A stretch of 64,000 nucleotides of DNA from Aneurinibacillus sp. Ricciae_BoGa-3 (GTDB taxonomy: Bacteria; Bacillota; Bacilli; Aneurinibacillales; Aneurinibacillaceae). Below are positions 1 to 64,000 of the stretch, piece after piece. Each line of letters starts with the position of its first letter. Position 1 is the stretch's first letter. The translations under genes were made by a program, and so were the position numbers. The stretch lies in the NCBI RefSeq assembly GCF_028421645.1, contig NZ_CP116888.1, positions 372,001 through 436,000 of the forward strand, in the 5' to 3' direction. Below the pieces are notes generated by a model, which was not told the origin of the DNA, did no database searches, and saw nothing but the letters and a program-made list of their open reading frames with translations.

Positions 1-301
1 GATGGATTATTTATCGCACGCAAAAATGGGGCAACCACCTTTATTCTTGATGGTCTCCGAAAACCTTTTTGTGGGTGTTCAAAAAACGGTAAAGATGGAG
101 AATACCGTTGTCATTTCTTTTATCGATGTTTTTCCTGATAGTGTATCGGGAAGCAAGGCATACCTCATGAAGAGAATGCCCGACAAAAATTATATACCTT
201 TACCGATGTCTCAAGTCACCTCTGAAACCATGGAAACCTTACAAAAAGAAAGCAAACAAATCATTAACCATTTTATCCGTCAGATGGATTTTCTACGATA
301 A
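1..301 (+). CDS. 3' end of an unknown gene, probable frameshift
   Basis: The window opens inside a gene. From base 1 one frame reads DGLFIARKNGATTFILDGL, which looks like a beta-rich domain, but it stops at 136-138. The next frame is open to the TAA at 299-301 and carries a natural-looking C-terminus ending in RQMDFLR. Removing one T from the T5 run at 66-70 joins the two into one ~99-residue tail. The alternative is a 99-residue protein starting at the ATG at base 2, but no ribosome binding site is visible within the window. I do not recognise the family. A hairpin terminator follows at 329-351. Confidence 0.5.
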   Translation, partial: MDYLSHAKMGQPPLFLMVSENLFVGVQKTVKMENTVVISFIDVFPDSVSGSKAYLMKRMPDKNYIPLPMSQVTSETMETLQKESKQIINHFIRQMDFLR

Positions 302-328
302 ACAAGAAACTGAATAGAAACAAAAAAA

Positions 329-351
329 AAGACATGTGAATCACATGTCTT
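329..351. terminator. Bidirectional hairpin terminator
   Basis: Stem AAGACATGTG (329-338) pairs with CACATGTCTT (342-351). An A-run precedes it and T-rich sequence follows, so it can serve both the gene ending at 301 and the minus-strand gene ending at 341, whose stop codon lies inside the hairpin. Confidence 0.7.
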
Positions 352-667
352 CTTTGTTTATTACCAACTGTCGAATAGTTGGACTTTCATTCTTAGTAGG
401 TGCATCGTCTACAGAATCTAAAATACTATTGTTGAGATTATTTATCATCGTCATCTGCAAGAAATGGTCACTACTCCGATTCTCATTTTTTGATGATGGA
501 ATCGGAGTAGTAGGAGTCGCATGCTTTGTCGCCACATGCTCCCGTGAGGAAGGGTGAGGCTTTGGTTGGTGTGCTAGCTTTTGTTCCTTATGGGCTTGCT
601 CTGTGTGGCTTGTCTGCACATTTGGTTCTGAACCAAATAGGCTTTTTATCCAGTTGATAAGGCTCAT
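341..667 (-). CDS. Small hydrophilic protein with amphipathic N-terminus
   Basis: 108 residues with no recognised domain. The first 12 residues (MSLINWIKSLFG) could form an amphipathic membrane-associating helix. The rest is rich in Ser, Thr, Pro, His and Lys and probably disordered. The start is supported by TAGGAGTCC upstream. It lies 29 bases downstream of the TlpA-like lipoprotein gene on the same strand and probably shares its promoter at 1399-1427, so a cell-envelope role is a reasonable guess. Function unknown. Confidence 0.6.
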   Translation of the reverse strand: MSLINWIKSLFGSEPNVQTSHTEQAHKEQKLAHQPKPHPSSREHVATKHATPTTPIPSSKNENRSSDHFLQMTMINNLNNSILDSVDDAPTKNESPTIRQLVINKEDM

Positions 668-696
668 AATAGGACTCCTATATCCATTTTAAATGT

Positions 697-1353
697 TTAT
701 TTTTTTATGGTGGCTGGACTATTTCCGTTTGTATGGAAAGCTAAGTCTGCCATACTGCTTAACACTTGGCTATCTGCGCTTCCTACATGTATAAATTGAA
801 TGTAGCCTTCTTTATCAACAAAAAGAAAAGTCGGGGTAAAGGTGATGTTGTAATTCATAGCAACGGTTGTCATACCTTCACCTGCGAGAATCTGACCGTC
901 CCGTTTATAATGATTTTGCTTGAAAAAGAGTTCGGCTTGTTGTTTGGTTTCGTTCGGGAAAATGGTGAACACCTTTACATCTGGTCGGCTTGCCTTGAAC
1001 ACTTCAACTTGAGGAAAGGTTTCAATACAAGCGGGACAATTGGTTAGGGCAAATTCCAGCACAACGTTTTGTCCTTTTAACTTACTTAATTGAACACCCT
1101 GACCGTCTAGACTTTTTAATGTGAAATCAGGAGCTTGAGTACCGATAAACTTTTGAGCATAACTTTTCTCGTCAGCATTAGGAAATAGAGTATTAAAATC
1201 CAATTTATTGCTGATTTTTTTATTGGTATCGGTAGGCTGATTTTGTGCCGTTGTAGCTTGTGGTGAAGATGAAGAGGATGGTGTGGCTGTAGAACAACCT
1301 GCTGTCGTCAACATCATGGCAAACAATGATAAAGCGATGACTTTTTTCTTCAT
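697..1353 (-). CDS. TlpA/ResA-like thioredoxin-fold lipoprotein
   Basis: About 218 residues. The N-terminus is a lipoprotein signal with lipobox LTTAGC, followed by a Ser/Thr-rich linker (about residues 25-50) and a redoxin domain with GTQAPDFTLKSLDG, the redox motif NCPAC near the middle and a cis-Pro region TFTPTFLFVD. This fits a membrane-anchored extracytoplasmic thiol-disulfide oxidoreductase of the TlpA/ResA type. The ATG at 1353 is chosen because GGAGGT at 1361-1366 lies seven bases upstream; the in-frame TTG at 1359 is too close to it. It might keep disulfides right in the secretion channel or secreted proteins of this element, but that is inference. The probable -35/-10 is at 1399-1427. 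Confidence 0.85.
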   Translation of the reverse strand: MKKKVIALSLFAMMLTTAGCSTATPSSSSSPQATTAQNQPTDTNKKISNKLDFNTLFPNADEKSYAQKFIGTQAPDFTLKSLDGQGVQLSKLKGQNVVLEFALTNCPACIETFPQVEVFKASRPDVKVFTIFPNETKQQAELFFKQNHYKRDGQILAGEGMTTVAMNYNITFTPTFLFVDKEGYIQFIHVGSADSQVLSSMADLAFHTNGNSPATIKK

Positions 1354-1398
1354 AATCAATACCTCCTTCTGTTAAGTTATGTAGTCTTTTATACGGTA

Positions 1399-1427
1399 AA
1401 TATATCACCTATATTACTTATAGTCAA
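1399..1427 (-). promoter_or_regulatory. Promoter with operator-like -35 for the lipoprotein operon
   Basis: On the minus strand TTGACT (1427-1422), 17-base spacer, TATATT (1404-1399). The -35 is part of TTGACTATAAGTAA, a variant of the palindrome TTGACTATAGTCAA found at many promoters in this window. Confidence 0.7.
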
Positions 1428-1465
1428 TAAAATAAAAACGAATTATAAAGACAAAACAAAATACC

Positions 1466-1507
1466 TATAATGTAAGAACACAAACAAAAACAGGTGAATT
1501 TATTTAC
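1466..1507 (+). promoter_or_regulatory. -10 box and AACAGGT leader motif
   Basis: TATAAT at 1466-1471 is followed by AACAGGTGAATTTATTTAC (from about 1489), one copy of a leader motif shared with the genes at 33699, 35454, 50937, 56782 and 61375. The -35 is weak. Confidence 0.45.
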
Positions 1508-1531
1508 ATAGCACAGGAAGGATGTTTACTT

Positions 1532-2025
1532 ATGAAGAACGTTAATTTTTTAGGGAAAAAATGCGTGTACTTTAAGCACATTTCTCACATTGTTATCGAT
1601 GAACTGGATATTTTTCATCACACAGCAATGGATTTGGAGTACGGGGAAAAGAGTGAAAACGGTGAGTACAACCTTCTTACAGAAGACCAACTTGCTCAAA
1701 TTTACTTGGGGAAGGGCAAGGGTGTTTTGTATAAAGGCTACATTGTTTTTGAAGCGGATTTGATTGAGAATAACGAACATTATGATGCCTTTTATTCCTT
1801 ATATGGCTGGATTAAAAAGAACTATGAAGCCTATCTCAATGGAGTGGTGTTTCATTCCTTGAAAGATAAATTCCAGTTTAACCAGGTTAAATCCATAATT
1901 ATGCTCTATCAATCAGGATTTTTTTAAGTGACAAACTCCAAACGAAGTTGGGAAATTATTTAAACAAAGAAGCGGTAGAAATGGTGATAAATGAAGTACA
2001 CCAAACGATGAAGAAGGCAGGTTAA
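1532..2025 (+). CDS. Unknown protein, frameshifted near its C-terminus
   Basis: As written, the frame from ATG 1532 ends at 1927 (131 residues, ending QSGFF). One T missing from the T7 run at 1920-1926 would let it read on as LSDKLQTKLGNYLNK to the TAA at 2023-2025, directly at the terminator, giving about 164 residues. This makes the whole stretch up to the terminator coding, so I annotate it as one gene. SD-like AGGAAGGA lies nine bases upstream. No family is recognised; the protein is soluble, mixed alpha/beta and rich in aromatic residues. Confidence 0.55.
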
Positions 2026-2042
2026 ACTCCTGCCTTTTTTTA
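2014..2042 (+). terminator. Rho-independent terminator
   Basis: AAGGCAGG (2014-2021) pairs with CCTGCCTT (2029-2036), followed by a T-run. It overlaps the presumed real stop codon of the gene at 1532. Confidence 0.85.
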
Positions 2043-2160
2043 TTGACTTAATATAGGGCTTGTCAATGGTTGAAAACATATTGACAATAAAACAAATTGA
2101 ACAAATCTACACTTTAATCTAAAGTTGATACATAAGCCCTGAAAGGAGTGAAACCTACCG

Positions 2161-2763
2161 TTGTTACTTACAAATGAAGAAAAAAATCAAATTGCAGAAG
2201 AAAACTACTCACTGGTTTTTTATGTAGTCAAGATGTTTCAAAACTCTGGTGTTTCTTATGATGAATTGGTGAGCATTGCTATGGTGGGATACGCCAAAGC
2301 CTTGAACGCCTTCGATACAGAACGAAACGTTAAATTCTCCACTTACTCGATTAATTGCATACGAAATGAAATTTTATTTTTCCTCCGAAAAGAAAAAGGT
2401 CATATGCGAAACAATGTATCACTGAATACCGTCCTGTCTATCGACAAAAACGGGAACAATCTCTCCCTTGAAGAGACCGTAAGTACCCAAGATAATGACG
2501 AGAATTCCTTAGAAGAAGATGTGATGGTTGCCGATGATGTTAAGTTCCTAACACTAGCATTAGACCATCTTACAACAAAAGAAAAATATATTATTATAAA
2601 CCGTTATGGCTTAAATGGATGTGACATTCAAACACAAAAAGAAATTGCAAATCATATCGGGATGTCGCAAGCCAATGTTAGTAAAATGGAAAAGAGTATC
2701 TTAGATAAAGTAAAAAGAATACTAAAAGAACAGTACAATATGGAAGATATCCTTCTCGACTAA
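2161..2763 (+). CDS. Sigma-70 family factor, SigE/SigK-like
   Basis: 200 residues starting at TTG with AAAGGAGTG upstream. Region 2 is visible at about residues 35-80 (ELVSIAMVGYAKALNAFD, then FSTYSINCIRNEILFFLRK), then a linker SIDKNGNNLSLEETV, which resembles the corresponding part of sporulation sigma factors SigE/SigK. Region 4 lies at about 145-190 with LTTKEKYIIINRYGL and the helix-turn-helix QKEIANHIGMSQANVSK. It lacks the pro-sequence of SigE/SigK, so it should be active without processing. It probably redirects host RNA polymerase to promoters on this element. The small -10 and -35 signals near 2043-2110 are not convincing. Confidence 0.88.
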   Translation: MLLTNEEKNQIAEENYSLVFYVVKMFQNSGVSYDELVSIAMVGYAKALNAFDTERNVKFSTYSINCIRNEILFFLRKEKGHMRNNVSLNTVLSIDKNGNNLSLEETVSTQDNDENSLEEDVMVADDVKFLTLALDHLTTKEKYIIINRYGLNGCDIQTQKEIANHIGMSQANVSKMEKSILDKVKRILKEQYNMEDILLD

Positions 2764-2844
2764 CCCCCGTATTATTGCTCCTTCATCCACACACTCTCTA
2801 CCTTTACGGTCTGAACTAATGCTGTTATAATTATAATCGCCAAT

Positions 2845-2875
2845 AATACTATAGTCAAAGTATAATATTTATATT
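2845..2875 (+). promoter_or_regulatory. Operator-like element before the clpX-like gene
   Basis: AATACTATAGTCAA at 2845-2858 matches the right half of the recurrent palindrome. TATAAT (2861-2866) and TATATT (2870-2875) follow, but spacing from a -35 is not canonical, so the exact promoter is uncertain. Confidence 0.4.
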
Positions 2876-2974
2876 ATATAGTATTTATTTTATAGAAGCA
2901 GATGATTAATCGTGAAAATAGAAATCAAATAAAAGGTTTTGGACCTTAATTTTGATAGGGAGGGAGTGATACGT

Positions 2975-4153
2975 TTGCCTAAACACTGTTCCTTTTGTGG
3001 AAGAACAGAAAATACCAATGTAGAGATTCTTGAAGGAGTCGAGGCAACTATCTGCAGAGAATGTGCGTTGGCTTCTTTAGAAACCTTTGATGAAAGTACA
3101 GAAGATATCATCCTACAACCGAATGCCGTTTTAAAACCGCACCAGATTAAAGAACAATTAGATAAATATGTGATTGGACAGGAAGATGCGAAAAAAATTC
3201 TTTCGGTTGCGGTATACAACCACTATAAACGGATTCATTCCAAATCAAAAGTAGACATACAAAAAACGAATGTCATGATGCTTGGCGAAACAGGTTCAGG
3301 AAAAACCTATCTCATGCAGACACTCGCCAAAATTCTAAATGTACCACTCGTCATCGTAGATGCCACATCCTTAACTGAAGCGGGATATGTGGGAGAAGAC
3401 GTGGAATCCATTTTAGAAAAACTTTTGAAAAAAGCAAATAACGATATCGAACGAGCGCAAAAAGGCATCGTTTATATTGATGAAATTGATAAATTAGCGA
3501 ATCAAACGAAAGATGGTAGGAAGAGCACAAAAGACATTTCGGGTGAAGGTGTACAACAAGCCCTCTTAAAAATGATTGAGGATAGTGAAGTAACCATTGG
3601 TTTGGGAGAATCAATGATGTCGAAACGAAAGGTTCTTCTACAAACAAAAAACATTTTGTTTGTATGTGGTGGAGCATTTGTTGGCATCCAAGACCTCGTT
3701 AAAAATCGGTTAACACCACAAAAATCAATGAACATTGGTTTTCAATCCACTATCCACAAAATAGAACCCACAGTTGAGTACGACAAGGAAATCAGCCAAC
3801 AAGACATCATTGAGTTCGGCTTTATTCCAGAGTTTGTAGGTAGAATTCCCGTTATTGCCACGCTTAACCCTCTTACCAAAGAAGACCTTTCACAAATTTT
3901 AGTTAAACCGAAAAACTCCATCATCAAACAATACCAAGCCTTATTTAGAATGGATGGTGTCAAACTCACCTTTCACCAAAGTGCCATTGAATACATTGTG
4001 GAAGAAGCCTTTAAGAAAAAGGTCGGAGCCAGAGGATTACGTGGCGTTATCGAAAGAAAAATGAATGAGTTGATGTTTGAGTTACCCAAGCAGTCGGACA
4101 TTAAATCCTACGTGATTACAAAGGAAACACTCACAAATCCATTCCATCTTTAG
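2975..4153 (+). CDS. clpX: ClpX-like AAA+ unfoldase
   Basis: About 392 residues, close to chromosomal ClpX (about 420). An N-terminal C4 zinc finger (CSFCG and CRECA) is followed by Walker A GETGSGKT, pore loop GYVGEDVE, Walker B GIVYIDEIDKLA, and the sensor 2/C-domain motif GARGLRGVIE. An IGF tripeptide (MNIGFQS) is in the position of the loop that docks ClpX on ClpP, so it can probably feed substrates to host ClpP. The start is taken as TTG 2975 because AGGGAGGGAG lies just upstream; an upstream in-frame TTG at 2939 has no such site. A plasmid copy suggests an altered substrate choice, perhaps regulators or replication proteins. Confidence 0.9.
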   Translation: MPKHCSFCGRTENTNVEILEGVEATICRECALASLETFDESTEDIILQPNAVLKPHQIKEQLDKYVIGQEDAKKILSVAVYNHYKRIHSKSKVDIQKTNVMMLGETGSGKTYLMQTLAKILNVPLVIVDATSLTEAGYVGEDVESILEKLLKKANNDIERAQKGIVYIDEIDKLANQTKDGRKSTKDISGEGVQQALLKMIEDSEVTIGLGESMMSKRKVLLQTKNILFVCGGAFVGIQDLVKNRLTPQKSMNIGFQSTIHKIEPTVEYDKEISQQDIIEFGFIPEFVGRIPVIATLNPLTKEDLSQILVKPKNSIIKQYQALFRMDGVKLTFHQSAIEYIVEEAFKKKVGARGLRGVIERKMNELMFELPKQSDIKSYVITKETLTNPFHL

Positions 4154-4176
4154 GGACTACGAAATGTAGTCCTTTT
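4154..4176 (+). terminator. Rho-independent terminator
   Basis: GGACTAC (4154-4160) pairs with GTAGTCC (4166-4172), then TTTT, directly after the clpX-like stop codon. Confidence 0.8.
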
Positions 4177-4207
4177 ACATTAGCTTAAGAAAGGAGCATC
4201 CGATTAG

Positions 4208-5014
4208 TTGTCTTATAATTCCGTGAAATGGAGTGGGAGTAAAAAAAGCCAAGCAAAAGAAATTATTCGTCATTTTCCTTCCGAAATAAACACCTATTAT
4301 GAACCATTCTTAGGAAGTGCCTCTGTCTTATTTGAACTTCTTCACTCGGATAAACAAGTAAAACGATATGTAGCCAGCGACAAGTGCAAACCCCTCATTG
4401 ACATCTACCGTTCCATTCAACAAACACCTGAGGCCCTAATCGATTCCTACCGAACAAAATGGGAATCTCTTCAATCCATCGGACAAGATTATTATTATCA
4501 AGTCCGAAAAGAGTTCAATCAAGAGCATCAGCCCGATGATTTTTTGTTTTTAACTCGTACGTGTATTAACGGGCTAATCCGTTTTAATCAAAAGGGAGAG
4601 TTTAATAGCTCTTTTCACTTCACAAGAAAAGGGATTCATCCTGATACCCTTGCTTCTATTATTTTGGACTGGTCAAAGAAAATTGAGCAAGTCGAATTTA
4701 TTCATCAAGAATACCAGGAGTTCAACTTACAATCAGGAGATTTTGTGTATGCTGACCCTCCCTATTTCGGTACAAAAGGCATGTACTTTGAAACCATTGA
4801 CTACGAACAGTTTTGGTCATGGTTAGAAGCACTACCCTGTAGCTTTGCGTTAAGTTTTGACGGTATTCAAGGAAATGAAGATAAAACCCACCAAGTTCCG
4901 AACTCGTTATATACCCAACACCTGTATCTCTATTCAGGGGTAAGCAGTTTCCGTCGGTTAAAAAACCAGGGAGCCGTCGGGGTTCAGGAAAGTTTATATC
5001 TTAATATTAAATAA
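4208..5014 (+). CDS. Dam-type N6-adenine DNA methyltransferase
   Basis: 268 residues, TTG start after AAAGGAGCATCC. D12-class motifs are present: KWSGSKKSQ near the N-terminus, the AdoMet motif EPFLGSASVLFEL at about residue 33 and the catalytic DPPY in VYADPPYFGT at about residue 179. The second position of the usual PFxGxG loop is Ala (GSAS), a mild deviation. The enzyme should methylate adenine in a short DNA site, in the cytoplasm. No restriction endonuclease is next to it, so it may protect the element from host restriction or mark its own DNA. It is followed 13 bases later by the NlpC/P60 gene, probably co-transcribed. Confidence 0.88.
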   Translation: MSYNSVKWSGSKKSQAKEIIRHFPSEINTYYEPFLGSASVLFELLHSDKQVKRYVASDKCKPLIDIYRSIQQTPEALIDSYRTKWESLQSIGQDYYYQVRKEFNQEHQPDDFLFLTRTCINGLIRFNQKGEFNSSFHFTRKGIHPDTLASIILDWSKKIEQVEFIHQEYQEFNLQSGDFVYADPPYFGTKGMYFETIDYEQFWSWLEALPCSFALSFDGIQGNEDKTHQVPNSLYTQHLYLYSGVSSFRRLKNQGAVGVQESLYLNIK

Positions 5015-5027
5015 CTAAGGAGGACAT

Positions 5028-6092
5028 ATGAAAGAGTTTAAGAAACTCCCAATCGGAATGTTGCTTACATTTGGTTTATTAACGGGAACAACGGTCTATG
5101 CACAAGCAGATGTAGGGGTAGCAACCAGTGATTTTGCTGTAAAAGATAAAGCTGGAAATGTGGTGATGCAATATAAGATGAATCAAAAGGTGTCCATTCA
5201 AAAAGAGACGGAAACCGCTTATACCATCACCGTTAATGACAACAACTATCAAGTAGAAAAAAACAATATCCTAAAGACCATCAAGCAGGAAGAACAATCT
5301 CTTCGAGTCAATGCAGATGGGGCTTCCTTAAAGAATACGCCATCTTTATTTGGGAATACCATTGAGAACTTGAATAAAGGGGAAACGGTTTACCGAATCA
5401 AAGGAATGGATGCACAAGGAAAATGGATAAAAGTGAGAACAACACAAGGAGTGGAGGGATGGGTATACAATCCTTCCTTTGATGAAAACTATAATGAAAC
5501 GCCTGTTTCCACTAAAGGATATATGCTAGGCAGTGCAGAGGAAGGGTATGGCATTCTTGATGGAAATGAAATCGAAATAGATGGATTTGAAAACGCAACG
5601 TACAAAGTAAAAACCCAAGGAAAATATATTTTTATTCCGAAAGACTTCGTTTCATTTACACCACCATTAAATCAAATGATTCACCCACAACCAGTTCAAA
5701 CACCTCCTCAAAATCTGACGCATAACGATGCGTTAGCCAATCGAATTTTAAATGAAGCGTACAAACATCTTGGAAAACCGTACGTGTGGGGCGCAACGGG
5801 ACCTGACACATTCGATTGCTCTGGTTTGGTTCAATATGTTTTTGCAAAAGAAGGCGTTATTGTTCCTCGAACTACAAGCGAACAATTTGCTCTGGGTATA
5901 CCGATTGACACCAACCATTTACAAGCAGGAGACCTTCTCTTTTTCCAAACCTATGAACCAGGTGCATCACATGTTGGCATTTATATCAAAGACAACAAAT
6001 TCATAAATGCGGTGGGGGAAAGGGTCACTATCTCTGATTTACAAGCCCCTTATTTCGCTACCCGCTATTTAGGTGCAAAAAGGATGTTTTAA
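5028..6092 (+). CDS. Secreted SH3b-NlpC/P60 cell-wall hydrolase
   Basis: 354 residues. A signal peptide (about residues 1-26, ending VYAQA) is followed by SH3b-like segments (about 30-210; one reads GWVYNPSF) and a C-terminal NlpC/P60 domain (about 235-354) with catalytic Cys in DCSGLVQYVF and His in SHVGIYI. The third polar position is Asn (FINAV). It should cut peptide cross-links in peptidoglycan outside the cell. It lies just upstream of the type IV secretion operon and could open the wall for the transfer channel. Clear site AAGGAGGACAT before ATG 5028. Confidence 0.9.
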   Translation: MKEFKKLPIGMLLTFGLLTGTTVYAQADVGVATSDFAVKDKAGNVVMQYKMNQKVSIQKETETAYTITVNDNNYQVEKNNILKTIKQEEQSLRVNADGASLKNTPSLFGNTIENLNKGETVYRIKGMDAQGKWIKVRTTQGVEGWVYNPSFDENYNETPVSTKGYMLGSAEEGYGILDGNEIEIDGFENATYKVKTQGKYIFIPKDFVSFTPPLNQMIHPQPVQTPPQNLTHNDALANRILNEAYKHLGKPYVWGATGPDTFDCSGLVQYVFAKEGVIVPRTTSEQFALGIPIDTNHLQAGDLLFFQTYEPGASHVGIYIKDNKFINAVGERVTISDLQAPYFATRYLGAKRMF

Positions 6093-6108
6093 AGCATCCT
6101 TTTTTGTT
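6077..6108 (+). terminator. Rho-independent terminator
   Basis: AAAAAGGATG (6077-6086) pairs with CATCCTTTTT (6095-6104) followed by more T. The NlpC/P60 stop codon lies in the loop. Confidence 0.85.
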
Positions 6109-6185
6109 TGGAATCAAACCTCATGGCATGATAATGATAGCTTATTTGCATATAGTATATAGAACACTGTAGAACGATTATAGTG

Positions 6186-6214
6186 TTGATGTAAAAATCG
6201 TTCCTTTCTATAAT
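6186..6214 (+). promoter_or_regulatory. Promoter of the type IV secretion operon
   Basis: TTGATG (6186-6191), 17-base spacer, TATAAT (6209-6214). It does not carry the recurrent palindrome, so transfer genes may be controlled separately. Confidence 0.7.
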
Positions 6215-6246
6215 AAAAATACATTACGAAGAGGAGGTGAACAAAA

Positions 6247-6687
6247 GTGACTGCAATTAAAAATAAAAAATTTTCAATGGGTATTGTAGTGGCAATGATT
6301 CTAGCTCTTTTTATGGTATTCGGTCATCCAATTGCATCCCATGCGGCTAGTGGTGCTGGAGTTGGTGATTTATCAGTTAGCATTAACCCTGGAACTGGAA
6401 CTGGCGGTTCTACCATGAATTTTAAAGGTGTATCTGATTCTAAAGACACAAACGCTTGGAATACCCTCCTTTCTAAATATAGAAACTTCATTGTTGGTAT
6501 TTCTGGTATCGGTGCGGTTTCCATGATTGCGTTTTTCATCGTGCAATTTATGAAATTGGGTGCATCCGCTGGTAATCCACAAGCTAGAAGCCAAGCCTTA
6601 ACGGGTGTTCTTTGGACTGGATTAGCCGCCGCTGGACTTGGTGCAGTATCCATTATCGTTGGATTCTTCTACAACTCCGTCAACTAA
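6247..6687 (+). CDS. Pilin-like (VirB2-type) small membrane protein
   Basis: 146 residues, GTG start after GAGGAGGTGA. A signal-like segment at 10-35 ends SHAAS, a Gly/Ser-rich stretch follows, then two hydrophobic helices at about 78-100 and 118-143. This layout (signal, two membrane helices, first gene of a PrgI/VirB4 operon) fits the VirB2/pilin-like protein of Gram-positive type IV secretion systems. The sequence itself is not diagnostic. A second protein of this layout is encoded at 15796. Confidence 0.7.
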   Translation: MTAIKNKKFSMGIVVAMILALFMVFGHPIASHAASGAGVGDLSVSINPGTGTGGSTMNFKGVSDSKDTNAWNTLLSKYRNFIVGISGIGAVSMIAFFIVQFMKLGASAGNPQARSQALTGVLWTGLAAAGLGAVSIIVGFFYNSVN

Positions 6688-6742
6688 CTTTCCCGTGCAT
6701 ACAAATAAACTGCAAAAGAAAAGCCAATGAAGGAGGTGAATA

Positions 6743-7096
6743 GTGTCAATGGCTTCCAAAACGGAGGCTGTTGGCACTTTTTCTATGAGAGTGTATAACA
6801 TTCCGCCTAACATGAATGAAAAAGAAAAAGTCATAGGCGGTATTTTAAATCTTAACCAATTTTTTTGGGTTTTAGGTGGATTGGCGTTAGGAGCATCTGT
6901 TTTTGGGATTATCTATAGCCTAACAAAAATTGGTGGTCTTGCACTTACGATGGGCGGTCTTTTTTGTCTATCAGGTGCGCCATTCGCCCTTTACAAAAAA
7001 CATGGACTCACCCTGTTTCAATATCTCACCCGAAAAAGACGTTTCAAGAAAAAAACACAAAAGTTACCCAATATGCGAAAAGAGGTGAAGTTATAA
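6743..7096 (+). CDS. prgI: PrgI family type IV secretion protein (VirB3-like)
   Basis: 117 residues. MRVYNIPPNMNEKEKVIGG, followed by NQFFWVLGG and two membrane helices (about 36-80), is typical of the PrgI family, which takes the VirB3 place in Gram-positive conjugation systems. GTG 6743 is preferred over ATG 6749 because AAGGAGGTGA at 6730-6739 is better spaced. It overlaps functionally with the next gene, which starts two bases after its stop. Confidence 0.85.
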   Translation: MSMASKTEAVGTFSMRVYNIPPNMNEKEKVIGGILNLNQFFWVLGGLALGASVFGIIYSLTKIGGLALTMGGLFCLSGAPFALYKKHGLTLFQYLTRKRRFKKKTQKLPNMRKEVKL

Positions 7097-7097
7097 G

Positions 7098-8099
7098 GTG
7101 GCACTGCCAATTATTATGTTGGTTGTCTTTATTCTTGTATTTGGTGGCATGATTTATGCCGTAATGAAGCAATTGAATAAAACAGACCCAACCAAAGCCG
7201 ATACATCCACAGTTGACAACATTTCAACTGCCCAGGAATTTCTTCCTTTTGAGGATATTAAGGATAACATGATTATCATGGGTGGTCATAAATACCGCGC
7301 TGTTATTGAAGCTTCTTCTACGAACTATAACCTCAAAACGGACAATGAAAAAGAATTGATTGAAATCTCCTTTCAACGTTTCCTCAATTCATTAACATTT
7401 CCTGTCACCTTCTACATCCAAACAAAAGTCATGGATAATACCAAAATGTTGAGTCTGATGGAAGAAGAATTAAAAGCCGCTGTTAAGCAATTTCCGAACC
7501 TGGAAGATTACGCAAACATTTATTACAGCGAAATGAGCAATTTGAATTCATACATCGGAAACAACAAGCAAAAGAAAAAGTACATTATCGTTCCGTACGA
7601 AGAAGCGATTACGCTTGCGGATTTATCTGACGACGAAAAATATGATTACTCGGTTAAAGAGCTTCACACCAGAGCTTCCATAATTGTTGACGGACTCAGT
7701 TCTGTTGGTGTAAAAGCGAAGATTTTAGACACCAAAGAACTGGCGGAACTGGTTTATTCCACCTATCACAAAGACAACTATGCTCAAGTTGAGAACATCG
7801 TCAACGGCGACTTTTTATCATTACTTACCCAATCAACAGAGAGAAAAATTGAAAATCTCACTGAAGATGCCAAACTGGATTGGATTTTGTATGAAGCACA
7901 AATGCGCTTGAAGACTGAACTTCTAGGTGAAACCGTTCCTGATTTTATCAGAGTAAATGTTGAAAAAGCGATTGCTGATTTGGACAGGCTTCGAGACCAA
8001 ACCAGTGGTTATTATCGTCAGACTGATTCTGACCTATCCATCGATTTTGACGAAGACGATGAAATCTCAATGAACAACCATCTAAATACGAAAAGGTAA
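7098..8099 (+). CDS. Membrane-anchored protein resembling a detached VirB4 N-terminal domain
   Basis: 333 residues, GTG start. A single membrane helix (about 2-24) is followed by an acidic linker and an alpha/beta domain with FLPFEDIKDNMIIMGGHKYRA, a segment like the beta-strand entry of VirB4/TraC N-terminal domains, then a long helical region. No Walker motif is present. It sits between PrgI and a short VirB4 ATPase, so I infer that this protein supplies the N-terminal, membrane-facing part of VirB4. The match is by layout and pattern only; it could instead be an accessory channel protein. Confidence 0.6.
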   Translation: MALPIIMLVVFILVFGGMIYAVMKQLNKTDPTKADTSTVDNISTAQEFLPFEDIKDNMIIMGGHKYRAVIEASSTNYNLKTDNEKELIEISFQRFLNSLTFPVTFYIQTKVMDNTKMLSLMEEELKAAVKQFPNLEDYANIYYSEMSNLNSYIGNNKQKKKYIIVPYEEAITLADLSDDEKYDYSVKELHTRASIIVDGLSSVGVKAKILDTKELAELVYSTYHKDNYAQVENIVNGDFLSLLTQSTERKIENLTEDAKLDWILYEAQMRLKTELLGETVPDFIRVNVEKAIADLDRLRDQTSGYYRQTDSDLSIDFDEDDEISMNNHLNTKR

Positions 8100-8114
8100 G
8101 GAGGAATGTGAGAA

Positions 8115-10040
8115 ATGGGATTGTTCAATAAAAAAAGTAAACAAGCTACACAAGAATTAACCATTGATACAGCTAAATCATCCGCCTCAACTGCTTCTCA
8201 GAATGTGTTGGGGAAGGGAATTAGAAGTGTAAAAGACCTATTTGCACCTCCTTCCTTTGATAGAAGCCAAGAGGACAACTTGAAAGTAGGGAATAAGTTC
8301 GTACGTTCTTTTGTTCTGAATGGTTATCCTTCATCCGTTTCGGTAGGTTGGCTAGACAACCTGTTTAATTACGATGGAGATATGGATACAGCCATTTATG
8401 TAGAACCTGCTGATGAACGTACCGCACTCGATGAATTAACGGCAAAAATTACGCAGTTTGAAGCACAGCTTTCTCTTGAAGTGCAAAAGGGTAACATCAA
8501 AAACGTTACTCGTTTGAGAAATACAGTTTCTCAATTGTATGACCAGCGGGAGCGACTGGAGCAAAACTACGAAAACCTATTCCATATCGAAATCTTAAGC
8601 AACCTGTATGCCAGTTCAAAAGAAGATTTAGATAAGCAGACAACAAAACTGGATAACAAGTTGAAGGGAAGAAAAATTGACTTGATGCCAGTTTATTTGA
8701 GACAAGATGATGCTTACAAGAGTGTTCTTCCATTTGGTAAAACGTACATCACCGATATGTTTCGCAATTTCAACTCTGGGGCATTAACGGCTTGTTTTCC
8801 TTTCTACAACAGTGAAATCAGTCATAAAACGGGTATATTCTGCGGTGTTAACTTAGCCACGATGACACCCGTATTGATTGACTTCTACGATAGGAGCGTA
8901 CTGAATAACTCCAATCTAACGGTGTTCGGACAGGCTGGTTCTGGGAAGACATTTTTCGTCTCGCTCTTAACTTTACGTTCTGCATTAAAAGGCGTACGCA
9001 CTGTAATAATCGACCCTGAAGGCGAATACTTCAAGCTAACCAAAGCCGTCGGGGGAAGTCACATCTATATTGCACCAGATTCCGATACCCGAATTAATCC
9101 ATTCGACCTAGAAGAGGAGGAATTAGAAAAGGGTGTAAAAGAGGTGAAAATTAAAGACAGGGTAGCAGACGTTCTCAACCTGATTGCGGTTATGGCAGGT
9201 GGATTGTCTGCAGAACAAAAGAGTATTGTGTCTTATGTCATTACGGAACTCTATGAAGATAGAGGCTTTACGGAAGACCCGAAATCTCTTTATGTAACAG
9301 ACCTTTATCTGGATGAAGCAACGGGCGAATTCTACCATGATGGTATGAAAAAACCTATGCCAACGTTCACTGACTTCCACATCAAACTTGAAGAATATGC
9401 GCAAACGGAAAACAACCAGGAAATTTTGAGACTGGCAAACGCCTTAAAAATGTTTAGAAAAGGTGGGGTTTATGATTTGTTTGATTGCCAAACATCTTCT
9501 GACCTTACAGACTTCAAAAATGCTTCCATTGTGACATTCGATATTTCCCGTCTGGAAGAAAGTGTACTTCGACCTATCGGTATGTATATTGCCCTTTCTT
9601 GGACATGGGAGAAATTCATCAAGAAAAATCCCCATATCAAAAAAAGAATTGTAGCAGACGAAGCCTGGATGTTGGTAAACAAGGGGATGGCTGGACATGA
9701 ATATACCGCTACATTCCTTGAAAACTGTGCAAGACGGATTCGGAAACGGAATGGTGGACTTCTGGTAGCCTCCCAAAACTTCGTCGAGTTTGCCGACAAC
9801 CCACAAGGAAAAGCCGTTTTGACCAACACCGTTGTTAACATCTTCTTAAAACAAGATGCAACCGATATTGATGCAGTTCAGGATACGTTTAAGCTATCTG
9901 ATGGGGAACGAAACTTCCTTCTTGGAGCCAAACGAGGCGAGCTTCTTATCAAAATGAACGGAGAAAGCTCCGTAGCATTCGCACTTCCATTTGATTATGA
10001 GAAGGAATTAATCTCTAGAGCCTATGTAAGTAAAGATTAA
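8115..10040 (+). CDS. virB4: VirB4-family type IV secretion ATPase
   Basis: 641 residues. Walker A is FGQAGSGKTFF at about residue 275, followed by IIDPEGEYFKL and a Walker B at about 510 (KRIVADEAWML), then the RRIRKRNGGLLVASQN segment typical of VirB4/TraC. The ATPase powers substrate transfer and pilus assembly at the inner face of the membrane. It is shorter than most Gram-positive VirB4 proteins, consistent with part of the N-domain being in the preceding gene. Site GGAGGAATG before ATG 8115; 15 bases from the previous stop. Confidence 0.93.
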   Translation: MGLFNKKSKQATQELTIDTAKSSASTASQNVLGKGIRSVKDLFAPPSFDRSQEDNLKVGNKFVRSFVLNGYPSSVSVGWLDNLFNYDGDMDTAIYVEPADERTALDELTAKITQFEAQLSLEVQKGNIKNVTRLRNTVSQLYDQRERLEQNYENLFHIEILSNLYASSKEDLDKQTTKLDNKLKGRKIDLMPVYLRQDDAYKSVLPFGKTYITDMFRNFNSGALTACFPFYNSEISHKTGIFCGVNLATMTPVLIDFYDRSVLNNSNLTVFGQAGSGKTFFVSLLTLRSALKGVRTVIIDPEGEYFKLTKAVGGSHIYIAPDSDTRINPFDLEEEELEKGVKEVKIKDRVADVLNLIAVMAGGLSAEQKSIVSYVITELYEDRGFTEDPKSLYVTDLYLDEATGEFYHDGMKKPMPTFTDFHIKLEEYAQTENNQEILRLANALKMFRKGGVYDLFDCQTSSDLTDFKNASIVTFDISRLEESVLRPIGMYIALSWTWEKFIKKNPHIKKRIVADEAWMLVNKGMAGHEYTATFLENCARRIRKRNGGLLVASQNFVEFADNPQGKAVLTNTVVNIFLKQDATDIDAVQDTFKLSDGERNFLLGAKRGELLIKMNGESSVAFALPFDYEKELISRAYVSKD

Positions 10041-10072
10041 TTCTACTAAAAAGGAAAGGAGGTAGAAATCGT

Positions 10073-12904
10073 TTGAAAAAAATGTTGACCAAAAACATGA
10101 TAGGATTTGGTTTCCTTTTTCTATTCTTTTTATTGGTTCATCCATTTAAAGCCTTTGCACATGATGCCTATTTTTTTCAAGTCTTAATTGATGAAAATAA
10201 ATTCCAGTATCAGAGCAATGTCGTTCAAGACAATGTCTCTTATTTTCAAATGGAATCAAAGCATATTGAAGCCACTATGGGTAACTTTAAAAACGTAGCA
10301 AAGGATGAATTTATTGTTTCTCCACCAGCCGATGGTCAAGTATATAAGGATGCCAATACAGAAAACATGGGTACAAGTGCCATGCCCTACACGTTTCCTC
10401 CATACGGTTTAAGAAACTGGTATTTAAAGTCTCTTAACAATGCAACGAAAAACGATGTAGAGCGAGCTTATTATATTCAGAACACCTTAATGCCAGGATT
10501 AAATGATGCGTTAAAAATTCTCAATAATAACGCACCGTTTACCAATGTTCAACAACTGGTTGAGATGTCAAATAAACTTTCTACAGCCATTAAGAATAAG
10601 GGTGGAGTAGTTGGCAATTGGAGTGTTCTTGTTGGACAACGTGCCAGTTATAATAGCAACGAGCCAGATAAAGGAGGCATTACGAAAGATGATTATCTTG
10701 TCATCCGAAATGCATCCGCTGAATACGAATTTGTATACAAAGTACCAAAAGGGTATATGGCTCCGAAAACGGCAGACAACCCATTGTATTCCAAAGAATA
10801 TCAAGGGGATGTAACGTACTTCAACTGGAACATGATTATGTACCAAGGTAACTATGCTTTTCTTCAAAAGAAATATACCACACAAAACGCTGATGTCGTT
10901 TTAAAACCAGGTCCTCTTGAAAGTGCTGTATCTAGCATGTTACAAAGTACGTTCAACTCATTCCGTAACTTGCTAGGGTTATATAGCATAGGAGACTTGG
11001 TATTCAATAATGGTATTCGTGGTTCTCAAGCGTATACCTATGGCATTATGCCTAAAGCATGGGCAGATAAAGCAGTCTACTATCAATGGATTTTCCAGGG
11101 TCTTGCCTGGTCAATGATTGTCTTTGCCATTGTAAAACTCCTCATTCAGCGAAATCTTGCAACCATTAATACCTCCATGCGAGTTTCCTTAATTGAAGGC
11201 TTGCAAAATCTCATGATTACCGCCTTCATATTAGCCTTCATTTTTCCGTTTTTGAGTATGTTTATGGTGCTCAATCAGAAATTAGTTGGTGTTTTTGGAG
11301 CAACTGCCCCCGATTTTAATGACATGTCTGGAGTCAACAACTATTCCAGTGCGCTAGGTGCTATCATCCTGCAATTTTTCTATCTAATCGTAGACTTGTA
11401 TTTAAACTTCGTTTATATCATGCGTGCGATTACACTCTGTATTTTGATAGCAACCGCACCTATGTTTGTTGTATCGATTGCATTTGGTCCTAAGTGGCGA
11501 CAACTCTTTTCAACTTGGATGCGTGAAGTAATCGGGAATATTTTCTTACAAAGTTTCCACGCTTTTGCCCTTAGTCTCTTCTTTGCTCTTACAACCAGTT
11601 CTCGTGGAATTGAAGGAATGGTCGTTGTATTCGCCATGATTCCAATGACAGAGTTCTTTAAGACTTTAGTGATGGGACAAGGTGGCGGAATTGCACACAC
11701 GATGGGTATGTCTGCCTTAACAGCGGGAGCCACAGCAGTTGGTTCTGCAGTAGGTTCAACGATGGGAGCGAACAAAGCTAGACAATCTGCTAATGACAAA
11801 TCCAATACGGGTTCAACTTCTACTGGAAATGCCAATAGCCGAGAAGCTTCTACTCAAACAGGAGACATCGGCAACGTAGCAGGTAAAAGCGATAAAATTC
11901 GAGCCAACGCCAACAATGCATCTGCCATGAATAAATTGAATGCTCATAAAGAAACGATGGCGAACAAAGAGACGCCTATCCACATTGCTGATAATCACAC
12001 AAAAGATGGGCAAAAGACTATAGCCGAATATCAGTCGCAAGTCAAAGAATCAGATGGCAACAAAGCTAAAATTGCCCAAGTCATCCAAAACGGTATTACA
12101 AATGCAAGTGAGGGTGTAAAATCTGCAACAAATTCCGTAGCGAATAGTCCTATCACAAAAGTTGGTACAGGTGCTCTAAAAGCGGGTGTGGGCGTTATGA
12201 AGGCGGGATTAGGAGCAGGAACAGCGTTAGCTTTAGGTGGAGTGAATCCAAGTTTAGCTAAAGTGGGAGCGGCAAACATGGTATCTGGTTTCGGGGAGGC
12301 GAAACAAGGTTTGTCCCAAGCGGGTGCTGGTATGGTGGAGGGAATTAATGCAAAAGCGGAGTCATTCCTTTCCCATAATCTTTCCGCTGATACGCAACAG
12401 TACACTTCTACCTTACCGAACGGAGATATTCAAATTCATCGAAATGGTGAAGCCATGAGAAACGAGGGAATCCTTCGTGCAACGACTGATTCTTCGGGGA
12501 ATGCCGTTTATACGTATGACACGAGCAAGCTTTCACAACAAGAACGCATCAACCTCAAGGATACTGTTAGTGCCTTCAAATCACAAGATGAAACTCGAAT
12601 TCAACATTATAAAGACCAAGGTATTGAGCGTGTTTCACGAAGTGGTGAAGGTAGATTGATGGTTGCCTACAACAACGTTGGAAAAGAAAAATTAGGTATA
12701 AAATCGGTTCAAACACTTGGAGATGGACGAATTATCGAAACAAAAAGTCCAAATGCTCCAATGACTACACAAAGAACCATTAAGGTAGACCCGCCTAAAG
12801 CAAATCAACCTTCTCAGGCTAATCCAACGCCCACCCCAACAAAGACTTTTAATGCCAATGGTGTAAATAAAGCCAATACGGGTGGAAGACCTAACAAAAA
12901 TTAA
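10073..12904 (+). CDS. VirB6/TrbL-like multi-spanning channel protein
   Basis: 943 residues, TTG start with GGAGG ten bases upstream. Signal peptide 1-29 (ending KAFAH), a large extracellular domain (about 30-325), five or more membrane helices between about 335 and 530, and a long hydrophilic, Ala/Ser/Asn-rich tail (545-943) with repeated KAGVGVMKAGLGAG-like segments. This topology and its position after VirB4 fit the VirB6-like translocation channel of Gram-positive systems. The tail has no recognised domain. Confidence 0.8.
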   Translation: MKKMLTKNMIGFGFLFLFFLLVHPFKAFAHDAYFFQVLIDENKFQYQSNVVQDNVSYFQMESKHIEATMGNFKNVAKDEFIVSPPADGQVYKDANTENMGTSAMPYTFPPYGLRNWYLKSLNNATKNDVERAYYIQNTLMPGLNDALKILNNNAPFTNVQQLVEMSNKLSTAIKNKGGVVGNWSVLVGQRASYNSNEPDKGGITKDDYLVIRNASAEYEFVYKVPKGYMAPKTADNPLYSKEYQGDVTYFNWNMIMYQGNYAFLQKKYTTQNADVVLKPGPLESAVSSMLQSTFNSFRNLLGLYSIGDLVFNNGIRGSQAYTYGIMPKAWADKAVYYQWIFQGLAWSMIVFAIVKLLIQRNLATINTSMRVSLIEGLQNLMITAFILAFIFPFLSMFMVLNQKLVGVFGATAPDFNDMSGVNNYSSALGAIILQFFYLIVDLYLNFVYIMRAITLCILIATAPMFVVSIAFGPKWRQLFSTWMREVIGNIFLQSFHAFALSLFFALTTSSRGIEGMVVVFAMIPMTEFFKTLVMGQGGGIAHTMGMSALTAGATAVGSAVGSTMGANKARQSANDKSNTGSTSTGNANSREASTQTGDIGNVAGKSDKIRANANNASAMNKLNAHKETMANKETPIHIADNHTKDGQKTIAEYQSQVKESDGNKAKIAQVIQNGITNASEGVKSATNSVANSPITKVGTGALKAGVGVMKAGLGAGTALALGGVNPSLAKVGAANMVSGFGEAKQGLSQAGAGMVEGINAKAESFLSHNLSADTQQYTSTLPNGDIQIHRNGEAMRNEGILRATTDSSGNAVYTYDTSKLSQQERINLKDTVSAFKSQDETRIQHYKDQGIERVSRSGEGRLMVAYNNVGKEKLGIKSVQTLGDGRIIETKSPNAPMTTQRTIKVDPPKANQPSQANPTPTPTKTFNANGVNKANTGGRPNKN

Positions 12905-12907
12905 ACA

Positions 12908-12940
12908 CACACTCCCTCTTCAAAAAAGAGGGGGTGTCTT
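12908..12940 (+). terminator. Hairpin terminator after virB6-like gene
   Basis: ACACTCCCTCTT (12909-12920) pairs with AAGAGGGGGTGT (12926-12937). The T-tract is short, so read-through into the next transfer gene is possible. Confidence 0.6.
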
Positions 12941-13030
12941 ACATTCGTTTTTTATCCAGTTATGTAAATAACATTATCACATATTATTTGTAGCTAAAAT
13001 TGATAGGTTTACACGAAAGGAGGGCATAGC

Positions 13031-15691
13031 TTGAACGAAGAGCAAAATCAAAATAGGGGTGATGATATCTCCCAAGATGTGACAAAACAAGCGGGTAAAG
13101 CAGGTAAAGAAGTTGCAGGTAAGGTAGGAAATGCCGTTAAGAAAAAGGTAATAGATGCAGGTAAAAAGGCGTTGCAAGAAGTGGGGAAAGTGGCAGTAAA
13201 AGCAATCATAAAATCCCTGATTGTCCTTGCTCCTTATTTAGCCGTCATCCTCATTGTCTTATCTGTCATTGTGTCAGGTTACTATATTTTATTTGAAACA
13301 AGAGGAACGCAACAAGAATACACCTTTAAACAAGCTACCCAAAACCAAGACAACATGATACAAGACAACAAAAACAACCTAACCTACATGCAAACAAAAG
13401 GTGCGCAAGATGGAACAGGTCAATTGAGTTCGGAAAACGGTCAAATCAAAGAATTTTACGGTCACTTTTCTCAAATTTCCTATTGGCAAATCCCTATTGA
13501 TGATACCACCAATCAAAAATTAAAGAATTATGATGGCGGGGATTTTCATGATTATTATTGGAAAGAGCAAGCGTTCAATCTAAATTCAAACTTTCTCTTT
13601 TCGTTAGATGAATACATGTATCAAAACAAATTTCGTTACCCCGAACAATTTGTAAAACCCGTCAACTATGACCCTCAAAAGTTAACCTTAAAACCTTTAA
13701 CCGACGAGCATTATCTTGTAAATGTTCTATCAAAAGAATATGGAGATGACGGAAAAGAAACAGGAAATAAAATAAAATCCGTTGCGGATTATGGAATTGC
13801 TTCAGTCTTTAAATACAAAAAGGACGTTCAACTTCACTTTGTAGAAGGCGATTACTATCAAAGAGATGTCTGGGATAAGGAAAATGGTCTTCATCAAGAA
13901 GCCTATACAGAACATTACAAGGATAACTTAGAGGGGTATCCAAAAGACATTTTTCTCATGACAACGGCTGTGACTTTTCAAGGAACCCATAATTACACCT
14001 ATGAAAATAAAACACAACAAATTGATACCCTAAAAGCTGGTAAATCACCAAACAAACACACAGATTTTATTAAAATTCTTTACGGTTATGCCTACCCATG
14101 TGACAAATGTGAGCCAATCCCTCTATACAAATACAGAAAAGGTGCGGTGTATGAAACCATTCCTGTTCAAAAAGAGGATAAATTTGAAGACGCAGGACAG
14201 CGTTATTTGAAGGATTACCTCTACAACTTTCAAAGCTTTATGCCTAAAAGTGTTATGACCGATTTCAACTTTGATAAACGAGTTGGTCAAATTAACAATT
14301 TCGATATGAATTTAGGCGGAAGTATAAAATCTGATTCCTTTGCCGCCGCCGCAAAATATAAGGATGATGCAATCAAATACGGCGCGATGTATGGAATTGA
14401 CCCTTATATCATCATTGCGATGATAGCACAAGAATCAAGTGGTAAAGCGGATGTCGCAGGTGGACTTATGCAATTGAGTGGTCATCCTGATGGTGAGGTC
14501 TTATCCGCTACCCTTGCAGATGGACAAACAAAGAGTAGTATAACTATCCAAAATTCACAAATCAATAATGCTGATTACGCTGTTCATGTGGGTGTGGCGG
14601 AATTAAAGTCTAACCTAGACAGATACCACGATTTACTAAAAGCTATCACAGCGTATAACATGGGCAATATCGATGGAATTAAAAACAGACACCCAGAAGC
14701 TTGGAATTCTATACAGTGGATGAACTACCGAGAGGAACAAAGACTTCATAATGGTGAAAGTGAAGGTCATGGTATTACCCATAGTGCAAGCTATAATTGC
14801 AATAAATCCATAGCTAATACAACAGGAATCATGTACGGAGATAGTTGTTATCTTGAAGATGTACTCAGATATTATGCGGGAAATGACCCGAATTTAAAGG
14901 CATTGGCAAATCACAGTGGAAAAGCTCCTGCCACTGATGGAGGATTCCTTTCGAGTATTGGAAATTACGCTTCAAGTTTCATGAACTCAGTTGTAAGCAC
15001 CGTTTCAAGCTGGTTTCATACGTATAAAAATGACGAACCACATATAAAATATGACCATCCTGCAGGTGGAATGGAGTACGAGTGGATTTTAAAAATGGCA
15101 ACCGCTATGAACCATGCAACCCTATTCTCCAAAACGGATGACATCAGTAATTTAGACTTATGGCAACCTGTTGCAGGACAATCTTTATCCAATCCAACTT
15201 TAGATGGTCAACAACTACTCGATTTAATAGCTGATGCAAAAGGTTTTCAGCCTCCTTTAAATGACCCACATCCTGTAGTAACCTCCCCGTATGGTAATCG
15301 TGATAATCCGAATGCTCACGGTTCAACAGAACACCATCCAGGAATAGACCTTGGCTGTAATGACGGAACGAAAGTTTATGCAACGGGTGACGGTGTGGTA
15401 ACAAAGACGGTCAGTGATAACTCTTATGGCGGATATGGAAATGTGGTCATCATCAAGCACAGTGCTTCCTTACAAAGTGTGTATGGTCACGTAATGACGA
15501 TTTATGTAAAAGAAGGTGAGCATGTGCAGAGAGGACAATTGATAGCATTGAGTGGTCATGCTGGAAACTCGACGGGACCTCACCTGCATTTTGAATTGGA
15601 TAAATTGGACAATGGTAATGCCATTCCAATTGACCCAACGAGCGTTGCCATTAATCCAGCCGCTTTTAAAAACGCAAATTATCAAAAGTAA
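13031..15691 (+). CDS. VirB1-like lytic transglycosylase with C-terminal M23 peptidase
   Basis: 886 residues, TTG start after AAAGGAGGG. A charged N-terminus is followed by a membrane helix (about 65-92), a large unassigned region (95-430), an SLT-type domain (about 440-560; IIIAMIAQESSG with the catalytic Glu, then GGLMQLSG and AITAYNMG), and an M23 endopeptidase domain (about 755-880; HHPGIDLG with zinc ligands and GPHLHFE). It should cut both glycan strands and cross-links outside the membrane, making room for the transfer channel. Fused transglycosylase/peptidase proteins are common in Gram-positive conjugative elements. Confidence 0.92.
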   Translation: MNEEQNQNRGDDISQDVTKQAGKAGKEVAGKVGNAVKKKVIDAGKKALQEVGKVAVKAIIKSLIVLAPYLAVILIVLSVIVSGYYILFETRGTQQEYTFKQATQNQDNMIQDNKNNLTYMQTKGAQDGTGQLSSENGQIKEFYGHFSQISYWQIPIDDTTNQKLKNYDGGDFHDYYWKEQAFNLNSNFLFSLDEYMYQNKFRYPEQFVKPVNYDPQKLTLKPLTDEHYLVNVLSKEYGDDGKETGNKIKSVADYGIASVFKYKKDVQLHFVEGDYYQRDVWDKENGLHQEAYTEHYKDNLEGYPKDIFLMTTAVTFQGTHNYTYENKTQQIDTLKAGKSPNKHTDFIKILYGYAYPCDKCEPIPLYKYRKGAVYETIPVQKEDKFEDAGQRYLKDYLYNFQSFMPKSVMTDFNFDKRVGQINNFDMNLGGSIKSDSFAAAAKYKDDAIKYGAMYGIDPYIIIAMIAQESSGKADVAGGLMQLSGHPDGEVLSATLADGQTKSSITIQNSQINNADYAVHVGVAELKSNLDRYHDLLKAITAYNMGNIDGIKNRHPEAWNSIQWMNYREEQRLHNGESEGHGITHSASYNCNKSIANTTGIMYGDSCYLEDVLRYYAGNDPNLKALANHSGKAPATDGGFLSSIGNYASSFMNSVVSTVSSWFHTYKNDEPHIKYDHPAGGMEYEWILKMATAMNHATLFSKTDDISNLDLWQPVAGQSLSNPTLDGQQLLDLIADAKGFQPPLNDPHPVVTSPYGNRDNPNAHGSTEHHPGIDLGCNDGTKVYATGDGVVTKTVSDNSYGGYGNVVIIKHSASLQSVYGHVMTIYVKEGEHVQRGQLIALSGHAGNSTGPHLHFELDKLDNGNAIPIDPTSVAINPAAFKNANYQK

Positions 15692-15696
15692 ACAGC

Positions 15697-15723
15697 AAAC
15701 CCCATCATTGGATGGGGTTTCGC
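15697..15723 (+). terminator. Rho-independent terminator
   Basis: AAACCCCATC (15697-15706), loop ATTG, GATGGGGTTT (15711-15720). Confidence 0.75.
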
Positions 15724-15765
15724 TTTCTCGGATGTGGTTAAATTATAGCTTTAGTTTAAGATAAC

Positions 15766-15771
15766 TATAAT
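15766..15771 (+). promoter_or_regulatory. -10 box before the second pilin-like gene
   Basis: TATAAT at 15766-15771, 24 bases before the start codon region; the -35 (around TTATAG at 15743) is poor, so an activator or another sigma factor may be needed. Confidence 0.4.
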
Positions 15772-15795
15772 ATTAAAAACCAAGGAGGTGAAGGT

Positions 15796-16263
15796 ATGAA
15801 AAAAATCGGTTTATTGGTATTTATTCTATTATTAACTTTGTGCATGGGTGTTCCAGCCTTTGCGTCCACGACAAATACATTCTCCACTCAAGCGGTTGCG
15901 GGTATTGCACAACCACAAACCAACACACAATCGTCATCTCCAACGACTGCTACAAACGTTCCAAGTATACAACCTGCTGTAGATAATGCGGTAAAGATTC
16001 CTAAAGTATCCATCGACCAAGCTACCGCATGGGGTCAAAAGAAAGCGTACGATGTGGTTCATTTCTTGCAAAAAGTGATTGAACCTATTGCTATTATCTT
16101 TTTTATTCTTTGCGCTGTTATGTCAATGGCAGGCTCATTCGGCAACTCTCAATTGGTCGGAAGAGGTATGTGGGGTATGGCAATTTCTGTTGTAGTGTAC
16201 GCTGGTATTCTTTACGCACCAGAGTTAATGAATTTCACAGTAGGATGGTTAGCTTCTAAATAA
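15796..16263 (+). CDS. Second pilin-like (VirB2/TrbC-type) protein
   Basis: 155 residues after AAGGAGGTGAAGG. Signal peptide 1-24 (ending PAFAS), a Thr/Gln/Pro-rich extracellular linker, then two hydrophobic helices at about 90-118 and 125-152. Same layout as the protein at 6247. It is placed at the end of the transfer cluster and has its own terminator on each side. VirB2-type pilin or channel subunit is the best guess; the family is not certain. Confidence 0.65.
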   Translation: MKKIGLLVFILLLTLCMGVPAFASTTNTFSTQAVAGIAQPQTNTQSSSPTTATNVPSIQPAVDNAVKIPKVSIDQATAWGQKKAYDVVHFLQKVIEPIAIIFFILCAVMSMAGSFGNSQLVGRGMWGMAISVVVYAGILYAPELMNFTVGWLASK

Positions 16264-16295
16264 GGCTATCATCTGATAAATTGGATAAGACACTT

Positions 16296-16337
16296 AAAGA
16301 GTTTTGTGAGTGTAAATCATTTGCAAAACTCTTTTTT
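16296..16337 (+). terminator. Rho-independent terminator
   Basis: AAAGAGTTTTG (16296-16306) pairs with CAAAACTCTTT (16324-16334), then T-rich. Confidence 0.75.
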
Positions 16338-16446
16338 GATGTCAAAAAGCTCAAGAGGTGTCAACCATCTCGAAGTTATAAGTCGATAGAGGTAGCAACT
16401 ACAATATAAAACCAATAGGAATTAACTGAAAGGAGTCGATAACATT

Positions 16447-16641
16447 ATGTATGAGTATAAAATTATCAAAATTGAATTAAGTGGTATCTTCAATGCCACT
16501 CCGAAAGAAGAGTACACAAAAATCATTGCGGAATATTCCTCACAAGGTTGGCGATTGGTGCAAATTTTCGCTCCTGGAGTCGCTAATAACGGGTTACCTA
16601 AATTCTACGATGTCATTTTTGAACGAGCTATCCAAGCTTAA
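16447..16641 (+). CDS. DUF4177-like small protein
   Basis: 64 residues after GAAAGGAGTC. The pattern YEYKIIKIE, then YSSQGWRLVQIFAPG and FYDVIFER fits the DUF4177 family: a short beta-rich cytoplasmic domain of unknown function that is frequent on phages and plasmids. Followed by a weak hairpin at about 16652-16676. Confidence 0.75.
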   Translation: MYEYKIIKIELSGIFNATPKEEYTKIIAEYSSQGWRLVQIFAPGVANNGLPKFYDVIFERAIQA

Positions 16642-16749
16642 ATAGTTAACCATCATCCTATATCCATCTGATGTAGGATTTTCTTTTGTTTAAAGGTTTT
16701 ATTTTTTCCATGCTTGGCATGCGATGAAAAACATTCTGCGTTGTATGGT

Positions 16750-16851
16750 AACGTTTCTTATTTTGATAGGTGTATTAATGGGGTAGACCTCTCAACACTT
16801 CTATTGGAAGTTTTCAAGCTATTTTCTATCAAAATGCGTTGGACTTTTTTT
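16750..16851 (+). ncRNA. Structured intergenic RNA candidate
   Basis: The 333-base gap after the DUF4177 gene has no credible gene, but holds a long-range stem: TTTTGATAG (16761-16769) pairs with CTATCAAAA (16826-16834), extended by AACG (16750-16753) with CGTT (16837-16840). Inside are smaller stems, GTGT (16770-16773) with ACAC (16795-16798) and CTTC with GAAG around TATTG. A T7 run follows at 16845-16851, as in an intrinsic terminator. Could be a small RNA or a cis element. No promoter is obvious. Confidence 0.4.
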
Positions 16852-16933
16852 CGCAATATATAGGTTTATGTTTTCCGAAAGTTGTAGAACCGAAAAATCC
16901 TTGACAGATAAGGAATCTCGCTCCTTTTCATAC

Positions 16934-16965
16934 AAAAAAAGAAGCAAGAATAACTCGCTTCTTTT
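16934..16965 (-). terminator. Terminator for the minus-strand gene at 16975
   Basis: AAAAGAAGCAAG (16937-16948) pairs with CTCGCTTCTTTT (16954-16965) with one mismatch; the A-run at 16934-16940 is the U-tract on the minus strand. Confidence 0.75.
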
Positions 16966-16974
16966 CGTGTTGCA

Positions 16975-17688
16975 TTATTTATTCATGTTCATTTGAACTC
17001 CCTGTGATTGCAGAAACTTATATAAGCCCCGCATAACAGGTTTGTATTGCTCTAATTCCGTTTTTAGTTCTTGTATTTGTTGCGTTAATGATTCAGTTTG
17101 TTGGTTTAATTGTTCCTTAGCATACTGAGAAGCATGGAAGCTATGAATATGCGACATCACTACAATCGCAAATTTTTTAAAATCATCGTCTTGAAGCGGA
17201 ACTCGTAGGGATTCTTCTGGACGACCTTTGGGTACGATTAATCCCGTTTCATTTTCTTCTCCCGCTCCGTACTCAGCAGATAAAATCCAGGGAGCCTTAT
17301 CACCAGGAGTGATTTTGAATTGGCGAGATAATGACTTGCCATCAGGACGTGCTTTGTCACGGTTTTTAAGGTTTTCGGCAGAAATGCCACCTAAATCCGT
17401 ATAAATCTCTTTTGCGAATCTATAGTTTCCTTTTTCTTTTGCTTGAATGGCTTCCTGTGCCAGCTTAGACATTTTTCCCGACAGAATGTCATTAGCAAGT
17501 ACCATAAACTTATGAATGTCAATGTAAATCGGAAGATTCTTTGTGATTCTACTGTTTACTTCCGCATTCGTATTGTACTCCATGAAATTAATTTGCACTT
17601 TTCCAATGTTGAAGGCGTTGTTCATAACCTCCATAAATACGTTTTTTCCATCGAACCGAATAATTTGTTGTGGGTTTCTCTGTTTCAT
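16975..17688 (-). CDS. Unknown soluble protein with C-terminal coiled coil
   Basis: 237 residues, start supported by AAGGAGGAACAAC. About residues 1-170 form a mixed alpha/beta region with short conserved-looking motifs (KITPGDKAPWILSAEYGAG); residues 185-225 (ESLTQQIQELKTELEQYK) should form a coiled coil. No known family is recognised. It has a perfect-consensus promoter (17755-17783) facing away from the NucS-like gene, so it is probably well expressed. DNA binding or a structural role on the plasmid is possible but unsupported. Confidence 0.75.
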   Translation of the reverse strand: MKQRNPQQIIRFDGKNVFMEVMNNAFNIGKVQINFMEYNTNAEVNSRITKNLPIYIDIHKFMVLANDILSGKMSKLAQEAIQAKEKGNYRFAKEIYTDLGGISAENLKNRDKARPDGKSLSRQFKITPGDKAPWILSAEYGAGEENETGLIVPKGRPEESLRVPLQDDDFKKFAIVVMSHIHSFHASQYAKEQLNQQTESLTQQIQELKTELEQYKPVMRGLYKFLQSQGVQMNMNK

Positions 17689-17754
17689 TTTGTTGTTCCT
17701 CCTTAGTATCGTTCATGTGATGCGGTCTTTTTAAAACCCATCTGCTATATAGTT

Positions 17755-17783
17755 ATTATATGGTAGTAATTATAATTTGTCAA
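17755..17783 (-). promoter_or_regulatory. Consensus promoter, minus strand
   Basis: On the minus strand TTGACA (17783-17778), 17-base spacer, TATAAT (17760-17755). Both boxes are perfect. Confidence 0.85.
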
Positions 17784-17813
17784 TTATTTTTTACCACATA
17801 CCTATTAAATTAA

Positions 17814-17842
17814 TTGACAATAGTCAATACCCTACATATAAT
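17814..17842 (+). promoter_or_regulatory. Consensus promoter with palindromic -35, plus strand
   Basis: TTGACA (17814-17819), 17-base spacer, TATAAT (17837-17842). The -35 lies in TTGACAATAGTCAA (17814-17827), a one-mismatch copy of the recurrent palindrome. Divergent from the promoter at 17755. Confidence 0.85.
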
Positions 17843-17946
17843 GACTATATAAAATTTAGGTCATGCGATATTATACGAGACTCCGAAAGCAACTATTCAT
17901 TTCGTCCTTGTATACGTTGTCGTAAGAGAGGAGGTGACATACCACG

Positions 17947-18933
17947 ATGAACTACGAAAGTGAATTAAGCGAATTGTTTTTTAAAAAACTTCAACGGGTT
18001 TATGGAATTGAACAGGAAAAAGTCCTTTTTCACTATTTCTATTTACGATTCTTAATTGAGCACCTTGATAGGAAGTTGAATAAAGGAAATTGGAATCGCT
18101 ATTTGGTAGATTTCTTACTCCAAGAATTACATATTCCGTATTCAGAAGAAGGGATTGAATATAAAGGAGAAACGGTAAGCAAACGGCATGGAGTGGATGG
18201 TTCGATTGAAAATATATTGGAAGATTGGCAGTTCCAAGCCTCTAGGAAGCCCGTTTCAAGCTCGAAAGGAACAATGTTATCGTTCGAGATGTTTATCCAG
18301 AAAGAACGGAATAAATTAATGACGCATGCAAAGAACAAGTCAGAACCTTATAAATCCAGTTCTTTTTACTTTTCGTATGTGAAGTGGAATGCTCTGCAGT
18401 TATTAAACAAACGGTATGAAGCGAATGTGATTGCGCCCGACAAAATAGAGGGGGTAACCTATCCCACTTCTTACCATTTCTTTGTTCGAACCTTAGAAGA
18501 ACGCTATTATGCCGATATACATGCAGAGAAGTTTGTTACGTCTAATACGGAAACCATTACGGAAAGTGAATTGGAAAAGTACCTGATAAAACATTTGGAC
18601 GTTATCGAAGAAGGGCTTACGTATGTAGGCAGGCAATACACGATACAAAATGGAAGAATTGACATTTTAGCCAGAGACAAAGAAAAGCAATACGTCATTA
18701 TTGAGTTAAAGGTAACGGAGGATAAGGAATTGTTATGGCAATCCATCTATTATCCCATACAGTTTAAAACCGAACACCAGGTTGATAATGTTAGAATGAT
18801 AACGGTAGCCCCTATGTATCCGTTGCACATCCTACTTCCTTTACAAAAGATTGGAGGAGTGGAAATGATAGAATTTTCTCCACGGATTGAATTAGGTAAG
18901 ATAAAATCGTTGTCTGTAAAAAAAATAAGCTAA
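17947..18933 (+). CDS. NucS/DUF91-like endonuclease domain protein
   Basis: 328 residues after GAGGAGGTGAC. The C-terminal half (about 200-320) has ESELEKYLIKHLDVIE, then GRIDILARD and VIIELKV, the D...ExK signature of the NucS/DUF91 branch of PD-(D/E)XK nucleases. The N-terminal half is helical and unassigned. NucS enzymes cut branched or mismatched DNA; here a role in plasmid recombination, repair or defence is possible. It is longer than typical NucS by the N-terminal extension. Single gene with its own promoter and terminator. Confidence 0.8.
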   Translation: MNYESELSELFFKKLQRVYGIEQEKVLFHYFYLRFLIEHLDRKLNKGNWNRYLVDFLLQELHIPYSEEGIEYKGETVSKRHGVDGSIENILEDWQFQASRKPVSSSKGTMLSFEMFIQKERNKLMTHAKNKSEPYKSSSFYFSYVKWNALQLLNKRYEANVIAPDKIEGVTYPTSYHFFVRTLEERYYADIHAEKFVTSNTETITESELEKYLIKHLDVIEEGLTYVGRQYTIQNGRIDILARDKEKQYVIIELKVTEDKELLWQSIYYPIQFKTEHQVDNVRMITVAPMYPLHILLPLQKIGGVEMIEFSPRIELGKIKSLSVKKIS

Positions 18934-18974
18934 AAGAGGTGGTCACTCAATTACAGGGTGGAGCCTCTTTTTTA
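18933..18974 (+). terminator. Rho-independent terminator
   Basis: AAAGAGG (18933-18939) pairs with CCTCTTT (18964-18970), with an inner CACTC/GGGTG stem and a T-run. Confidence 0.75.
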
Positions 18975-19033
18975 ATTCCAAGAAATAAAAAAGACACTGC
19001 TGATTGATTTTAACAGAGCCTTTTTTTGATGTA

Positions 19034-19438
19034 TTATTTCGCTTGATTATTCAAGCCTAAACTTACTCGCAATTTTTCATTTATGTCTTCAACCCTTTGA
19101 TGGGGGAGTCTAGAAACTCTCCGAATCAATCGCTTTTTGTCTATGGTTCTGATTTGCTCTAATAAAATCAGGGAATCTTGGGGTAGGCAAGAAACTTCTT
19201 TTTCGATTACCAAGTGGACAGGTAAGTCTAATTTTTTATTCATGGAGGTGATTAAGCAGACAATCGTGGTTGGACTGTATTTATTGCCAATATCATTTTG
19301 CAAAATTAACACAGGGCGAACGCCATTTTGTTCAGAACCAACGCCTTCCGAGCCAATGTTTGCAAAATAAATTTCTCCTCGTCTGACGACTTTAATTTCT
19401 TCTCGTTTAATTGCTTCTTGTTGTATGACAGCGTTCAT
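19034..19438 (-). CDS. MazF/NdoA-like endoribonuclease toxin
   Basis: About 134 residues. VVRRGEIYFANIG, GVRPVLILQNDIGN, SPTTIVCLITS and DSLILLEQIRTIDKKRL closely follow the MazF/NdoA (PemK-like) family, whose members cut mRNA at short sites. About 20 extra residues precede the usual start. The start is taken as ATG 19438 (MNAV); GGAGG lies 13 bases upstream. ATG 19462, three bases after the stop of the previous gene, is an alternative by translational coupling. No MazE-like antitoxin is adjacent; the upstream gene is a membrane protein. Confidence 0.88.
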   Translation of the reverse strand: MNAVIQQEAIKREEIKVVRRGEIYFANIGSEGVGSEQNGVRPVLILQNDIGNKYSPTTIVCLITSMNKKLDLPVHLVIEKEVSCLPQDSLILLEQIRTIDKKRLIRRVSRLPHQRVEDINEKLRVSLGLNNQAK

Positions 19439-19465
19439 TGTACATCTTGTGCCTCCTTTCATTGT

Positions 19466-19789
19466 TTATTTCTTCGTGTGTTTGTCATTGTTTAAATCTC
19501 CGAAATCTTCTTCTTGTGCAAATAAAGCATTTAGGCTCAGAAATAAAGAAAGCGTGACGGGGAGGAAAAACATGTTATTGTGTATGAGGAAAAAAGAAAC
19601 GAAGATGAATGCAACCGATAGCAGATTTAGAATGGTCATCATTCGGGCTTCTTTGAAATACTCTTTTTTGATACTCTCAGGGAATATTTGAAAGTGTTTT
19701 TTCTTTTTGCTTAATCGAACCAGCGAAATAATGGCTAAAACGGTTGCAATTACTATCAAAATTCCTTTTACAATGAGTAAAATACTCAA
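19466..19789 (-). CDS. Small membrane protein upstream of the MazF-like toxin
   Basis: 107 residues, TTG start after GAAGGGGG. Three hydrophobic segments (about 2-26, 52-72 and 74-90), charged loop KKKKHFQIFPESIKKEYF and an acidic tail. No family is recognised. Its stop is three bases from the first possible start of the toxin gene, so the two are translated together. It occupies the usual antitoxin place but looks nothing like MazE. Confidence 0.7.
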   Translation of the reverse strand: MSILLIVKGILIVIATVLAIISLVRLSKKKKHFQIFPESIKKEYFKEARMMTILNLLSVAFIFVSFFLIHNNMFFLPVTLSLFLSLNALFAQEEDFGDLNNDKHTKK

Positions 19790-19813
19790 ATGATTAAAAC
19801 CCCCTTCTTTTCA

Positions 19814-19857
19814 TTGACTATATAATAATATTATAATTATTATTGACTATATGCAAT
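19814..19857. promoter_or_regulatory. Two palindrome-like elements between toxin operon and gyrB
   Basis: TTGACTATATAATA (19814-19827) and TTGACTATATGCAA (19843-19856). On the minus strand TTGCAT, 17 bases, TAATAT gives a plausible promoter for the membrane protein-toxin operon. For gyrB on the plus strand no well-spaced -10 is seen; its leader would be more than 200 bases long. Confidence 0.5.
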
Positions 19858-20080
19858 ATAAATATAGTTTAATTCTGTTTTGTTTATTAAACATGCTAAA
19901 AGTTGATTTTCCGATTGAAAGAAAATATAATTTACGAGAAAAAACGGTTTATAAAGCCATGAGAACAATAAGGAGACTTATCCAAATCAAAAGGACATAC
20001 GATAAGCCAAGCGAATATTTCTATACCAAAAAAACTATATGAAATAGAAAACGAGATAAACGGGAAAGGAGAGAAAATGA

Positions 20081-21988
20081 ATGAGTGATTATAACGGTAG
20101 CTCCGTTCGAATATTAGAAGGATTAGAAGCGGTTCGTGTCCGACCAGGGATGTATATTGGTAGCACGAATTCAAGGGGATTGCACCACCTTGTTTGGGAA
20201 GTGGTAGACAACTCGATTGATGAAGCCCTTGCGGGATATTGTACGGCAATAAATGTGTGGTTAAAGAAAGATGGTTCCATTACGGTTCTGGATAACGGAA
20301 GAGGCGTTCCTGTGGATAGACATCCCGATAAGTTAATCGCTACAGAACGTATTCTTTTTACTGTCTTGCATGCGGGAGGTAAATTTGACAATGACACGTA
20401 TAAGGTGTCAGGTGGTTTGCATGGTGTGGGGGCTTCTGTTGTCAATGCGCTATCAAGCTGGTTAGAAGTTGAAGTTTATCGGGATGGTAAACTGTATCGG
20501 GATAGATATGAAAAAGGAGGCAATCCCACTGTCGATTTAGTCGATGGGCTTCTGGTTCCCATTGCTGATACAGACAAAAGAGGAACAAAAGTTTCGTTTA
20601 AACCTGATGACACTATTTTTGAAACGGTTGAGTTTAAAGCAGACATTATTAAAAAGCGTTTACGAGAATTATCCTTCCTCAATAAAGGGCTTTTGCTCAC
20701 CTTTGAGGATGAAAATACGGGTGAAAAAGTTGAGTATTATGAAGAGGAGGGGATAGTCGGTCTTGTTCGTGAACTCAATAAAACGAAAGACATCTTAAAT
20801 GATGATGTGGTATACGTAACAAGTAAATCCAATAACATTGAAGTGGAAATTGCATTTCAGTATACGAATGAGTTTACAGAAACCATCCTTTCTTACTGCA
20901 ATAATATCAATACGGTTGAAGGCGGAACGCATGTCAGTGGTTTTAAAACTGCTTTTACCCGTATCATCAATCAATATGCAAGAGAAATTGGCGCACTAAA
21001 AGAAAAAGAGGATAACTTTGAAGGAAAAGATGTCCGAAACGGGATAACCGCAATTGTTTTGGTAAAACATCCGAATCCGCAATACGAAGGTCAAACCAAA
21101 ACAAAATTAGGTAACTCCGATGCAAGGGGAGCCGTTGATGAAGTATTTAGCGTGGAGAGTCAAAAATTCTTTGATAGAAATATTGAAACGTTAAAAAGTA
21201 TTATCGATAATGCAATGAAGGCTTTGAAATTAAGAAAAGCCGAAGAAAAAGTACGTACAAATCTCCTTGCCAATAGTAAGCTTGCGGGAAACGGAAAATT
21301 AGCCTCTGCAAGTAGCAAAAATCCAGACGAAGTGGAACTCATTCTGGTTGAGGGTGACTCTGCTGGTGGCTCTGCAAAACAAGGACGGGACAGAAGTTTT
21401 CAGGCTATTCTTCCGTTGAGAGGAAAAGTTTTAAACGTAGAGAAAAAAGAGGTTGCCAAAGTTATCTCAAATACTGAAATTCAATCCATTATTAACGCAA
21501 TCGGTTGTGGATTTGGTGAGGGATATGGCGATGATTTTGACATTCAAAAGCGAAAGGTTAAAAAAGTTATTATCCTAACCGATGCCGATGTGGATGGAAG
21601 TCATATTCGCACCTTGCTTTTGACTTTTTTCCACCGTTATATGCCTGAACTCATATATGAGGGGCTAATTTATAGAGGGGTTCCGCCGCTTTACAAAGTG
21701 ACGAGTGGAAAAGAGGTTCGTTACTGTTATTCGGATAGGGAGTTAGAAGAACTCAAACCGAAACTAAAAGGTAAAATCGAAATCCAGCGGTATAAAGGGT
21801 TAGGGGAAATGAACCCTGAACAACTTTGGGAAACGACATTAAATCCTCAAACTCGCCTGTTAAAGCAAATCACCATTGAGGACGCTGTGATGGCTGATGA
21901 AATCACGAACGTATTGATGGGGGATAAGGTTGAACCCCGTCGAGATTTTATCTACGAAAATGCCTTGTTAGCTGAAATTGATTTATAA
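20081..21988 (+). CDS. gyrB: DNA gyrase subunit B (type IIA topoisomerase ATPase subunit)
   Basis: 635 residues, full GyrB length. GHKL ATPase motifs: VVDNSIDEAL, DNGRGVPVD and GGLHGVGASVVNALS; TOPRIM motifs: EGDSAGGSAKQGRDR and LTDADVDGSHI; C-terminal YKGLGEMNPEQLWETTLNP and GDKVEPRRDFI, which favour GyrB over ParE. With the GyrA-like protein at 23774 it should make a complete topoisomerase that removes or adds supercoils on the element. AAGGAGAG lies just upstream of ATG 20081. Terminator at 22003. The two subunit genes are separated by 1.8 kb with an inserted minus-strand gene, so they are not one operon. Confidence 0.95.
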   Translation: MSDYNGSSVRILEGLEAVRVRPGMYIGSTNSRGLHHLVWEVVDNSIDEALAGYCTAINVWLKKDGSITVLDNGRGVPVDRHPDKLIATERILFTVLHAGGKFDNDTYKVSGGLHGVGASVVNALSSWLEVEVYRDGKLYRDRYEKGGNPTVDLVDGLLVPIADTDKRGTKVSFKPDDTIFETVEFKADIIKKRLRELSFLNKGLLLTFEDENTGEKVEYYEEEGIVGLVRELNKTKDILNDDVVYVTSKSNNIEVEIAFQYTNEFTETILSYCNNINTVEGGTHVSGFKTAFTRIINQYAREIGALKEKEDNFEGKDVRNGITAIVLVKHPNPQYEGQTKTKLGNSDARGAVDEVFSVESQKFFDRNIETLKSIIDNAMKALKLRKAEEKVRTNLLANSKLAGNGKLASASSKNPDEVELILVEGDSAGGSAKQGRDRSFQAILPLRGKVLNVEKKEVAKVISNTEIQSIINAIGCGFGEGYGDDFDIQKRKVKKVIILTDADVDGSHIRTLLLTFFHRYMPELIYEGLIYRGVPPLYKVTSGKEVRYCYSDRELEELKPKLKGKIEIQRYKGLGEMNPEQLWETTLNPQTRLLKQITIEDAVMADEITNVLMGDKVEPRRDFIYENALLAEIDL

Positions 21989-22002
21989 TATCCTGTGTTG
22001 TT

Positions 22003-22036
22003 AGAGCATGGGGGATAATCTCCATGCTCTTTTATT
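22003..22036 (+). terminator. Rho-independent terminator of gyrB
   Basis: AGAGCATGGGG (22003-22013) pairs with CTCCATGCTCT (22020-22030), then T-rich. Confidence 0.85.
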
Positions 22037-22234
22037 TTGTATTTCATTCATAAAAAATAAAAATAAACAAGAAAAACATCTAATTAAGGAAAAAAATGAT
22101 AGAACTAGTTCATACTTATTCTTACTTTATCTCAAATTATTTCTTTTCTATAAAAGGAGGGCAGTACCCACAAATTTGGATGGCATCAAAAGGACTTAAA
22201 CCATTTTTGTATTCCACAGTCAAAAGTAAAAAAT

Positions 22235-22283
22235 TAGACTATAGTCGAAATTTCTCATAATTCCCGTGATAATACACTATAAT
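22235..22283 (+). promoter_or_regulatory. Operator-like element and -10 boxes in the post-gyrB gap
   Basis: The 327-base stretch after gyrB has no larger gene. It holds TAGACTATAGTCGA (22235-22248), a near copy of the recurrent palindrome, and TATAAT at 22278-22283, before the AGAGGAGGGG ribosome binding site of a very small gene at 22317. Spacing between the palindrome and TATAAT is too long for a simple promoter. Confidence 0.45.
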
Positions 22284-22316
22284 AATATTTTATTTTTTAA
22301 AGAGGAGGGGTTATCC

Positions 22317-22461
22317 TTGAAACAGGAAAACAAACAAAAAAAACGAACCAAACCGTCATTAAAGGTGTTAATGGGTACGTGCAATTGATAAAAATCAAAT
22401 TCAATTTGATTCCGTAACTTCTGGACTCAACAAGTTGGAAACAGCAGTAAATGGGTGTTAA
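22317..22461 (+). pseudogene. Very small gene, probably frameshifted
   Basis: Excellent site AGAGGAGGGG and a TTG start at 22317 begin MKQENKQKKRTKPSLKVLM, but this frame ends at 22388. Dropping one G of the GGG near 22371-22375 would read on as VRAIDKNQIQFDSV to TAA at 22459-22461, about 47 residues. The strong translation start makes a real small basic protein likely. Function unknown. Confidence 0.4.
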
Positions 22462-22485
22462 ATGTAAAATAACGAATGAAAATAG

Positions 22486-22622
22486 AAAAGACCATTCGGA
22501 TTATTGTTTGTGACATACCTTCTACAAATAAAATGTGTAACATTAAATGACTGTTCCTATTGTAACTAATGATTCATGTCTTTTTATATCTTTATGTTTA
22601 CAGAGTACCGATGGTCTTTTTT
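22486..22622. other. Long-range inverted repeat enclosing ~110 bases
   Basis: AAAAGACCATTCGG (22486-22499) pairs with CCGATGGTCTTTT (22608-22620), one bulged base, T-run at the right end and A-run at the left. It lies just downstream of the minus-strand gene 22629-23225. It can be a terminator on both strands with an unusually large loop, or the closing stem of a structured RNA. Confidence 0.45.
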
Positions 22623-22628
22623 GCTGAA

Positions 22629-23225
22629 TTATCGATGTTTAACATGGGTTTTTAGCAATTTGAGTATGGAATCACTGAATTTTTTATCGTCTCCACGTTT
22701 GTATGCCTCGATAAAGTTAATCCATATGCTTGCCAGCATTTTTTCCACAGTCAAAGAATGTCCGTATAACTCGTCCAATTCCATCAATAATATTTCACCT
22801 TTTCGTATGGAGGACTTGTCCATGTCAATTTCATAACGGGTTTTATTGTATCCCTTTGGTTGATAGTGGGTCACTTTTCCATTGTTGACGATTTCGAGGG
22901 GTTCCTCGTTCAAATAGGATTTGTGTAATGTTCGATAAATTTTCATAGGGTCATATTTTTCAATCGAAGAATCCAAGAAGTTAAAATACAACAGCATAAT
23001 AAACTCCTGAATACCGATTTGCTCTGGCGGTTCGTATTTTCTATTAAAGTATTCACACAGCATTTCGGTTCTTAATCCAACAGTAGTCGGAACTTGTACG
23101 TAGAGTGTTGGACTTACCTCTTCTTCTATTCCGATAAAATGACTGATGAAAGAGAGTAAGCCGTTCTTTTTACGATTGCGCAAATAGTGTTGTCCCAATA
23201 CATTGACTTGGCTATAGGCTCTCAT
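22629..23225 (-). CDS. Unknown protein inserted between gyrB and gyrA
   Basis: 198 residues, start supported by AAGGAGAT. Mostly alpha-helical and soluble, with SPTLYVQVPTTVGLRTEML near residue 40, EFIMLLYFNFLDSS near 85 and IWINFIEAYKRGDD near the C-terminus. No family is recognised. It is transcribed against the two topoisomerase genes that flank it, which marks it as an independent unit. Confidence 0.7.
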   Translation of the reverse strand: MRAYSQVNVLGQHYLRNRKKNGLLSFISHFIGIEEEVSPTLYVQVPTTVGLRTEMLCEYFNRKYEPPEQIGIQEFIMLLYFNFLDSSIEKYDPMKIYRTLHKSYLNEEPLEIVNNGKVTHYQPKGYNKTRYEIDMDKSSIRKGEILLMELDELYGHSLTVEKMLASIWINFIEAYKRGDDKKFSDSILKLLKTHVKHR

Positions 23226-23348
23226 TTTTATCTCCTTATCAAAAATGATATGTTACAAGATATGTGCGATTGGAACAAACTATGTATAAATATTGATAGA
23301 AAGGCAACACTATGGATAAATGATACGGAAAATGCAAGGAGGATTTTG

Positions 23349-23459
23349 ATGTTTGGAAAGCGAAAAAAACTTGATAAGGAAACAAAAGAAGTACATAAAT
23401 TGTTGAAAAAATTAAAGAAAAAAACGACCATTAAAATAAAATCAGTCACACATTACTAA
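23349..23459 (+). CDS. Small basic protein (36 aa)
   Basis: ATG 23349 with AAGGAGG seven bases upstream encodes MFGKRKKLDKETKEVHKLL and then a lysine-rich C-terminus, about one third Lys. The well-placed ribosome binding site and the terminator directly after it argue for a real gene. Such a peptide could bind nucleic acid; no evidence beyond composition. Confidence 0.6.
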   Translation: MFGKRKKLDKETKEVHKLLKKLKKKTTIKIKSVTHY

Positions 23460-23483
23460 ACATAAATGTGAGGATAGAGAACG

Positions 23484-23519
23484 AAAACAAGACCTGATAC
23501 GAAAAGGTCTTGTTTTTTT
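23484..23519 (+). terminator. Rho-independent terminator
   Basis: AACAAGACCT (23486-23495) pairs with AGGTCTTGTT (23505-23514), then a T-run. Confidence 0.85.
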
Positions 23520-23531
23520 ATGTTCCGAATT

Positions 23532-23561
23532 TATGATAGGTCTATGATAGGTCTATGATAC
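23532..23561. repeat. 11-bp tandem repeat, 2.7 copies
   Basis: TATGATAGGTC is repeated at 23532-23542 and 23543-23553 with a partial third copy TATGATAC. The period is close to one DNA turn. It sits 100 bases before the gyrA promoter and may be a protein binding site; too few copies for a typical iteron origin. Confidence 0.5.
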
Positions 23562-23660
23562 AATGGGAAGTACTCTCATAGGGTTATGAAACGAACACGA
23601 TGAAATGAAATGAGAGACAAAAGAGGGCAGGACAACCATGTCTGATACCGTAAAATAAAA

Positions 23661-23689
23661 TTGACAGTAAGTTTATAGAAAAATATAAT
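23661..23689 (+). promoter_or_regulatory. Consensus promoter of gyrA
   Basis: TTGACA (23661-23666), 17-base spacer, TATAAT (23684-23689). GTTTATA (23671) and TATAAAC (23704) make an inverted repeat around the -10, a possible operator. Confidence 0.85.
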
Positions 23690-23773
23690 GATGGATAATG
23701 TATTATAAACAGAAACGACAACACATAGGATATAACCTATTTTAGATAGACCTGAAAGGAGTGCGTTTAAAAA

Positions 23774-26029
23774 ATGCCAAAGAAAACGAACCTCGCTCTG
23801 CGAGATGAAAATATACAAAAAGTTGTTTACGATGACGAAATGAAACAATCCTTTATCGACTATGCCATGTCGGTTATCACCCAACGGGCGTTGCCCGATG
23901 TTCGAGATGGATTTAAGCCTGTTCATCGACGGGTTCTTTATGCAATGGATGAATTGGGCTTAGACCCATCCAAATCTTTTCTTAAAAGTGCGAGGATAGT
24001 CGGGGATGTACTTGGTAAATATCATCCACATGGCGACTCGGCTGTTTACGAAACAATGGTTCGGATGACGCAAGATTTTAGTATGTTGCTTCCCCTGGTG
24101 CAAGGACATGGAAACTTTGGTTCCATAGATGGTGACAGTGCCGCCGCAATGCGGTATACCGAAGCAAAGTTATCGCATCCTGCAATAGAAATGCTAAAAG
24201 ACCTAGAGAAAAAAGTAGTCGATTTTCAGGAAAACTACGATGGTAAATTGAAAGAGCCTGTTGTTCTTCCTGCTCGTTTTCCAAACTTACTGGTTAACGG
24301 AGCAAGTGGAATTGCGGTAGGAATGGCAACAAGTATTCCTTCTCATAATTTAAATGAAGCCATTAAAGGGATTTTGCATTACATTGATAACCCTGATATT
24401 ACTGTAGCAAAACTCATGAAACACATTAAAGGTCCTGACTTTCCAACGGGTGGTATTATCATCAATAAAAATGAACTGCTCAATATTTATGAGACAGGTA
24501 CGGGTAGAGTCCGTATTCGCTCTAAACTAGAAATCGAGAATGCGGGATACGGGAGAAGCAATGTTGTTATTACAGAAATCCCCTATACTCAAGCAGGAAA
24601 CAAAACGAAGTTGATTGAGAAAATGGAGGAGTTGGCTAGAGATAAGAAGCTGGATGAAGTTTCCGATATTCGAGATGAATCCTCCAAAGATGGCATACGT
24701 ATTGTTTTAGAGGTTAAAAAGGGTGTCGATATTGACGATTTTCTCAATAAACTCTATAAAAAAACCGCCTTGGAAGATACCTTTAAAGTGAACTTTCTCG
24801 CTCTGGTCGATGGAAAGCCCCAAATTTTAAATTTAAAACAAGTGATTCACCATTTTGTTGAATTCCAAAAAGAAATCACCAGAAAAAAACATGAATATCT
24901 TTTAGCAAAAGCGAATAACGAACAAGAAGTTTTGGAAGGTTTAATTAAAGCGCATGATATCATCGATTTAATTATTGAGATTTTACGTGGAAGTAAAGAT
25001 GTGAAAATGGCGAAAGCTTGTATGATGCAGGGTGTGACAGATGGTATCGCCTTTCGAACAAAGAAATCAGAAAAAGAAGCATCCAAACTTAACTTTACGG
25101 AAAGACAAGCTGATGCCATTTTGGATATGCGCTTACAGAAGTTGATTAGTTTGGAATTGGACAAACTCAATGCGGATTACCAAGAAATTCGTGGAAACAT
25201 AAAAGAATACGAAGATATTTTGGGAAATGAGAGTACGCTACTTAACGTCATCAAAGATTATCTACAAGAAATTGCGAAGAAATTTGGACAGAAAAGAAAA
25301 ACGCAGATTGATGAAATAGAAGTTGTGCAATATGTTGAGAAATTCAAAGAAGAAGAGTTATATGTACTCATGGATAGATTCGGCTACATTAAAACAACGG
25401 ATGTTACCAATTACAATCGGTCTAGTGATGATACGGTGAAAGAGTTTAAGCATACATTCCTTACGATGAATACAGACAAACTGTATCTCTTTACCAAAGA
25501 AGGAAATCTTCACACCGTGAAATTAGCAGATGTTCCAAAAGGAAAAGTTAAGGATAAAGGGGTTCCGATTCAAACGATAACAAAGTTAGGGAAAGAAGAA
25601 GAGGTGTTGGTTGAATCATTCCAAAGCATTGCAGATAAAAAGCTCATGTTTATTACCAAACAAGGGATGGTCAAATGGCTAAATGGAAGTGAGTTTGATA
25701 CCAATCGAAGTATGAGTAGTGCTACGAAGTTAGAAGAAGGAGATGAATTGCTATCGGTTCAGGTGATAGGAGATGTTAAAGATTACTCTCATATTGTTTT
25801 GGTATCCAATAAACGTTTTGCCTTAAAGATAGCCATAGAAGAAATTCCTGAGCTTAAAAAGACCAGCAAAGGCGTCAAAACCATTAGCTTAACTGATGAT
25901 GATACGTTAAATCAAGTGTATCTTTTACGCTCAGATGATAAAGAATCAGTCGTTGAAATAGATGGGAAAGCTGTTGATTTAGTCTCCATGAAAACGAAGA
26001 AACGCAACCAAGTTGGCGTAAAAATTTAA
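23774..26029 (+). CDS. gyrA: DNA gyrase/topoisomerase IV subunit A
   Basis: 751 residues after GAAAGGAGTG. Breakage-reunion domain with [20 protein letters not shown], the quinolone region [14 protein letters not shown] (Ser89 and Glu93, the drug-sensitive type) and catalytic Tyr128 in AAAMRYTEA. The C-terminal propeller (about 500-751) is shorter than in host GyrA and the GyrA box QRRGGKG is not visible, so wrapping and negative supercoiling may be weak and the enzyme may act more like topoisomerase IV. Partner of the GyrB at 20081. It should act on the element's DNA in the cytoplasm. Confidence 0.94.
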
Positions 26030-26043
26030 AAAGCGCAAAATCC

Positions 26044-26073
26044 AACCTATACCCATATGGTATAGGTTTTTTT
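26044..26073 (+). terminator. Rho-independent terminator of gyrA
   Basis: AACCTATACC (26044-26053) pairs with GGTATAGGTT (26059-26068), then a T-run. Confidence 0.9.
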
Positions 26074-26100
26074 GTTGTGCTTACATGCGAATCGTTTAAA

Positions 26101-26129
26101 TTGACTATAATCAATAATAAATGTATCAT
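26101..26129 (+). promoter_or_regulatory. Promoter with palindromic -35
   Basis: TTGACT (26101-26106), 17-base spacer, TATCAT (26124-26129). The -35 is part of TTGACTATAATCAA, a one-mismatch copy of the recurrent palindrome. Drives the operon 26191-29046. Confidence 0.8.
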
Positions 26130-26190
26130 ATACTATAAGTTATATTAAGATTTGATTGAGCATTTTCGTGAGAAGGAGGGAGAGAAAAGA

Positions 26191-27057
26191 TTGATTTACG
26201 AGATAAAATCCCAAAAATCGTTGGAAGAAATCAGAGAGATGTTGGAATCCCAAACCTTTACGCTGACATATAAAAACGACAATGAAATCGAAGTACATGT
26301 TGAAAGTGATTCGGATTTTGATGAATTTACCAACACAGTAGCCTTTTATCTTTCCCATGCGTATTTTCGAGATTATTTACATGAATCACTTGTGAATAGT
26401 GGGTTGTCTAAAAAAGAAGCTGAACGAATTGTTAAACAAGCTATGTTAGAGGCATCCCGTTCAACTTATTATTATACATTCACAAGAATATTGGTAAAAG
26501 AATACTTCAAGACAATGACATGCTTAAAAATCGAGAGCTTTTACCTGTTCAATATGAAAGGGTACAAAGAGGAAATCAAACGCTATGCCCAAAGATTGGT
26601 CAATTTTCACAGTAAGAATGGCTCGTATTTTTCCAACGAAGAAAATGCTAAAGAAGGATATCGGGTAGACACCTATTTTGAAATAATGCGAGAAGAAGGC
26701 AAAAAGAATGGTCTTAAAATAGCTGATTTCAAGGAGATACATGTTCATCAGTTAGATAATCGCTTATATATTGAAAACAAAAACGGGGAAACGCTAGACA
26801 AAGATTTTTTGTTTCAAAAGTTAGGAATTCGATTGGACTTTAAAGCGAATGAAGTACCTTTAAATCCTGAATTGTTCGAGGGAATGGTTCTCTGTTGTTG
26901 CTTGATTGATATTTTCGATGTGTCTAAAGTGGTTTTGCATCGAACACTTACCAAAGAAGCAAAAGATTTGCTGGTTTTTAATATCAATAGTATAAAGAAG
27001 CAACGAAACAAACGAATCAAAATCATTATGTGTAATGGCTGTGAGCAATGTGTGTAA
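26191..27057 (+). CDS. Unknown protein, weakly YtxC-like
   Basis: 288 residues. TTG 26191 is chosen because AAGGAGGGAG lies just upstream; earlier in-frame starts lack a site. Mostly helical; the segment SFYLFNMKGYKEEIKRYAQ near residue 130 recalls the core of the sporulation protein YtxC family, but the match is weak. Ends in a Cys-containing tail MCNGCEQCV. Its last 23 bases overlap the RuvC-like gene, so both are translated together. Confidence 0.6.
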   Translation: MIYEIKSQKSLEEIREMLESQTFTLTYKNDNEIEVHVESDSDFDEFTNTVAFYLSHAYFRDYLHESLVNSGLSKKEAERIVKQAMLEASRSTYYYTFTRILVKEYFKTMTCLKIESFYLFNMKGYKEEIKRYAQRLVNFHSKNGSYFSNEENAKEGYRVDTYFEIMREEGKKNGLKIADFKEIHVHQLDNRLYIENKNGETLDKDFLFQKLGIRLDFKANEVPLNPELFEGMVLCCCLIDIFDVSKVVLHRTLTKEAKDLLVFNINSIKKQRNKRIKIIMCNGCEQCV

Positions 27058-27652
27058 GTCCATTCGAGGGATAGGCGTAGACCAAGGAATTGCAAATTGT
27101 GGATTTGCTGTCGTCGAGTTAACACCAGAGGATGAACTTAAGATATTGATTTCAGGAACCATTAAAACCTATCCAAAATATGAACTTTCCTCACGAATAC
27201 AAAAAATCTATGAAACGATTAACCAGTTATCAAAAGACTACAATGTAAGTATATTAGGCTGTGAACGATTATTTTTTAGTCCGAAGCAAAAATCAGATAC
27301 GAATGCAGGTGGCAGAAACAAATCGGCTTCTATCGTCTACACCAATATGGCAACGGGAATTTTGCATTTGATTGCCGCTCAAAACCAAATCGTTTTTAAA
27401 GATTTTGTTCCAGGCACGGTTAAAAAATATGTAGCAGGTAATGGGAAAGCCACAAAAGATGAAGTGAAAGAAGCTGTGGAAAAGCTCGTCATCATGGAAA
27501 AAGAGATTGACACAGAACATGAGGCTGACTCCATCGGCATCGGGATAACATCCGTTAAATATAAGCGAGACTTGGAAACGAAAGGAATAGATGAAAAACC
27601 TGAAAAACAAAAACGGAAAAGTACCAAGAAGAAAGGAGAGGTAAATGCGTGA
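27035..27652 (+). CDS. RuvC-like Holliday junction resolvase
   Basis: 205 residues. RuvC motifs in order: GIGVDQGIANCGFAVVE (first Asp), LGCERLFF (Glu), VKKYVAGNGKATKDEV (the RuvC junction-binding segment) and HEADSIGIGI (final acidic pair). All catalytic acids are present. A basic C-terminal tail of about 25 residues is extra. It should cut four-way DNA junctions made during replication or recombination of the element. ATG 27035 lies inside the end of the upstream gene, without a clear ribosome binding site, suggesting translational coupling. Confidence 0.88.
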   Translation: MAVSNVCKSIRGIGVDQGIANCGFAVVELTPEDELKILISGTIKTYPKYELSSRIQKIYETINQLSKDYNVSILGCERLFFSPKQKSDTNAGGRNKSASIVYTNMATGILHLIAAQNQIVFKDFVPGTVKKYVAGNGKATKDEVKEAVEKLVIMEKEIDTEHEADSIGIGITSVKYKRDLETKGIDEKPEKQKRKSTKKKGEVNA

Positions 27653-29046
27653 ATAAAAAGAAAAAAAGTATCGTGATTGGCGTGGGACTTGCCTTATTAT
27701 TGGGCATTGGGGCGGGAACCTTGTATCTTCATCCCAACAGTCAAAAAACCGATACATCAACTGTGTTAGACCAAATAGGTCAACAAATGGTGAAGAATTT
27801 GTTGACCTATACGAATAATGGGATGGTCACCCTGTATGATACGTCAACAGGTAAAGTATTGAGTACATTTGACTTACAAACATTGAGTAAGGGAAAAGTT
27901 GTACAGGTTAAACCACCAACTCATCCATCCATTCCTCAATCAACTCCTTCTATTATGACCTTCAAAGATTTTATCCAATTTCCTGTAGCCATAAAACAAG
28001 GAGATAAAGCTTGGACGATTCAACAAAAGTTGACACCTAAACGAGATATCTTTACCATGTTGAGTTTTGTTCAGCAAGTAAATGGTAAGACGAACCTTGA
28101 CCTCATTTATCCTGGCAGTACTTTGATTTTCTTAAAAGAAAAATCAGATGGTCAATCGACAAAAGCCGTTATATCTGCTCAACCTATCACCCCTACGACT
28201 AAAAGCACCACCATACAAGAGAAAAGCTATCAATCAGGACAAGCACGTTATCTGTACTCAAAATCTGATGATTTAACCTCACTGTATGCCTTTAATGATA
28301 CTGAAAAGACTCTTTATCAATTGTCCATGAAGGGTAACAAGATAGAAGCGAAAACACTTCTGACGGTTTCTAATCTGCCGAAGGTTAGCGATTTTAAAGT
28401 GGTAAACGGGTATCTATATGTCCTCTTTTCAAATGGACAATCCGTTGAACGAATTGATTTGGCAAATCCTCAAAAAACCAAACAGTATTCCCTTAAAGGA
28501 AAAGCGGATGTATGGGCAATCAAAGGAGATTATCTTTACTACACCTTTGGCGATAAGCTTGGAAAAATCAATGGGGAAAATGGTCAGGAAATGGACATTG
28601 CCATTGGAGAAAAAGCACAAGACTATTTATTCACCAAAGATAAACTGTTCTTGTTAACGGAATTTGGTTCCAAAATGAACAATTCGGTCTTACTAAAAGT
28701 CAATCCAACTGACTTAAAAATAGATGACCTTGTAGAGATGAAGACGAATGTAAACACCCTTTTATCGGAACAACCTGATACACAAAGTGTCTATGTTGGA
28801 GAAATCACTTCCCTCAAGGATGTCAACGGAAAAGTCAATAAAACACCAGTCGTCTTGCCTGTAAATCCACACAGTCTGAATAAAGGTACGTACATTAAAC
28901 ATATACCATATGACGGCAAGGGCGTAGAAATTGATGGTTATATTTATGAACACCAAGATGGCAAAGTTGCGGTTTACACTACAAATGGCGATATGGTTAA
29001 AGCATTACGTATCGATAAATCCGCAGAATTTATGCCTTTAAAGTAA
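27649..29046 (+). CDS. Membrane-anchored protein with LysM-like and propeller-like regions
   Basis: 465 residues, GTG start overlapping the RuvC stop by four bases, with AAAGGAGAGG upstream. A membrane helix (about 7-27) anchors it. Residues about 110-165 (VAIKQGDKAWTIQQKL, ending YPGSTLIFLKE) look like a LysM fold. The remainder (190-460) has repeated strands with DLTSLYAFND, NGYLYVLFSNGQSVERID and GDYLYYTFGDKLGKING, typical of a beta-propeller. It should be outside the membrane and may bind peptidoglycan. Its fusion into an operon with a Holliday junction resolvase is unexplained. Confidence 0.75.
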   Translation: MNKKKKSIVIGVGLALLLGIGAGTLYLHPNSQKTDTSTVLDQIGQQMVKNLLTYTNNGMVTLYDTSTGKVLSTFDLQTLSKGKVVQVKPPTHPSIPQSTPSIMTFKDFIQFPVAIKQGDKAWTIQQKLTPKRDIFTMLSFVQQVNGKTNLDLIYPGSTLIFLKEKSDGQSTKAVISAQPITPTTKSTTIQEKSYQSGQARYLYSKSDDLTSLYAFNDTEKTLYQLSMKGNKIEAKTLLTVSNLPKVSDFKVVNGYLYVLFSNGQSVERIDLANPQKTKQYSLKGKADVWAIKGDYLYYTFGDKLGKINGENGQEMDIAIGEKAQDYLFTKDKLFLLTEFGSKMNNSVLLKVNPTDLKIDDLVEMKTNVNTLLSEQPDTQSVYVGEITSLKDVNGKVNKTPVVLPVNPHSLNKGTYIKHIPYDGKGVEIDGYIYEHQDGKVAVYTTNGDMVKALRIDKSAEFMPLK

Positions 29047-29047
29047 T

Positions 29048-29077
29048 GGGAGAGTTTTTTCTCTCCTGTTTCTTTTT
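29048..29077 (+). terminator. Rho-independent terminator
   Basis: GGGAGAG (29048-29054), T6 loop, CTCTCC (29061-29066), T-rich tail. Confidence 0.7.
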
Positions 29078-29096
29078 AAACGAAGGAGGATAACTT

Positions 29097-29909
29097 TTGA
29101 ATAACTATCAGAGTGTGAAAATCAGATTTCTAGGAGAAGCTCCACAGCATATCAAAGAAGAAGATTTGTTGGATTATTTTTTGTACACCTTTGAAATGGT
29201 TTGGGTTGCACCCGTATTTGATGGATATCGAAATAAAATTAGAACGCACTTTGAAGAACTTTTAACGAAATTACGAAAAAGACATCCCCATTTATCGGTG
29301 CAAAAACAATGGTGGTCGTTGGTCTTAATCGCCTTACAGGATTTTGCAGAAAAAGATAGTTTTCCATATGCACATCAAACGATTGGTAAGTTACTAAATA
29401 GTTTGGATGAAATGAATGAGGAAGAGTTGACCGATTACTGCAACGACATCAACCATTCCTTTTCGAACGAGTTACCAGAAGTTATCGGTATAAGACCATC
29501 GGAAGTTGAAAATTTGCAGTCGGACTCCTATCAAAATGATTATCCTTTGGCTTATTTACTAGATAGGAAGGACAAATTTATCACGTTGTTTGCCCAACAC
29601 TTAGAGCAAAAAGATATCAAACCGTTATTTATTGGGCGAGTGACGGTAAAAGAAATAAACCGTGAAAAGTTTACGGATTTTTGGAAGACCTATTTTGATA
29701 TTTTTGTCGGGTACTCCTTGTCCATGTTGGAGATGATGAATCAATCGACTACTGTTACGGAAGAAGAGATTCAAAGCTTCGTAAGACAATCAAATATGGT
29801 CTTCCTGATTAATTCAGTGAAAAATGTGTCTAAAATCGATAAATTGAACTCGGATATCACCCAAAGCCTGATGCCGTTATACAACGAATATTTTTTTGGT
29901 GTTAAGTAA
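29097..29909 (+). CDS. Unknown soluble protein
   Basis: 270 residues, TTG start after GAAGGAGGATAAC. Helical and acidic: FEELLTKLRKRHPHLSVQK, QWWSLVLIALQDFAEKD and DEMNEEELTDYCNDI are typical stretches. No signal peptide, membrane helix or known motif. It follows the LysM-like gene by 50 bases across a terminator. Function unknown. Confidence 0.7.
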   Translation: MNNYQSVKIRFLGEAPQHIKEEDLLDYFLYTFEMVWVAPVFDGYRNKIRTHFEELLTKLRKRHPHLSVQKQWWSLVLIALQDFAEKDSFPYAHQTIGKLLNSLDEMNEEELTDYCNDINHSFSNELPEVIGIRPSEVENLQSDSYQNDYPLAYLLDRKDKFITLFAQHLEQKDIKPLFIGRVTVKEINREKFTDFWKTYFDIFVGYSLSMLEMMNQSTTVTEEEIQSFVRQSNMVFLINSVKNVSKIDKLNSDITQSLMPLYNEYFFGVK

Positions 29910-29967
29910 CAAGGCTCTAAGGTTAGGAACCAAACACCACAACAGATAGATAAATCAAATTTTTCCT

Positions 29968-29997
29968 GTCCCTGCAGTCGTGCAGGGTCTCTTTTTC
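29968..29997 (+). terminator. Rho-independent terminator
   Basis: CCCTGCA (29970-29976), loop GTCG, TGCAGGG (29981-29987), then TCTCTTTTT. Confidence 0.85.
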
Positions 29998-30088
29998 TCA
30001 AACCGCACCAAACCTTCCAATTTTTATTATTTTGAGGGGACTTTCTATAATAATAAAAACATTAAATGAGAGAAAAGGAGGGGAAAAT

Positions 30089-30625
30089 TTGAAAATTATC
30101 GACGGAAAGAAGCATTACACCGCTAAAGAAATCGGTATGTTAGTAAACCGAACGCATTTAACGGTTCATTTATGGGATACCTGGAGTAACGAGTTAGCTG
30201 AAAGAGGCGACAAGCGGCTGATTCCTGAACCCATTAAAATTGGAAAACAAAAAACGAGATATTGGAGTGAAACAGATGTTTCGTTGATTGAATCGTTTGC
30301 GAAGAATATCCAACGAGGTGATTTAGCGGAATTTAGTCAACGACAATGGGGCAATAAAGCGGATAACACGGTTAAAAAACGAAATCACATATCCGATAAA
30401 AAAGCAATCAAATCCATAGATGCTAAAAAAGAATTAAATTTGCAGGAAAAGCTCCTTTATTCCTTGATTTTCTTTTTGGATAAATGCCAAGAGGGACAAA
30501 GTGTAAACGTTGAAACCCTGCAAAAACATATCCGCTTTGACAAAAAGGCAATTGAAGAAGGTTTGGAAACCCTTATCAATCTCAGTCTAATCGGCAAGAC
30601 CGAGGATAAATACCTTTTGTTATAA
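30089..30625 (+). CDS. MerR-type helix-turn-helix regulator-like protein
   Basis: About 178 residues. TTG 30089 fits AAAGGAGGGG upstream; TATAAT at about 30047-30052 is a likely -10. The N-terminus YTAKEIGMLVNRTHLTVHLW looks like a MerR/excisionase-type winged helix, followed by YWSETDVSLIESFAKNIQRG. The C-terminal part (about 120-178) has a second winged-helix-like pattern, LLYSLIFFLDKCQEGQSV and IEEGLETLINLSLIGKTEDK. Probably a DNA-binding regulator or partition-type protein. It lies 58 bases before the thymidine kinase gene. Confidence 0.65.
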   Translation: MKIIDGKKHYTAKEIGMLVNRTHLTVHLWDTWSNELAERGDKRLIPEPIKIGKQKTRYWSETDVSLIESFAKNIQRGDLAEFSQRQWGNKADNTVKKRNHISDKKAIKSIDAKKELNLQEKLLYSLIFFLDKCQEGQSVNVETLQKHIRFDKKAIEEGLETLINLSLIGKTEDKYLLL

Positions 30626-30683
30626 CCTGATTGATTATTTTTGACGATGAAAGACCAAAAGAACGGAGCGTGAGAATGTAAGT

Positions 30684-31289
30684 ATGCAGTATTTTGATGG
30701 GAATTCAGGTTTCATTACCGTTATTACGGGACCTATGTTTTCGGAAAAATCAGGAGAACTAATTAAGCGTTGCGAGAAATTGGTGAAATATGGCGGTAAA
30801 ACGGTTAAAGCCTATAAACCAAAAGAAGATACACGATTCTCTGAAGGGGAAATTGTGAGTCGTATTGGGTATCGTCTACCAGCTACCAATATTCCGAAAG
30901 AAATTACGAATGAAATCATAGAACAAATTTTACAGGAAACAAAATCCTTTGATGTGGTAGCTTTTGATGAAGTGCAGTTTTTTAATAAGAACATCATGAA
31001 ATTGGTTGAGGAACTTGCTTATCGAAAGAAGCATGTCATCGTAGATGGGCTAAATATGGACTATCGGGGGAAAGAATTTGGCTATATTGGAGGAATTCTT
31101 GCGATGGCAGACGAACCTGTGAAATTAACGGCTTATTGTGCCTGCTGTAAAAAACCAATGGGGGCATTTACGCAACGTTTAGTAAATGGCAAACCCGCTA
31201 AGTTAGGTCCCATCGTATTAATCGGGGACAGCGAAAACTATGAACCCCGTTGCCGAAATTGTTTTGTTCCCCCTCATAAAGTGAAATAA
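30684..31289 (+). CDS. tdk: Thymidine kinase with altered P-loop
   Basis: 201 residues. Type II thymidine kinase: P-loop region GPMFSEKSGELIKRCEKL, FDEVQFF with the catalytic Glu, VDGLNMDYRGKEFG, and the zinc ribbon CACC and CRNC. The usual P-loop is GPMFSGKSEELI; here the Gly and the first Glu are exchanged (SEKSGEL). The Gly before the Lys is nearly invariant, so activity is uncertain. The enzyme supplies dTMP from thymidine and would complement the replication genes here. The ribosome binding site is weak (GGAGCGTGAG). Confidence 0.9.
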   Translation: MQYFDGNSGFITVITGPMFSEKSGELIKRCEKLVKYGGKTVKAYKPKEDTRFSEGEIVSRIGYRLPATNIPKEITNEIIEQILQETKSFDVVAFDEVQFFNKNIMKLVEELAYRKKHVIVDGLNMDYRGKEFGYIGGILAMADEPVKLTAYCACCKKPMGAFTQRLVNGKPAKLGPIVLIGDSENYEPRCRNCFVPPHKVK

Positions 31290-31295
31290 TCGAGG

Positions 31296-31331
31296 TACAC
31301 TTGGAGATTAAAACCCAAGTGTATTTTTTTT
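31296..31331 (+). terminator. Rho-independent terminator
   Basis: TACACTTGG (31296-31304) pairs with CCAAGTGTA (31315-31323), then T8. Confidence 0.9.
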
Positions 31332-31425
31332 GACTACAAAAAAAACGGATGGGAATACTAGATTCATAGGAATCGAAGGTTGCAATTTCCTGTGATTCAT
31401 TTTATAGTGTATAGGTAATATAATT

Positions 31426-31481
31426 TTGACTATAGTACATATTTATTGAATCTGAATAAATGGAACCACCGAAACTATAAT
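31426..31481 (+). promoter_or_regulatory. Operator-like element and -10 before ssb
   Basis: TTGACTATAGTACA (31426-31439) is a near copy of the recurrent palindrome. TATAAT is at 31476-31481, too far for one simple promoter, so the element may be an operator or an activator site here. Confidence 0.5.
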
Positions 31482-31541
31482 ATAACACATTACGATAAAA
31501 ACCAGGATTTTGCTAAAAAAGTTTATTAGGAGGTATGTGCG

Positions 31542-31988
31542 ATGCATACGATTGAAAAGGTTATACGAAAAATAAAAGGTGAAGATAAAATCATGGATTT
31601 CTTACTCGGCTCTGGAAGATTAACCAGTAATCCACCTGAAATTCGTGAAGTAAACGGATATAAAGTATTAAGTGCCTATGGATTTTCCATGAAGTTCAGC
31701 AATGGGCGGGATAAAAAACCCGACTTTTATGGAATTGAGCTTTGGGGAAAAAACGCAGAATATATGAAAGAACTCGGTTACGAAGGTCAATTAATCGAAG
31801 TGATTGGTCGCATCGAGGTACGACATTTTCATAATAAAGAAGTAAAAATATTGGTTGTTGAGCGATTTCATTGCTTAGAATATAAACCAAAGGAAGTATC
31901 TTTTCAGACTGAAGAAACTTCATTTCAACATTCAAATGGCGATGGAATAAATAAGGAAAAAGATAGTTTTAACGAATTTCCTATTTGA
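31542..31988 (+). CDS. ssb: Single-stranded DNA-binding protein
   Basis: 148 residues after TAGGAGGTATG. About residues 20-110 form an OB-fold of SSB type: LLGSGRLTSNPPEIREVNG, DFYGIELWGKNAEYM, then IEVIGRIEVRHF. The tail is short and ends in NEFPI, recalling the acidic DDIPF tip that SSB uses to bind partner proteins. The N-terminus has about 18 extra residues (an internal Met at residue 18 could be the real start). It should coat single-stranded DNA during replication or transfer. Confidence 0.8.
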   Translation: MHTIEKVIRKIKGEDKIMDFLLGSGRLTSNPPEIREVNGYKVLSAYGFSMKFSNGRDKKPDFYGIELWGKNAEYMKELGYEGQLIEVIGRIEVRHFHNKEVKILVVERFHCLEYKPKEVSFQTEETSFQHSNGDGINKEKDSFNEFPI

Positions 31989-32129
31989 TGGCTCCCTACT
32001 ATAGAAGTCAAACATAGAGAAATTACCTAAACTTTTTTCTACTGTTTGTTTTCTAACCACAAGTCATTTATATAAGCAATCAAATGATTTTTTAACGGGT
32101 TAGGCTTTACTTATGAAAGGGGTCGCAAC

Positions 32130-33572
32130 ATGGATAAACGCCAATTTGCTGAAGAAGTTATCGAAAGTGTGAGAAGCTTATCATTAGTATCGGTTATCTC
32201 AACAAGAATTAATTTACCACGCCAACGAGGTGTAAATATAAAAGCCCTGTGTCCTTTCCACAATGATAGAAGCATTGGCAGTTTTGTGGTTACGGAGAAA
32301 AAGGGAATTTGGAAATGTTTTTCTTGCGGAGCGGGTGGTGATGCCATTAAATTTGTTGCAGAATTTGACAGCATCAATTATTTACAATCTGCGTTTAAAT
32401 TAGCATTAGAGTTCGGAATTATCAGTAATTGGGAATACGAAGAGTACTTTGAGAGAAGAAGATATTCTAGAGAACAAATCCTTAAAATCGAACGCCGATA
32501 TGAAGAAATCGATAAAAAAAGGTTTGAAAATAATATTGCAGATGAACATACTTTAGATGAAGTTTTTCGTTTGTTTATTGAGCAGGCTCCACTTTCGGAT
32601 GAACATCGAGAACATTTGTTAACCGAACGGAATTTAACACCAGACGAAATTGAGGAAGGTTTGTATTTCACCTTTCCAACTCGTCATATCCTAAAGGAAT
32701 TTTCAAAAGCAATCAAGGAAAGATACAATGGAAGCGAAGAAATTCTAACACGAATCCCTGGCTTTTATTATGAAAAAGAAAGCCAACGATTCACTTTTAC
32801 TAAGCATAAGGGTATCGGTATTGGTATTAAAAATGGCAATGGAAAAGTGGTTGGAATTCAAATTAGGCATGACAAAAACGATGAAAACAAAAATCGATAT
32901 GTATGGTTTTCTTCTTCATTTGCCAGTAATGATGAAAAATATGAACACGGAACGTCGTCAGGTGCTCCAATTGATGTTGTATACCCCAAAGAAATCAAAA
33001 ACAATACGGTCTTTATTACAGAAGGTCGGTTTAAGGCGCAAAAAATCGCAACGGAAAAGGGGTCAATTGCGATTTCGGTGCAAGGGGTAGCATCTTGGCG
33101 GGGTATCATGAAAGAGCTAAAACGAATTCCAAGTTCACCGATACTGCAACAATGCTTGCCACAAACCAAACAATTCGCCATCCAAGCCATTTTTGTTGCT
33201 TTCGATGCGGATATGAACTATAAAGTGCAAGTGTTTACGCAGGCAAAACAGATGACGGATTGCCTGGAAGATAATGAGGAACAAAAATTTCCTGTGTATT
33301 ATCTCAATTGGGATGATAGTCTTGGAAAAGGAATCGATGACATTTTAAATAGCGAACAACAAACGGCTATTAAACGTTACGATAAGCAAATATGGGACAA
33401 GTCCTATGAAAATATGATTGAAGACATCTTGGATAAAGAGGACTATTTGGAAATCAAAGATGTTCCAGAAGAGGTCATTCGGAAGTATTTTCATATGCAC
33501 ATGAATATAGCTCCACTCGGAAAAAACGAGTACTCCGAGAAACACAAAAAGTTAAAGGCACTTCAACGATAA
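32130..33572 (+). CDS. DnaG-like primase (CHC2 zinc finger plus Toprim)
   Basis: 480 residues. An N-terminal CHC2 zinc finger (CPFH near residue 41 and CFSCG near 63), followed by GGDAIKFV. A middle helical region of about 150 residues precedes a Toprim-like core with VFITEGRFKAQKIAT, the Glu of the active site, and FVAFDADMN with the acidic pair. Shorter than host DnaG (about 600) and without the DnaB-binding C-terminal domain that I can recognise. It should make RNA primers on plasmid DNA. Site GAAAGGGGTC before ATG 32130. Confidence 0.88.
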   Translation: MDKRQFAEEVIESVRSLSLVSVISTRINLPRQRGVNIKALCPFHNDRSIGSFVVTEKKGIWKCFSCGAGGDAIKFVAEFDSINYLQSAFKLALEFGIISNWEYEEYFERRRYSREQILKIERRYEEIDKKRFENNIADEHTLDEVFRLFIEQAPLSDEHREHLLTERNLTPDEIEEGLYFTFPTRHILKEFSKAIKERYNGSEEILTRIPGFYYEKESQRFTFTKHKGIGIGIKNGNGKVVGIQIRHDKNDENKNRYVWFSSSFASNDEKYEHGTSSGAPIDVVYPKEIKNNTVFITEGRFKAQKIATEKGSIAISVQGVASWRGIMKELKRIPSSPILQQCLPQTKQFAIQAIFVAFDADMNYKVQVFTQAKQMTDCLEDNEEQKFPVYYLNWDDSLGKGIDDILNSEQQTAIKRYDKQIWDKSYENMIEDILDKEDYLEIKDVPEEVIRKYFHMHMNIAPLGKNEYSEKHKKLKALQR

Positions 33573-33600
33573 CGGAGGAACACACCTCCGTTATTTTTTT
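33571..33600 (+). terminator. Rho-independent terminator
   Basis: AACGGAGG (33571-33578) pairs with CCTCCGTT (33585-33592), then a T-run. Confidence 0.9.
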
Positions 33601-33635
33601 ACTTTTAGAATCTACAATATAAAAAGTTTATATAA

Positions 33636-33650
33636 AACAGGTTTTTATAC
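33636..33650 (+). promoter_or_regulatory. AACAGGT leader motif
   Basis: AACAGGTTTTTATAC, copy of the leader motif; TTTTACTTATG follows at the start codon of the HIRAN-MoxR gene. Confidence 0.45.
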
Positions 33651-33698
33651 AAAAAATTTTCTAAGTGGGAGATTTTTTATCAGGAGGGAATTTTACTT

Positions 33699-35348
33699 AT
33701 GGTAAAGATTTTGGTGACGGTTGTCGGAAACGGCACAAAGGATACTGGAAAGTATAAAGTGGCGATTGGGGATAGGGTTCTATTAAAGAAAGAGCCTGAG
33801 AATGAATTTGATGCAAAGGCTATTCATGTATTCTTAGAAGATGAAAGCGAAAGCGTCGGGTATGTGGCGAATAGCCCCAATACCATTCAAGAAAATTGTC
33901 AATCGGCTTTACAAATCCATAACTTGTTTGAAATTACAAATTATGCTAAAATTGTAAATAGCACGAAAGTTCGGTATCGGAACGGAAGAGAATCGAATGC
34001 CTATATCTGCGAACTTGAAGGAATCGAAGCAAACAACCAAAAAGGGGAGACTATAAACATGGCACAAGAAATCAAATTCAAATTAGCTGGCGGAAAAACG
34101 GTATATCCAAATAAATTCAAGTTGGCAGATGAATTAAAAAAAGGAATTCAACCGTCTGTAAAACTAGTCAGTGAAGGCGATAAGATTGTAGCTTACTTTG
34201 ATAATGGTCTTTGCGGTTATGTAGATAACCGTAAGCAAGATGACATCTACACGGGTGACGAGCTTAAACACTTGATAACCGAAGAAAAAGTAGCCAAAAT
34301 CACTTCACAAGTGGCGACAAATTTTATCGGAGTCTTACGGCTTGGCGAAAACGAATTAAAAAAGAAAACGGAAGGAAAATCACTAAAAGATGCCATTGAT
34401 TGGGTAACTTCGGAAGGTCTTGCAACAGCAGACGAAGTACGGGAGCGGGTGACATACATGGAGAAGTTTGGGGTCACGGAAAAACAAATGACCACTCTTT
34501 TCCAATCGTATAAAGTGTACGACAGCGAAGTTGCGAAGCGGATTAATAAACCGAAAACCCTGTATCAAGATAGTTCGGGCATCCTCAAAAAAGCCATTGC
34601 CTACATGAACATCAAACGGAATCTGTTATTTGAAGGTGACCGAGGCGTAGGGAAAAACGTGTTAGTTGAAACACTATCATGGCTCTACAAGCGTCCGTTG
34701 TATGAGTTCTCCGTGAACTCACAACATGATAATAACTCTCTGCTTGGTGGGAAAACGATTGAATCGGAAGTAGGCGAAGATGGAGTTGAGCGTAACAAAA
34801 TGTCCTATGACCCTGATGTTATTATTCAAGCGGCAGAAGTTGGGGGCATTCTAAACTTTGATGAATTTAACACATCATTTGGACATGTTATGAGCTTGTT
34901 TAACTCCCTCTTGGATGACAGGCGCAGAATACAAGTTCCAGGCTATAAAAACATTGTAGCGGATGATAATTTTATGGCGATTTCCACCCAAAATAAGGAA
35001 TATCAAGGAACGTTTGAGAATAACGAAGCAACGATTGACCGTTTCGTTCCAATTTTGTTTCCTACGCTTAAAAGTATTGAAGATGTATTACAGGTAAAAG
35101 TTCCTGGTATCCCATACAGCATGTTATCACAATGCCAAAAATTATTTGCAGGCATTAAAAAGAACGTAGAGGATGGGGAAATATCAGAAAAAGCCATTTC
35201 CATTCGTGGATTTATTGATGCTTGTACGGTAGCAGTTGAACAAGACATTCCATTAAAGGATGCTTTGATTGACAACGTTGCGAATAAAGCACTAGACACG
35301 GATGAACGAAAAACCATTAGGGATTCGATTGAAGACATCATCGGATAA
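33699..35348 (+). CDS. HIRAN-MoxR/CbbQ AAA+ ATPase
   Basis: 549 residues after CAGGAGGGA. The N-terminus is HIRAN-like (EPENEFDAKAIHVFLED, then SVGYVAN); a second, weaker copy may follow at about 120-190 (KIVAYFDNGLCGYVDN). The AAA+ domain (about 290-500) is of the MoxR/CbbQ type: Walker A GDRGVGKN, where the usual Ser/Thr is Asn, and Walker B region GGILNFDEFN. HIRAN domains bind DNA ends or 3' ends. MoxR-type ATPases act with VWA partners to remodel other proteins, and such a partner is the next gene. HIRAN fused to MoxR is unusual to my knowledge. Confidence 0.85.
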   Translation: MVKILVTVVGNGTKDTGKYKVAIGDRVLLKKEPENEFDAKAIHVFLEDESESVGYVANSPNTIQENCQSALQIHNLFEITNYAKIVNSTKVRYRNGRESNAYICELEGIEANNQKGETINMAQEIKFKLAGGKTVYPNKFKLADELKKGIQPSVKLVSEGDKIVAYFDNGLCGYVDNRKQDDIYTGDELKHLITEEKVAKITSQVATNFIGVLRLGENELKKKTEGKSLKDAIDWVTSEGLATADEVRERVTYMEKFGVTEKQMTTLFQSYKVYDSEVAKRINKPKTLYQDSSGILKKAIAYMNIKRNLLFEGDRGVGKNVLVETLSWLYKRPLYEFSVNSQHDNNSLLGGKTIESEVGEDGVERNKMSYDPDVIIQAAEVGGILNFDEFNTSFGHVMSLFNSLLDDRRRIQVPGYKNIVADDNFMAISTQNKEYQGTFENNEATIDRFVPILFPTLKSIEDVLQVKVPGIPYSMLSQCQKLFAGIKKNVEDGEISEKAISIRGFIDACTVAVEQDIPLKDALIDNVANKALDTDERKTIRDSIEDIIG

Positions 35349-35368
35349 TACTTTCAGAATAAGACAAA

Positions 35369-35397
35369 AAGGTAGGAGAAATGAAAGCTCCTACCTT
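35369..35397 (+). terminator. Hairpin between the MoxR and VWA genes
   Basis: AAGGTAGGAG (35369-35378) pairs perfectly with CTCCTACCTT (35388-35397). The T-tract is poor, so it may attenuate rather than stop transcription and lower VWA partner expression. Confidence 0.65.
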
Positions 35398-35417
35398 CCC
35401 CTTATCTTGTCACACAT

Positions 35418-35430
35418 AACAGGTTTATAT
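35418..35430 (+). promoter_or_regulatory. AACAGGT leader motif
   Basis: AACAGGTTTATAT, followed by GGGAGAGATTTACTTATG at the start of the VWA gene. Confidence 0.45.
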
Positions 35431-35453
35431 ATACAAAAGGGAGAGATTTACTT

Positions 35454-37868
35454 ATGAATACGACAGCATCGATAAAAGCGATTGAACGGGTACGCCGATT
35501 TTTTAATCGTCAAAATGTACACAAGCTGTTAATGGGAAGGGTTAGCTTTTTGGTTCCAGATAGAAGCGATATCAATTTGGTGCTTAATCCTGGTGGTGGC
35601 TCTTACACAGATGGGAAAACCGTAACACTAGGGCTTCCTGAGTTGTTTTATGATAAGAGCTATGAAGAAATGTATATGGCGTTATGGGCATTAGCAGGAC
35701 ACGAAACGCAACACATCAATTCTTCTGATTTTACAGCGTTTGTTCAATTCCAAAACGATATGTCAACCTACTTTTCTAAAAATCTTAAACTGCCTGGTTC
35801 CTACGGGCAGAAGATAGCAAAGCATGTTGCTAACTCCGTTGAGGATGGACGTATTGAGAAGATTCTTGTGAATCGTCTTCCTGGTTATCTCAAAAAAATA
35901 CAATTTTTAAATGGTTCCATTCGAGAAGCACAGCCTATTGAGGGCAAATCTGAATTAGGGGATTTCCTCTATACCATCACGATGCTTTCCGTAACGGGTC
36001 TTTATCCAAAAGATTACGCCAAGTTTTATAAGGGTACGGAACTGGATGCGAACATCAAAAAAATTAAAAAGGATATCATTACAGGAATAAACGCCGTTAG
36101 TTGTAAACAATGTTTGATGGTTTGCCAAGAAATCATCGAAAAAGTTGAGGATTATCTGATTAAATTGATTGGACAACAAAATCCAGAAGATAATCAATTT
36201 ATCCAGAACATTCCGCAACAGCATGAATTTACAACGAGTGAAGAAAAAGAGCAAAACGCCTCTCGTTCCATATCCACTCACTTCAAGCCTGAAAAGAAAG
36301 AGGAAGAACAAGAAGAACCACAAGAAGGTCAAGGTTCGGGTTCTTCTGCAGGCGAGGAAAAAGAGGAGGAGAATAAAGAGGAACAAAAGGGAAAAGGAAA
36401 AGGCAAATCCGAGAAAGAGAAATCCGAAAAGGATAAGTTATCGGACGGAGAATCACAAGAAGGGGAACCTTCCGAAGAGAATGAACAGCAGGAGGGGAAT
36501 CAAGGAGGAAAAGACGAAGAGAAAGAAGAATCGGACGAAGCCAATTCGAAAGAGAACGAAGAAGGTGAAGAGGATTCAGAGGATTCCTCCCGTTCGGAAG
36601 AAAACAGCAAGGACGATTCAGATGAACCAGCGAACGGGGAATCGGATAAAGAAACGGATGAAAAATCAGAGGGAGACTTTGGTGAGCAATCAGACGAAAA
36701 CTCCACTGAAGAATCCACTGAAGAATCCAATAATAAATCCGACACTGATTCGAATAGCGATTCTGACGAAAACTCCAACACTTCGGATGAAGAAGGGAAA
36801 TCCCGTAACAAACAGCCTCAATCGGAATCTGAATCAGAAAGTCCGTATCCACAAGGCATAGACCAAGATGAAGAGGATGATTTTGAAATCGATGAAGAAG
36901 CAATTAGAGCGCGGATGAAAGAAATTACGGATGATGTTCTGGAAGAAGCCAAGCGGAAGATGGAAGAGGAATTTAAAAATCCTAAAACGAAATCCTCAAA
37001 GAACAATAAGGACGAAGAAATTTCGCTTGAAGAAGTAAAAGAAATTGAAAACCTCTACCGCAATCAATATGTTCGGCAATTTAAGGAAATTAAGGGCTTC
37101 AATCGAACTTTTGCGCTTCCTGCAGATATCAAACGTGAAGGGGCTAAATTCCGCAAAGAAGTTGAGAAGATTTTTCGTAATAAAGAATCCTTGACCTTGC
37201 GTGGACAGAAACAGGGCATATTGGATACCACAAATCTTTGGAAGTTTGGTGTAAAAGACTACAACCTGTTTGTAAAACGCACACCACCCATTACAACCGA
37301 TTATGTAGCGTATCTTCTACAAGATGGTTCGGGTTCGATGGTCTCTAATGAGAAACAGTTTCATTCGGCTAAAGCTTTGTCAGTCATGGAGGAAGGGCTT
37401 AAAGGAATTATTCCATTTAAGGTCACAACGTTTTCTGTTCAAGGTGCAGTGATGCACTATACCGCTAAGGACTTCAAAGATAACAGCATGACGAAAAATT
37501 ACAGTTATAGCTTTCACAGAATGAGACAAGCGAGTGGCGGCAACAAAGACGGATATTCAATTCGAGTGGCTACTGCAGAGCTTATGAAGCGACCTGAAAA
37601 AGATAGAATTTTGATTGTGCTCTCAGACGGACTTCCTTCTGATTACAATAAAGGGCAAAGGGAAGGAATGGTAGATGTTAAGCAGGCAGTTAAAGAAGCT
37701 AGAGCGAAAGGTATTCATGTTGTTTCGTTAATTTTTGGGACAGATAGTTTCCGTGAAGGAAATATCGACTTGTACAAGTATATGTATGATAAAAACATCA
37801 TTTCTTGTAGTCCTGAAGAAATTACAAAAAACCTGGTAAAAACACTTAAAAAAATCATTTCGAGATAA
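35454..37868 (+). CDS. CobT/NorD-like VWA protein with HExxH site
   Basis: 804 residues. The N-terminal domain (about 1-250) has GHETQHINSSDF, an HExxH metal site, and NSVEDGRIEKIL, the E/DxRIE motif seen in CobT/NorD-type partners of MoxR ATPases. Residues about 265-470 are a very acidic Glu/Ser/Asp-rich low-complexity linker. The C-terminal VWA domain (about 610-804) has an intact metal-ion motif DGSGSM and LIVLSDGLPSD. It should work with the HIRAN-MoxR ATPase as a chaperone-like pair. Whether the HExxH site cuts peptides or only binds metal is open. Confidence 0.85.
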   Translation: MNTTASIKAIERVRRFFNRQNVHKLLMGRVSFLVPDRSDINLVLNPGGGSYTDGKTVTLGLPELFYDKSYEEMYMALWALAGHETQHINSSDFTAFVQFQNDMSTYFSKNLKLPGSYGQKIAKHVANSVEDGRIEKILVNRLPGYLKKIQFLNGSIREAQPIEGKSELGDFLYTITMLSVTGLYPKDYAKFYKGTELDANIKKIKKDIITGINAVSCKQCLMVCQEIIEKVEDYLIKLIGQQNPEDNQFIQNIPQQHEFTTSEEKEQNASRSISTHFKPEKKEEEQEEPQEGQGSGSSAGEEKEEENKEEQKGKGKGKSEKEKSEKDKLSDGESQEGEPSEENEQQEGNQGGKDEEKEESDEANSKENEEGEEDSEDSSRSEENSKDDSDEPANGESDKETDEKSEGDFGEQSDENSTEESTEESNNKSDTDSNSDSDENSNTSDEEGKSRNKQPQSESESESPYPQGIDQDEEDDFEIDEEAIRARMKEITDDVLEEAKRKMEEEFKNPKTKSSKNNKDEEISLEEVKEIENLYRNQYVRQFKEIKGFNRTFALPADIKREGAKFRKEVEKIFRNKESLTLRGQKQGILDTTNLWKFGVKDYNLFVKRTPPITTDYVAYLLQDGSGSMVSNEKQFHSAKALSVMEEGLKGIIPFKVTTFSVQGAVMHYTAKDFKDNSMTKNYSYSFHRMRQASGGNKDGYSIRVATAELMKRPEKDRILIVLSDGLPSDYNKGQREGMVDVKQAVKEARAKGIHVVSLIFGTDSFREGNIDLYKYMYDKNIISCSPEEITKNLVKTLKKIISR

Positions 37869-37875
37869 TTGAGAT

Positions 37876-37916
37876 AAAGAAAAAGAGAGGTTCGAATAAT
37901 CGACCTCTCTTTCTTT
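37876..37916. terminator. Bidirectional terminator
   Basis: AAAGAGAGGTTCG (37882-37894) pairs with CGACCTCTCTTT (37901-37912); A-run on the left, T-rich right side. It serves the VWA gene and the convergent gene at 37929. Confidence 0.85.
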
Positions 37917-37928
37917 GTGGAAAAAAGT

Positions 37929-38522
37929 TTATTCCTGATTATGGAGCCTTATCGCTTCTTCACAGAATTGTAAGGCGGTTTTCTTTAAATTCAACAAATC
38001 ATCTGTTGTTAAGTCTTTAATCATTATGGTTTTCCCGTAATCTTCTCGATTGTCTCCACCATACTTCTTGGATGGTTCCATAGCCCCTATTGTTAACACG
38101 TATTCTGACCATTCTTTTGGTGTTTGTTCATGTTGTTGTTTGACGGAGTAATCGTACCGCTCAATTTTATAAAAATACTCCATATCGAAACCAAAACTGT
38201 CTTCTAGGATGACTTGCATGTATTTAATGGTTCGCCTAAACCCATTATCTTTTACATCCTCTAACGGGACAGCCTTTTGCATATCAAAATGGATAAGGTG
38301 GTCAATGTAATCAGGCAGTTGTTGTACTTTAGGAAAATCCCAGGCTCTGGCTGAAAACAATGTTTTGGTGTTTTGCAAAATTGTGATGTCGTAATAAAAA
38401 TACATCACATCCTTCATTGTGTTTACTTTTCGCTCCTCGTCATGTTCACCATAAAAAGGCGTAATAGAAGGATTTCCATAACTGATGTATAAGTTACCTT
38501 TTTTCCACGTTTTTCTGCTCAT
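37929..38522 (-). CDS. Unknown protein
   Basis: 197 residues, start with GGAGAGG upstream on the minus strand. Aromatic-rich alpha/beta protein (KDVMYFYYDITILQNTKT, FGFDMEYFYKIERYDYSV) without a known motif or signal. It is the last of three minus-strand genes that include two small membrane proteins, so a membrane-linked role is possible. Confidence 0.65.
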   Translation of the reverse strand: MSRKTWKKGNLYISYGNPSITPFYGEHDEERKVNTMKDVMYFYYDITILQNTKTLFSARAWDFPKVQQLPDYIDHLIHFDMQKAVPLEDVKDNGFRRTIKYMQVILEDSFGFDMEYFYKIERYDYSVKQQHEQTPKEWSEYVLTIGAMEPSKKYGGDNREDYGKTIMIKDLTTDDLLNLKKTALQFCEEAIRLHNQE

Positions 38523-38567
38523 AATTAAGTTTCCTCTCCATTCTATTTATTCCCAATTCTTAAACGC

Positions 38568-38819
38568 TTAATTTTGCATCCACGAAAGAAAGAAGAAGAT
38601 AACGGCAAGAATTGTCGCAATTCTACTGACTCGCAGCAATAAAGGTTTTGATTGGTTTAAGGCAAAATGTATGAATTCAAGTAGATAAGAAGCGGTGAAG
38701 AGAAGGTACATAATTAGGTTGTCCAAGTTGTTCATACTAACCAGCCGAACGACATACCCAACACACATGGAGAATAATACCCATGCCAACCATTTTCGTG
38801 ACTTTGATACGGTTTCCAT
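38568..38819 (-). CDS. Small membrane protein
   Basis: 83 residues. Three likely membrane helices at about 9-29, 35-55 and 62-81. No known family. It is 14 bases downstream of a second small membrane protein gene in the same operon. No strong ribosome binding site is visible, so it may depend on coupling. Confidence 0.6.
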   Translation of the reverse strand: METVSKSRKWLAWVLFSMCVGYVVRLVSMNNLDNLIMYLLFTASYLLEFIHFALNQSKPLLLRVSRIATILAVIFFFLSWMQN

Positions 38820-38833
38820 AGTAGCCTCGTTTC

Positions 38834-39085
38834 TTACCGAAATTTAAAGACGCCAATTAGAATAGCAAGGAATAAAAAAAGCATACGGAGGAAGCCATAT
38901 CGCTTATCGGGATTACCCTGATTGAATTGCCAACAGCAAAATCCACTACCGAAAGACAGTGCTATCAGAAAATAAAACACGCTATGCCAACCATCACGGT
39001 GTGTTAAGTAGAATAGGGAAGCCATTAAGGTTCCCATACCAAATGACAAGTTGTAAAATTTTCGCCATTTCGTTACTAATTTCAT
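38834..39085 (-). CDS. Small membrane protein
   Basis: 83 residues from ATG 39085; AAGGGAGTG lies 12 bases upstream, and an in-frame GTG at 39094 is a possible alternative. Three hydrophobic segments (about 13-28, 36-50 and 64-82) with basic flanks. Unknown family. First gene of the minus-strand operon that runs away from dnaE. Confidence 0.6.
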   Translation of the reverse strand: MKLVTKWRKFYNLSFGMGTLMASLFYLTHRDGWHSVFYFLIALSFGSGFCCWQFNQGNPDKRYGFLRMLFLFLAILIGVFKFR

Positions 39086-39188
39086 GATGACCACACACTC
39101 CCTTTCGATGTGCTTGATTCAAACCCGATGGTCGCATCCACACAAATAAGATGCGTATGTGAGGTGTAAAATTATTATAGATATGTTA

Positions 39189-39217
39189 TAGACTTTAGTC
39201 AATAACTTAAATATAAT
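39189..39217 (+). promoter_or_regulatory. Promoter of dnaE with palindromic -35
   Basis: TAGACT (39189-39194), 17-base spacer, TATAAT (39212-39217). The -35 is part of TAGACTTTAGTCAA, a two-mismatch copy of the recurrent palindrome. It places the start site near 39224, so translation must begin at ATG 39248. Confidence 0.8.
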
Positions 39218-39247
39218 GATTATATGATAAATCGGGAGGGAAGCACC

Positions 39248-42200
39248 ATGATAGAAATTAAAAATGGGAGTGAAGTCGTTTTAGAAAAAGGTTCGTTTCT
39301 GGATGTTATGTTAGAAGATACACATCAACAGCCTTTGCTTACTTTCTCCTCAAATGGAACTAAATTGGATACGGTTGAAGCAGGAGAAGCCCTTAACCTC
39401 TTTCAAAGAAGGCAAAAACTCAAAGCGATTGTAAAAGAGATAACCGAAACGGGAATGTCGGTAGAAATTGTTCGATGGGCAGATATTCACCGAAAAAGCG
39501 GTTTTAGTTTATTAAAAGCAAGCAGTCACATTAAAGATATCGTGGAGAAAACGGAACATGTCGGAGCGTTAACCGATGAAGGCGTTATGTTTGGTGCGGT
39601 GACCTATTACAAGAAGATGAAAGAAGCAGATAAAAAGGCGATTGTTGGATTCGAGGCATTTACAGAATCCATTGATGGCGCACAAGAAGCTCACCACCTT
39701 CTCCTGTTAGCAATGAACGCACAAGGCTTTAAAAACCTGACTAAACTAACCACGATGGGTTACGAACACGTTTTTGAAAGCCCGCAGGTCTCTTATGAAA
39801 TGTTGGAACGGTATGCAGAAGGAGTTATTGCTACTTCTTCCTATTTAGATGGAGAAATTGCAAAATGTCTTCTAAATGGAGACTATGAATCAGCGAAACG
39901 AGTGGCGTTAAAATTATCTTCTATTTTTGGAAAAGAGAATTTTTATATTGAAATCCAACGACATGGGGTTCAAGATGAACTGACTCTTAACATGCAACTC
40001 ATTCGGTTGGCGAGGGAACTCAATTTAAAAATAGTGGGAGCGGTAGAGAGTCATTATACGAATAAGGAAGATGAACTCGCCCATCAAGCTCTCCTTTGTT
40101 TACAAACAGGGACCACAATGGATGATAATGACCGCCTGATGTTGCCTGGTGAAGGGTATCACATACATACGGCAGAGGAAATGGAAGAATTGTTTTCGGA
40201 TATTCCAGAAGCACTGGATACAACCCTTGAAATTGCCGAAAAATGCAACCTGGTTATAGATTTAGATACGGTTTATATGCCTCACTTTCCTGTTCCAGCC
40301 CCGTACAAAGATGAAGCCGCTTATTTTGAATATCTGTGTTGGAAAGGGTTTGATGAACGCTTTGAAGGGACAGAAAAACAGTCCAGTGCAGAGTATAGGG
40401 AGCGTTTAGAGTTTGAAATCGACACGATTAAAAGCATGGGATTTCCAGGCTACTTCTTAATCGTTTGGGATTTTGTTGATTATGCAAAACGACATGGTAT
40501 CCTGGTAGGACCTGGTAGGGGGTCGGCATGTGGTTCTCTCGTTGCCTATGCTCTCTATATTACGGAAGTAGACCCCATTGAATATGACTTGCTGTTTGAA
40601 CGATTCTTAAATCCAGAACGGATTTCCATGCCTGATATTGACTTGGACTTTGATGATAGAAGACGGGAAGAAGTTATTGATTACGTAAAAGAAAAGTTTG
40701 GAGCACATGCGGTATCTCGCATTATCACGTTTGGTACGTTAGCCGCTCGTGCGGTTATACGAGACATGACAAGGGTACTGGATAAACCTTATTCATTGGG
40801 TGACAAAATTGCGAAATCCATTCCGCAAGCACCTAAAATGACACTCCAAAAAGCCTTCAAGGAAAGCGTGGAATTTTCCAAAATCTATGAACATGACCAT
40901 GAAGCCAAAGAAATCATTGATATGGCTATGAAGCTTGAAGGATTGCCTAGAAATATTTCACAGCATGCATGCGGAGTTATTATTGCACCTTCAGCAGTCA
41001 GTGATTACATTCCACAAATTCTAATCGAGAATGAAGATACAGGTTTAAAAGAGCCAACTACCCAAATCACAATGGCGGAATGTGAAGAATTGGGACTGTT
41101 AAAAATGGACTTCTTAGGTCTTCGTACAATGGGTGTAGTGGGGCGTTGTTTAGCGGATGTCAATAAAAGACGAGCTAAAGAGGGCAAAGAGCCTATCAAT
41201 TTTCTAAACATCCCAACAGATGACTTGCAGGTATATGACTTTATTTCAAAAGGAAATACAGAAGGGGTATTCCAACTGGAATCACCAGGAATGACCTCCT
41301 TCATGAAAGAACTTTTCCAAGATGCGAATAAGTATTTAAGCCTGAAAAGTAAAGAGCAACTCAAAGAAATGGGACGACAAATGTTTGAGCGTTTGATTGC
41401 AGGTATAAGTCTTTACAGACCAGGACCTATCGATGAAATTCCCCATTATATAGAAAACATGCTAAACCCACAGTATATTACGTACGAAACACCTCAATTG
41501 GAAAATATTCTAAAACGGACATATGGCGTCATTGTGTATCAGGAAGAGGTTATGTTTATCGTTAGGGAATTAGCAGGTTTTACGAAGGGGCAAGCAGATA
41601 CTATTCGTAAAGCAATGGGAAAGAAGAAAAAAGAAATCCTTAATGAATACGAAGCCTATTTCATTCATGGAAGTCAAAAAAAAGGCATCGTAGGCTGTAT
41701 TGCAAACGGAATTCCAGAAGAAACCGCCAAGAGTATTTGGGCGAAAATGAAGAAGTTTGCTGAGTATGCGTTCAACAAGAGCCACGCAGGAGGTTACGCC
41801 GAAATCTCCATTCGTACAGGGTGGTTAGCCTTCTATTATCCCGTTGAATATATGACCGCTACCTTAAACTCGTTTATTACAAAAGCAGACAAAATTAAGC
41901 TTTATCTTTCCGTTTGTAAAAAGAAAGGGATTGAGGTGTTGTCACCTGATGTAAACAAATCAAGAGAAGTGTTTACGGTAGATGGAGATGCCATTCGTTT
42001 TGGACTCATGGGTATTAAAAACATGGGGAAAGTCTCAACCGATGTTATTGCTGAACGAGATGCTAGAGGAACCTTTAAGGATTTTCAAGACTTTGCGGAA
42101 CGCATGGCAAAACACTTTAAAGTGGATAAACGAATGCTTGAAGCTCTGGTTTATTCAGGTGCGGTGGATGATTTTGAGGGAACACGAAAAGCTAAATTAT

Positions 42201-42998
42201 CCGTTCTACCTGAGATATTAGATTCAGCATCTATCGAGAAGAAAAATTATCAATCTGGACAATTGGATTTGTTTTCGCTATCCGATGATTTTGCTGAATT
42301 TAAACATATTGCCATTCCAGAAGTTGCAGAGTTCGATAAAAAAGTTGAAGTTGGAGAAGGAAAAAGAATTTGCTGGTTTTTATGTAACGGAGCATCCGTT
42401 GGACGATTATATGGAATACTTCGTTCGAGAAGGCGTATATGAAATTGGGTTTTTGTCGCATAAGGAAGACGAATCATTCGCAGACGAAAGCAGTGCCGTT
42501 GCTTCTTACAATTACGACGGAGAAAAGGTAAAAATAGCAGGTATTATAAAGGAATTAAAGCTTTTTTATACGAAAAAAGACCAAAAACCGATGTATGTGT
42601 ACTTATTGGAGGATAAATCAGGTGATATGAAATCCGTCGTCTTTAATGACCGCCTCGAACTAAATCAAGACAAACTGGTTGATGGCAAAGTTGTTATTGT
42701 CGAAGGTCAACTGAAACAAGATGACTTCGGAATTCAAATTATTGTGCGCAACATGTATGATATCGAAGCTCTAGCTAAAAGTGAAAAACCAAAAGCCATT
42801 TGGATACGCCTTATACACAAACAACAGTTTGAAGAAGTCAGCAAAATTTGCAAACAAAATCCAGGAGATTTACCTGTATATCTATACTTCAACGGTAAAG
42901 CATTTGAATCCAACGGAAAAATCAATTTAAATTTTGCGACGTTTAGTAAACTTCAAGAACATTTTGGTGAAAATGTCAAAGTGACCTATCACAAATAA
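39248..42998 (+). CDS. dnaE: DnaE-type DNA polymerase III alpha subunit, frameshifted
   Basis: About 1,249 residues if the frame is restored. ATG 39248 follows CGGGAGGG. Polymerase core with MPDIDLDFDD (catalytic acids), GPGRGSACGSLVAYAL, ISLYRPGPIDEIP and FNKSHAGGYAEIS. The reading frame breaks in the A6 run at 42338-42343: the first frame ends at 42442, while the next frame carries the expected EKEKEFAGFYVTEHPLDDY and a C-terminal OB region to 42998. One A fewer restores it. The N-terminal PHP domain has lost its metal residues (HRKSGFSLL instead of HxHSxYSLL, ALTDEGVMFGAV instead of ALTDHG), so it should lack proofreading. It would replicate the element's DNA. Confidence 0.9.
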
Positions 42999-43005
42999 CC
43001 AGTTA

Positions 43006-43036
43006 GGGATACAAGGTTTGCTTGTATCTCTTTTTA
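43006..43036 (+). terminator. Rho-independent terminator of dnaE
   Basis: GATACAAG (43008-43015) pairs with CTTGTATC (43021-43028), then TCTTTTT. Confidence 0.85.
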
Positions 43037-43061
43037 TCTAGAAAAAAGGAGAAGAGAAAAA

Positions 43062-43358
43062 ATGAAGTTATTCAGTGGTTTTAGTCGCCAAGAAGTACAG
43101 AATCGAATGGAATATGAAATTGTGTTATCGAAATTACAATTGTTAGCGTCTAGTTTGAAAAATGATACGGACAAACCCTCTGATTTAATCCATTGGCAAG
43201 AACTCATGACGCAATTAGGAGAAATTCAAGTCAGGCATGTGGACTTTTCATCTCATATTCGAGGAGCCTATCAGACGTTGTACACCCTGTATTTGAAGAA
43301 GCACTATCCTGAATTGTTGAATACCAAACTGGAGGCGTTAAAGGACGAGCTATTATAG
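43062..43358 (+). CDS. Unknown small helical protein
   Basis: 98 residues after AAAAGGAGAAG. Helical, with an amphipathic start MKLFSGFSRQEVQNRMEY and a Leu-rich C-terminus (LNTKLEALKDELL). No known family. It follows dnaE by 64 bases after a terminator. Confidence 0.65.
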   Translation: MKLFSGFSRQEVQNRMEYEIVLSKLQLLASSLKNDTDKPSDLIHWQELMTQLGEIQVRHVDFSSHIRGAYQTLYTLYLKKHYPELLNTKLEALKDELL

Positions 43359-43475
43359 TAGCAGTTAACCTTACTCTAGGTTGAATGAAATGATTTTCCC
43401 TTGAATATAATCAAATATCTATTGTAAATAATTTTGGTGAATGTTTGATTCATATTCACAAGGGAGGATTTACAT

Positions 43476-43760
43476 ATGTTCGGATTCTTAAAACAGTCAA
43501 AAGCTCAAAAGGTTAATTTACATCAAATTGCAGAAGCGTTAGGACGTAGACATTGGGAACATGAAATGGTAAAAGGAAAACCTGATACCATTGCTGTGTT
43601 AGGTAAATACATGAATAAAAGAAGAACATTCCATAAACTATATTTGCAGTTCATTGGGGGAACAGTCAAATTTAGTGACCAACGTGGCTATGTGATTAGT
43701 GTCGTTTCCAAAGACAGAATGTATCCCGAAATGATGGATATTCTCAATGTATTACCGTAG
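43476..43760 (+). CDS. Unknown small protein
   Basis: 94 residues after AAGGGAGG. Basic N-terminus MFGFLKQSKAQKVNLH and a compact alpha/beta body (KLYLQFIGGTVKFSD). No family recognised. The MFGF start resembles that of the 36-residue protein at 23349, but this is too short to mean much. Confidence 0.65.
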   Translation: MFGFLKQSKAQKVNLHQIAEALGRRHWEHEMVKGKPDTIAVLGKYMNKRRTFHKLYLQFIGGTVKFSDQRGYVISVVSKDRMYPEMMDILNVLP

Positions 43761-43800
43761 AAACCTGAGAAAGTTTATTTCTCAGGTTTCTTTCTTTTTA
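43759..43800 (+). terminator. Rho-independent terminator
   Basis: AGAAACCTGAGAAA (43759-43772) pairs with TTTCTCAGGTTTCT (43778-43791), T-rich tail. Confidence 0.9.
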
Positions 43801-43808
43801 TAGCGCAC

Positions 43809-43831
43809 AAAAAAACGTTCAGTTTTGAACG
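43809..43831 (-). terminator. Terminator for the Ig-like surface protein gene
   Basis: CGTTCA (43816-43821), loop GTTT, TGAACG (43826-43831); A-run at 43809-43815 gives the U-tract on the minus strand. Confidence 0.75.
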
Positions 43832-43857
43832 CTTTCTCTTGTTGTATGGAAATACCC

Positions 43858-45908
43858 TTAATTAACGGTGATGGTTCTTGAGTAGGAAGCTCCACCATAA
43901 CTTGCGGTGATGGTAAAAGTACCTCTTTGATTTGGTCTCCAGCTTAGATAGAAATAACCATCTGACCTTGTAGTGACTTGGAATGTGCGTGTACCATCCG
44001 TTATATTAACAATCGCTCCTCCTTTTGGAGTGAAGTTCAGACCGTACAGATAACCTTGTATACCTGCTGAACCATTAAAGGAAATGCTGTTCGTTGCATA
44101 GGTATAGATGGTGTAATCAGAGTGGGCTACGGGTACGGTTGCGCTCGTTGCGCTGATTGTTGTTATGGCTTGACCACTTGGGGTGGCAAGTACAATTGGC
44201 GTAGTTCCAAAAGCGGCGGATACATTTCCTGATGAAGCCACTTTTAAGGAAGCGGAAAACGTACCATCTGAACCCGTGGTAACAGAACCCGTTAAGGCTC
44301 CAGTAAATACAAGACTCTGTTTGTCTACTGGATTGCCATATTTATCGACAAGTGTACCAGAAACCGTAGCGTTTTGACCAACTGTTAAGGAACTAGGGAG
44401 ATTGATTGTGGCTTTACTTGCAGAATCGTGAACCACACTAAACGCATTGTTAATACTAAAGCCTGAATCGGCTCCAACAACGCTGATAGAATTGGCTCCC
44501 GCTTTGGTTCCCTGAAAATCGAAAGTAAAGTCGCCATTGGTGGTATTGGATGCATTTGAAACCGTTCCATTTTGTGCGGTTTCTTTGATTTGCGTACCAT
44601 CCATGACATTGTTGCCGTATATATCTTCGGCAACACCTTTAAAGGTTGCAACTTGCCCCGCTACTACGGAAGGTGGATTGGTTACTTTTAGTTGAGCGGT
44701 TTGTCCAGGCAAAAAGATTTCGGATAGGGAACCCGTTTGGGTATCTACCGCATCTTTGTAGGTATTATCCTGAACGGTATAAGAGAGGGATACGGTTTCT
44801 GCACTATGGTCAGCTAGAGGTGCATTGCCCGTTCCATTTGTGATGGTAACGATATCAGGTGTTGCAAACGCCGAAGCCACTTTTGTATTACCAGCACCCG
44901 TTCCTGTTACAGTTAAGGTAGCGTTTGTAGCAGGATTGCCATAGTCATCGGATACATTTACATTGAGCTTTCCACCTTCTGTAACACGTACGGATGCGTT
45001 ATCGACATTGCCTGAAACATGAGTGGCTTCACCAATGGCGGAGCCTGTCGTGAACAGTGTGGAAATCCCTATCGGGTTTTTCATGACAATATGAATTTTG
45101 TTATCAAACGTGTTGGTTTTTGTATCCACCACGTTGCCTACTTGGAATAGAGTCGATAACTTAAAGGTCGATTTTGCTTTTTCCAAAACAGTTTCCTTCT
45201 CACCTTGTTGCCAATCTGTTTGTTCACTTTGCATTTGTATTCCTTTGACTTCTTTGTCCAACGAAGCAAATGAGATAACGCCACCGTTTAACAGTGTGAC
45301 CGTTTGAGCGGTATCATCCACAGCGGTCACCACATCCATCACGGGTAGAGCGATGGATGATTTCCCTTTATCCCCATTATCTTGATGATTTTGCATATCT
45401 TTACCGCCTGCGGTCAAGACAATCGCTTGTTGGGTGTACCGTTTGAATACATCATGGGAGATGGTGACTTGGTTGGTGGTCGCATCAAATGTCAGGTCGG
45501 ATTTAGGGAGGGCAGTAACGGATTTGCCGTCCAGTACATAGGCCTTAACCAATCCATTTTTAAGCATTGCCAATGCCAAATGGTATTCTTTCGAAGTCGG
45601 GTCGAGTTGAATAACCACATTGGCATCAGGTCGCACAAACGTTGCTCCCATAGCAGGGGTTACGCTTTTCACAAGTGGAACCACTGTTTTTTTCTGTGCA
45701 AGATTCTCTGTGTTTAGTACGTTTGGAGCTACGGGATTGGACACTTCAACGGAAGAGTCTCCACCAAAGTGGTTCTTTTCAATGAGATTATTCGTATTCG
45801 ATGTTGTGGAGGCAAATACTTGCCCTGTAAACAACGAAGAGGCGAGAATAGTCGTACCCATTAACACTTTAAGAGCTTTTTTGTCCGTTTTTCATTTTTA
45901 TTTGCCAA
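43858..45908 (-). CDS. Secreted protein with tandem Ig-like domains, frameshift in the signal peptide
   Basis: About 680 residues. The body has SbsA/Ig-like N-terminal module (about 55-130; VTPAMGATFVRPDANVVI) and several bacterial Ig-like (Big/invasin-type) domains with DDYGNPATNATLTV, EDIYGNNVMDG and VDKYGNPVDKQ, so it is a surface or S-layer-like adhesin. The visible frame begins at GTG 45867, inside the signal peptide. A well-placed AGGAGG (45918-45923) points to TTG 45908, and one more T in the T6 run at 45877-45882 would fuse the two into a perfect signal (MANKNEKRTKKALK, ending GQVFA). Slippage, sequencing error or on/off switching are possible. Confidence 0.75.
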
Positions 45909-46007
45909 AATTTTATTCCTCCTAATTTTTTTGTTGGTGAATTTTATATTATAGATAGGATATTTTTGGTGATTACTTATACAGGGGAGTATGTAGAACG
46001 AAGACAT

Positions 46008-46035
46008 AAAAAAATAGCCAGGTTAATGGCTATTT
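46008..46035 (-). terminator. Terminator of the SLOG/membrane protein operon
   Basis: AAATAGCCA (46012-46020) pairs with TGGCTATTT (46027-46035); A7 run gives the U-tract on the minus strand. Confidence 0.85.
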
Positions 46036-46290
46036 AAGTAAATTTAGTGTACGTTCAGTGACTTTCACTTCATATAGATTATCGAACCAACCTCTTACCG
46101 CAAATCCAAAAATCGTGCAAAGAAGCAGGATTAAGAACGAAGCGGGAATAGCGTTTGCCATCGAAGAAAACATCCAGTGTAAAGCATAGAAATGAACGGA
46201 CATTAATCCTAACAGCATCGCTCTCGATTTAAGTAATTCTTTTTTTGTTAACCGCTTAAAATCAAGCTTCATGTCCTGATAGATTCTCAT
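46030..46290 (-). CDS. Two-helix small membrane protein
   Basis: About 86 residues; starts at 46290 or 46272 are both possible and neither has a strong ribosome binding site, so translation is likely coupled to the upstream gene, with which it overlaps by up to 28 bases. Two membrane helices at about 25-45 and 50-72 with a basic N-terminus (DFKRLTKKELLKSR). Third gene of the SLOG operon. Family unknown. Confidence 0.6.
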   Translation of the reverse strand: MRIYQDMKLDFKRLTKKELLKSRAMLLGLMSVHFYALHWMFSSMANAIPASFLILLLCTIFGFAVRGWFDNLYEVKVTERTLNLLK

Positions 46291-46465
46291 CAAATTTACG
46301 TTCGAGAATCATAGTGTAGCCATAGAACATGCCTAACATAAGGATAAATTGAAGAAGCTGTTCTAAAAAAGAACCTGAAATAAAGAATGTGGGAATAGTA
46401 GATAACATTCCTACACCTAACACGATGACGCCTATACTAATTAATAGATACAAAAATCGAAACAC
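46262..46465 (-). CDS. Two-helix small membrane protein
   Basis: 67 residues, GTG start after AAGGAGGAAAC. Hydrophobic helices at about 3-28 and 35-57 with an acidic tail. Its start lies inside the end of the SLOG gene, showing tight coupling. Could be a membrane effector or anchor for the SLOG protein; unknown family. Confidence 0.65.
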   Translation of the reverse strand: MFRFLYLLISIGVIVLGVGMLSTIPTFFISGSFLEQLLQFILMLGMFYGYTMILERKFDENLSGHEA

Positions 46466-47034
46466 CTTGTTTCCTCCTTAATGTGTACCGCTAAACGATT
46501 GACGGTTAATTTAAAGGGATGCAGGACAAAAATTGTCCGTTTTTGTTCTTTGGCATATTTCACACAATTTCCAGTTCCGCCATTTGAACCATCCCATACT
46601 GCGAAAACCAAATCTGCCTTATCTACCATATATTCGTTTCGTTTTTGCATGAGAGATGGTTTGTAAGGTTCAGTTGAAACATGCGTGACAACATCGGCTT
46701 GAAGAAGAATATCCGCATATTGTTTCTTACTCGATTCGTTCCATCGACTTGAATGATTCTTACAGGGAATCGCACATTCAAGCCTAAACTTATCAGAGAA
46801 TCGTTTGCGCAACTTTAACGCAACTAACGCCCAAATGGTATCGACACCCAATGCCATGCCACTGATTAGCGTGACCACTTCATCTGAAACAAAAGATTGG
46901 GTGACATTATCATAACCCGCTTGCGATAAGATGAATTCGCGCATCTTCTTACCAATTGCTAGATTGGTAGGATGACTAACATTATAAGCATTGCCTAATT
47001 TATCAGGACGATGCCCTGTTACTGTTATTATCAT
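46441..47034 (-). CDS. SLOG-family (DUF1273/YpsA-like) nucleotide-binding protein
   Basis: 197 residues. ATG 47034 is fixed by AAGGAGGT eight bases upstream. MIITVTGHRPDKLGN, VTLISGMALGVDTIWA and DKADLVFAVWDGSNGGTGN form the Rossmann-like nucleotide pocket of SLOG proteins related to YpsA/DprA/LOG. The last two motifs bind the ligand. SLOG proteins sense or process nucleotide-derived signals, often next to membrane effectors. Here two small membrane proteins follow in an overlapping operon. Confidence 0.82.
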   Translation of the reverse strand: MIITVTGHRPDKLGNAYNVSHPTNLAIGKKMREFILSQAGYDNVTQSFVSDEVVTLISGMALGVDTIWALVALKLRKRFSDKFRLECAIPCKNHSSRWNESSKKQYADILLQADVVTHVSTEPYKPSLMQKRNEYMVDKADLVFAVWDGSNGGTGNCVKYAKEQKRTIFVLHPFKLTVNRLAVHIKEETRCFDFCIY

Positions 47035-47134
47035 CGTTTGTACCTCCTTATTTCTTAAGCATTCTTTATCATATTCAAAACAAGCTTCTTTCATTTATAA
47101 AAAGAGGTCAGACCCCTATAGCCATCTATAAATA

Positions 47135-47164
47135 TTGACAATAAACAATATAAAAAATTATAAT
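47135..47164 (+). promoter_or_regulatory. Promoter with -35 related to the palindrome
   Basis: TTGACA (47135-47140), 18-base spacer, TATAAT (47159-47164). The -35 region TTGACAATAAACAA partly matches the palindrome. Confidence 0.75.
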
Positions 47165-47206
47165 GACTATAAATTAAAAATAAAGTGAGCTAAAGGAGAG
47201 ATAAGT

Positions 47207-47419
47207 TTGTACATCGATGATGAAACAGACGGTGAAGAACTCGTTGAAAAAGAAGGGTTAGCCGATAAAGAGAAGGAAAAAAATCTTCATCGGATGCGTA
47301 GAGAATCTAGCCAAAAGAAAGCCAAAAAAGAACATGGCGACCGTTTTGAACGAGCCATGCGAAAAAGCCAGGGAAAAAGAAAAAATAGACGATATGAAGA
47401 GGACGAGATGGAAGATTAA
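47207..47419 (+). CDS. Small highly charged protein
   Basis: 70 residues, TTG start after AAAGGAGAG. Alternating acidic and basic blocks (DDETDGEELVEKEGLADKE, then KKAKKEHGDRFERAMRKSQ). Probably disordered or a single long helix; could bind nucleic acid or protein partners. Followed by a hairpin at 47408-47428. Confidence 0.6.
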   Translation: MYIDDETDGEELVEKEGLADKEKEKNLHRMRRESSQKKAKKEHGDRFERAMRKSQGKRKNRRYEEDEMED

Positions 47420-47431
47420 ATCTTCCATTTT
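47408..47431 (+). terminator. Hairpin terminator
   Basis: ATGGAAGATT (47408-47417) pairs with AATCTTCCAT (47419-47428), then TTTTG; overlaps the stop codon. Loop is very short, so pairing near the tip is limited. Confidence 0.55.
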
Positions 47432-47468
47432 GTCATGCTCTCAGAACTATAAATAGACGAGGTGTAAG

Positions 47469-48596
47469 ATGAAAAAATGGCTTACAGGAGGATTGCTCAC
47501 GGCACTTTTGGTTACTGGAGGCGTTTTCGTTTATTCATACATAAAGCCAGTGTCCGTGACTTCTCAATCTGTCAAACAAACCATTGAGAAGAATCAACAA
47601 CTAACCAATTATCAGCGTGAACTATCGTTATCTGTTTCCTTCGATGATGTGAAAAAAGGGACGAATACTCCGCTTCGTTTTCAATCAAATCCATCTGTTT
47701 TAGTAGTGGATACAACAAGGTCAGGTACGAATGAAGATATTCAGTATGACTTCTCTAGCCACGGTCAGGAATTTAAAGGCGAACACTTGGATAAAAATCA
47801 TCAATTGGTTGTGAAAAGTCCGATGTATCAACGTTTCATTACCTTTCATTCTTCCCTTCCTCCTGGTTCAGACATAAACAAGAATACCTTCTCCATGATA
47901 AGAGGGGTGGCAGAAACCTATCTCAATCATCTTCCTCCTTCCGCAATGCAAGTATCGAAAGATATGGGAGCGAATGAAAAAGGAATCTTGACCGTAAAAG
48001 TTGAAGGTCAAAATGAATCCACACATGCTCTGATACAAAATTTAGCTTCAAACGTCATCCAGGATGCATGTGTTCAAAAAATATTAAAAGAAGAAGCTCT
48101 TATTAAAAACAAATTGGTAACACCACATAAAACAGAATCTCAAATAGCGGAAGACAGCAATCAACGACTTATTTCTTTCCAACAAAGGTTGTTGAACCTT
48201 TTACATCAATCCAAAGTTGATTCGTCGGTATTGACGATGAAAGTGGGCGAGAACGGAATCATCATAGAGCTTACCGCTAAAGTAAGCTTAACCTACAGGA
48301 ATCCCGATAATCATTCTGCTTTGTCTTATACCGTATATCTTAATGAAGATACTTGGAATGTCGGAAATGCAATCGTGCGGGACGTTTCACTGAATCGCAC
48401 AAATTCCATTGCTTACGAAGAAATGAATGGAAGTGGTTATCTTAACGATGCGAATCTGCAGAGTGAAGTGAATCCAGGTGCAGAAAAAGGGGAAGTCTAT
48501 CACGGTATAAAAGAATCGACTTCAACATTAAAAGAACTAGGGAATTTTACACCTGTTTTTCCAAAACCTCTTCAGAAAACACCTGTAAAGAAGTAG
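47469..48596 (+). CDS. Signal-anchored exported protein, unknown
   Basis: 375 residues after GAGGTG. Membrane helix at about 5-25 with a basic start, rest outside the membrane. Beta-rich with scattered motifs (ITFHSSLPPGSDI, YSYTVYLNEDTWNVGNA-like strands); Gln- and Ser-rich. No known family. It precedes the P-loop gene at 48652 and may be co-transcribed with it, joining a cytoplasmic ATPase and an exported protein. Confidence 0.65.
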   Translation: MKKWLTGGLLTALLVTGGVFVYSYIKPVSVTSQSVKQTIEKNQQLTNYQRELSLSVSFDDVKKGTNTPLRFQSNPSVLVVDTTRSGTNEDIQYDFSSHGQEFKGEHLDKNHQLVVKSPMYQRFITFHSSLPPGSDINKNTFSMIRGVAETYLNHLPPSAMQVSKDMGANEKGILTVKVEGQNESTHALIQNLASNVIQDACVQKILKEEALIKNKLVTPHKTESQIAEDSNQRLISFQQRLLNLLHQSKVDSSVLTMKVGENGIIIELTAKVSLTYRNPDNHSALSYTVYLNEDTWNVGNAIVRDVSLNRTNSIAYEEMNGSGYLNDANLQSEVNPGAEKGEVYHGIKESTSTLKELGNFTPVFPKPLQKTPVKK

Positions 48597-48651
48597 AATG
48601 AAAAATACAAAAAGGGAAAAATGACTTTCCCCAAAAAGGAGTAGATGGTAA

Positions 48652-49311
48652 GTGCAAGCAACCAATCTTTCTGTTTTTGAGAATATATTTGAGAACAAAG
48701 AGATTTCGATGAAACACATTGCTCTTTTAGGTGAAAAAAATTCAGGAAAAACCGAATTACTTAAACAGATTATCGCTTCTTTTTTGAATTCCAATAAAAA
48801 AGTCATGCTTTTACATCCACAAGAAACGTTTCGTTCGCTAACAGACTCCCTAAATGGTGTTTACGTAAATGTAGAGGAGCAACTAAACGCTACTTTATTA
48901 AAAGATTCGAGGCTTGTCAGTATCAATACGAAATTACTTGATTTCTCACGTTTGTTAAACTTACTACAAGAAGATAATAGTCAATGGGTCGTTGTGCAAG
49001 ATAATTTGGATGAACTCGTCTATAACTATGAGCAAAATGAATTTGCTACACAAAAAATAGATTTTCTTCACTATTTGTCTGAGTTTGGTCGGGTATTTGG
49101 TGTTTATACCCTGATAGCAGGACAAGAGTTGAAGAAAATCACTGCGATTACTCCTTCCCTTCAAATGATTTTGAACTCCAGAAATCTAATGCTTTTAAAA
49201 CAGTCACATACATCCTTGAAGCTTCTGCAGAAAATGAAATGGTTAACAGACAGTCAGTGTGCGCAAGTTCAACAGTTAACGAAATATAAGGCGGTTCTGG
49301 TTCAAAGATAA
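48652..49311 (+). CDS. P-loop NTPase
   Basis: 219 residues, GTG start after AAAAGGAGTAG. Walker A GEKNSGKTELLK at about residue 30, preceded by MKHIALL; a possible Walker B is QWVVVQDNLDEL (about 105-116). The C-terminal part is helical. Resembles small MinD/HerA-like or AAA-type P-loop proteins but I cannot assign a family. An internal Met at residue 22 could also be the start. Terminator at 49323. Confidence 0.75.
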   Translation: MQATNLSVFENIFENKEISMKHIALLGEKNSGKTELLKQIIASFLNSNKKVMLLHPQETFRSLTDSLNGVYVNVEEQLNATLLKDSRLVSINTKLLDFSRLLNLLQEDNSQWVVVQDNLDELVYNYEQNEFATQKIDFLHYLSEFGRVFGVYTLIAGQELKKITAITPSLQMILNSRNLMLLKQSHTSLKLLQKMKWLTDSQCAQVQQLTKYKAVLVQR

Positions 49312-49322
49312 GAGAACTAAGG

Positions 49323-49352
49323 GTTCGGTTGGGATTCCAGCCGAACTTTTTT
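49323..49352 (+). terminator. Rho-independent terminator
   Basis: GTTCGGTTGG (49323-49332) pairs with CCAGCCGAAC (49337-49346), T-run. Confidence 0.85.
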
Positions 49353-49418
49353 GTTTTCTTTATCGGGTTTGCGTGTCACAATAGAGGAAGATAAAGGAAG
49401 GCGGAGGGAGGCGTTATA

Positions 49419-49577
49419 TTGTCGCTAAAAATCGTGCTGTTTTTCATTATTTTCTTTGTGGTTGCTAGATTAATTAGTATGATAGGTGGAAAATGGAGTC
49501 GGCTTGCGAAAACAACAGTGAAACAAGATTTTGTTATCGCTATCGTTTTAACCATTATTGCGTGTCTATTAACCTGA
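49419..49577 (+). CDS. Small two-helix membrane protein (52 aa)
   Basis: TTG 49419 follows GGAGGGAGGCG at a good distance. The protein begins MSLKIVLFFIIFFVVARL, has a central basic stretch (GGKWSRLAKTT) and a second hydrophobic helix at the C-terminus (IAIVLTIIACLLT). Hairpin-type membrane protein of unknown role. Confidence 0.6.
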   Translation: MSLKIVLFFIIFFVVARLISMIGGKWSRLAKTTVKQDFVIAIVLTIIACLLT

Positions 49578-49693
49578 TTCGTTTTTTCATTCGGCTACAG
49601 GATGAAAGTGATGTTCTATAACATTTTTCATTTAATAGGGGGAAAAGTGCGTTATTCAAATTCCAGGTATAGGACAAATAATTCTGATGTTTT

Positions 49694-49720
49694 AAGGCTC
49701 CCGTAGAGGAGCTTTTTTAT
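49694..49720 (+). terminator. Rho-independent terminator in the 49578-49811 gap
   Basis: GGCTCC (49696-49701) pairs with GGAGC (49708-49712), then a T-run. The gap has no further gene that I can support. Confidence 0.6.
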
Positions 49721-49811
49721 TTTGTCGATAGCCCACTCCAAGCAAGGTTTGACTTATTAATTATTACTTTTTGCATATCGTTTAGGAAACCAAAGAAAAG
49801 GAGGAGAAAAA

Positions 49812-50718
49812 ATGATATTGGGTAGTAAATCCGCTTTAAAGAAAAGTCAATTAATAGACAGAAAAAAAAGGGGTAAAATTTATTGAGATACAATGCCTTC
49901 TTGATGACTTTAATGATATTCAAGCTTCAATGGAAAAGAAACATTGGTTGCGAGAGCTTGGGATGACGATATATGCCCTCCATGTGCCGATGAAAAATAA
50001 GCAAGAACAATCCTGTACGTTAGCCGAAACGAATCCGCTACTTCGTAAAGAAAACATGAATCTCATTAAGAAGACGATTATGCTTGCCGATAGATTGTGT
50101 GAAGTTGTTAACCCAATCGTAGTGATTCACGCAGGCGGATTAATACAAGAGAGCGAAACGAGTGGTGGGGTTCAGATAAAAAAAGAATCCTTCCAAAATG
50201 ACCTCATGGAGTTACGGAAGTTCATTCAAGAGCGTTATCCTAAAATCATCCTAGCGGTTGAGAATAACCCAAAAGTAACGGAAGAAAACAAAAAAGAACT
50301 TGTGTTCAGATACGGTTATGAAGATGACATAGCTCAATGGGTGAAGGAATTACGAGACCCTAACATTGGTACAGTTCTTGATACGTGTCATGCTATTGGT
50401 GTGATAAATTACAACAAACAACATTACCCTCGTTCTGAGTTTGTCTCCATCGAATCCTATTTGGATGCCTATGCATCAACCTTAAAGCTCATTCATCTAT
50501 CCAACGGCATCAACTTTGTTTCAAAGCGAGAAGAGCAAGGATTACCCTTTCTTGCTACGAATCCAGAGGACATTACCTTTGTGAAAGGTTTGTTTAACTT
50601 CCTTAATGAAATCAAGTACAACCATCCGATAACCATTGAAACAGAAGAAGCCGATTATGATAAAGCGTTGAATTTTGTAGAGACCAGAAAAACCATAGTA
50701 GAATCATTTAGACGTTAG
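49812..50718 (+). CDS. Endonuclease IV-like TIM-barrel protein, frameshifted near its start
   Basis: The intact frame from 49930 lacks the first barrel strands. ATG 49812 with AAAGGAGGAG upstream begins MILGSKSALKKSQLIDR and breaks in the A8 run at 49862-49869. Removing one A joins it to GVKFIEIQCLLDDFNDI and the rest, about 301 residues in all. Metal-binding positions of the AP endonuclease 2/xylose isomerase-like fold are visible: IHAGG, VENNP, LDTCHAIG, HLSNG and ETEEAD. It could be a repair nuclease for abasic sites or a sugar isomerase. The full metal set favours an endonuclease IV-like enzyme. Confidence 0.75.
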
Positions 50719-50748
50719 AAAGAACAGGACAACCCCCTGTTCTTTTTT
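50718..50748 (+). terminator. Rho-independent terminator
   Basis: AAGAACAGG (50720-50728) pairs with CCTGTTCTT (50736-50744), T-run. Confidence 0.85.
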
Positions 50749-50810
50749 ATGGAGTTTGAAACCAAACTATTTGATTGTACATAGCAATTATAGAACGCTA
50801 AAAAATCCGT

Positions 50811-50936
50811 ATAATATAGCAAGTTTAGTAAGAAAGGAGAATAGTAGATTCAGATGGATAAAGGATAAGAAGTATCGAAGGGGCAGGTTTTTAATCAGGT
50901 TTATATACTTTTAAAAACAAGGAGAGATTTTTACTT
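50811..50936 (+). promoter_or_regulatory. -10 box and leader motif before small membrane genes
   Basis: TATAAT at about 50811-50816; further down GGCAGGTTTTTAATCAGGTTTATATAC (two copies of CAGGTTT, from 50882) and GGAGAGATTTTTACTTATG at the start codon. Member of the AACAGGT...TTTACTTA leader group. Confidence 0.45.
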
Positions 50937-51125
50937 ATGATAGCTATGGTGCAGAAATTATTTTTTTACATTGTAGGAATTTTGATTATTGGTTTATTGT
51001 TTTCGGGGATTACGTCTTTTATATTGTCGTATCTTCCTTATCTGTTTGCAGGTTTAGTTCTCACCTTACCGATTTACGGAGCTGTGCGGAAGAAAATACA
51101 AAAGGAAAAAACATTGCGCTTGTGA
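50937..51125 (+). CDS. Small membrane protein
   Basis: 62 residues after AAGGAGAG. Two hydrophobic helices (about 5-28 and 32-50) and a basic tail RKKIQKEKTLRL. Its stop overlaps the start of the next membrane protein (TGATG). Confidence 0.65.
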   Translation: MIAMVQKLFFYIVGILIIGLLFSGITSFILSYLPYLFAGLVLTLPIYGAVRKKIQKEKTLRL

Positions 51126-51367
51126 TGGCATCCATTATTAAAGGATTAAAACCAAGTAAAAAATCTGTTTCTACTTATTTAATTCTTTTGGTTGTGGTAG
51201 CTTTCACGTTTGATAAATTAGCGATTGCGTTGTTTCAATCGATTCTTGCAGGCATTATCGCTTTTGTCGTAGCTTTTTGCTTATGGGAATTGGTTCGGTT
51301 TACGTTAAAAGTAACAAAAAAAGTTCAATTTCTGTCTTTTGGGGAGGCAGTAAAAGGAGCTTTTTAA
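51125..51367 (+). CDS. Small membrane protein
   Basis: 80 residues from ATG 51125, overlapping the upstream stop, so translation is coupled. Two long hydrophobic segments (about 15-33 and 38-62) with basic flanks. Unknown family; likely works with the preceding protein. Confidence 0.6.
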   Translation: MASIIKGLKPSKKSVSTYLILLVVVAFTFDKLAIALFQSILAGIIAFVVAFCLWELVRFTLKVTKKVQFLSFGEAVKGAF

Positions 51368-51386
51368 GATAGATTAGGCAGGATAG

Positions 51387-51416
51387 ACAAGGGGGATAAC
51401 ACCCCTTGTTTTTTTG
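51387..51416 (+). terminator. Rho-independent terminator
   Basis: ACAAGGGG (51387-51394) pairs with CCCCTTGT (51402-51409), T-run. Confidence 0.85.
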
Positions 51417-51437
51417 TTCAGGTAGGAGGCATTTGAC

Positions 51438-51544
51438 ATGGAAGTAATCCTAAAGCGACTTGGGGAAGGAAAATAGTTAAAGTTCTAGGGTATAAAATGA
51501 TATTTATGAAATATAGGCAATACAGTAATTTAAATAAATATTGA
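51438..51544 (+). other. Possible tiny frameshifted gene
   Basis: GTAGGAGGC precedes ATG 51438, which begins MEVILKRLGEGK and stops at 51476. One more A in the A4 run would let it read on about 23 residues to 51544. Weak candidate. Confidence 0.25.
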
Positions 51545-51569
51545 CTATAGACTAATATGGTGACATAAT
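51541..51569 (+). promoter_or_regulatory. Promoter with palindromic -35
   Basis: TTGACT (51541-51546), 17-base spacer, CATAAT (51564-51569). The -35 region TTGACTATAGACTA holds the left half of the palindrome. Confidence 0.75.
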
Positions 51570-51598
51570 TGTTTATACGATGGAGTGGAGGTGTCAAG

Positions 51599-52189
51599 GT
51601 GGACGCATTACAGAAAAGCGTGACATTGTTGTTAAACGGAAGAGAAGAGCTTTCCGCTCACTCTAAAAGAGTCAGTGAGTTAGCGTCCCATTTTGGCATT
51701 TCGTTAAGAATGGGCTATCGTGATTTAAATAACTTAAAAATCGGGGCTTTATTGCATGATATTGGAAAAATTGAAATCCCTGAAGATGTTTTATTTAAAG
51801 AAGGAAAACTCACAGATGATGAATTTTCACTTATAAAAGAACACCCATTTCGGGGTTATAAATTGTTAACCGCTTCTGCACGTCCTTTCAGCAAAGATAT
51901 TCTCGATATTGTTCTCGAACATCATGAAAGATTGGATGCGAAAGGCTATCCTTTCAAAAGAGAGGGTCAACAAATTAATCCATTAGCAAAAATTACGTCA
52001 CTCTGTGATGTATTTGATGCCATAACGCATGCTCGGTGTTACAAAGATGCCTATCAAGTAGATTTTGCCTTGCAACAAATTGAAAGTGGATTAGACAGGC
52101 AATTTGATAGGGATTTGGGAAAGAAATTCATAGCTTTTATCAATGAAAAATGGACGGTTTCGCTTAAATCTGACATAGACGCAATATAA
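51599..52189 (+). CDS. HD-GYP-like phosphohydrolase
   Basis: 196 residues. GTG 51599 is used because GGAGTGGAGG lies just upstream, and the -10 at 51564-51569 rules out the in-frame TTG at 51569. HD metal motif LLHDIGKIEIPEDVL, then KEHPFRGYKLL, and the GYP region EHHERLDAKGYP, where the usual DG is DA. HD-GYP domains cut cyclic di-GMP or related nucleotides. No sensor domain is attached. It may tune second messenger levels in the host, for example to favour transfer. Confidence 0.85.
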   Translation: MDALQKSVTLLLNGREELSAHSKRVSELASHFGISLRMGYRDLNNLKIGALLHDIGKIEIPEDVLFKEGKLTDDEFSLIKEHPFRGYKLLTASARPFSKDILDIVLEHHERLDAKGYPFKREGQQINPLAKITSLCDVFDAITHARCYKDAYQVDFALQQIESGLDRQFDRDLGKKFIAFINEKWTVSLKSDIDAI

Positions 52190-52202
52190 TACAGTATTAC
52201 TC

Positions 52203-52230
52203 GATAAAGGTTCGTTTTAGAATCTTTATC
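52203..52230 (+). terminator. Hairpin, weak terminator
   Basis: GATAAAGGTTC (52203-52213) pairs with GAATCTTTATC (52220-52230) with one bulge; no T-run. Confidence 0.4.
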
Positions 52231-52259
52231 CTACATCGAAGTAGAGACAAGGAGGCGCA

Positions 52260-52844
52260 ATGAAACCACTTCAACTTATATTGGATGCTGATGATGTGTG
52301 TGCGGATACGACACAGAAGGCATTAGATTGGTATAACAGGAAAAATCAAACCGATATTAAAATTGAACAAGTATTGGATTGGGATTTAAGCTTAGTCCAA
52401 AAACCAGGTACGAATATCGCATCATGTTTTGAACAACCTGGATTTTTTAGAGAACTTCCCGTCAAAGAAATGGCTCCATTTTATATTCAAAAACTCATTG
52501 AGGATGGACACAATGTGGTGATTGCTACTTCCTCATCGAAAAATGGGATTATGGATAAAATCGATTGGTTTGAAGAACATTTTCCTTTTATTCCATTCCA
52601 AAACATCATCCCCATAACCCGAAAGGATTTGTTAAAAGGCGACATCATGCTAGATGACGCTCCACACAATCTGAAAACATCCCAATGTCGTTATCCTGTG
52701 ATATTTGATAATTACTGGAATCGCAATACAGAGGGAAGTTATGCGTTTTTGAAGGGCTTGAAACGGATTTACTCATGGAAAGAATTTTATGAGTTTGTCT
52801 GCGAAGTTGCCCAAAAGGAAAAACCTGAACTACAAGTTTCATAG
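52260..52844 (+). CDS. 5'(3')-deoxyribonucleotidase (HAD family)
   Basis: 194 residues after AAGGAGGCGC. HAD motif I LILDADDVCADT with both Asp residues, motif II IATSSSKNG, and motif III KDLLKGDIMLDDAPHNL. The family (NT5C-like) removes phosphate from deoxynucleoside monophosphates. With the thymidine kinase at 30684 it could balance dTMP pools. Cytoplasmic. It is downstream of the HD-GYP gene with a hairpin between. Confidence 0.85.
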   Translation: MKPLQLILDADDVCADTTQKALDWYNRKNQTDIKIEQVLDWDLSLVQKPGTNIASCFEQPGFFRELPVKEMAPFYIQKLIEDGHNVVIATSSSKNGIMDKIDWFEEHFPFIPFQNIIPITRKDLLKGDIMLDDAPHNLKTSQCRYPVIFDNYWNRNTEGSYAFLKGLKRIYSWKEFYEFVCEVAQKEKPELQVS

Positions 52845-52940
52845 GATGCTGTCTACTTTCCCTAATGGGAATGGCACTATACAAATAGGATAATTTGTTA
52901 ACCAACAAATGACAAACAAAACAAAAGGAGAGAAAGAAAA

Positions 52941-53516
52941 ATGAAAAAAACAGTGATTGCATTAGCACTTGGAGCGGTTATGACATCCGCAGTAACACCA
53001 GCGTTCGCAAAAGGTACTCAACAAACGGTACAGATGGTAAGTCCACAATCAACTCCACAGGTTGCAGAACAAACGAGAACAAGCTCACAAAAGTCTCTTC
53101 AAAATCAGTCTTTTAGTCACAAAGCTAAGTCTCAAAATCAATTAACACAGAAAATAAAGAAGCTAGCCGACGCATCGGAGAAAAAACACAAACAAAAAAA
53201 GCAAGCAGTTAAGAGCCAACAAGATGTACAAGCACATACAAGGCTTTTAAATGTAGCGAAACAATTAGGGATTTCTTCGACAGGTTTAAGTGACAAACAA
53301 CTTCATAAAAATATCATTACGAAACTTAAAAGTCTGTTTAAAGAAATTTCACCAGGTGTAGGTGTTGATGAAAAAACCGCAACAGGGGATTCCCTAACGG
53401 TCAACACTTCTACGGATGCCACCACAACAACTTCTGGTGCAGAACTTACAACGGTTTCTACTGACGAAACGACATCCGTAGACGGCGCTTTAACAAATAC
53501 AACATCACAATCTTAA
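52941..53516 (+). CDS. Secreted protein with one SAP-like helical repeat
   Basis: 191 residues after AAAGGAGAG. Signal peptide 1-23 (ending TPAFA), a Gln/Lys/Ser-rich middle, then TRLLNVAKQLGISSTGLSD (about 95-125), a helix-loop-helix unit shared with the paralogue at 53662, and a Thr-rich C-terminal tail. Probably exported and wall-associated. Function unknown. Confidence 0.75.
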   Translation: MKKTVIALALGAVMTSAVTPAFAKGTQQTVQMVSPQSTPQVAEQTRTSSQKSLQNQSFSHKAKSQNQLTQKIKKLADASEKKHKQKKQAVKSQQDVQAHTRLLNVAKQLGISSTGLSDKQLHKNIITKLKSLFKEISPGVGVDEKTATGDSLTVNTSTDATTTTSGAELTTVSTDETTSVDGALTNTTSQS

Positions 53517-53524
53517 TCAAAAGC

Positions 53525-53557
53525 AAAACCATCTGCCTTTTAGGTAGGTGGTTTTTT
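53525..53557 (+). terminator. Rho-independent terminator
   Basis: AAAACCATCTGCC (53525-53537) pairs with GGTAGGTGGTTTT (53543-53555), with G-U pairs, T-run. Confidence 0.8.
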
Positions 53558-53661
53558 CGTATAGCGTTTTATGGAATAGATGACCACTGAGCTATCTATA
53601 ATATAAAACGGTCTTTAATGAACGTAAAAAAAATATTAAAAAAAGGAGAAGTAGATAACAT

Positions 53662-54237
53662 ATGAAAAAAACATTGCTTAGTTTAGCCGCAGGAGCCATT
53701 CTATTGGCTTCGGCTACCCCTGTATTTGCCCAAGAAATCACCAAAGAAGGTACGGCATCAAAAGGTCAGGTTGAGGTAAATCATCAGCAATCTTGGCATA
53801 AACACGCTCAAGAAAAGAAACTCTCACCGCCAGCGAAACATGAACGCTTGATTAAGGTGGCAAATAAGTTGGGGGTTTCGGCAACTGGAAAAACGGATAC
53901 CGAATTGAAAGAAGCGATTCAAGCTAAGTTTCACGATAAATTGATGGAGAAAGCAAACAAATCAGGAATACAAGCAGCGGGTAAAACAGACAAGCAAGTT
54001 AAAGAAGAATTGGCGAAAAAATTTCAATCTGCGAAACATGAAAAGCTCATGAATGCTGCATCGAAAGCAGGTATTCAAACTGCAGGTAAAACCGATAAAC
54101 AGATTTGGGAAGCCTTAAAAGCGAAATCGCCAGAAAAGTTTACACATCCAAATGGAAAAGATGCAAAAGAACACAAAGTAAAAGCAAACCATGATAAAAC
54201 ACAGAAAACAACTGACAACGAAAACGTGGAAAAATAA
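53662..54237 (+). CDS. Secreted protein with three SAP-like helical repeats
   Basis: 191 residues after AAAGGAGAAG. Signal peptide 1-23 (ending TPVFA). Three repeats of about 31-32 residues at about 60-155: LIKVANKLGVSATGKTDTE, LMEKANKSGIQAAGKTDKQ and LMNAASKAGIQTAGKTDKQ, each followed by a helix. The unit is like a helix-extension-helix (SAP-like) fold and also occurs once in the upstream paralogue. Basic overall. It may bind wall polymers or extracellular DNA. Same length as its paralogue, probably by duplication. Confidence 0.78.
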   Translation: MKKTLLSLAAGAILLASATPVFAQEITKEGTASKGQVEVNHQQSWHKHAQEKKLSPPAKHERLIKVANKLGVSATGKTDTELKEAIQAKFHDKLMEKANKSGIQAAGKTDKQVKEELAKKFQSAKHEKLMNAASKAGIQTAGKTDKQIWEALKAKSPEKFTHPNGKDAKEHKVKANHDKTQKTTDNENVEK

Positions 54238-54256
54238 TGCGTTAGAGCTTTAAAGG

Positions 54257-54283
54257 ACGACTACCGATGGTGGTCGTTTTTTT
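54257..54283 (+). terminator. Rho-independent terminator
   Basis: ACGACTACC (54257-54265), loop GAT, GGTGGTCGT (54269-54277), T-run. Confidence 0.8.
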
Positions 54284-54315
54284 GTGGGGTAAAACCTTGT
54301 ACGACATCACTTTTA

Positions 54316-54345
54316 TTGACCATAGTCAAAATCGGATGCTAAACT
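54316..54345 (+). promoter_or_regulatory. Promoter with palindromic -35
   Basis: TTGACC (54316-54321), 18-base spacer, TAAACT (54340-54345). The -35 lies in TTGACCATAGTCAA, a one-mismatch copy of the palindrome. Confidence 0.7.
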
Positions 54346-54382
54346 TGAGTAGAAGTAAGAAATAAAAAAAGGAGGTCTTTTT

Positions 54383-54577
54383 TTGGAATTTAAAAAAGGC
54401 GATTTTGTTTGGTTTACGTATGATACGAAGGAAGTCTATCCAGGTCGGATTGCAGAAATAGATGGCGACGATTACACCGTAGAGATTTGTACGAATAAGA
54501 AAAAAAGTTCAGGGAATGAACTTGAACGGGTCAAGGGCAAGGCAAATCAACTGAAAAAACGGTTGATTGGTTTGTAA
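54383..54577 (+). CDS. Small SH3/Tudor-like barrel protein
   Basis: 64 residues, TTG start after AAAGGAGGTC. FKKGDFVWFTYDTKEVYPGR, then DDYTVEICTNKK, has the spacing of a small beta-barrel (SH3/Tudor/KOW-like). Basic C-terminus. Such domains bind nucleic acid or proteins. Unknown function. Confidence 0.6.
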   Translation: MEFKKGDFVWFTYDTKEVYPGRIAEIDGDDYTVEICTNKKKSSGNELERVKGKANQLKKRLIGL

Positions 54578-54593
54578 AAGACCGAACAAATAA

Positions 54594-54620
54594 ATAGTCC
54601 ATTTTGAATGGTCTACTTTT
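54594..54620 (+). terminator. Rho-independent terminator
   Basis: TAGTCCATT (54595-54603) pairs with AATGGTCTA (54607-54615), one mismatch, TTTT. Confidence 0.6.
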
Positions 54621-54721
54621 ATAAGGTTTACCTGTAAACGGTCAATGCAAGTTATTTAACGATTCACTATCCTTTTTGCTTTCATTATTAAGCATCATTC
54701 ATTATATCGATTCATTTATGG

Positions 54722-54750
54722 GAAAGCCTTGAAATATCAAGGCTTTTTCT
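54722..54750 (+). terminator. Second terminator before the transglycosylase gene
   Basis: AAAGCCTTGA (54723-54732), loop AATA, TCAAGGCTTT (54737-54746), T-run. The 54578-54850 gap shows no gene otherwise. Confidence 0.8.
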
Positions 54751-54850
54751 ATTTGTTAAACGTTGTTGAACTTATGATGCCTGATGCAAGTGTATATAAT
54801 GAAACAATTTTCTAAAAAGCAATAAAAAAACGGAATACGAGGAGGCCATG

Positions 54851-55714
54851 ATGAAAGACAAAAAAGAAAACACAAAAGACAAGTTACCAACGACCAATCA
54901 AGCGAAACAGGTGATAGCGGGTGCAGTTTTGCTATCAATTATGGGGGCAACCTTTATGGCACATGGTGCTTTTGGAGACGTACAGAAACCACCAGTACCA
55001 AGCCCAAGTGTGACGGTGTCGTCAAGTTATAATTATGACGCTGTTTCTTTGAATAACGAACAAAAAGACGGCTTATTGGCAAAAGCAGAACAAGAGCTTC
55101 AGGCGAAAAAACAAGCGGAAATCGCTAAGAAAAAAGCGGAAGAAGCCAAACGCAAAGCAGAACAAGAGACAAAATCCAAAGCGGAAGCAAAAGCAAGGGC
55201 AGAAGCTCAAGCAAAACTTCAAGCAGACAATCTACAATACCGTTCGACTTTATCATCCAGAAGCGATTCAGGACATGGATGGTACAATCCAAATGTTCCG
55301 ATGCCAAGAGAGCAACAAGCTTTCCTCTATGATAAAGTGAAGGCTCGTGGGTTGGATTTAAAAGATACACTTGCGGTTATTCTACATGAGAGTGGTTTCA
55401 ACCAAAACCAAATCAGTAGCACAAACGATTATGGATATTTCCAAATCAACATTGTGAATCATGCTGATTTAGCGAGTGAACTTGGAACCCCAAACGCACC
55501 ACTTGACCCTTATGTCAATATTGAGTGGGGAACATATATGCTTTCTCAACTCTATCAACTATACAAAAGTCAAGGACTTACTGGACAGGCGTTAAAAGAC
55601 GCTGTTTGGAGTAGTTACAACAAAGGAATTAGTGGTTTTGCCACGACAGGCAAAGCGGTAGAGTATGTACAAGGAACCATGAAAGCCGAAGAAACGGTAA
55701 ATAGCTGGTTCTAA
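54851..55714 (+). CDS. Secreted or membrane-anchored lytic transglycosylase with coiled coil
   Basis: About 287 residues. ATG 54851 has better spacing from AGGAGG than the ATG three bases earlier. Membrane/signal helix at about 22-43, an Ala/Lys/Glu coiled coil (about 75-130; KKKAEEAKRKAEQE), then an SLT-type domain with ILHESGFNQNQ (catalytic Glu), GYFQINI and AVWSSYNKGISGF. It should cleave glycan strands in the wall and adds to the VirB1-like enzyme at 13031. The coiled coil may hold it in a complex. Confidence 0.85.
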   Translation: MKDKKENTKDKLPTTNQAKQVIAGAVLLSIMGATFMAHGAFGDVQKPPVPSPSVTVSSSYNYDAVSLNNEQKDGLLAKAEQELQAKKQAEIAKKKAEEAKRKAEQETKSKAEAKARAEAQAKLQADNLQYRSTLSSRSDSGHGWYNPNVPMPREQQAFLYDKVKARGLDLKDTLAVILHESGFNQNQISSTNDYGYFQINIVNHADLASELGTPNAPLDPYVNIEWGTYMLSQLYQLYKSQGLTGQALKDAVWSSYNKGISGFATTGKAVEYVQGTMKAEETVNSWF

Positions 55715-55744
55715 AAAAATAAAAAGACATTTTTACGCCCAATA

Positions 55745-55773
55745 TTGACTTTAGGCAATTTCGCAACTATAAT
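55745..55773 (+). promoter_or_regulatory. Promoter with -35 in the recurrent element
   Basis: TTGACT (55745-55750), 17-base spacer, TATAAT (55768-55773). TTGACTTTAGGCAA is a two-mismatch copy of the palindrome. Confidence 0.85.
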
Positions 55774-55807
55774 GGATTATAGATAATGCGACAAAGGGGA
55801 TGTAGAA

Positions 55808-56203
55808 ATGTCTTTTTCTTATAATGAAAATTTAGTAATGGGTACATGTGTGGAAGCGATGGAAGTGCTTCATTCAATCGATAAAGAAGAAATTTTACGG
55901 ACGATTCAACTCGTAGCAAAAGAAGAAGTCACAACGGAACGATTACATAAAGAGTTTGTGGATAATTTCAAAGGATTTAAAGTAAATCCTGGAGTAACGG
56001 GCGAATATATTAAAAATTATTTTGCGATTGGACTTGAAGGGGTACAAAAAGTATTGGAAAACCTTTCAAAACAACATACGTTGTTAACTGTACACACAAA
56101 TGGAATTCTCTTTGAAGATGTTTTCTCTTATATCGATGAAATGTTAGACGAAGTGGATTTTGACAATTTGTTTCATCAAGAACGACTGGCTTTGGTTCAA
56201 TAA
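55808..56203 (+). CDS. Unknown acidic protein
   Basis: 131 residues after AAAGGGGATG. Helical and acidic (MEVLHSIDKEEILRTIQLV, YIDEMLDEVDFDNLFHQ). No motif recognised. The gene at 56225 follows after 21 bases, so both likely form an operon. Confidence 0.65.
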   Translation: MSFSYNENLVMGTCVEAMEVLHSIDKEEILRTIQLVAKEEVTTERLHKEFVDNFKGFKVNPGVTGEYIKNYFAIGLEGVQKVLENLSKQHTLLTVHTNGILFEDVFSYIDEMLDEVDFDNLFHQERLALVQ

Positions 56204-56224
56204 GGATTGAAGGAGAGAGAACAA

Positions 56225-56641
56225 ATGATTATTGCAAAAGGTGCAAAAGAATTTAACGGGTATATTGAATACAGTTACGGTTTTGATTCGATTAATCGCT
56301 TCATTCATGGGGTGACGGAAGATGATGAAGAAGCAATGTTTGAAAGGGATACCTTTCATTCCCTCGAAGAATTCCTAAACAAGATATCGCAAGAAACTTT
56401 GGACAAGATAAAAAAAGAATTTGGTGCGGATAGAGCATGGGTATCGTGCATCTCGTTTAAAGTAAAAAGTGAGGACGGCGATACAAATGCCGATATTTCC
56501 TTATTCGAAAATAACAAAGTAAGAGGGATTATCAGCACGAAGATTGATAATAATGATATTACAGCCCGTGCCTTATTAAACATTATGAAAATCAAAGAGA
56601 TTGCAGATAACACCATAGACGAGTTTCCAATTAAACACTAG
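56225..56641 (+). CDS. Unknown acidic protein
   Basis: 138 residues. ATG 56225 is used since GAAGGAGAGAG lies directly upstream. Alpha/beta, with YGFDSINRFIHGVTEDDEE and WVSCISFKVKSEDGDT; no known family. Second gene of a two-gene operon with a terminator at 56647. Confidence 0.65.
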   Translation: MIIAKGAKEFNGYIEYSYGFDSINRFIHGVTEDDEEAMFERDTFHSLEEFLNKISQETLDKIKKEFGADRAWVSCISFKVKSEDGDTNADISLFENNKVRGIISTKIDNNDITARALLNIMKIKEIADNTIDEFPIKH

Positions 56642-56646
56642 CAGAG

Positions 56647-56672
56647 AACATGAGTATTCCTCATGTTTTTTT
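56647..56672 (+). terminator. Rho-independent terminator
   Basis: AACATGAG (56647-56654), loop TATTC, CTCATGTT (56660-56667), T-run. Confidence 0.9.
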
Positions 56673-56741
56673 GTTGCCCTCCGTTTTTCACGACATCTTA
56701 TAATATAGCTCCCGCTGTATAAAATGAAAAGAAGCACACAA

Positions 56742-56762
56742 AACAGGTGAAAAATTTTACTT
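56742..56762 (+). promoter_or_regulatory. AACAGGT leader motif
   Basis: AACAGGTGAAAAATTTTAC then TTA, before AAAGGAGAG of the gene at 56782. TATAAT (about 56699-56704) is the likely -10. Confidence 0.45.
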
Positions 56763-56781
56763 AAATAAAGGAGAGATAAAA

Positions 56782-57237
56782 ATGGCTCTAACGTTAATAA
56801 GTGAACTTAAACTGAAAACAGAAAAAGGGCAAGACGTGACGTTTTATCTTCCTTTTTTAAACGACAATCGGCAACTTCAGTTTAATTTTTGTTCAGCATT
56901 TCAAGGGGCTGACTACATCGTTGATGAAGACAAAAAGGCAGTAGAAATCCGACGACGGGATAAATCCACATTCATCTATTTTAGCAAACGAGATGAACAA
57001 AAGTTTGACCAGGTTATGCGGGTGAAACAAGAAATCTTAATCGACCTTCGTAGGCTGAATCAAAATTTTAGCACAGGAAAAGAATCCTTATATGCCATTG
57101 AGTCAAAAGATGAACGCTATCCTTTTTTGATTACTTCGCCATCAATTATTGATAATGGTCGTTTTTCAATTAAATACAACAAAGCGATTATGTATTATAT
57201 CAACGATAAGGCGAAAAAAGAAGGGGAAAAACATTGA
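56782..57237 (+). CDS. Unknown protein upstream of AAA ATPase
   Basis: 151 residues after AAAGGAGAG. Mixed alpha/beta (VTFYLPFLNDNRQLQFNF, FIYFSKRDEQKFDQVMR). No motif. It starts an apparent three-gene operon ending with the Cdc48-like ATPase at 57405 and might be a substrate adaptor; this is inferred from position only. Confidence 0.65.
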   Translation: MALTLISELKLKTEKGQDVTFYLPFLNDNRQLQFNFCSAFQGADYIVDEDKKAVEIRRRDKSTFIYFSKRDEQKFDQVMRVKQEILIDLRRLNQNFSTGKESLYAIESKDERYPFLITSPSIIDNGRFSIKYNKAIMYYINDKAKKEGEKH

Positions 57238-57256
57238 GATTCATGGATTTGAAGAA

Positions 57257-57376
57257 ATGCTTCATGTGCTTGGTCAAGCCTTAAAGCACACGGATGTAAA
57301 CAAATACAAAAGTGGCATGTTGGGCAATGAAAAATATTACAGTCTTTCCATTGATGAAATGGTAGAGATTTTGTGA
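57257..57376 (+). CDS. Small protein between two operon genes
   Basis: About 39 residues from ATG 57257 (MLHVLGQALKHTDVNK, ending DEMVEIL). The reading frame is open further upstream through the end of the previous gene, and the ribosome binding site is weak, so the start is uncertain. It fills the gap to the ATPase gene. Confidence 0.45.
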   Translation: MLHVLGQALKHTDVNKYKSGMLGNEKYYSLSIDEMVEIL

Positions 57377-57404
57377 AGTTGTAAATAGGGTGAGGAGTGG
57401 AACC

Positions 57405-58982
57405 ATGAAGACGGAATGGATAGAAACACTAAAGGAAAAGTATCACGCAGGAATTAGCAACCTGTTCATGATTACAGGTAATATTGGTGATTATGCCGTT
57501 CCTGGAATTATGTTTATGGATTACTTGGTTCAGGAACTTTCCCAATTAGGGATGGAAAAGATAATTACCTATGATTATTCAGCGGGAAGTGTGTATCGTG
57601 TTGGAAACGAACTGGAAGAAGGAGAAGAACGGCAGATTGTAAGTGATTGGCTTCAAATGGTAGAAGACTTACAGAACACGGATGGAAAAGTAGCCTACAT
57701 CATTGAATATCCTGAATTTCTTGTTCCAAACGCCAATAATGGATATATCGAAGAAGACACAAAGAAGCGGTTAATCGACCTTCATAAAGTCATTAACAGT
57801 CGGGATTTTTTATTTTCCAACAACATACTGATTTTTGTTACCGAAGTAAAAAGTAGTATTAATAGTATGTTCATTAGTTCCAATGCTCGTACCGTCCCCA
57901 TTGAAATTGATTACCCAAAAGAGGAAGAACGGTATGCGTTTATCCAACATCTAAAAAGCACCAGTCAAAAGCCCGTACGTTTTCTGATTGACGAAAAGAA
58001 ATTCGCCAAACTAACGGCTGGACTGTCACGAGTGAATATTGAGGATATTTACTTATTGGCAGAAGACAAAGGTGTTTTAGATAAAGATAGCATTATGGAG
58101 CGAAAGAAGGAACTCATTTACAAAGAGTTCGGGGAAATCATTGAAATTTATGACACAGAGGGTTATTCCTTGGATAACTTTGCTGGACAGGAACACATTA
58201 AATCCTATCATCGAGAAGTTGTCATTGACCCAATTTTAGAAGGAGATACAACTATTGTTCCAAAAGGACTTTTGTATATGGGTCCTCCAGGGACAGGGAA
58301 AACCTATTTTTCCAAGTGCCTTGCAGGTGACGCCAATATTAACTTTGTTGAATTTAAAATGAGTAAAATATTAGGTAAATATGTAAGTGAATCGGAAAGA
58401 AATCTGGAGAAAGCCATGAACTGTTTTCGTTCATTGGCTCCCGTAGGTGTTTTTATCGATGAAGTAGACCAGGTTCTTTCAAGGGGAGACAGTGATTCCA
58501 ATTCAGTCACCAAAAACTTGTTTGGCATGTTCCTTGCCTTTCTGTCCGAGCCTTCCCATCGAGGAAAAATTCTCTGGATTGGGGCAACGAACTATCCGAA
58601 TAAGTTGGATGAAGCCCTAAAAAGGGCAGGGCGATTCGATAAAAAAATCCCGTTTCTTCCGCCAACTGCAGAAGAGCGCAAAGGAGTTTTTGCGATTCAT
58701 TTAGCCAAGACGAACTTTCCTTATCACGTCACCGATTATACAATTCTTGCGGATAAGACCGAAAACTATACGCAAGCGGAGATTGAAAATGTCGTAGTCA
58801 AAGCTTTAGAAGTAGCGAAACGAAGAAAATCGCAAGCGATAACGGATGAAATCCTTCTTTATGCCATTGATTGTATGATTTCAGCACAAAACGATAACAT
58901 ACAGGAAATGACGGACATTTCGCTAAATGAGTGTAATGATAGAGAATTTTTACCCGTAGAATACCGAAAAAAAACCTCTTAA
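57405..58982 (+). CDS. Cdc48/FtsH-like AAA+ ATPase
   Basis: 525 residues; ATG 57405 follows GAGGAGTGG. The C-terminal AAA+ module (about 265-490) has Walker A GPPGTGKTYFSKC, Walker B VFIDEVDQVL and arginine-finger region LKRAGRFDKKIPFLPP. The N-terminal 230 residues look like a degenerate first AAA domain (LFMITGNIGDYAVPG, EYPEFLVPNANNG), lacking a Walker A. It lacks a protease or membrane helix, so it should act as a soluble unfoldase or disassembly factor. Terminator directly after it. Confidence 0.87.
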   Translation: MKTEWIETLKEKYHAGISNLFMITGNIGDYAVPGIMFMDYLVQELSQLGMEKIITYDYSAGSVYRVGNELEEGEERQIVSDWLQMVEDLQNTDGKVAYIIEYPEFLVPNANNGYIEEDTKKRLIDLHKVINSRDFLFSNNILIFVTEVKSSINSMFISSNARTVPIEIDYPKEEERYAFIQHLKSTSQKPVRFLIDEKKFAKLTAGLSRVNIEDIYLLAEDKGVLDKDSIMERKKELIYKEFGEIIEIYDTEGYSLDNFAGQEHIKSYHREVVIDPILEGDTTIVPKGLLYMGPPGTGKTYFSKCLAGDANINFVEFKMSKILGKYVSESERNLEKAMNCFRSLAPVGVFIDEVDQVLSRGDSDSNSVTKNLFGMFLAFLSEPSHRGKILWIGATNYPNKLDEALKRAGRFDKKIPFLPPTAEERKGVFAIHLAKTNFPYHVTDYTILADKTENYTQAEIENVVVKALEVAKRRKSQAITDEILLYAIDCMISAQNDNIQEMTDISLNECNDREFLPVEYRKKTS

Positions 58983-59001
58983 AAATCTTAAGAGGTTTTT
59001 C
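58971..59001 (+). terminator. Rho-independent terminator, near-copy at 59447
   Basis: AAAACCTCTTAA (58971-58982) pairs with TTAAGAGGTTTT (58987-58998), T-run. The stem recurs at 59452-59472, part of a local duplication. Confidence 0.85.
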
Positions 59002-59018
59002 CTTTTTATATTCATTTC

Positions 59019-59401
59019 CTATTTCATTTTCTGCCCATTGATATAAAATCCTGTCGGTTTTGTTTGTGCATCCTTGAAAACAATTGTGTAGATTTTATCA
59101 TTTCTCGTAGCTGTCCATACATCTCCATCTTCTGCAAGAAAATCTGTAGATGTACCTAATTTTAATTTGACTTCATGTTCCCTATCCATCGTTAATTTCT
59201 TCTGTTCTTTTCTAAATATAAATCATGAAAGGATAGCTGTTGCTGTTGATGCCTTTGCTGACCTTTAACATATGGGATTGCGTCACCATACTGAATTGCG
59301 TGGAAGATAGAAAGATATAGATAGGCAAGCCCACCAAAAACAATAGTTACACCGCCCAGCATTAAAAAAAATAGAAGTAAAAATTTGACGACAATGTTCA
59401 T
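59019..59401 (-). CDS. Membrane protein, frameshifted paralogue of the gene at 59493
   Basis: ATG 59401 with GGAGGT nine bases upstream starts a membrane helix (NIVVKFLLLFFLMLGGV), but this frame ends at 59192. The next frame carries KLTMDREHEVKLKLGTS and a tail DAQTKPTGFYINGQKMK to TAG at 59019, nearly identical to the C-terminus of the neighbour at 59493. One more T in the T4 run at 59208-59211 joins both into about 126 residues. It is thus a paralogue with an extracytoplasmic beta-rich tail. The gene may be broken or mis-sequenced. Confidence 0.6.
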
Positions 59402-59446
59402 TTGCGATAGACCTCCAAATCTCTTTGTTATATTTTTCATCAGAAG

Positions 59447-59478
59447 AAAAGCCTCTTAAAAAACTTAAGAGGTTTTCA
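59447..59478. terminator. Terminator duplicated from 58971
   Basis: CCTCTTAA (59452-59459) pairs with TTAAGAGG (59465-59472), AAAA on the left and TTTT on the right. Serves the minus-strand gene at 59493. Confidence 0.75.
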
Positions 59479-59492
59479 TTTTTTCTTTTTTT

Positions 59493-59843
59493 CTATTTAA
59501 TTTTTTGTCCATTGATATAAAATCCTGTCGGTTTTGTTTGTGCATCCTCGAAAGTGATTGTGTACATTTTGTCGTTGCTCGTAGCTGTCCACGAATTTCC
59601 GTCTTCTGTAAGAATATTTGTAGATGCACCTAATTTAAATTTTACTTCATTTTCCCTATCCATAGTAAATTGTTTAACTTCCAAAGCTGTTTTTGCATAA
59701 TCATCAACTGCTTTATTCAATTGCTGTTGTTGTTCTTTCTGATATTCTTGAAAGTGTTGATGCGAAGAAAATAATAAATAGGTGAACATCCCTAAACAAA
59801 TAATTATAACGCCAATAGCTAAAGCAATTTTGCCTTGCTCCAT
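59493..59843 (-). CDS. Small membrane-anchored protein
   Basis: About 116 residues from ATG 59843; a GTG at 59858 is also possible and neither has a strong ribosome binding site. Membrane helix at about 6-28, Gln-rich helix (EYQKEQQQQLNKAVDDY), then a small beta-rich tail (VKFKLGASTNIL, YTITFEDAQTKPTGF). Unknown function. The gene at 59019 is a diverged copy, so the pair arose by tandem duplication that included the terminator. Confidence 0.65.
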   Translation of the reverse strand: MEQGKIALAIGVIIICLGMFTYLLFSSHQHFQEYQKEQQQQLNKAVDDYAKTALEVKQFTMDRENEVKFKLGASTNILTEDGNSWTATSNDKMYTITFEDAQTKPTGFYINGQKIK

Positions 59844-59939
59844 CTGATATACACCCACTCTTTCATTGTAGTATACATATAATTTTATTAATAAAGCCTT
59901 TGCATCTTTATTATATTTTTCGCCAAGTATGTATGCTGG

Positions 59940-60125
59940 TCAGTGAAATTCGACCACCAATTCACATTTTAATGAGGTTTCCACTTTTTCTTTTAACCGT
60001 TCGAATTCCTCCATAGTCATATCACTAAAGCTGTGAGCCATCTTCGGTTGGTTTGTAAAGACGGCTCCGTTCGTCTGTACTGATTTTACATAATAGCCTC
60101 TATCACTCACCATATAGACTTGCAT
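59940..60125 (-). CDS. Small unknown protein
   Basis: 61 residues after AGGAGGAATACC. Beta-strand start MQVYMVSDRGYYVKSVQ and helix EEFERLKEKVETSL. No known family. It is driven by a consensus promoter divergent from the gene at 60215. Confidence 0.65.
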   Translation of the reverse strand: MQVYMVSDRGYYVKSVQTNGAVFTNQPKMAHSFSDMTMEEFERLKEKVETSLKCELVVEFH

Positions 60126-60145
60126 GGTATTCCTCCTATGTTTTA

Positions 60146-60187
60146 TTGACTAAGTAAGATTATAAAACTAATATATATTATAGTCAA
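60146..60187. promoter_or_regulatory. Overlapping divergent promoters
   Basis: Plus strand: TTGACT (60146-60151), 17 bases, TAATAT (60169-60174). Minus strand: TTGACT (60187-60182), 17 bases, TATAAT (60164-60159). The two share the same bases, so polymerase on one may block the other. Each -35 is in a partial copy of the palindrome. Confidence 0.85.
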
Positions 60188-60214
60188 TAAATAAGAAAAG
60201 GAGGTTTATAGTAT

Positions 60215-60721
60215 ATGAATATGGAAGTGATAAAAGCTTTGGCACGTTGCAGAATCATTGAACTCGAAATGGCACAGGATTATGTAGGTGCAACGGAACA
60301 AGCATTAGATGAAGCGGTAGAGAAAAAATGGTTGGCAAAAGAGATAGTAAAAGAGAACGGCAAAATTAAACAATACTACACGTTAACCACTAAGGGAGAA
60401 CAGTTCATCAAAGAAAATCTTCCTGAAATCAAAGAAATCTATCGAGGGTTTATTCTCGAACACGATTTAAATCTCATGGCATTCTATTTGAAACGAAGCA
60501 AGAAGGAACAAGATAGCTGGATGACACGAGATGACTTAACGAAAACGTATCAATTCCCTGGAACTGTAGATGGAGCCTTTATCAATAAAGAAGGGGAAAA
60601 AGAAGCCGTAGAGGTTATGAGTACAACAGCTAAGCCATCATCTGTGGAAAAAACAGAAGCGTTTGTTCAACATGCAGGGATTACTAAAATGAACTACATT
60701 TTATATACACAAGAAAAATAA
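60215..60721 (+). CDS. Winged-helix protein, replication-relaxation-like
   Basis: 168 residues after AAAAGGAGG. N-terminal winged helix (about 5-70; VIKALARCRIIELEMAQDY, YTLTTKGEQFIKENL), then a C-terminal part with LEHDLNLMAFYLK, TVDGAFINKEG and EAVEVMSTT, which follows the layout of Replic_Relax-type proteins (winged helix plus a nuclease-like fold with Asp and Glu). Such proteins accompany plasmid replication or mobilisation genes. Assignment is by pattern. Confidence 0.6.
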   Translation: MNMEVIKALARCRIIELEMAQDYVGATEQALDEAVEKKWLAKEIVKENGKIKQYYTLTTKGEQFIKENLPEIKEIYRGFILEHDLNLMAFYLKRSKKEQDSWMTRDDLTKTYQFPGTVDGAFINKEGEKEAVEVMSTTAKPSSVEKTEAFVQHAGITKMNYILYTQEK

Positions 60722-60865
60722 TTGTATTTTATAATCAGTTAGACATGAGAAGGGGAATAGTTTCCCTTACATTTCCGTATAAAAAAATAGCTTGATTATA
60801 GAATCATAGCGTTTGAAACATATCGTTTGAAGCATAACGAGACTGTGCTGATAAAGGAGGTTTTT

Positions 60866-61075
60866 ATGCGAATCGAAGAAGCAATTGGGATGGTCGTTGG
60901 TTTCATCGTTCTGTATTATTTGACCATTTTTTTAGGTAATGGAATCGAAACCTTTACGGCTATTCATTCACCTTTTAAATATCTTTTAGGATTTATGGCT
61001 CTCCCTCTTATCGGTTGTATTTTAATTTTTTGCTATGACAAATTGTTGAGATTCAAAGCAAAAAATCAACAATGA
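60866..61075 (+). CDS. Small membrane protein
   Basis: 69 residues. ATG 60866 follows AAAGGAGG. Two hydrophobic helices (about 7-25 and 38-60), basic tail DKLLRFKAKNQQ. Unknown family. A second tiny membrane protein gene follows after 35 bases. Confidence 0.65.
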   Translation: MRIEEAIGMVVGFIVLYYLTIFLGNGIETFTAIHSPFKYLLGFMALPLIGCILIFCYDKLLRFKAKNQQ

Positions 61076-61110
61076 ATGAGAAGTCATAAAGAAGAAAGGA
61101 GGTAGGATGC

Positions 61111-61221
61111 ATGGATATTTTATTTGGTATGGTTATTCTTATGGTTGGTGTCGTCTTTTTTATTAACGTAAGAAAAGGGAAAAAAGAAGCGGAGGACAGA
61201 CAGGATAACGACAAATCATAA
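61111..61221 (+). CDS. Tiny membrane protein (36 aa)
   Basis: ATG 61111 follows AAGGAGGTAGG. MDILFGMVILMVGVVFFI is a single membrane helix followed by a charged tail (VRKGKKEAEDRQDNDKS). The typical layout and ribosome binding site support a real gene, with a terminator after it. Confidence 0.6.
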   Translation: MDILFGMVILMVGVVFFINVRKGKKEAEDRQDNDKS

Positions 61222-61233
61222 TAATAAAACTGG

Positions 61234-61261
61234 CACACCTATATTACTAGGTGTGTTTTTT
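61234..61261 (+). terminator. Rho-independent terminator
   Basis: CACACCTA (61234-61241) pairs with TAGGTGTG (61248-61255), T-run. Confidence 0.85.
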
Positions 61262-61315
61262 GGTCGTTGAATGGAAGAGCTATGATTCACATAGAATATA
61301 GTACATTTTTTATAA

Positions 61316-61360
61316 AACAGGTTTTTAAATAAAACATCAAACAGGTTATTATTTTACTTA
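61316..61360 (+). promoter_or_regulatory. Double AACAGGT leader motif before ardA-like gene
   Basis: AACAGGTTTTTAAAT (from 61316) and AACAGGTTATTATTTTAC then TTA (61340-61360), followed by AGGAG. Two copies in one leader. Confidence 0.5.
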
Positions 61361-61374
61361 AGGAGCGGATATTG

Positions 61375-61953
61375 ATGAATATTCAAGCAAAGATTTTTAT
61401 TGGACGAGTCCTTTCACCAGCCGATGGAGAGTGGTTCACGTTTCCAATGGAAAGAACACTCCTTCAGAATAAGTTAGAAGTGTTGCACAAAGGACACGAA
61501 ATGATGATTTCAGATTGGCAATCAGCGTTACCTATTCAGATAGAGGAGCATGATAATCCTATTTTAGTCAATGAATTCATTCAATCATTGAAAAAATATG
61601 ATGAAGCAACATTAAAGTTGTTTTTAACGGCGTACTGGTATAGGGAATATCATTTAACGGATACGCTAAATCTGTTGGGTCAACGAAACTTCAAATATTA
61701 TGTGGATGTAACAGATACAAAAAGTTTAGGCGAAGCGATTGTCAAAGCAGGGGAATTGGGGATGGCTTTGCGTGATTATGAAAATCTGGAACAAACTTCA
61801 GATACAAAGAGGATACGCAAGCAAAATGTTATTGACCTTTCGTTAGTCGCACATTATTTGGATTTCGAACAAATTGGCTTGGATGCGGAATGTAACGGAT
61901 GCCGCATTCATAAAAGTTTAGGAACCGCTTTTATGGAAACAACTGCATCATAA
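61375..61953 (+). CDS. ArdA-like antirestriction protein
   Basis: 192 residues; ATG 61375 follows AGGAGCGG. The N-terminus AKIFIGRVLSPADGEWFTF, the segment MMISDWQSALPIQIEEHDN and the C-terminal SLVAHYLDFEQIGLDAEC match the layout of ArdA: a DNA-mimic that blocks type I restriction enzymes (the C-terminal segment corresponds to the YIDYExxG region). Slightly longer than usual (about 165-170). It would protect incoming DNA after transfer, in line with a conjugative element. Its leader has two copies of the AACAGGT motif. Confidence 0.78.
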   Translation: MNIQAKIFIGRVLSPADGEWFTFPMERTLLQNKLEVLHKGHEMMISDWQSALPIQIEEHDNPILVNEFIQSLKKYDEATLKLFLTAYWYREYHLTDTLNLLGQRNFKYYVDVTDTKSLGEAIVKAGELGMALRDYENLEQTSDTKRIRKQNVIDLSLVAHYLDFEQIGLDAECNGCRIHKSLGTAFMETTAS

Positions 61954-61962
61954 GAATTCAGT

Positions 61963-61991
61963 CAGGAGGGATATCGCCCTCCTATTTTTAT
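61963..61991 (+). terminator. Rho-independent terminator
   Basis: AGGAGGG (61964-61970), loop ATATCG, CCCTCCT (61977-61983), T-rich. Confidence 0.85.
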
Positions 61992-61994
61992 TGG

Positions 61995-62052
61995 TTGATA
62001 TAAAAGCCATAGATTCGTATAATACATATATTGACTAAAGTACATGTATAAT
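61995..62052 (+). promoter_or_regulatory. Promoter with operator-like element at the start site
   Basis: TTGATA (61995-62000), 17-base spacer, TATAAT (62018-62023). TTGACTAAAGTACA, a partial palindrome copy, is at 62031-62044, over the expected start site, and a second TATAAT is at 62047. Confidence 0.7.
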
Positions 62053-62071
62053 ATTGAAAAGGAGAACTCCA

Positions 62072-62386
62072 ATGCGTTTTTAGCAATCATTATGTATCTC
62101 CTGGGAAGGAATATAAACAAGCATTACGTATGGATTCAAAATGATGAACGTGAAGAACAAGAAAAGCTACAAAAGGAAAGAAACAGGAGATGCGGGAGAA
62201 AAACGTGTCCAGATAGTTCATGGAAGAGAGAACTCAAAATATCCCATTGTCCACTATAGGGACATATCCACGTTTATTCAGAACAAAAAAGCCGATAGAA
62301 AACTTACTGAGTATGAAATCGAACGGATTCATCAAACGATTTTAGCGACCATGAGTACCAATCAACCAGGATTCAAGAGGGGATAG
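62072..62386 (+). pseudogene. Broken, internally deleted NERD protein copy
   Basis: Remnant of a paralogue of the intact gene at 62466. AAGGAGAACTCC precedes ATG 62072, but the frame stops after three codons; one more T in the T5 run at 62077-62081 would open it. Then a coiled-coil piece (REEQEKLQKE) is followed, in another frame, by GDAGEKRVQ joined directly to HGRENSKYPIVHYRDIS, which in the intact copy are about 135 residues apart. So the NERD catalytic part (Asp and ExK) is deleted. No function expected. Confidence 0.75.
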
Positions 62387-62465
62387 CCCATCTCTTCTTT
62401 ATGTACGCTTTTACAACATTTATCAGTAAAACAGCATTTCCTAGATTATAAAAGGAGTTGAATTC

Positions 62466-63683
62466 GTGGAAAAATTTGATAAAGAATATGAAAAATTACT
62501 CAGATATAGTTATCTTGCCGTTCCAGCAGGCATGCTTCTAGCTTTTCTTTCAGGCATCATGCGCTATTCATCTGCAGGGTGGAATCTGCTTGACATTGCC
62601 ATGCTAATTATTGGGTTTGTGTTGTGTTGGGCAGGTGTATATGGCGTTATTTTGAAGCACAAAGGGATACTATCCTTGTTCTTACTCCATCCCGCTATCC
62701 CTTTTATTATAGCTTGTTTTTTGAGCTATACTTCTTTTTCCACGCATTCCTTCCTTATGTTCATTCTCACTGTGGCATTCCTGACAGGAGTTGTACTTAG
62801 CCTCATTTTCATCCAAAAAAAAGGATGGGTTGTACTAAAGTTCTGTACCCCATTCATCATGTTTGGTTTAATGATTGACTCTCTCATTCATGCACAGTGG
62901 TCAGACGCTATTTTTTTGTTTATTGTTTATTTCGTTGGAAGAAAAATAAAACAAGCAAATATAAAAAGCAAAAAAGAACAGGAATTACGAAAAGAGCAGG
63001 AAAGATTGGATAAAATTGAAGCGGATAAAAGGTATGCAGAACGGCAAAAAATTTGGCAACAACAAGAACAGGCGGAACAACTACGTAGGCAACAACAAGA
63101 AGAAGCCCAACTACTACAGGCAGAAAAGCAACGATTGGAAAGGATTAAGGAGATTGGAGAAGCGGGAGAGCGACGTGTTCAGTTTGGACTTAAAATGCTC
63201 CAAGATTTTAAGGGATACAAGGTCTACAATGGTTTTTATTTGGTAGCTGACAACGGATTTTATCAAGAGATTGACCATTTCGTAGTTGGAGAAAACGGGG
63301 TCTTTCATATTGAAACCAAAACCTATAAAGGGGAATTTGAAATTAAACCTGATGGTTCGTGGTACAAAATTTACAACGGAATAAGTAAACCAGCAGATAC
63401 ACCGACCAGCCAAATCGAACGACATGAAATGCTTATCATGGATATCCTTAAAAACGTATTACCAAACGACGTTAAGCTTCATCATATTCTTGCGATTGGA
63501 ACGGAAAACGTACAGGACATGGTAATATGGGGAAGGGAAAATTCCAAATATCCGATTGTCCATTACAAAGATATTTCCTCTCATATTGCTAATGCTGAAA
63601 CCGAAAGGAAACTTACCAAGGATGAAATACTTGCCATACAGAAGGTGATTCGTTCTCATTTACGTAATGAGAGACCAGCCTAA
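62466..63683 (+). CDS. NERD-domain membrane nuclease-like protein
   Basis: 405 residues, GTG start after AAAAGGAG. Four membrane helices (about 18-40, 45-65, 75-95 and 98-118) plus a fifth hydrophobic stretch near 150, a coiled coil (170-225; Glu/Gln/Arg-rich), and a NERD domain (about 230-400) with GEAGERRVQFGL, QEIDHFVVGENGVFHIETKT and KYPIVHYKDIS. The D...ExK residues of the PD-(D/E)XK nuclease fold are intact. It might cut DNA near the membrane, for entry or defence. A broken copy lies directly upstream. Confidence 0.85.
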   Translation: MEKFDKEYEKLLRYSYLAVPAGMLLAFLSGIMRYSSAGWNLLDIAMLIIGFVLCWAGVYGVILKHKGILSLFLLHPAIPFIIACFLSYTSFSTHSFLMFILTVAFLTGVVLSLIFIQKKGWVVLKFCTPFIMFGLMIDSLIHAQWSDAIFLFIVYFVGRKIKQANIKSKKEQELRKEQERLDKIEADKRYAERQKIWQQQEQAEQLRRQQQEEAQLLQAEKQRLERIKEIGEAGERRVQFGLKMLQDFKGYKVYNGFYLVADNGFYQEIDHFVVGENGVFHIETKTYKGEFEIKPDGSWYKIYNGISKPADTPTSQIERHEMLIMDILKNVLPNDVKLHHILAIGTENVQDMVIWGRENSKYPIVHYKDISSHIANAETERKLTKDEILAIQKVIRSHLRNERPA

Positions 63684-63688
63684 AAATC

Positions 63689-63714
63689 AGGAGCCTATAT
63701 AAAGGCTCCTTTTT
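63689..63714 (+). terminator. Rho-independent terminator
   Basis: AGGAGCC (63689-63695) pairs with GGCTCCT (63703-63709), TTTT. Confidence 0.85.
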
Positions 63715-63743
63715 GTAAGTCTTATTATATTGATAAAAAATTA

Positions 63744-63772
63744 TTGACTATAGTTAATCTATATTATATAAA
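63744..63772 (+). promoter_or_regulatory. Promoter with palindromic -35
   Basis: TTGACT (63744-63749), 17-base spacer, TATAAA (63767-63772). TTGACTATAGTTAA is a one-mismatch copy of the palindrome. Confidence 0.8.
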
Positions 63773-63799
63773 TGACTATATAATAAAGATAAGGGTGGT

Positions 63800-64000
63800 G
63801 AACGAGAAGCTCAAAAGGAAGCGAAAATTCGTGAAGCAGAAGGGGAAGCACAAGCCATTTTAGCCGTTCAAAAAGCTACTGCAGAAGGTATTGAGATGAT
63901 AAACAATTCGAAGCCTTCAAAAGAAGTGTTGGCAATACGTAGTCTTGAAACCTTCGAAAAATTGGCAAACGGACAGGCAACAAAAATTATCATCCCATCC
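63800..64000 (+). pseudogene. SPFH/flotillin-like fragment, cut by the window edge
   Basis: 67 codons are open to the last base: EREAQKEAKIREAEGEAQ, then LAIRSLETFEKLANGQATK. This is like the coiled-coil and C-terminal part of SPFH (prohibitin/stomatin) proteins, which form membrane-bound rings. No start codon or SPFH domain lies upstream in this frame, although a promoter does, so it looks like an N-terminally deleted remnant. The GTG codons at 63796 and 63799 are in another frame. Confidence 0.5.

Follow-up and report, generated by a model that had tools for sequence, protein, structure and literature searches.

The window, the 64-kb stretch of DNA analysed here (C2:372001-436000), belongs to a contig of 721,710 bases, a 722-kb megaplasmid that also bears a relaxase-like gene; both the size of the contig and this gene bear out the plasmid location that an earlier note on this DNA had given to the gene pair described below. 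The pair lies on the + strand. Its first gene (33699..35348) is an exact ORF for a 549 aa ATPase, in which domain matches reveal a HIRAN domain and a second small domain preceding a MoxR/CobS/NorQ-type AAA+ module. The second (35454..37868), likewise an exact ORF, encodes an 804 aa partner, whose motifs and domain matches show an HExxH motif coupled through an acidic linker to a VWA domain. The conserved neighbours, all on the + strand, are the genes for an SSB (31542..31988), a CHC2 DnaG-type primase (32130..33572) and the DNA polymerase III alpha subunit (DnaE; 39224..42998), the last being split by a frameshift. At the boundary between the primase and the pair is an intrinsic-terminator-like hairpin of 11 pairs with a T tail (33568..33595, +), recognised purely as a consensus match. 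Given its position, the ATPase and VWA genes probably constitute their own transcription unit.

The HIRAN domain occupies residues 1-112 of the ATPase (33699..34034, +). Residues 16-58 match the Pfam HIRAN model PF08797 with 23.0 bits (E 7e-5) in hmmscan, just below the curated cut-off of 24.7 bits, and the same model scores 25.2 bits in a six-frame search of the genome; a homologue with 63% identity (L008) lies above the cut-off (33.0 bits, E 5.6e-8). Profile-profile comparison of this first domain with about 30 bacterial HIRAN loci gave a probability of 95.9% (E 5e-9). Foldseek searches with a low-confidence model, the alignments behind the structure models holding just 3-4 sequences, recovered the HIRAN domain of HLTF and 3k2y with probabilities of 0.93-1.00 (E ~0.006-0.05), which favours a HIRAN fold but falls short of proof. 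Judged by these comparisons, the N-terminus of the ATPase is one genuine HIRAN domain. The earlier note had allowed for one or two such domains, and of these the first stands. The second N-terminal domain (residues ~120-220; 34056..34358, +) is kept in 7/7 homologues; however, it lacks profile support as a HIRAN domain, with a probability of 0.2% against the HIRAN profile and no HIRAN match in a PDB search, and resembles the first domain in the predicted order of strands and helices alone.

HIRAN is known elsewhere as a DNA-end-binding domain. Its N-x-F/Y-D motif, whose role we take to be tied to binding of the DNA 3' end, is kept in the window ATPase and in L008, and is shortened in two further homologues (L002/L003). 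The role of HIRAN in bacteria is itself putative, and DNA-end binding by this pair is what we infer from the domain. In the clade of seven, HIRAN is absent from one member (L004) and unrecognised in two others (L005, L006), suggesting that HIRAN-based DNA targeting is dispensable in some members.

The AAA+ module (34545..35345, +) matches AAA_5 with a Pfam E-value of 8e-14. In the clade alignment, its Walker A motif, GDRGVGKN (residues 313-320; 34635..34658, +), has an Asn at the Ser/Thr position and is invariant in 7/7 members. Hence, the unusual GKN signature to which the earlier note had drawn attention goes beyond chance, and a sequencing error can be ruled out as its source. A Walker B Asp-Glu (34860..34865, +) and an arginine-finger motif are also present and, together with the AAA_5 match and the paired VWA gene, they uphold the previous assignment of a MoxR-type ATPase. 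The AAA+ part matches the structures of NorQ and CobS, and the top PDB sequence match of the ATPase profile is Midasin/Rea1. Midasin has an acidic linker, and like the pair it combines AAA_5 modules with a MIDAS domain; however, it is a single giant polypeptide that functions in ribosome assembly.

Motif alignment of the partner protein points to HETQH (residues 83-87; 35700..35714, +) as a predicted zinc site and to EDGRIE (residues 130-135; 35841..35858, +) as the source of a predicted third zinc ligand. The HExxH and EDGRIE motifs are invariant in 7/7 clade members, and an Asp is aligned at residue 131 in every HExxH version compared. In distant phage and plasmid versions, too, an (E/L)D motif lies about 30-60 residues downstream of HExxH. 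A chromosomal pair beside sucA/odhB (L023), which from its gene context we presume to be of the Bacillus YojN/YojO type, shows the same two-gene organisation and a related AAA+ module but differs in having a GKT Walker A, no HIRAN and no HExxH. Such retention in the mobile-element versions and loss in the chromosomal pair is what would be expected if the site works in the former. The acidic low-complexity linker, delineated by composition (residues 260-478; 36231..36887, +), spans 219 residues, of which 37% are D/E, and differs strongly in length among homologues. It is followed by a NorD/CobT-like VWA domain with the MIDAS motif DGSGS at residues 624-628 (37296..37865, +), supported by domain and fold matches: NorD is the top Foldseek match (E 1.7e-7), and both NorD and CobT structures are matched. 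The earlier note's description of HETQH and EDGRIE, an acidic linker of some 200 residues and a VWA domain thus proved correct in each element. An N-terminal HExxH with a downstream acidic motif, a linker, a C-terminal VWA and an adjacent MoxR gene make up the metallopeptidase-vWA arrangement, and on its motifs the partner looks like a metal-dependent protease.

A survey of neighbours showed that SSB, CHC2 primase and/or DnaE genes adjoin the pair in 7 Bacillales plasmids or contigs. The gene order SSB-primase-ATPase-VWA occurs in 6/7 loci, and DnaE is adjacent or near in 6/7, in either case at identities down to 32%. Among the distant relatives, the pair has a CHC2 primase and DnaN nearby in L009, a RepA-like/primase gene and SNF2 in L007, and DnaE in phage RHEph10. 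No denitrification or CbbQ operon was seen around the homologues, and this replisome neighbourhood rules out a nor/cbb operon as the setting of the pair. Neither of the two outcomes by which the earlier note would have been overturned, a missing HIRAN match or a standard operon of this type in homologues, was observed.

MoxR/metallopeptidase-vWA pairs are already known as a kind; what is new here is the HIRAN fusion and the replication context. In group 2.2 jumbo phages a MoxR AAA+/metallopeptidase-vWA pair (ASV44729/ASV44728) has been described and proposed to act in virion assembly (Iyer et al. 2021, PMC7824862), a parallel that the earlier note had not drawn. Compared by description only, it shares with the window pair a MoxR ATPase, a vWA partner bearing a metallopeptidase domain at its N-terminus and residence on a large mobile replicon. 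In contrast, the window ATPase has HIRAN, the second N-terminal domain and GKN, and its pair sits in a replication module on a plasmid in which no virion genes were recognised. The phage CobS/CobT proteins (for example those of Rhizobium phage RHEph10; PHROG 249, 1576, 17276) likewise couple a CobS-like AAA+ to a CobT-like VWA protein with an acidic linker. The RHEph10 CobT carries HEVAH and EDTMIE, akin to the motifs of the window partner, and its VWA region is ~25% identical to that of the latter, whereas the RHEph10 CobS has GKT and lacks HIRAN. In the NorQ/NorD system, NorQ forms a hexamer, the NorD VWA domain has been assigned to the pore, the MIDAS is required for target activation and the N-terminal part of NorD has no obvious homologues (PMC9976466). 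It resembles the window pair in its MoxR ring and in a partner with a disordered linker and a C-terminal VWA, but it serves nitric oxide reductase and lacks both HIRAN and a replisome context.

We favour, at a probability of roughly 0.4, the reading that the pair is a DNA-targeted unfoldase/metalloprotease serving plasmid replication; going by its genes and their setting, its task is probably to clear proteins from plasmid DNA, or to reshape them there, as the plasmid replicates. The two proteins would form a MoxR/VWA machine of the NorQ/NorD and CobS/CobT build, with an AAA+ hexamer, the VWA domain of the partner docked on the ring, and the predicted zinc domain tethered through the flexible acidic linker. 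HIRAN domains at the N-termini of the ring might recruit it to ends or junctions of the megaplasmid DNA. The MIDAS site would grip a carboxylate of the target protein, ATP-driven ring motion would pull the target apart and the HExxH domain would cut the exposed chain. Conceivable targets are roadblocks, crosslinked proteins or stable replication complexes, during plasmid replication or transfer. Eukaryotes pair an unfoldase with a DNA-dependent protease, namely p97 with SPRTN/Wss1, and the role of the pair would resemble theirs: in both, an AAA+ unfoldase (p97/Cdc48 in eukaryotes) would work together with a DNA-targeted protease of the HExxH kind, an analogy made with no claim of homology. If so, the pair would be a bacterial counterpart of the eukaryotic machinery by which replicating DNA is freed of proteins. 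The remodelling at DNA ends or forks that the earlier note had envisaged fits the replisome context, and beyond that fit it stays a conjecture. Against the favoured reading, descent within a single plasmid family can also account for the conserved neighbourhood, HIRAN is not recognised throughout the clade, the terminator-like hairpin sets the pair apart from the primase, the partner N-terminus matches no Pfam peptidase family and confidence in the structure models is low.

A remodeller like NorQ/NorD, acting without proteolysis, is a somewhat unlikely alternative: the AAA+ and VWA parts match those of NorQ/NorD, for which no protease is reported (PMC9976466), but the HExxH and the downstream acidic motif are kept in very divergent mobile-element versions even as the linker and other regions diverge. 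That the machine instead acts on host proteins, as a takeover or replication-competition factor that HIRAN merely localises to plasmid DNA, strikes us as improbable; a large replicon that supplies replisome parts of its own may be in competition with the host, but targeting of host proteins is putative and has no direct support. We regard as unlikely indeed the anti-invader function raised in the earlier note, or one in inter-plasmid conflict, by which the pair would recognise incoming DNA ends and attack proteins bound there. Citing Kaur et al. 2020 (PMC7159879), PMC8195603 places MoxR-vWA cores in conflict systems, and PADLOC PDC-M03B has a HIRAN stretch in common with the ATPase. However, the PADLOC matches are confined to HIRAN-bearing PDC-M03B proteins via that stretch, with none for the partner, and so give this function no positive support. 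Moreover, neither a third component (VMAP, iSTAND, TERNS3) nor an effector domain of the known MoxR-vWA ternary systems was recognised among the neighbours scanned, a scan made without component-specific models, and the conserved position beside replication genes also counts against such a role.

Given that jumbo phages share the MoxR and metallopeptidase-vWA arrangement (PMC7824862), the pair could be a chaperone and protease for structural proteins in virion assembly or maturation. We consider this very improbable: the carrier replicons resemble conjugative plasmids, as the relaxase-like gene illustrates for the window replicon, and on the smallest carrier, the compact Geobacillus plasmid pGspE55-1, genes for conjugation are present whereas none is annotated as a virion gene, which speaks against virion assembly. 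In addition, capsid, portal and TerL had no Pfam match in the genome, in a search of common families that jumbo-phage proteins could escape. Least credible of all is auxiliary metabolism of the cobaltochelatase type, with CobS/CobT boosting cobalamin synthesis. PHROG labels the pair 'porphyrin biosynthesis' and 'CobT', and viral cobST is covered in the literature (PMC8651126), but the replisome neighbourhood counts against a chelatase, which would also have no obvious need of HIRAN or HExxH. A search with working controls found no CobN in the genome, and the score of 16.5 bits against a cut-off of 558.55 for the CobS equivalog TIGR01650, along with the missing CobN, largely rules out a cobaltochelatase; the partner has no match to the CobT equivalog TIGR01651.

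CobS/CobT-like pairs are widespread in phages and plasmids, where they are usually labelled as cobalamin genes or put forward as virion-assembly chaperones. With a HIRAN-bearing pair that sits in a replisome cluster, on replicons in which no virion genes were recognised, a role in DNA metabolism becomes directly testable. A bolder version, which we advance tentatively and with some doubt, is that the mobile-element pair is a replication-coupled protease for DNA-protein crosslinks or roadblocks, in which a HIRAN-guided MoxR unfoldase would feed a VWA-tethered HExxH protease, and that the wider phage/plasmid class might likewise serve DNA replication. Our literature search, incomplete in coverage, found no paper describing the HIRAN-MoxR fusion, nor any about pSC2, a relative plasmid, and the DNA polymerase it encodes. 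In viral contigs, L007 was the sole distant relative recovered. The fusion is rare in its full-length form: at E 1e-45, a sample of 400 genomes from the class contained it in the window's own genome alone, and its other carriers, recovered by targeted searches, are plasmids and L008.

The two open reading frames, found exactly where the earlier note had placed them, encode an ATPase with HIRAN, second and AAA+ domains in that order (33699-35348, forward strand, 549 aa) and a VWA partner (35454-37868, forward strand, 804 aa). In Pfam, the ATPase matches AAA_5 (E 8e-14) and, at residues 16-58, HIRAN with a score sitting at the cut-off (E 7e-5); its 63% identical homologue from Bacillus sp. M6-12 (L008) is clearly over it (33.0 bits, E 5.6e-8). 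The assignment held up in sensitive profile comparison (probability 95.9%, E 5e-9) with a set of about 30 loci of other Bacillota that encode HIRAN; the few visibly out-of-frame extracted loci in this set would have weakened the match, if anything, and not created it. The best PDB sequence match is weak (the bacterial protein 3k2y, E 0.04); Foldseek searches with a low-confidence model of the N-terminus recovered 3k2y and the HLTF HIRAN structures (probability 0.93-1.00, E ~0.006-0.05), including, by title, the DNA-bound crystal structures 4s0n and 4xzf. The earlier note had proposed one or two HIRAN domains: one is borne out by Pfam, profile and Foldseek matches. Domain 2 (residues ~120-220), found in all seven members of the clade formed by the window pair and its six Bacillales homologues, may be a second, as its strand/helix order is predicted, in a low-confidence model, to repeat that of domain 1; profile comparison lends no support to this identity.

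HIRAN is recognized in L008 and in three of the six other members, namely that of the window and, by alignment, L002 and L003. It is missing from the P. thiaminolyticus protein (L004) as annotated, and the N-termini of L005 and L006 apparently fail to match the model, L006 retaining in the alignment a DPKA...NIGF stretch at the equivalent place. In the AAA+ tree the seven form a single group (support 99/98), and since L004 and L005 nest within it, the pattern suggests loss or decay of HIRAN rather than several gains.

The suspected unusual Walker A motif is real: GxxGxGKN is invariant across the seven, and GKN recurs in the more distant L007 and L021. Four plasmid or genome pairs (L009, L024, L025 and L026) instead combine a GKD Walker A with Ala replacing the Walker B Asp. 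To us this exchange looks compensatory, the carboxylate being shifted from Walker B to Walker A, which suggests that the variant sites are still able to bind magnesium and nucleotide. The ATPases of this GKD group carry an N-terminal HxC...CxH motif that resembles a SWIM-type zinc finger and goes unrecognized by Pfam, and their partners are of the HExxH-VWA type; the L024-L026 pairs come after NYN-domain genes, close to replication-relaxation genes.

In the partner, the HExxH (residues 83-87) and EDGRIE (130-135) motifs are invariant throughout the clade, L008 included, and the combination of HExxH and an Asp aligning with residue 131 extends to L007, L009, L024-L026, the CobT of phage RHEph10 and pRUMAL01. 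As no Pfam peptidase family matches, the partner is a predicted zinc protease from its motifs and context. The acidic linker of the window protein spans 219 residues (37% Asp/Glu), its length ranging from about 50 to 230 residues among the clade relatives, and the VWA domain is of the NorD/CobT-like type. HExxH is missing from L021, L030 and the chromosomal-type pairs L022 and L023, which have a canonical GKT Walker A. The L023 pair adjoins sucA/odhB; its record (B. velezensis AP3) is typed as plasmid, yet ordinary metabolism genes occur in that stretch.

A survey of the homologues revealed a conserved SSB/primase/DnaE context. The window, L008 and L002-L005 share the order SSB - primase - ATPase - VWA, with thymidine kinase upstream in the window, L008, L002 and L003. 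The first large gene beyond the pair encodes DnaE in the window (where small opposite-strand genes intervene), L008, L002 and L006, the last retaining ATPase - VWA - DnaE at 32% identity; DnaE lies ~3 kb away in L005 and ~6 kb in L003. Because a terminator-like hairpin (33568-33595) follows the primase gene, the pair is probably its own transcription unit. Among distant relatives, pairs occur near DnaE and ligase (RHEph10), CHC2 primase and DnaN (L009), an AAA_25/RepB-primase-like protein and SNF2 helicase (L007) or topoisomerases (pRUMAL01, pBYT1-1); those of L021-L023 are located elsewhere, not by replication or recombination genes.

Viral cobST genes have been proposed to boost cobalamin (PMC8651126). 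We rejected a cobaltochelatase here because CobN has no match in the genome, the same search being positive in control genomes, and the ATPase scores 16.5 against a CobS equivalog cut-off of 558.55. A MoxR ATPase with a metallopeptidase-vWA protein has been described in jumbo phages, with a proposed role in virion assembly (PMC7824862). The HK97 capsid, portal and TerL Pfam families have no match in the genome; the smallest complete carrier, the 127-kb Geobacillus plasmid pGspE55-1, encodes PrgI, DUF87, a T4SS coupling protein, Tad-type pilus genes, ParM and topoisomerase, and has no annotated virion genes, though divergent ones may hide among its hypothetical genes. The phage pairs share the basic make-up, whereas the HIRAN fusion and plasmid replisome context are features of the window-type pair; as far as the searched literature goes, these two features and the conserved GKN/GKD Walker A are new. 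PADLOC similarity to PDC-M03B is confined to the HIRAN region.

NorQD is probably the appropriate working model: a finger of its VWA domain plugs the pore of a hexameric ring, the MIDAS engages acidic residues of the target, and remodelling is powered by ATP hydrolysis (PMC9976466). By analogy, the ATPases would assemble as a ring, which HIRAN, described as a DNA 3'-end-binding domain (PMC9503650), might take to DNA. The acidic linker would tether the putatively zinc-dependent HExxH domain, which could cut whatever the ring exposes.

The window lies on C2 (721,710 bases), one of the two contigs of a 5.7 Mb genome; this contig is most plausibly a megaplasmid of the conjugative type that brings replication genes of its own. 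C2 has a Replic_Relax relaxase-like gene, and the window encodes RuvC, thymidine kinase, SSB, primase and DnaE, gyrase B and gyrase/topoisomerase A (20081-26029), a ClpX-like AAA+ protein with a C4 zinc finger (2939-4153), and conjugation-type genes (8115-15691) for a VirB4/TraG-like ATPase and a cell-wall enzyme with SLT and M23 domains. The PHROG match of the VirB4/TraG-like ATPase is a terminase, whereas Pfam favours TraG. The dnaE gene (39224-42998) is split by a frameshift adjoining a run of A near 42340, either a genuine mutation or a sequencing error; its two ORFs (1072 and 237 aa) jointly span the intact 1260-aa L008 homologue. A further AAA ATPase with a lid domain (530 aa, E 4e-31) is encoded at 57390-58982.
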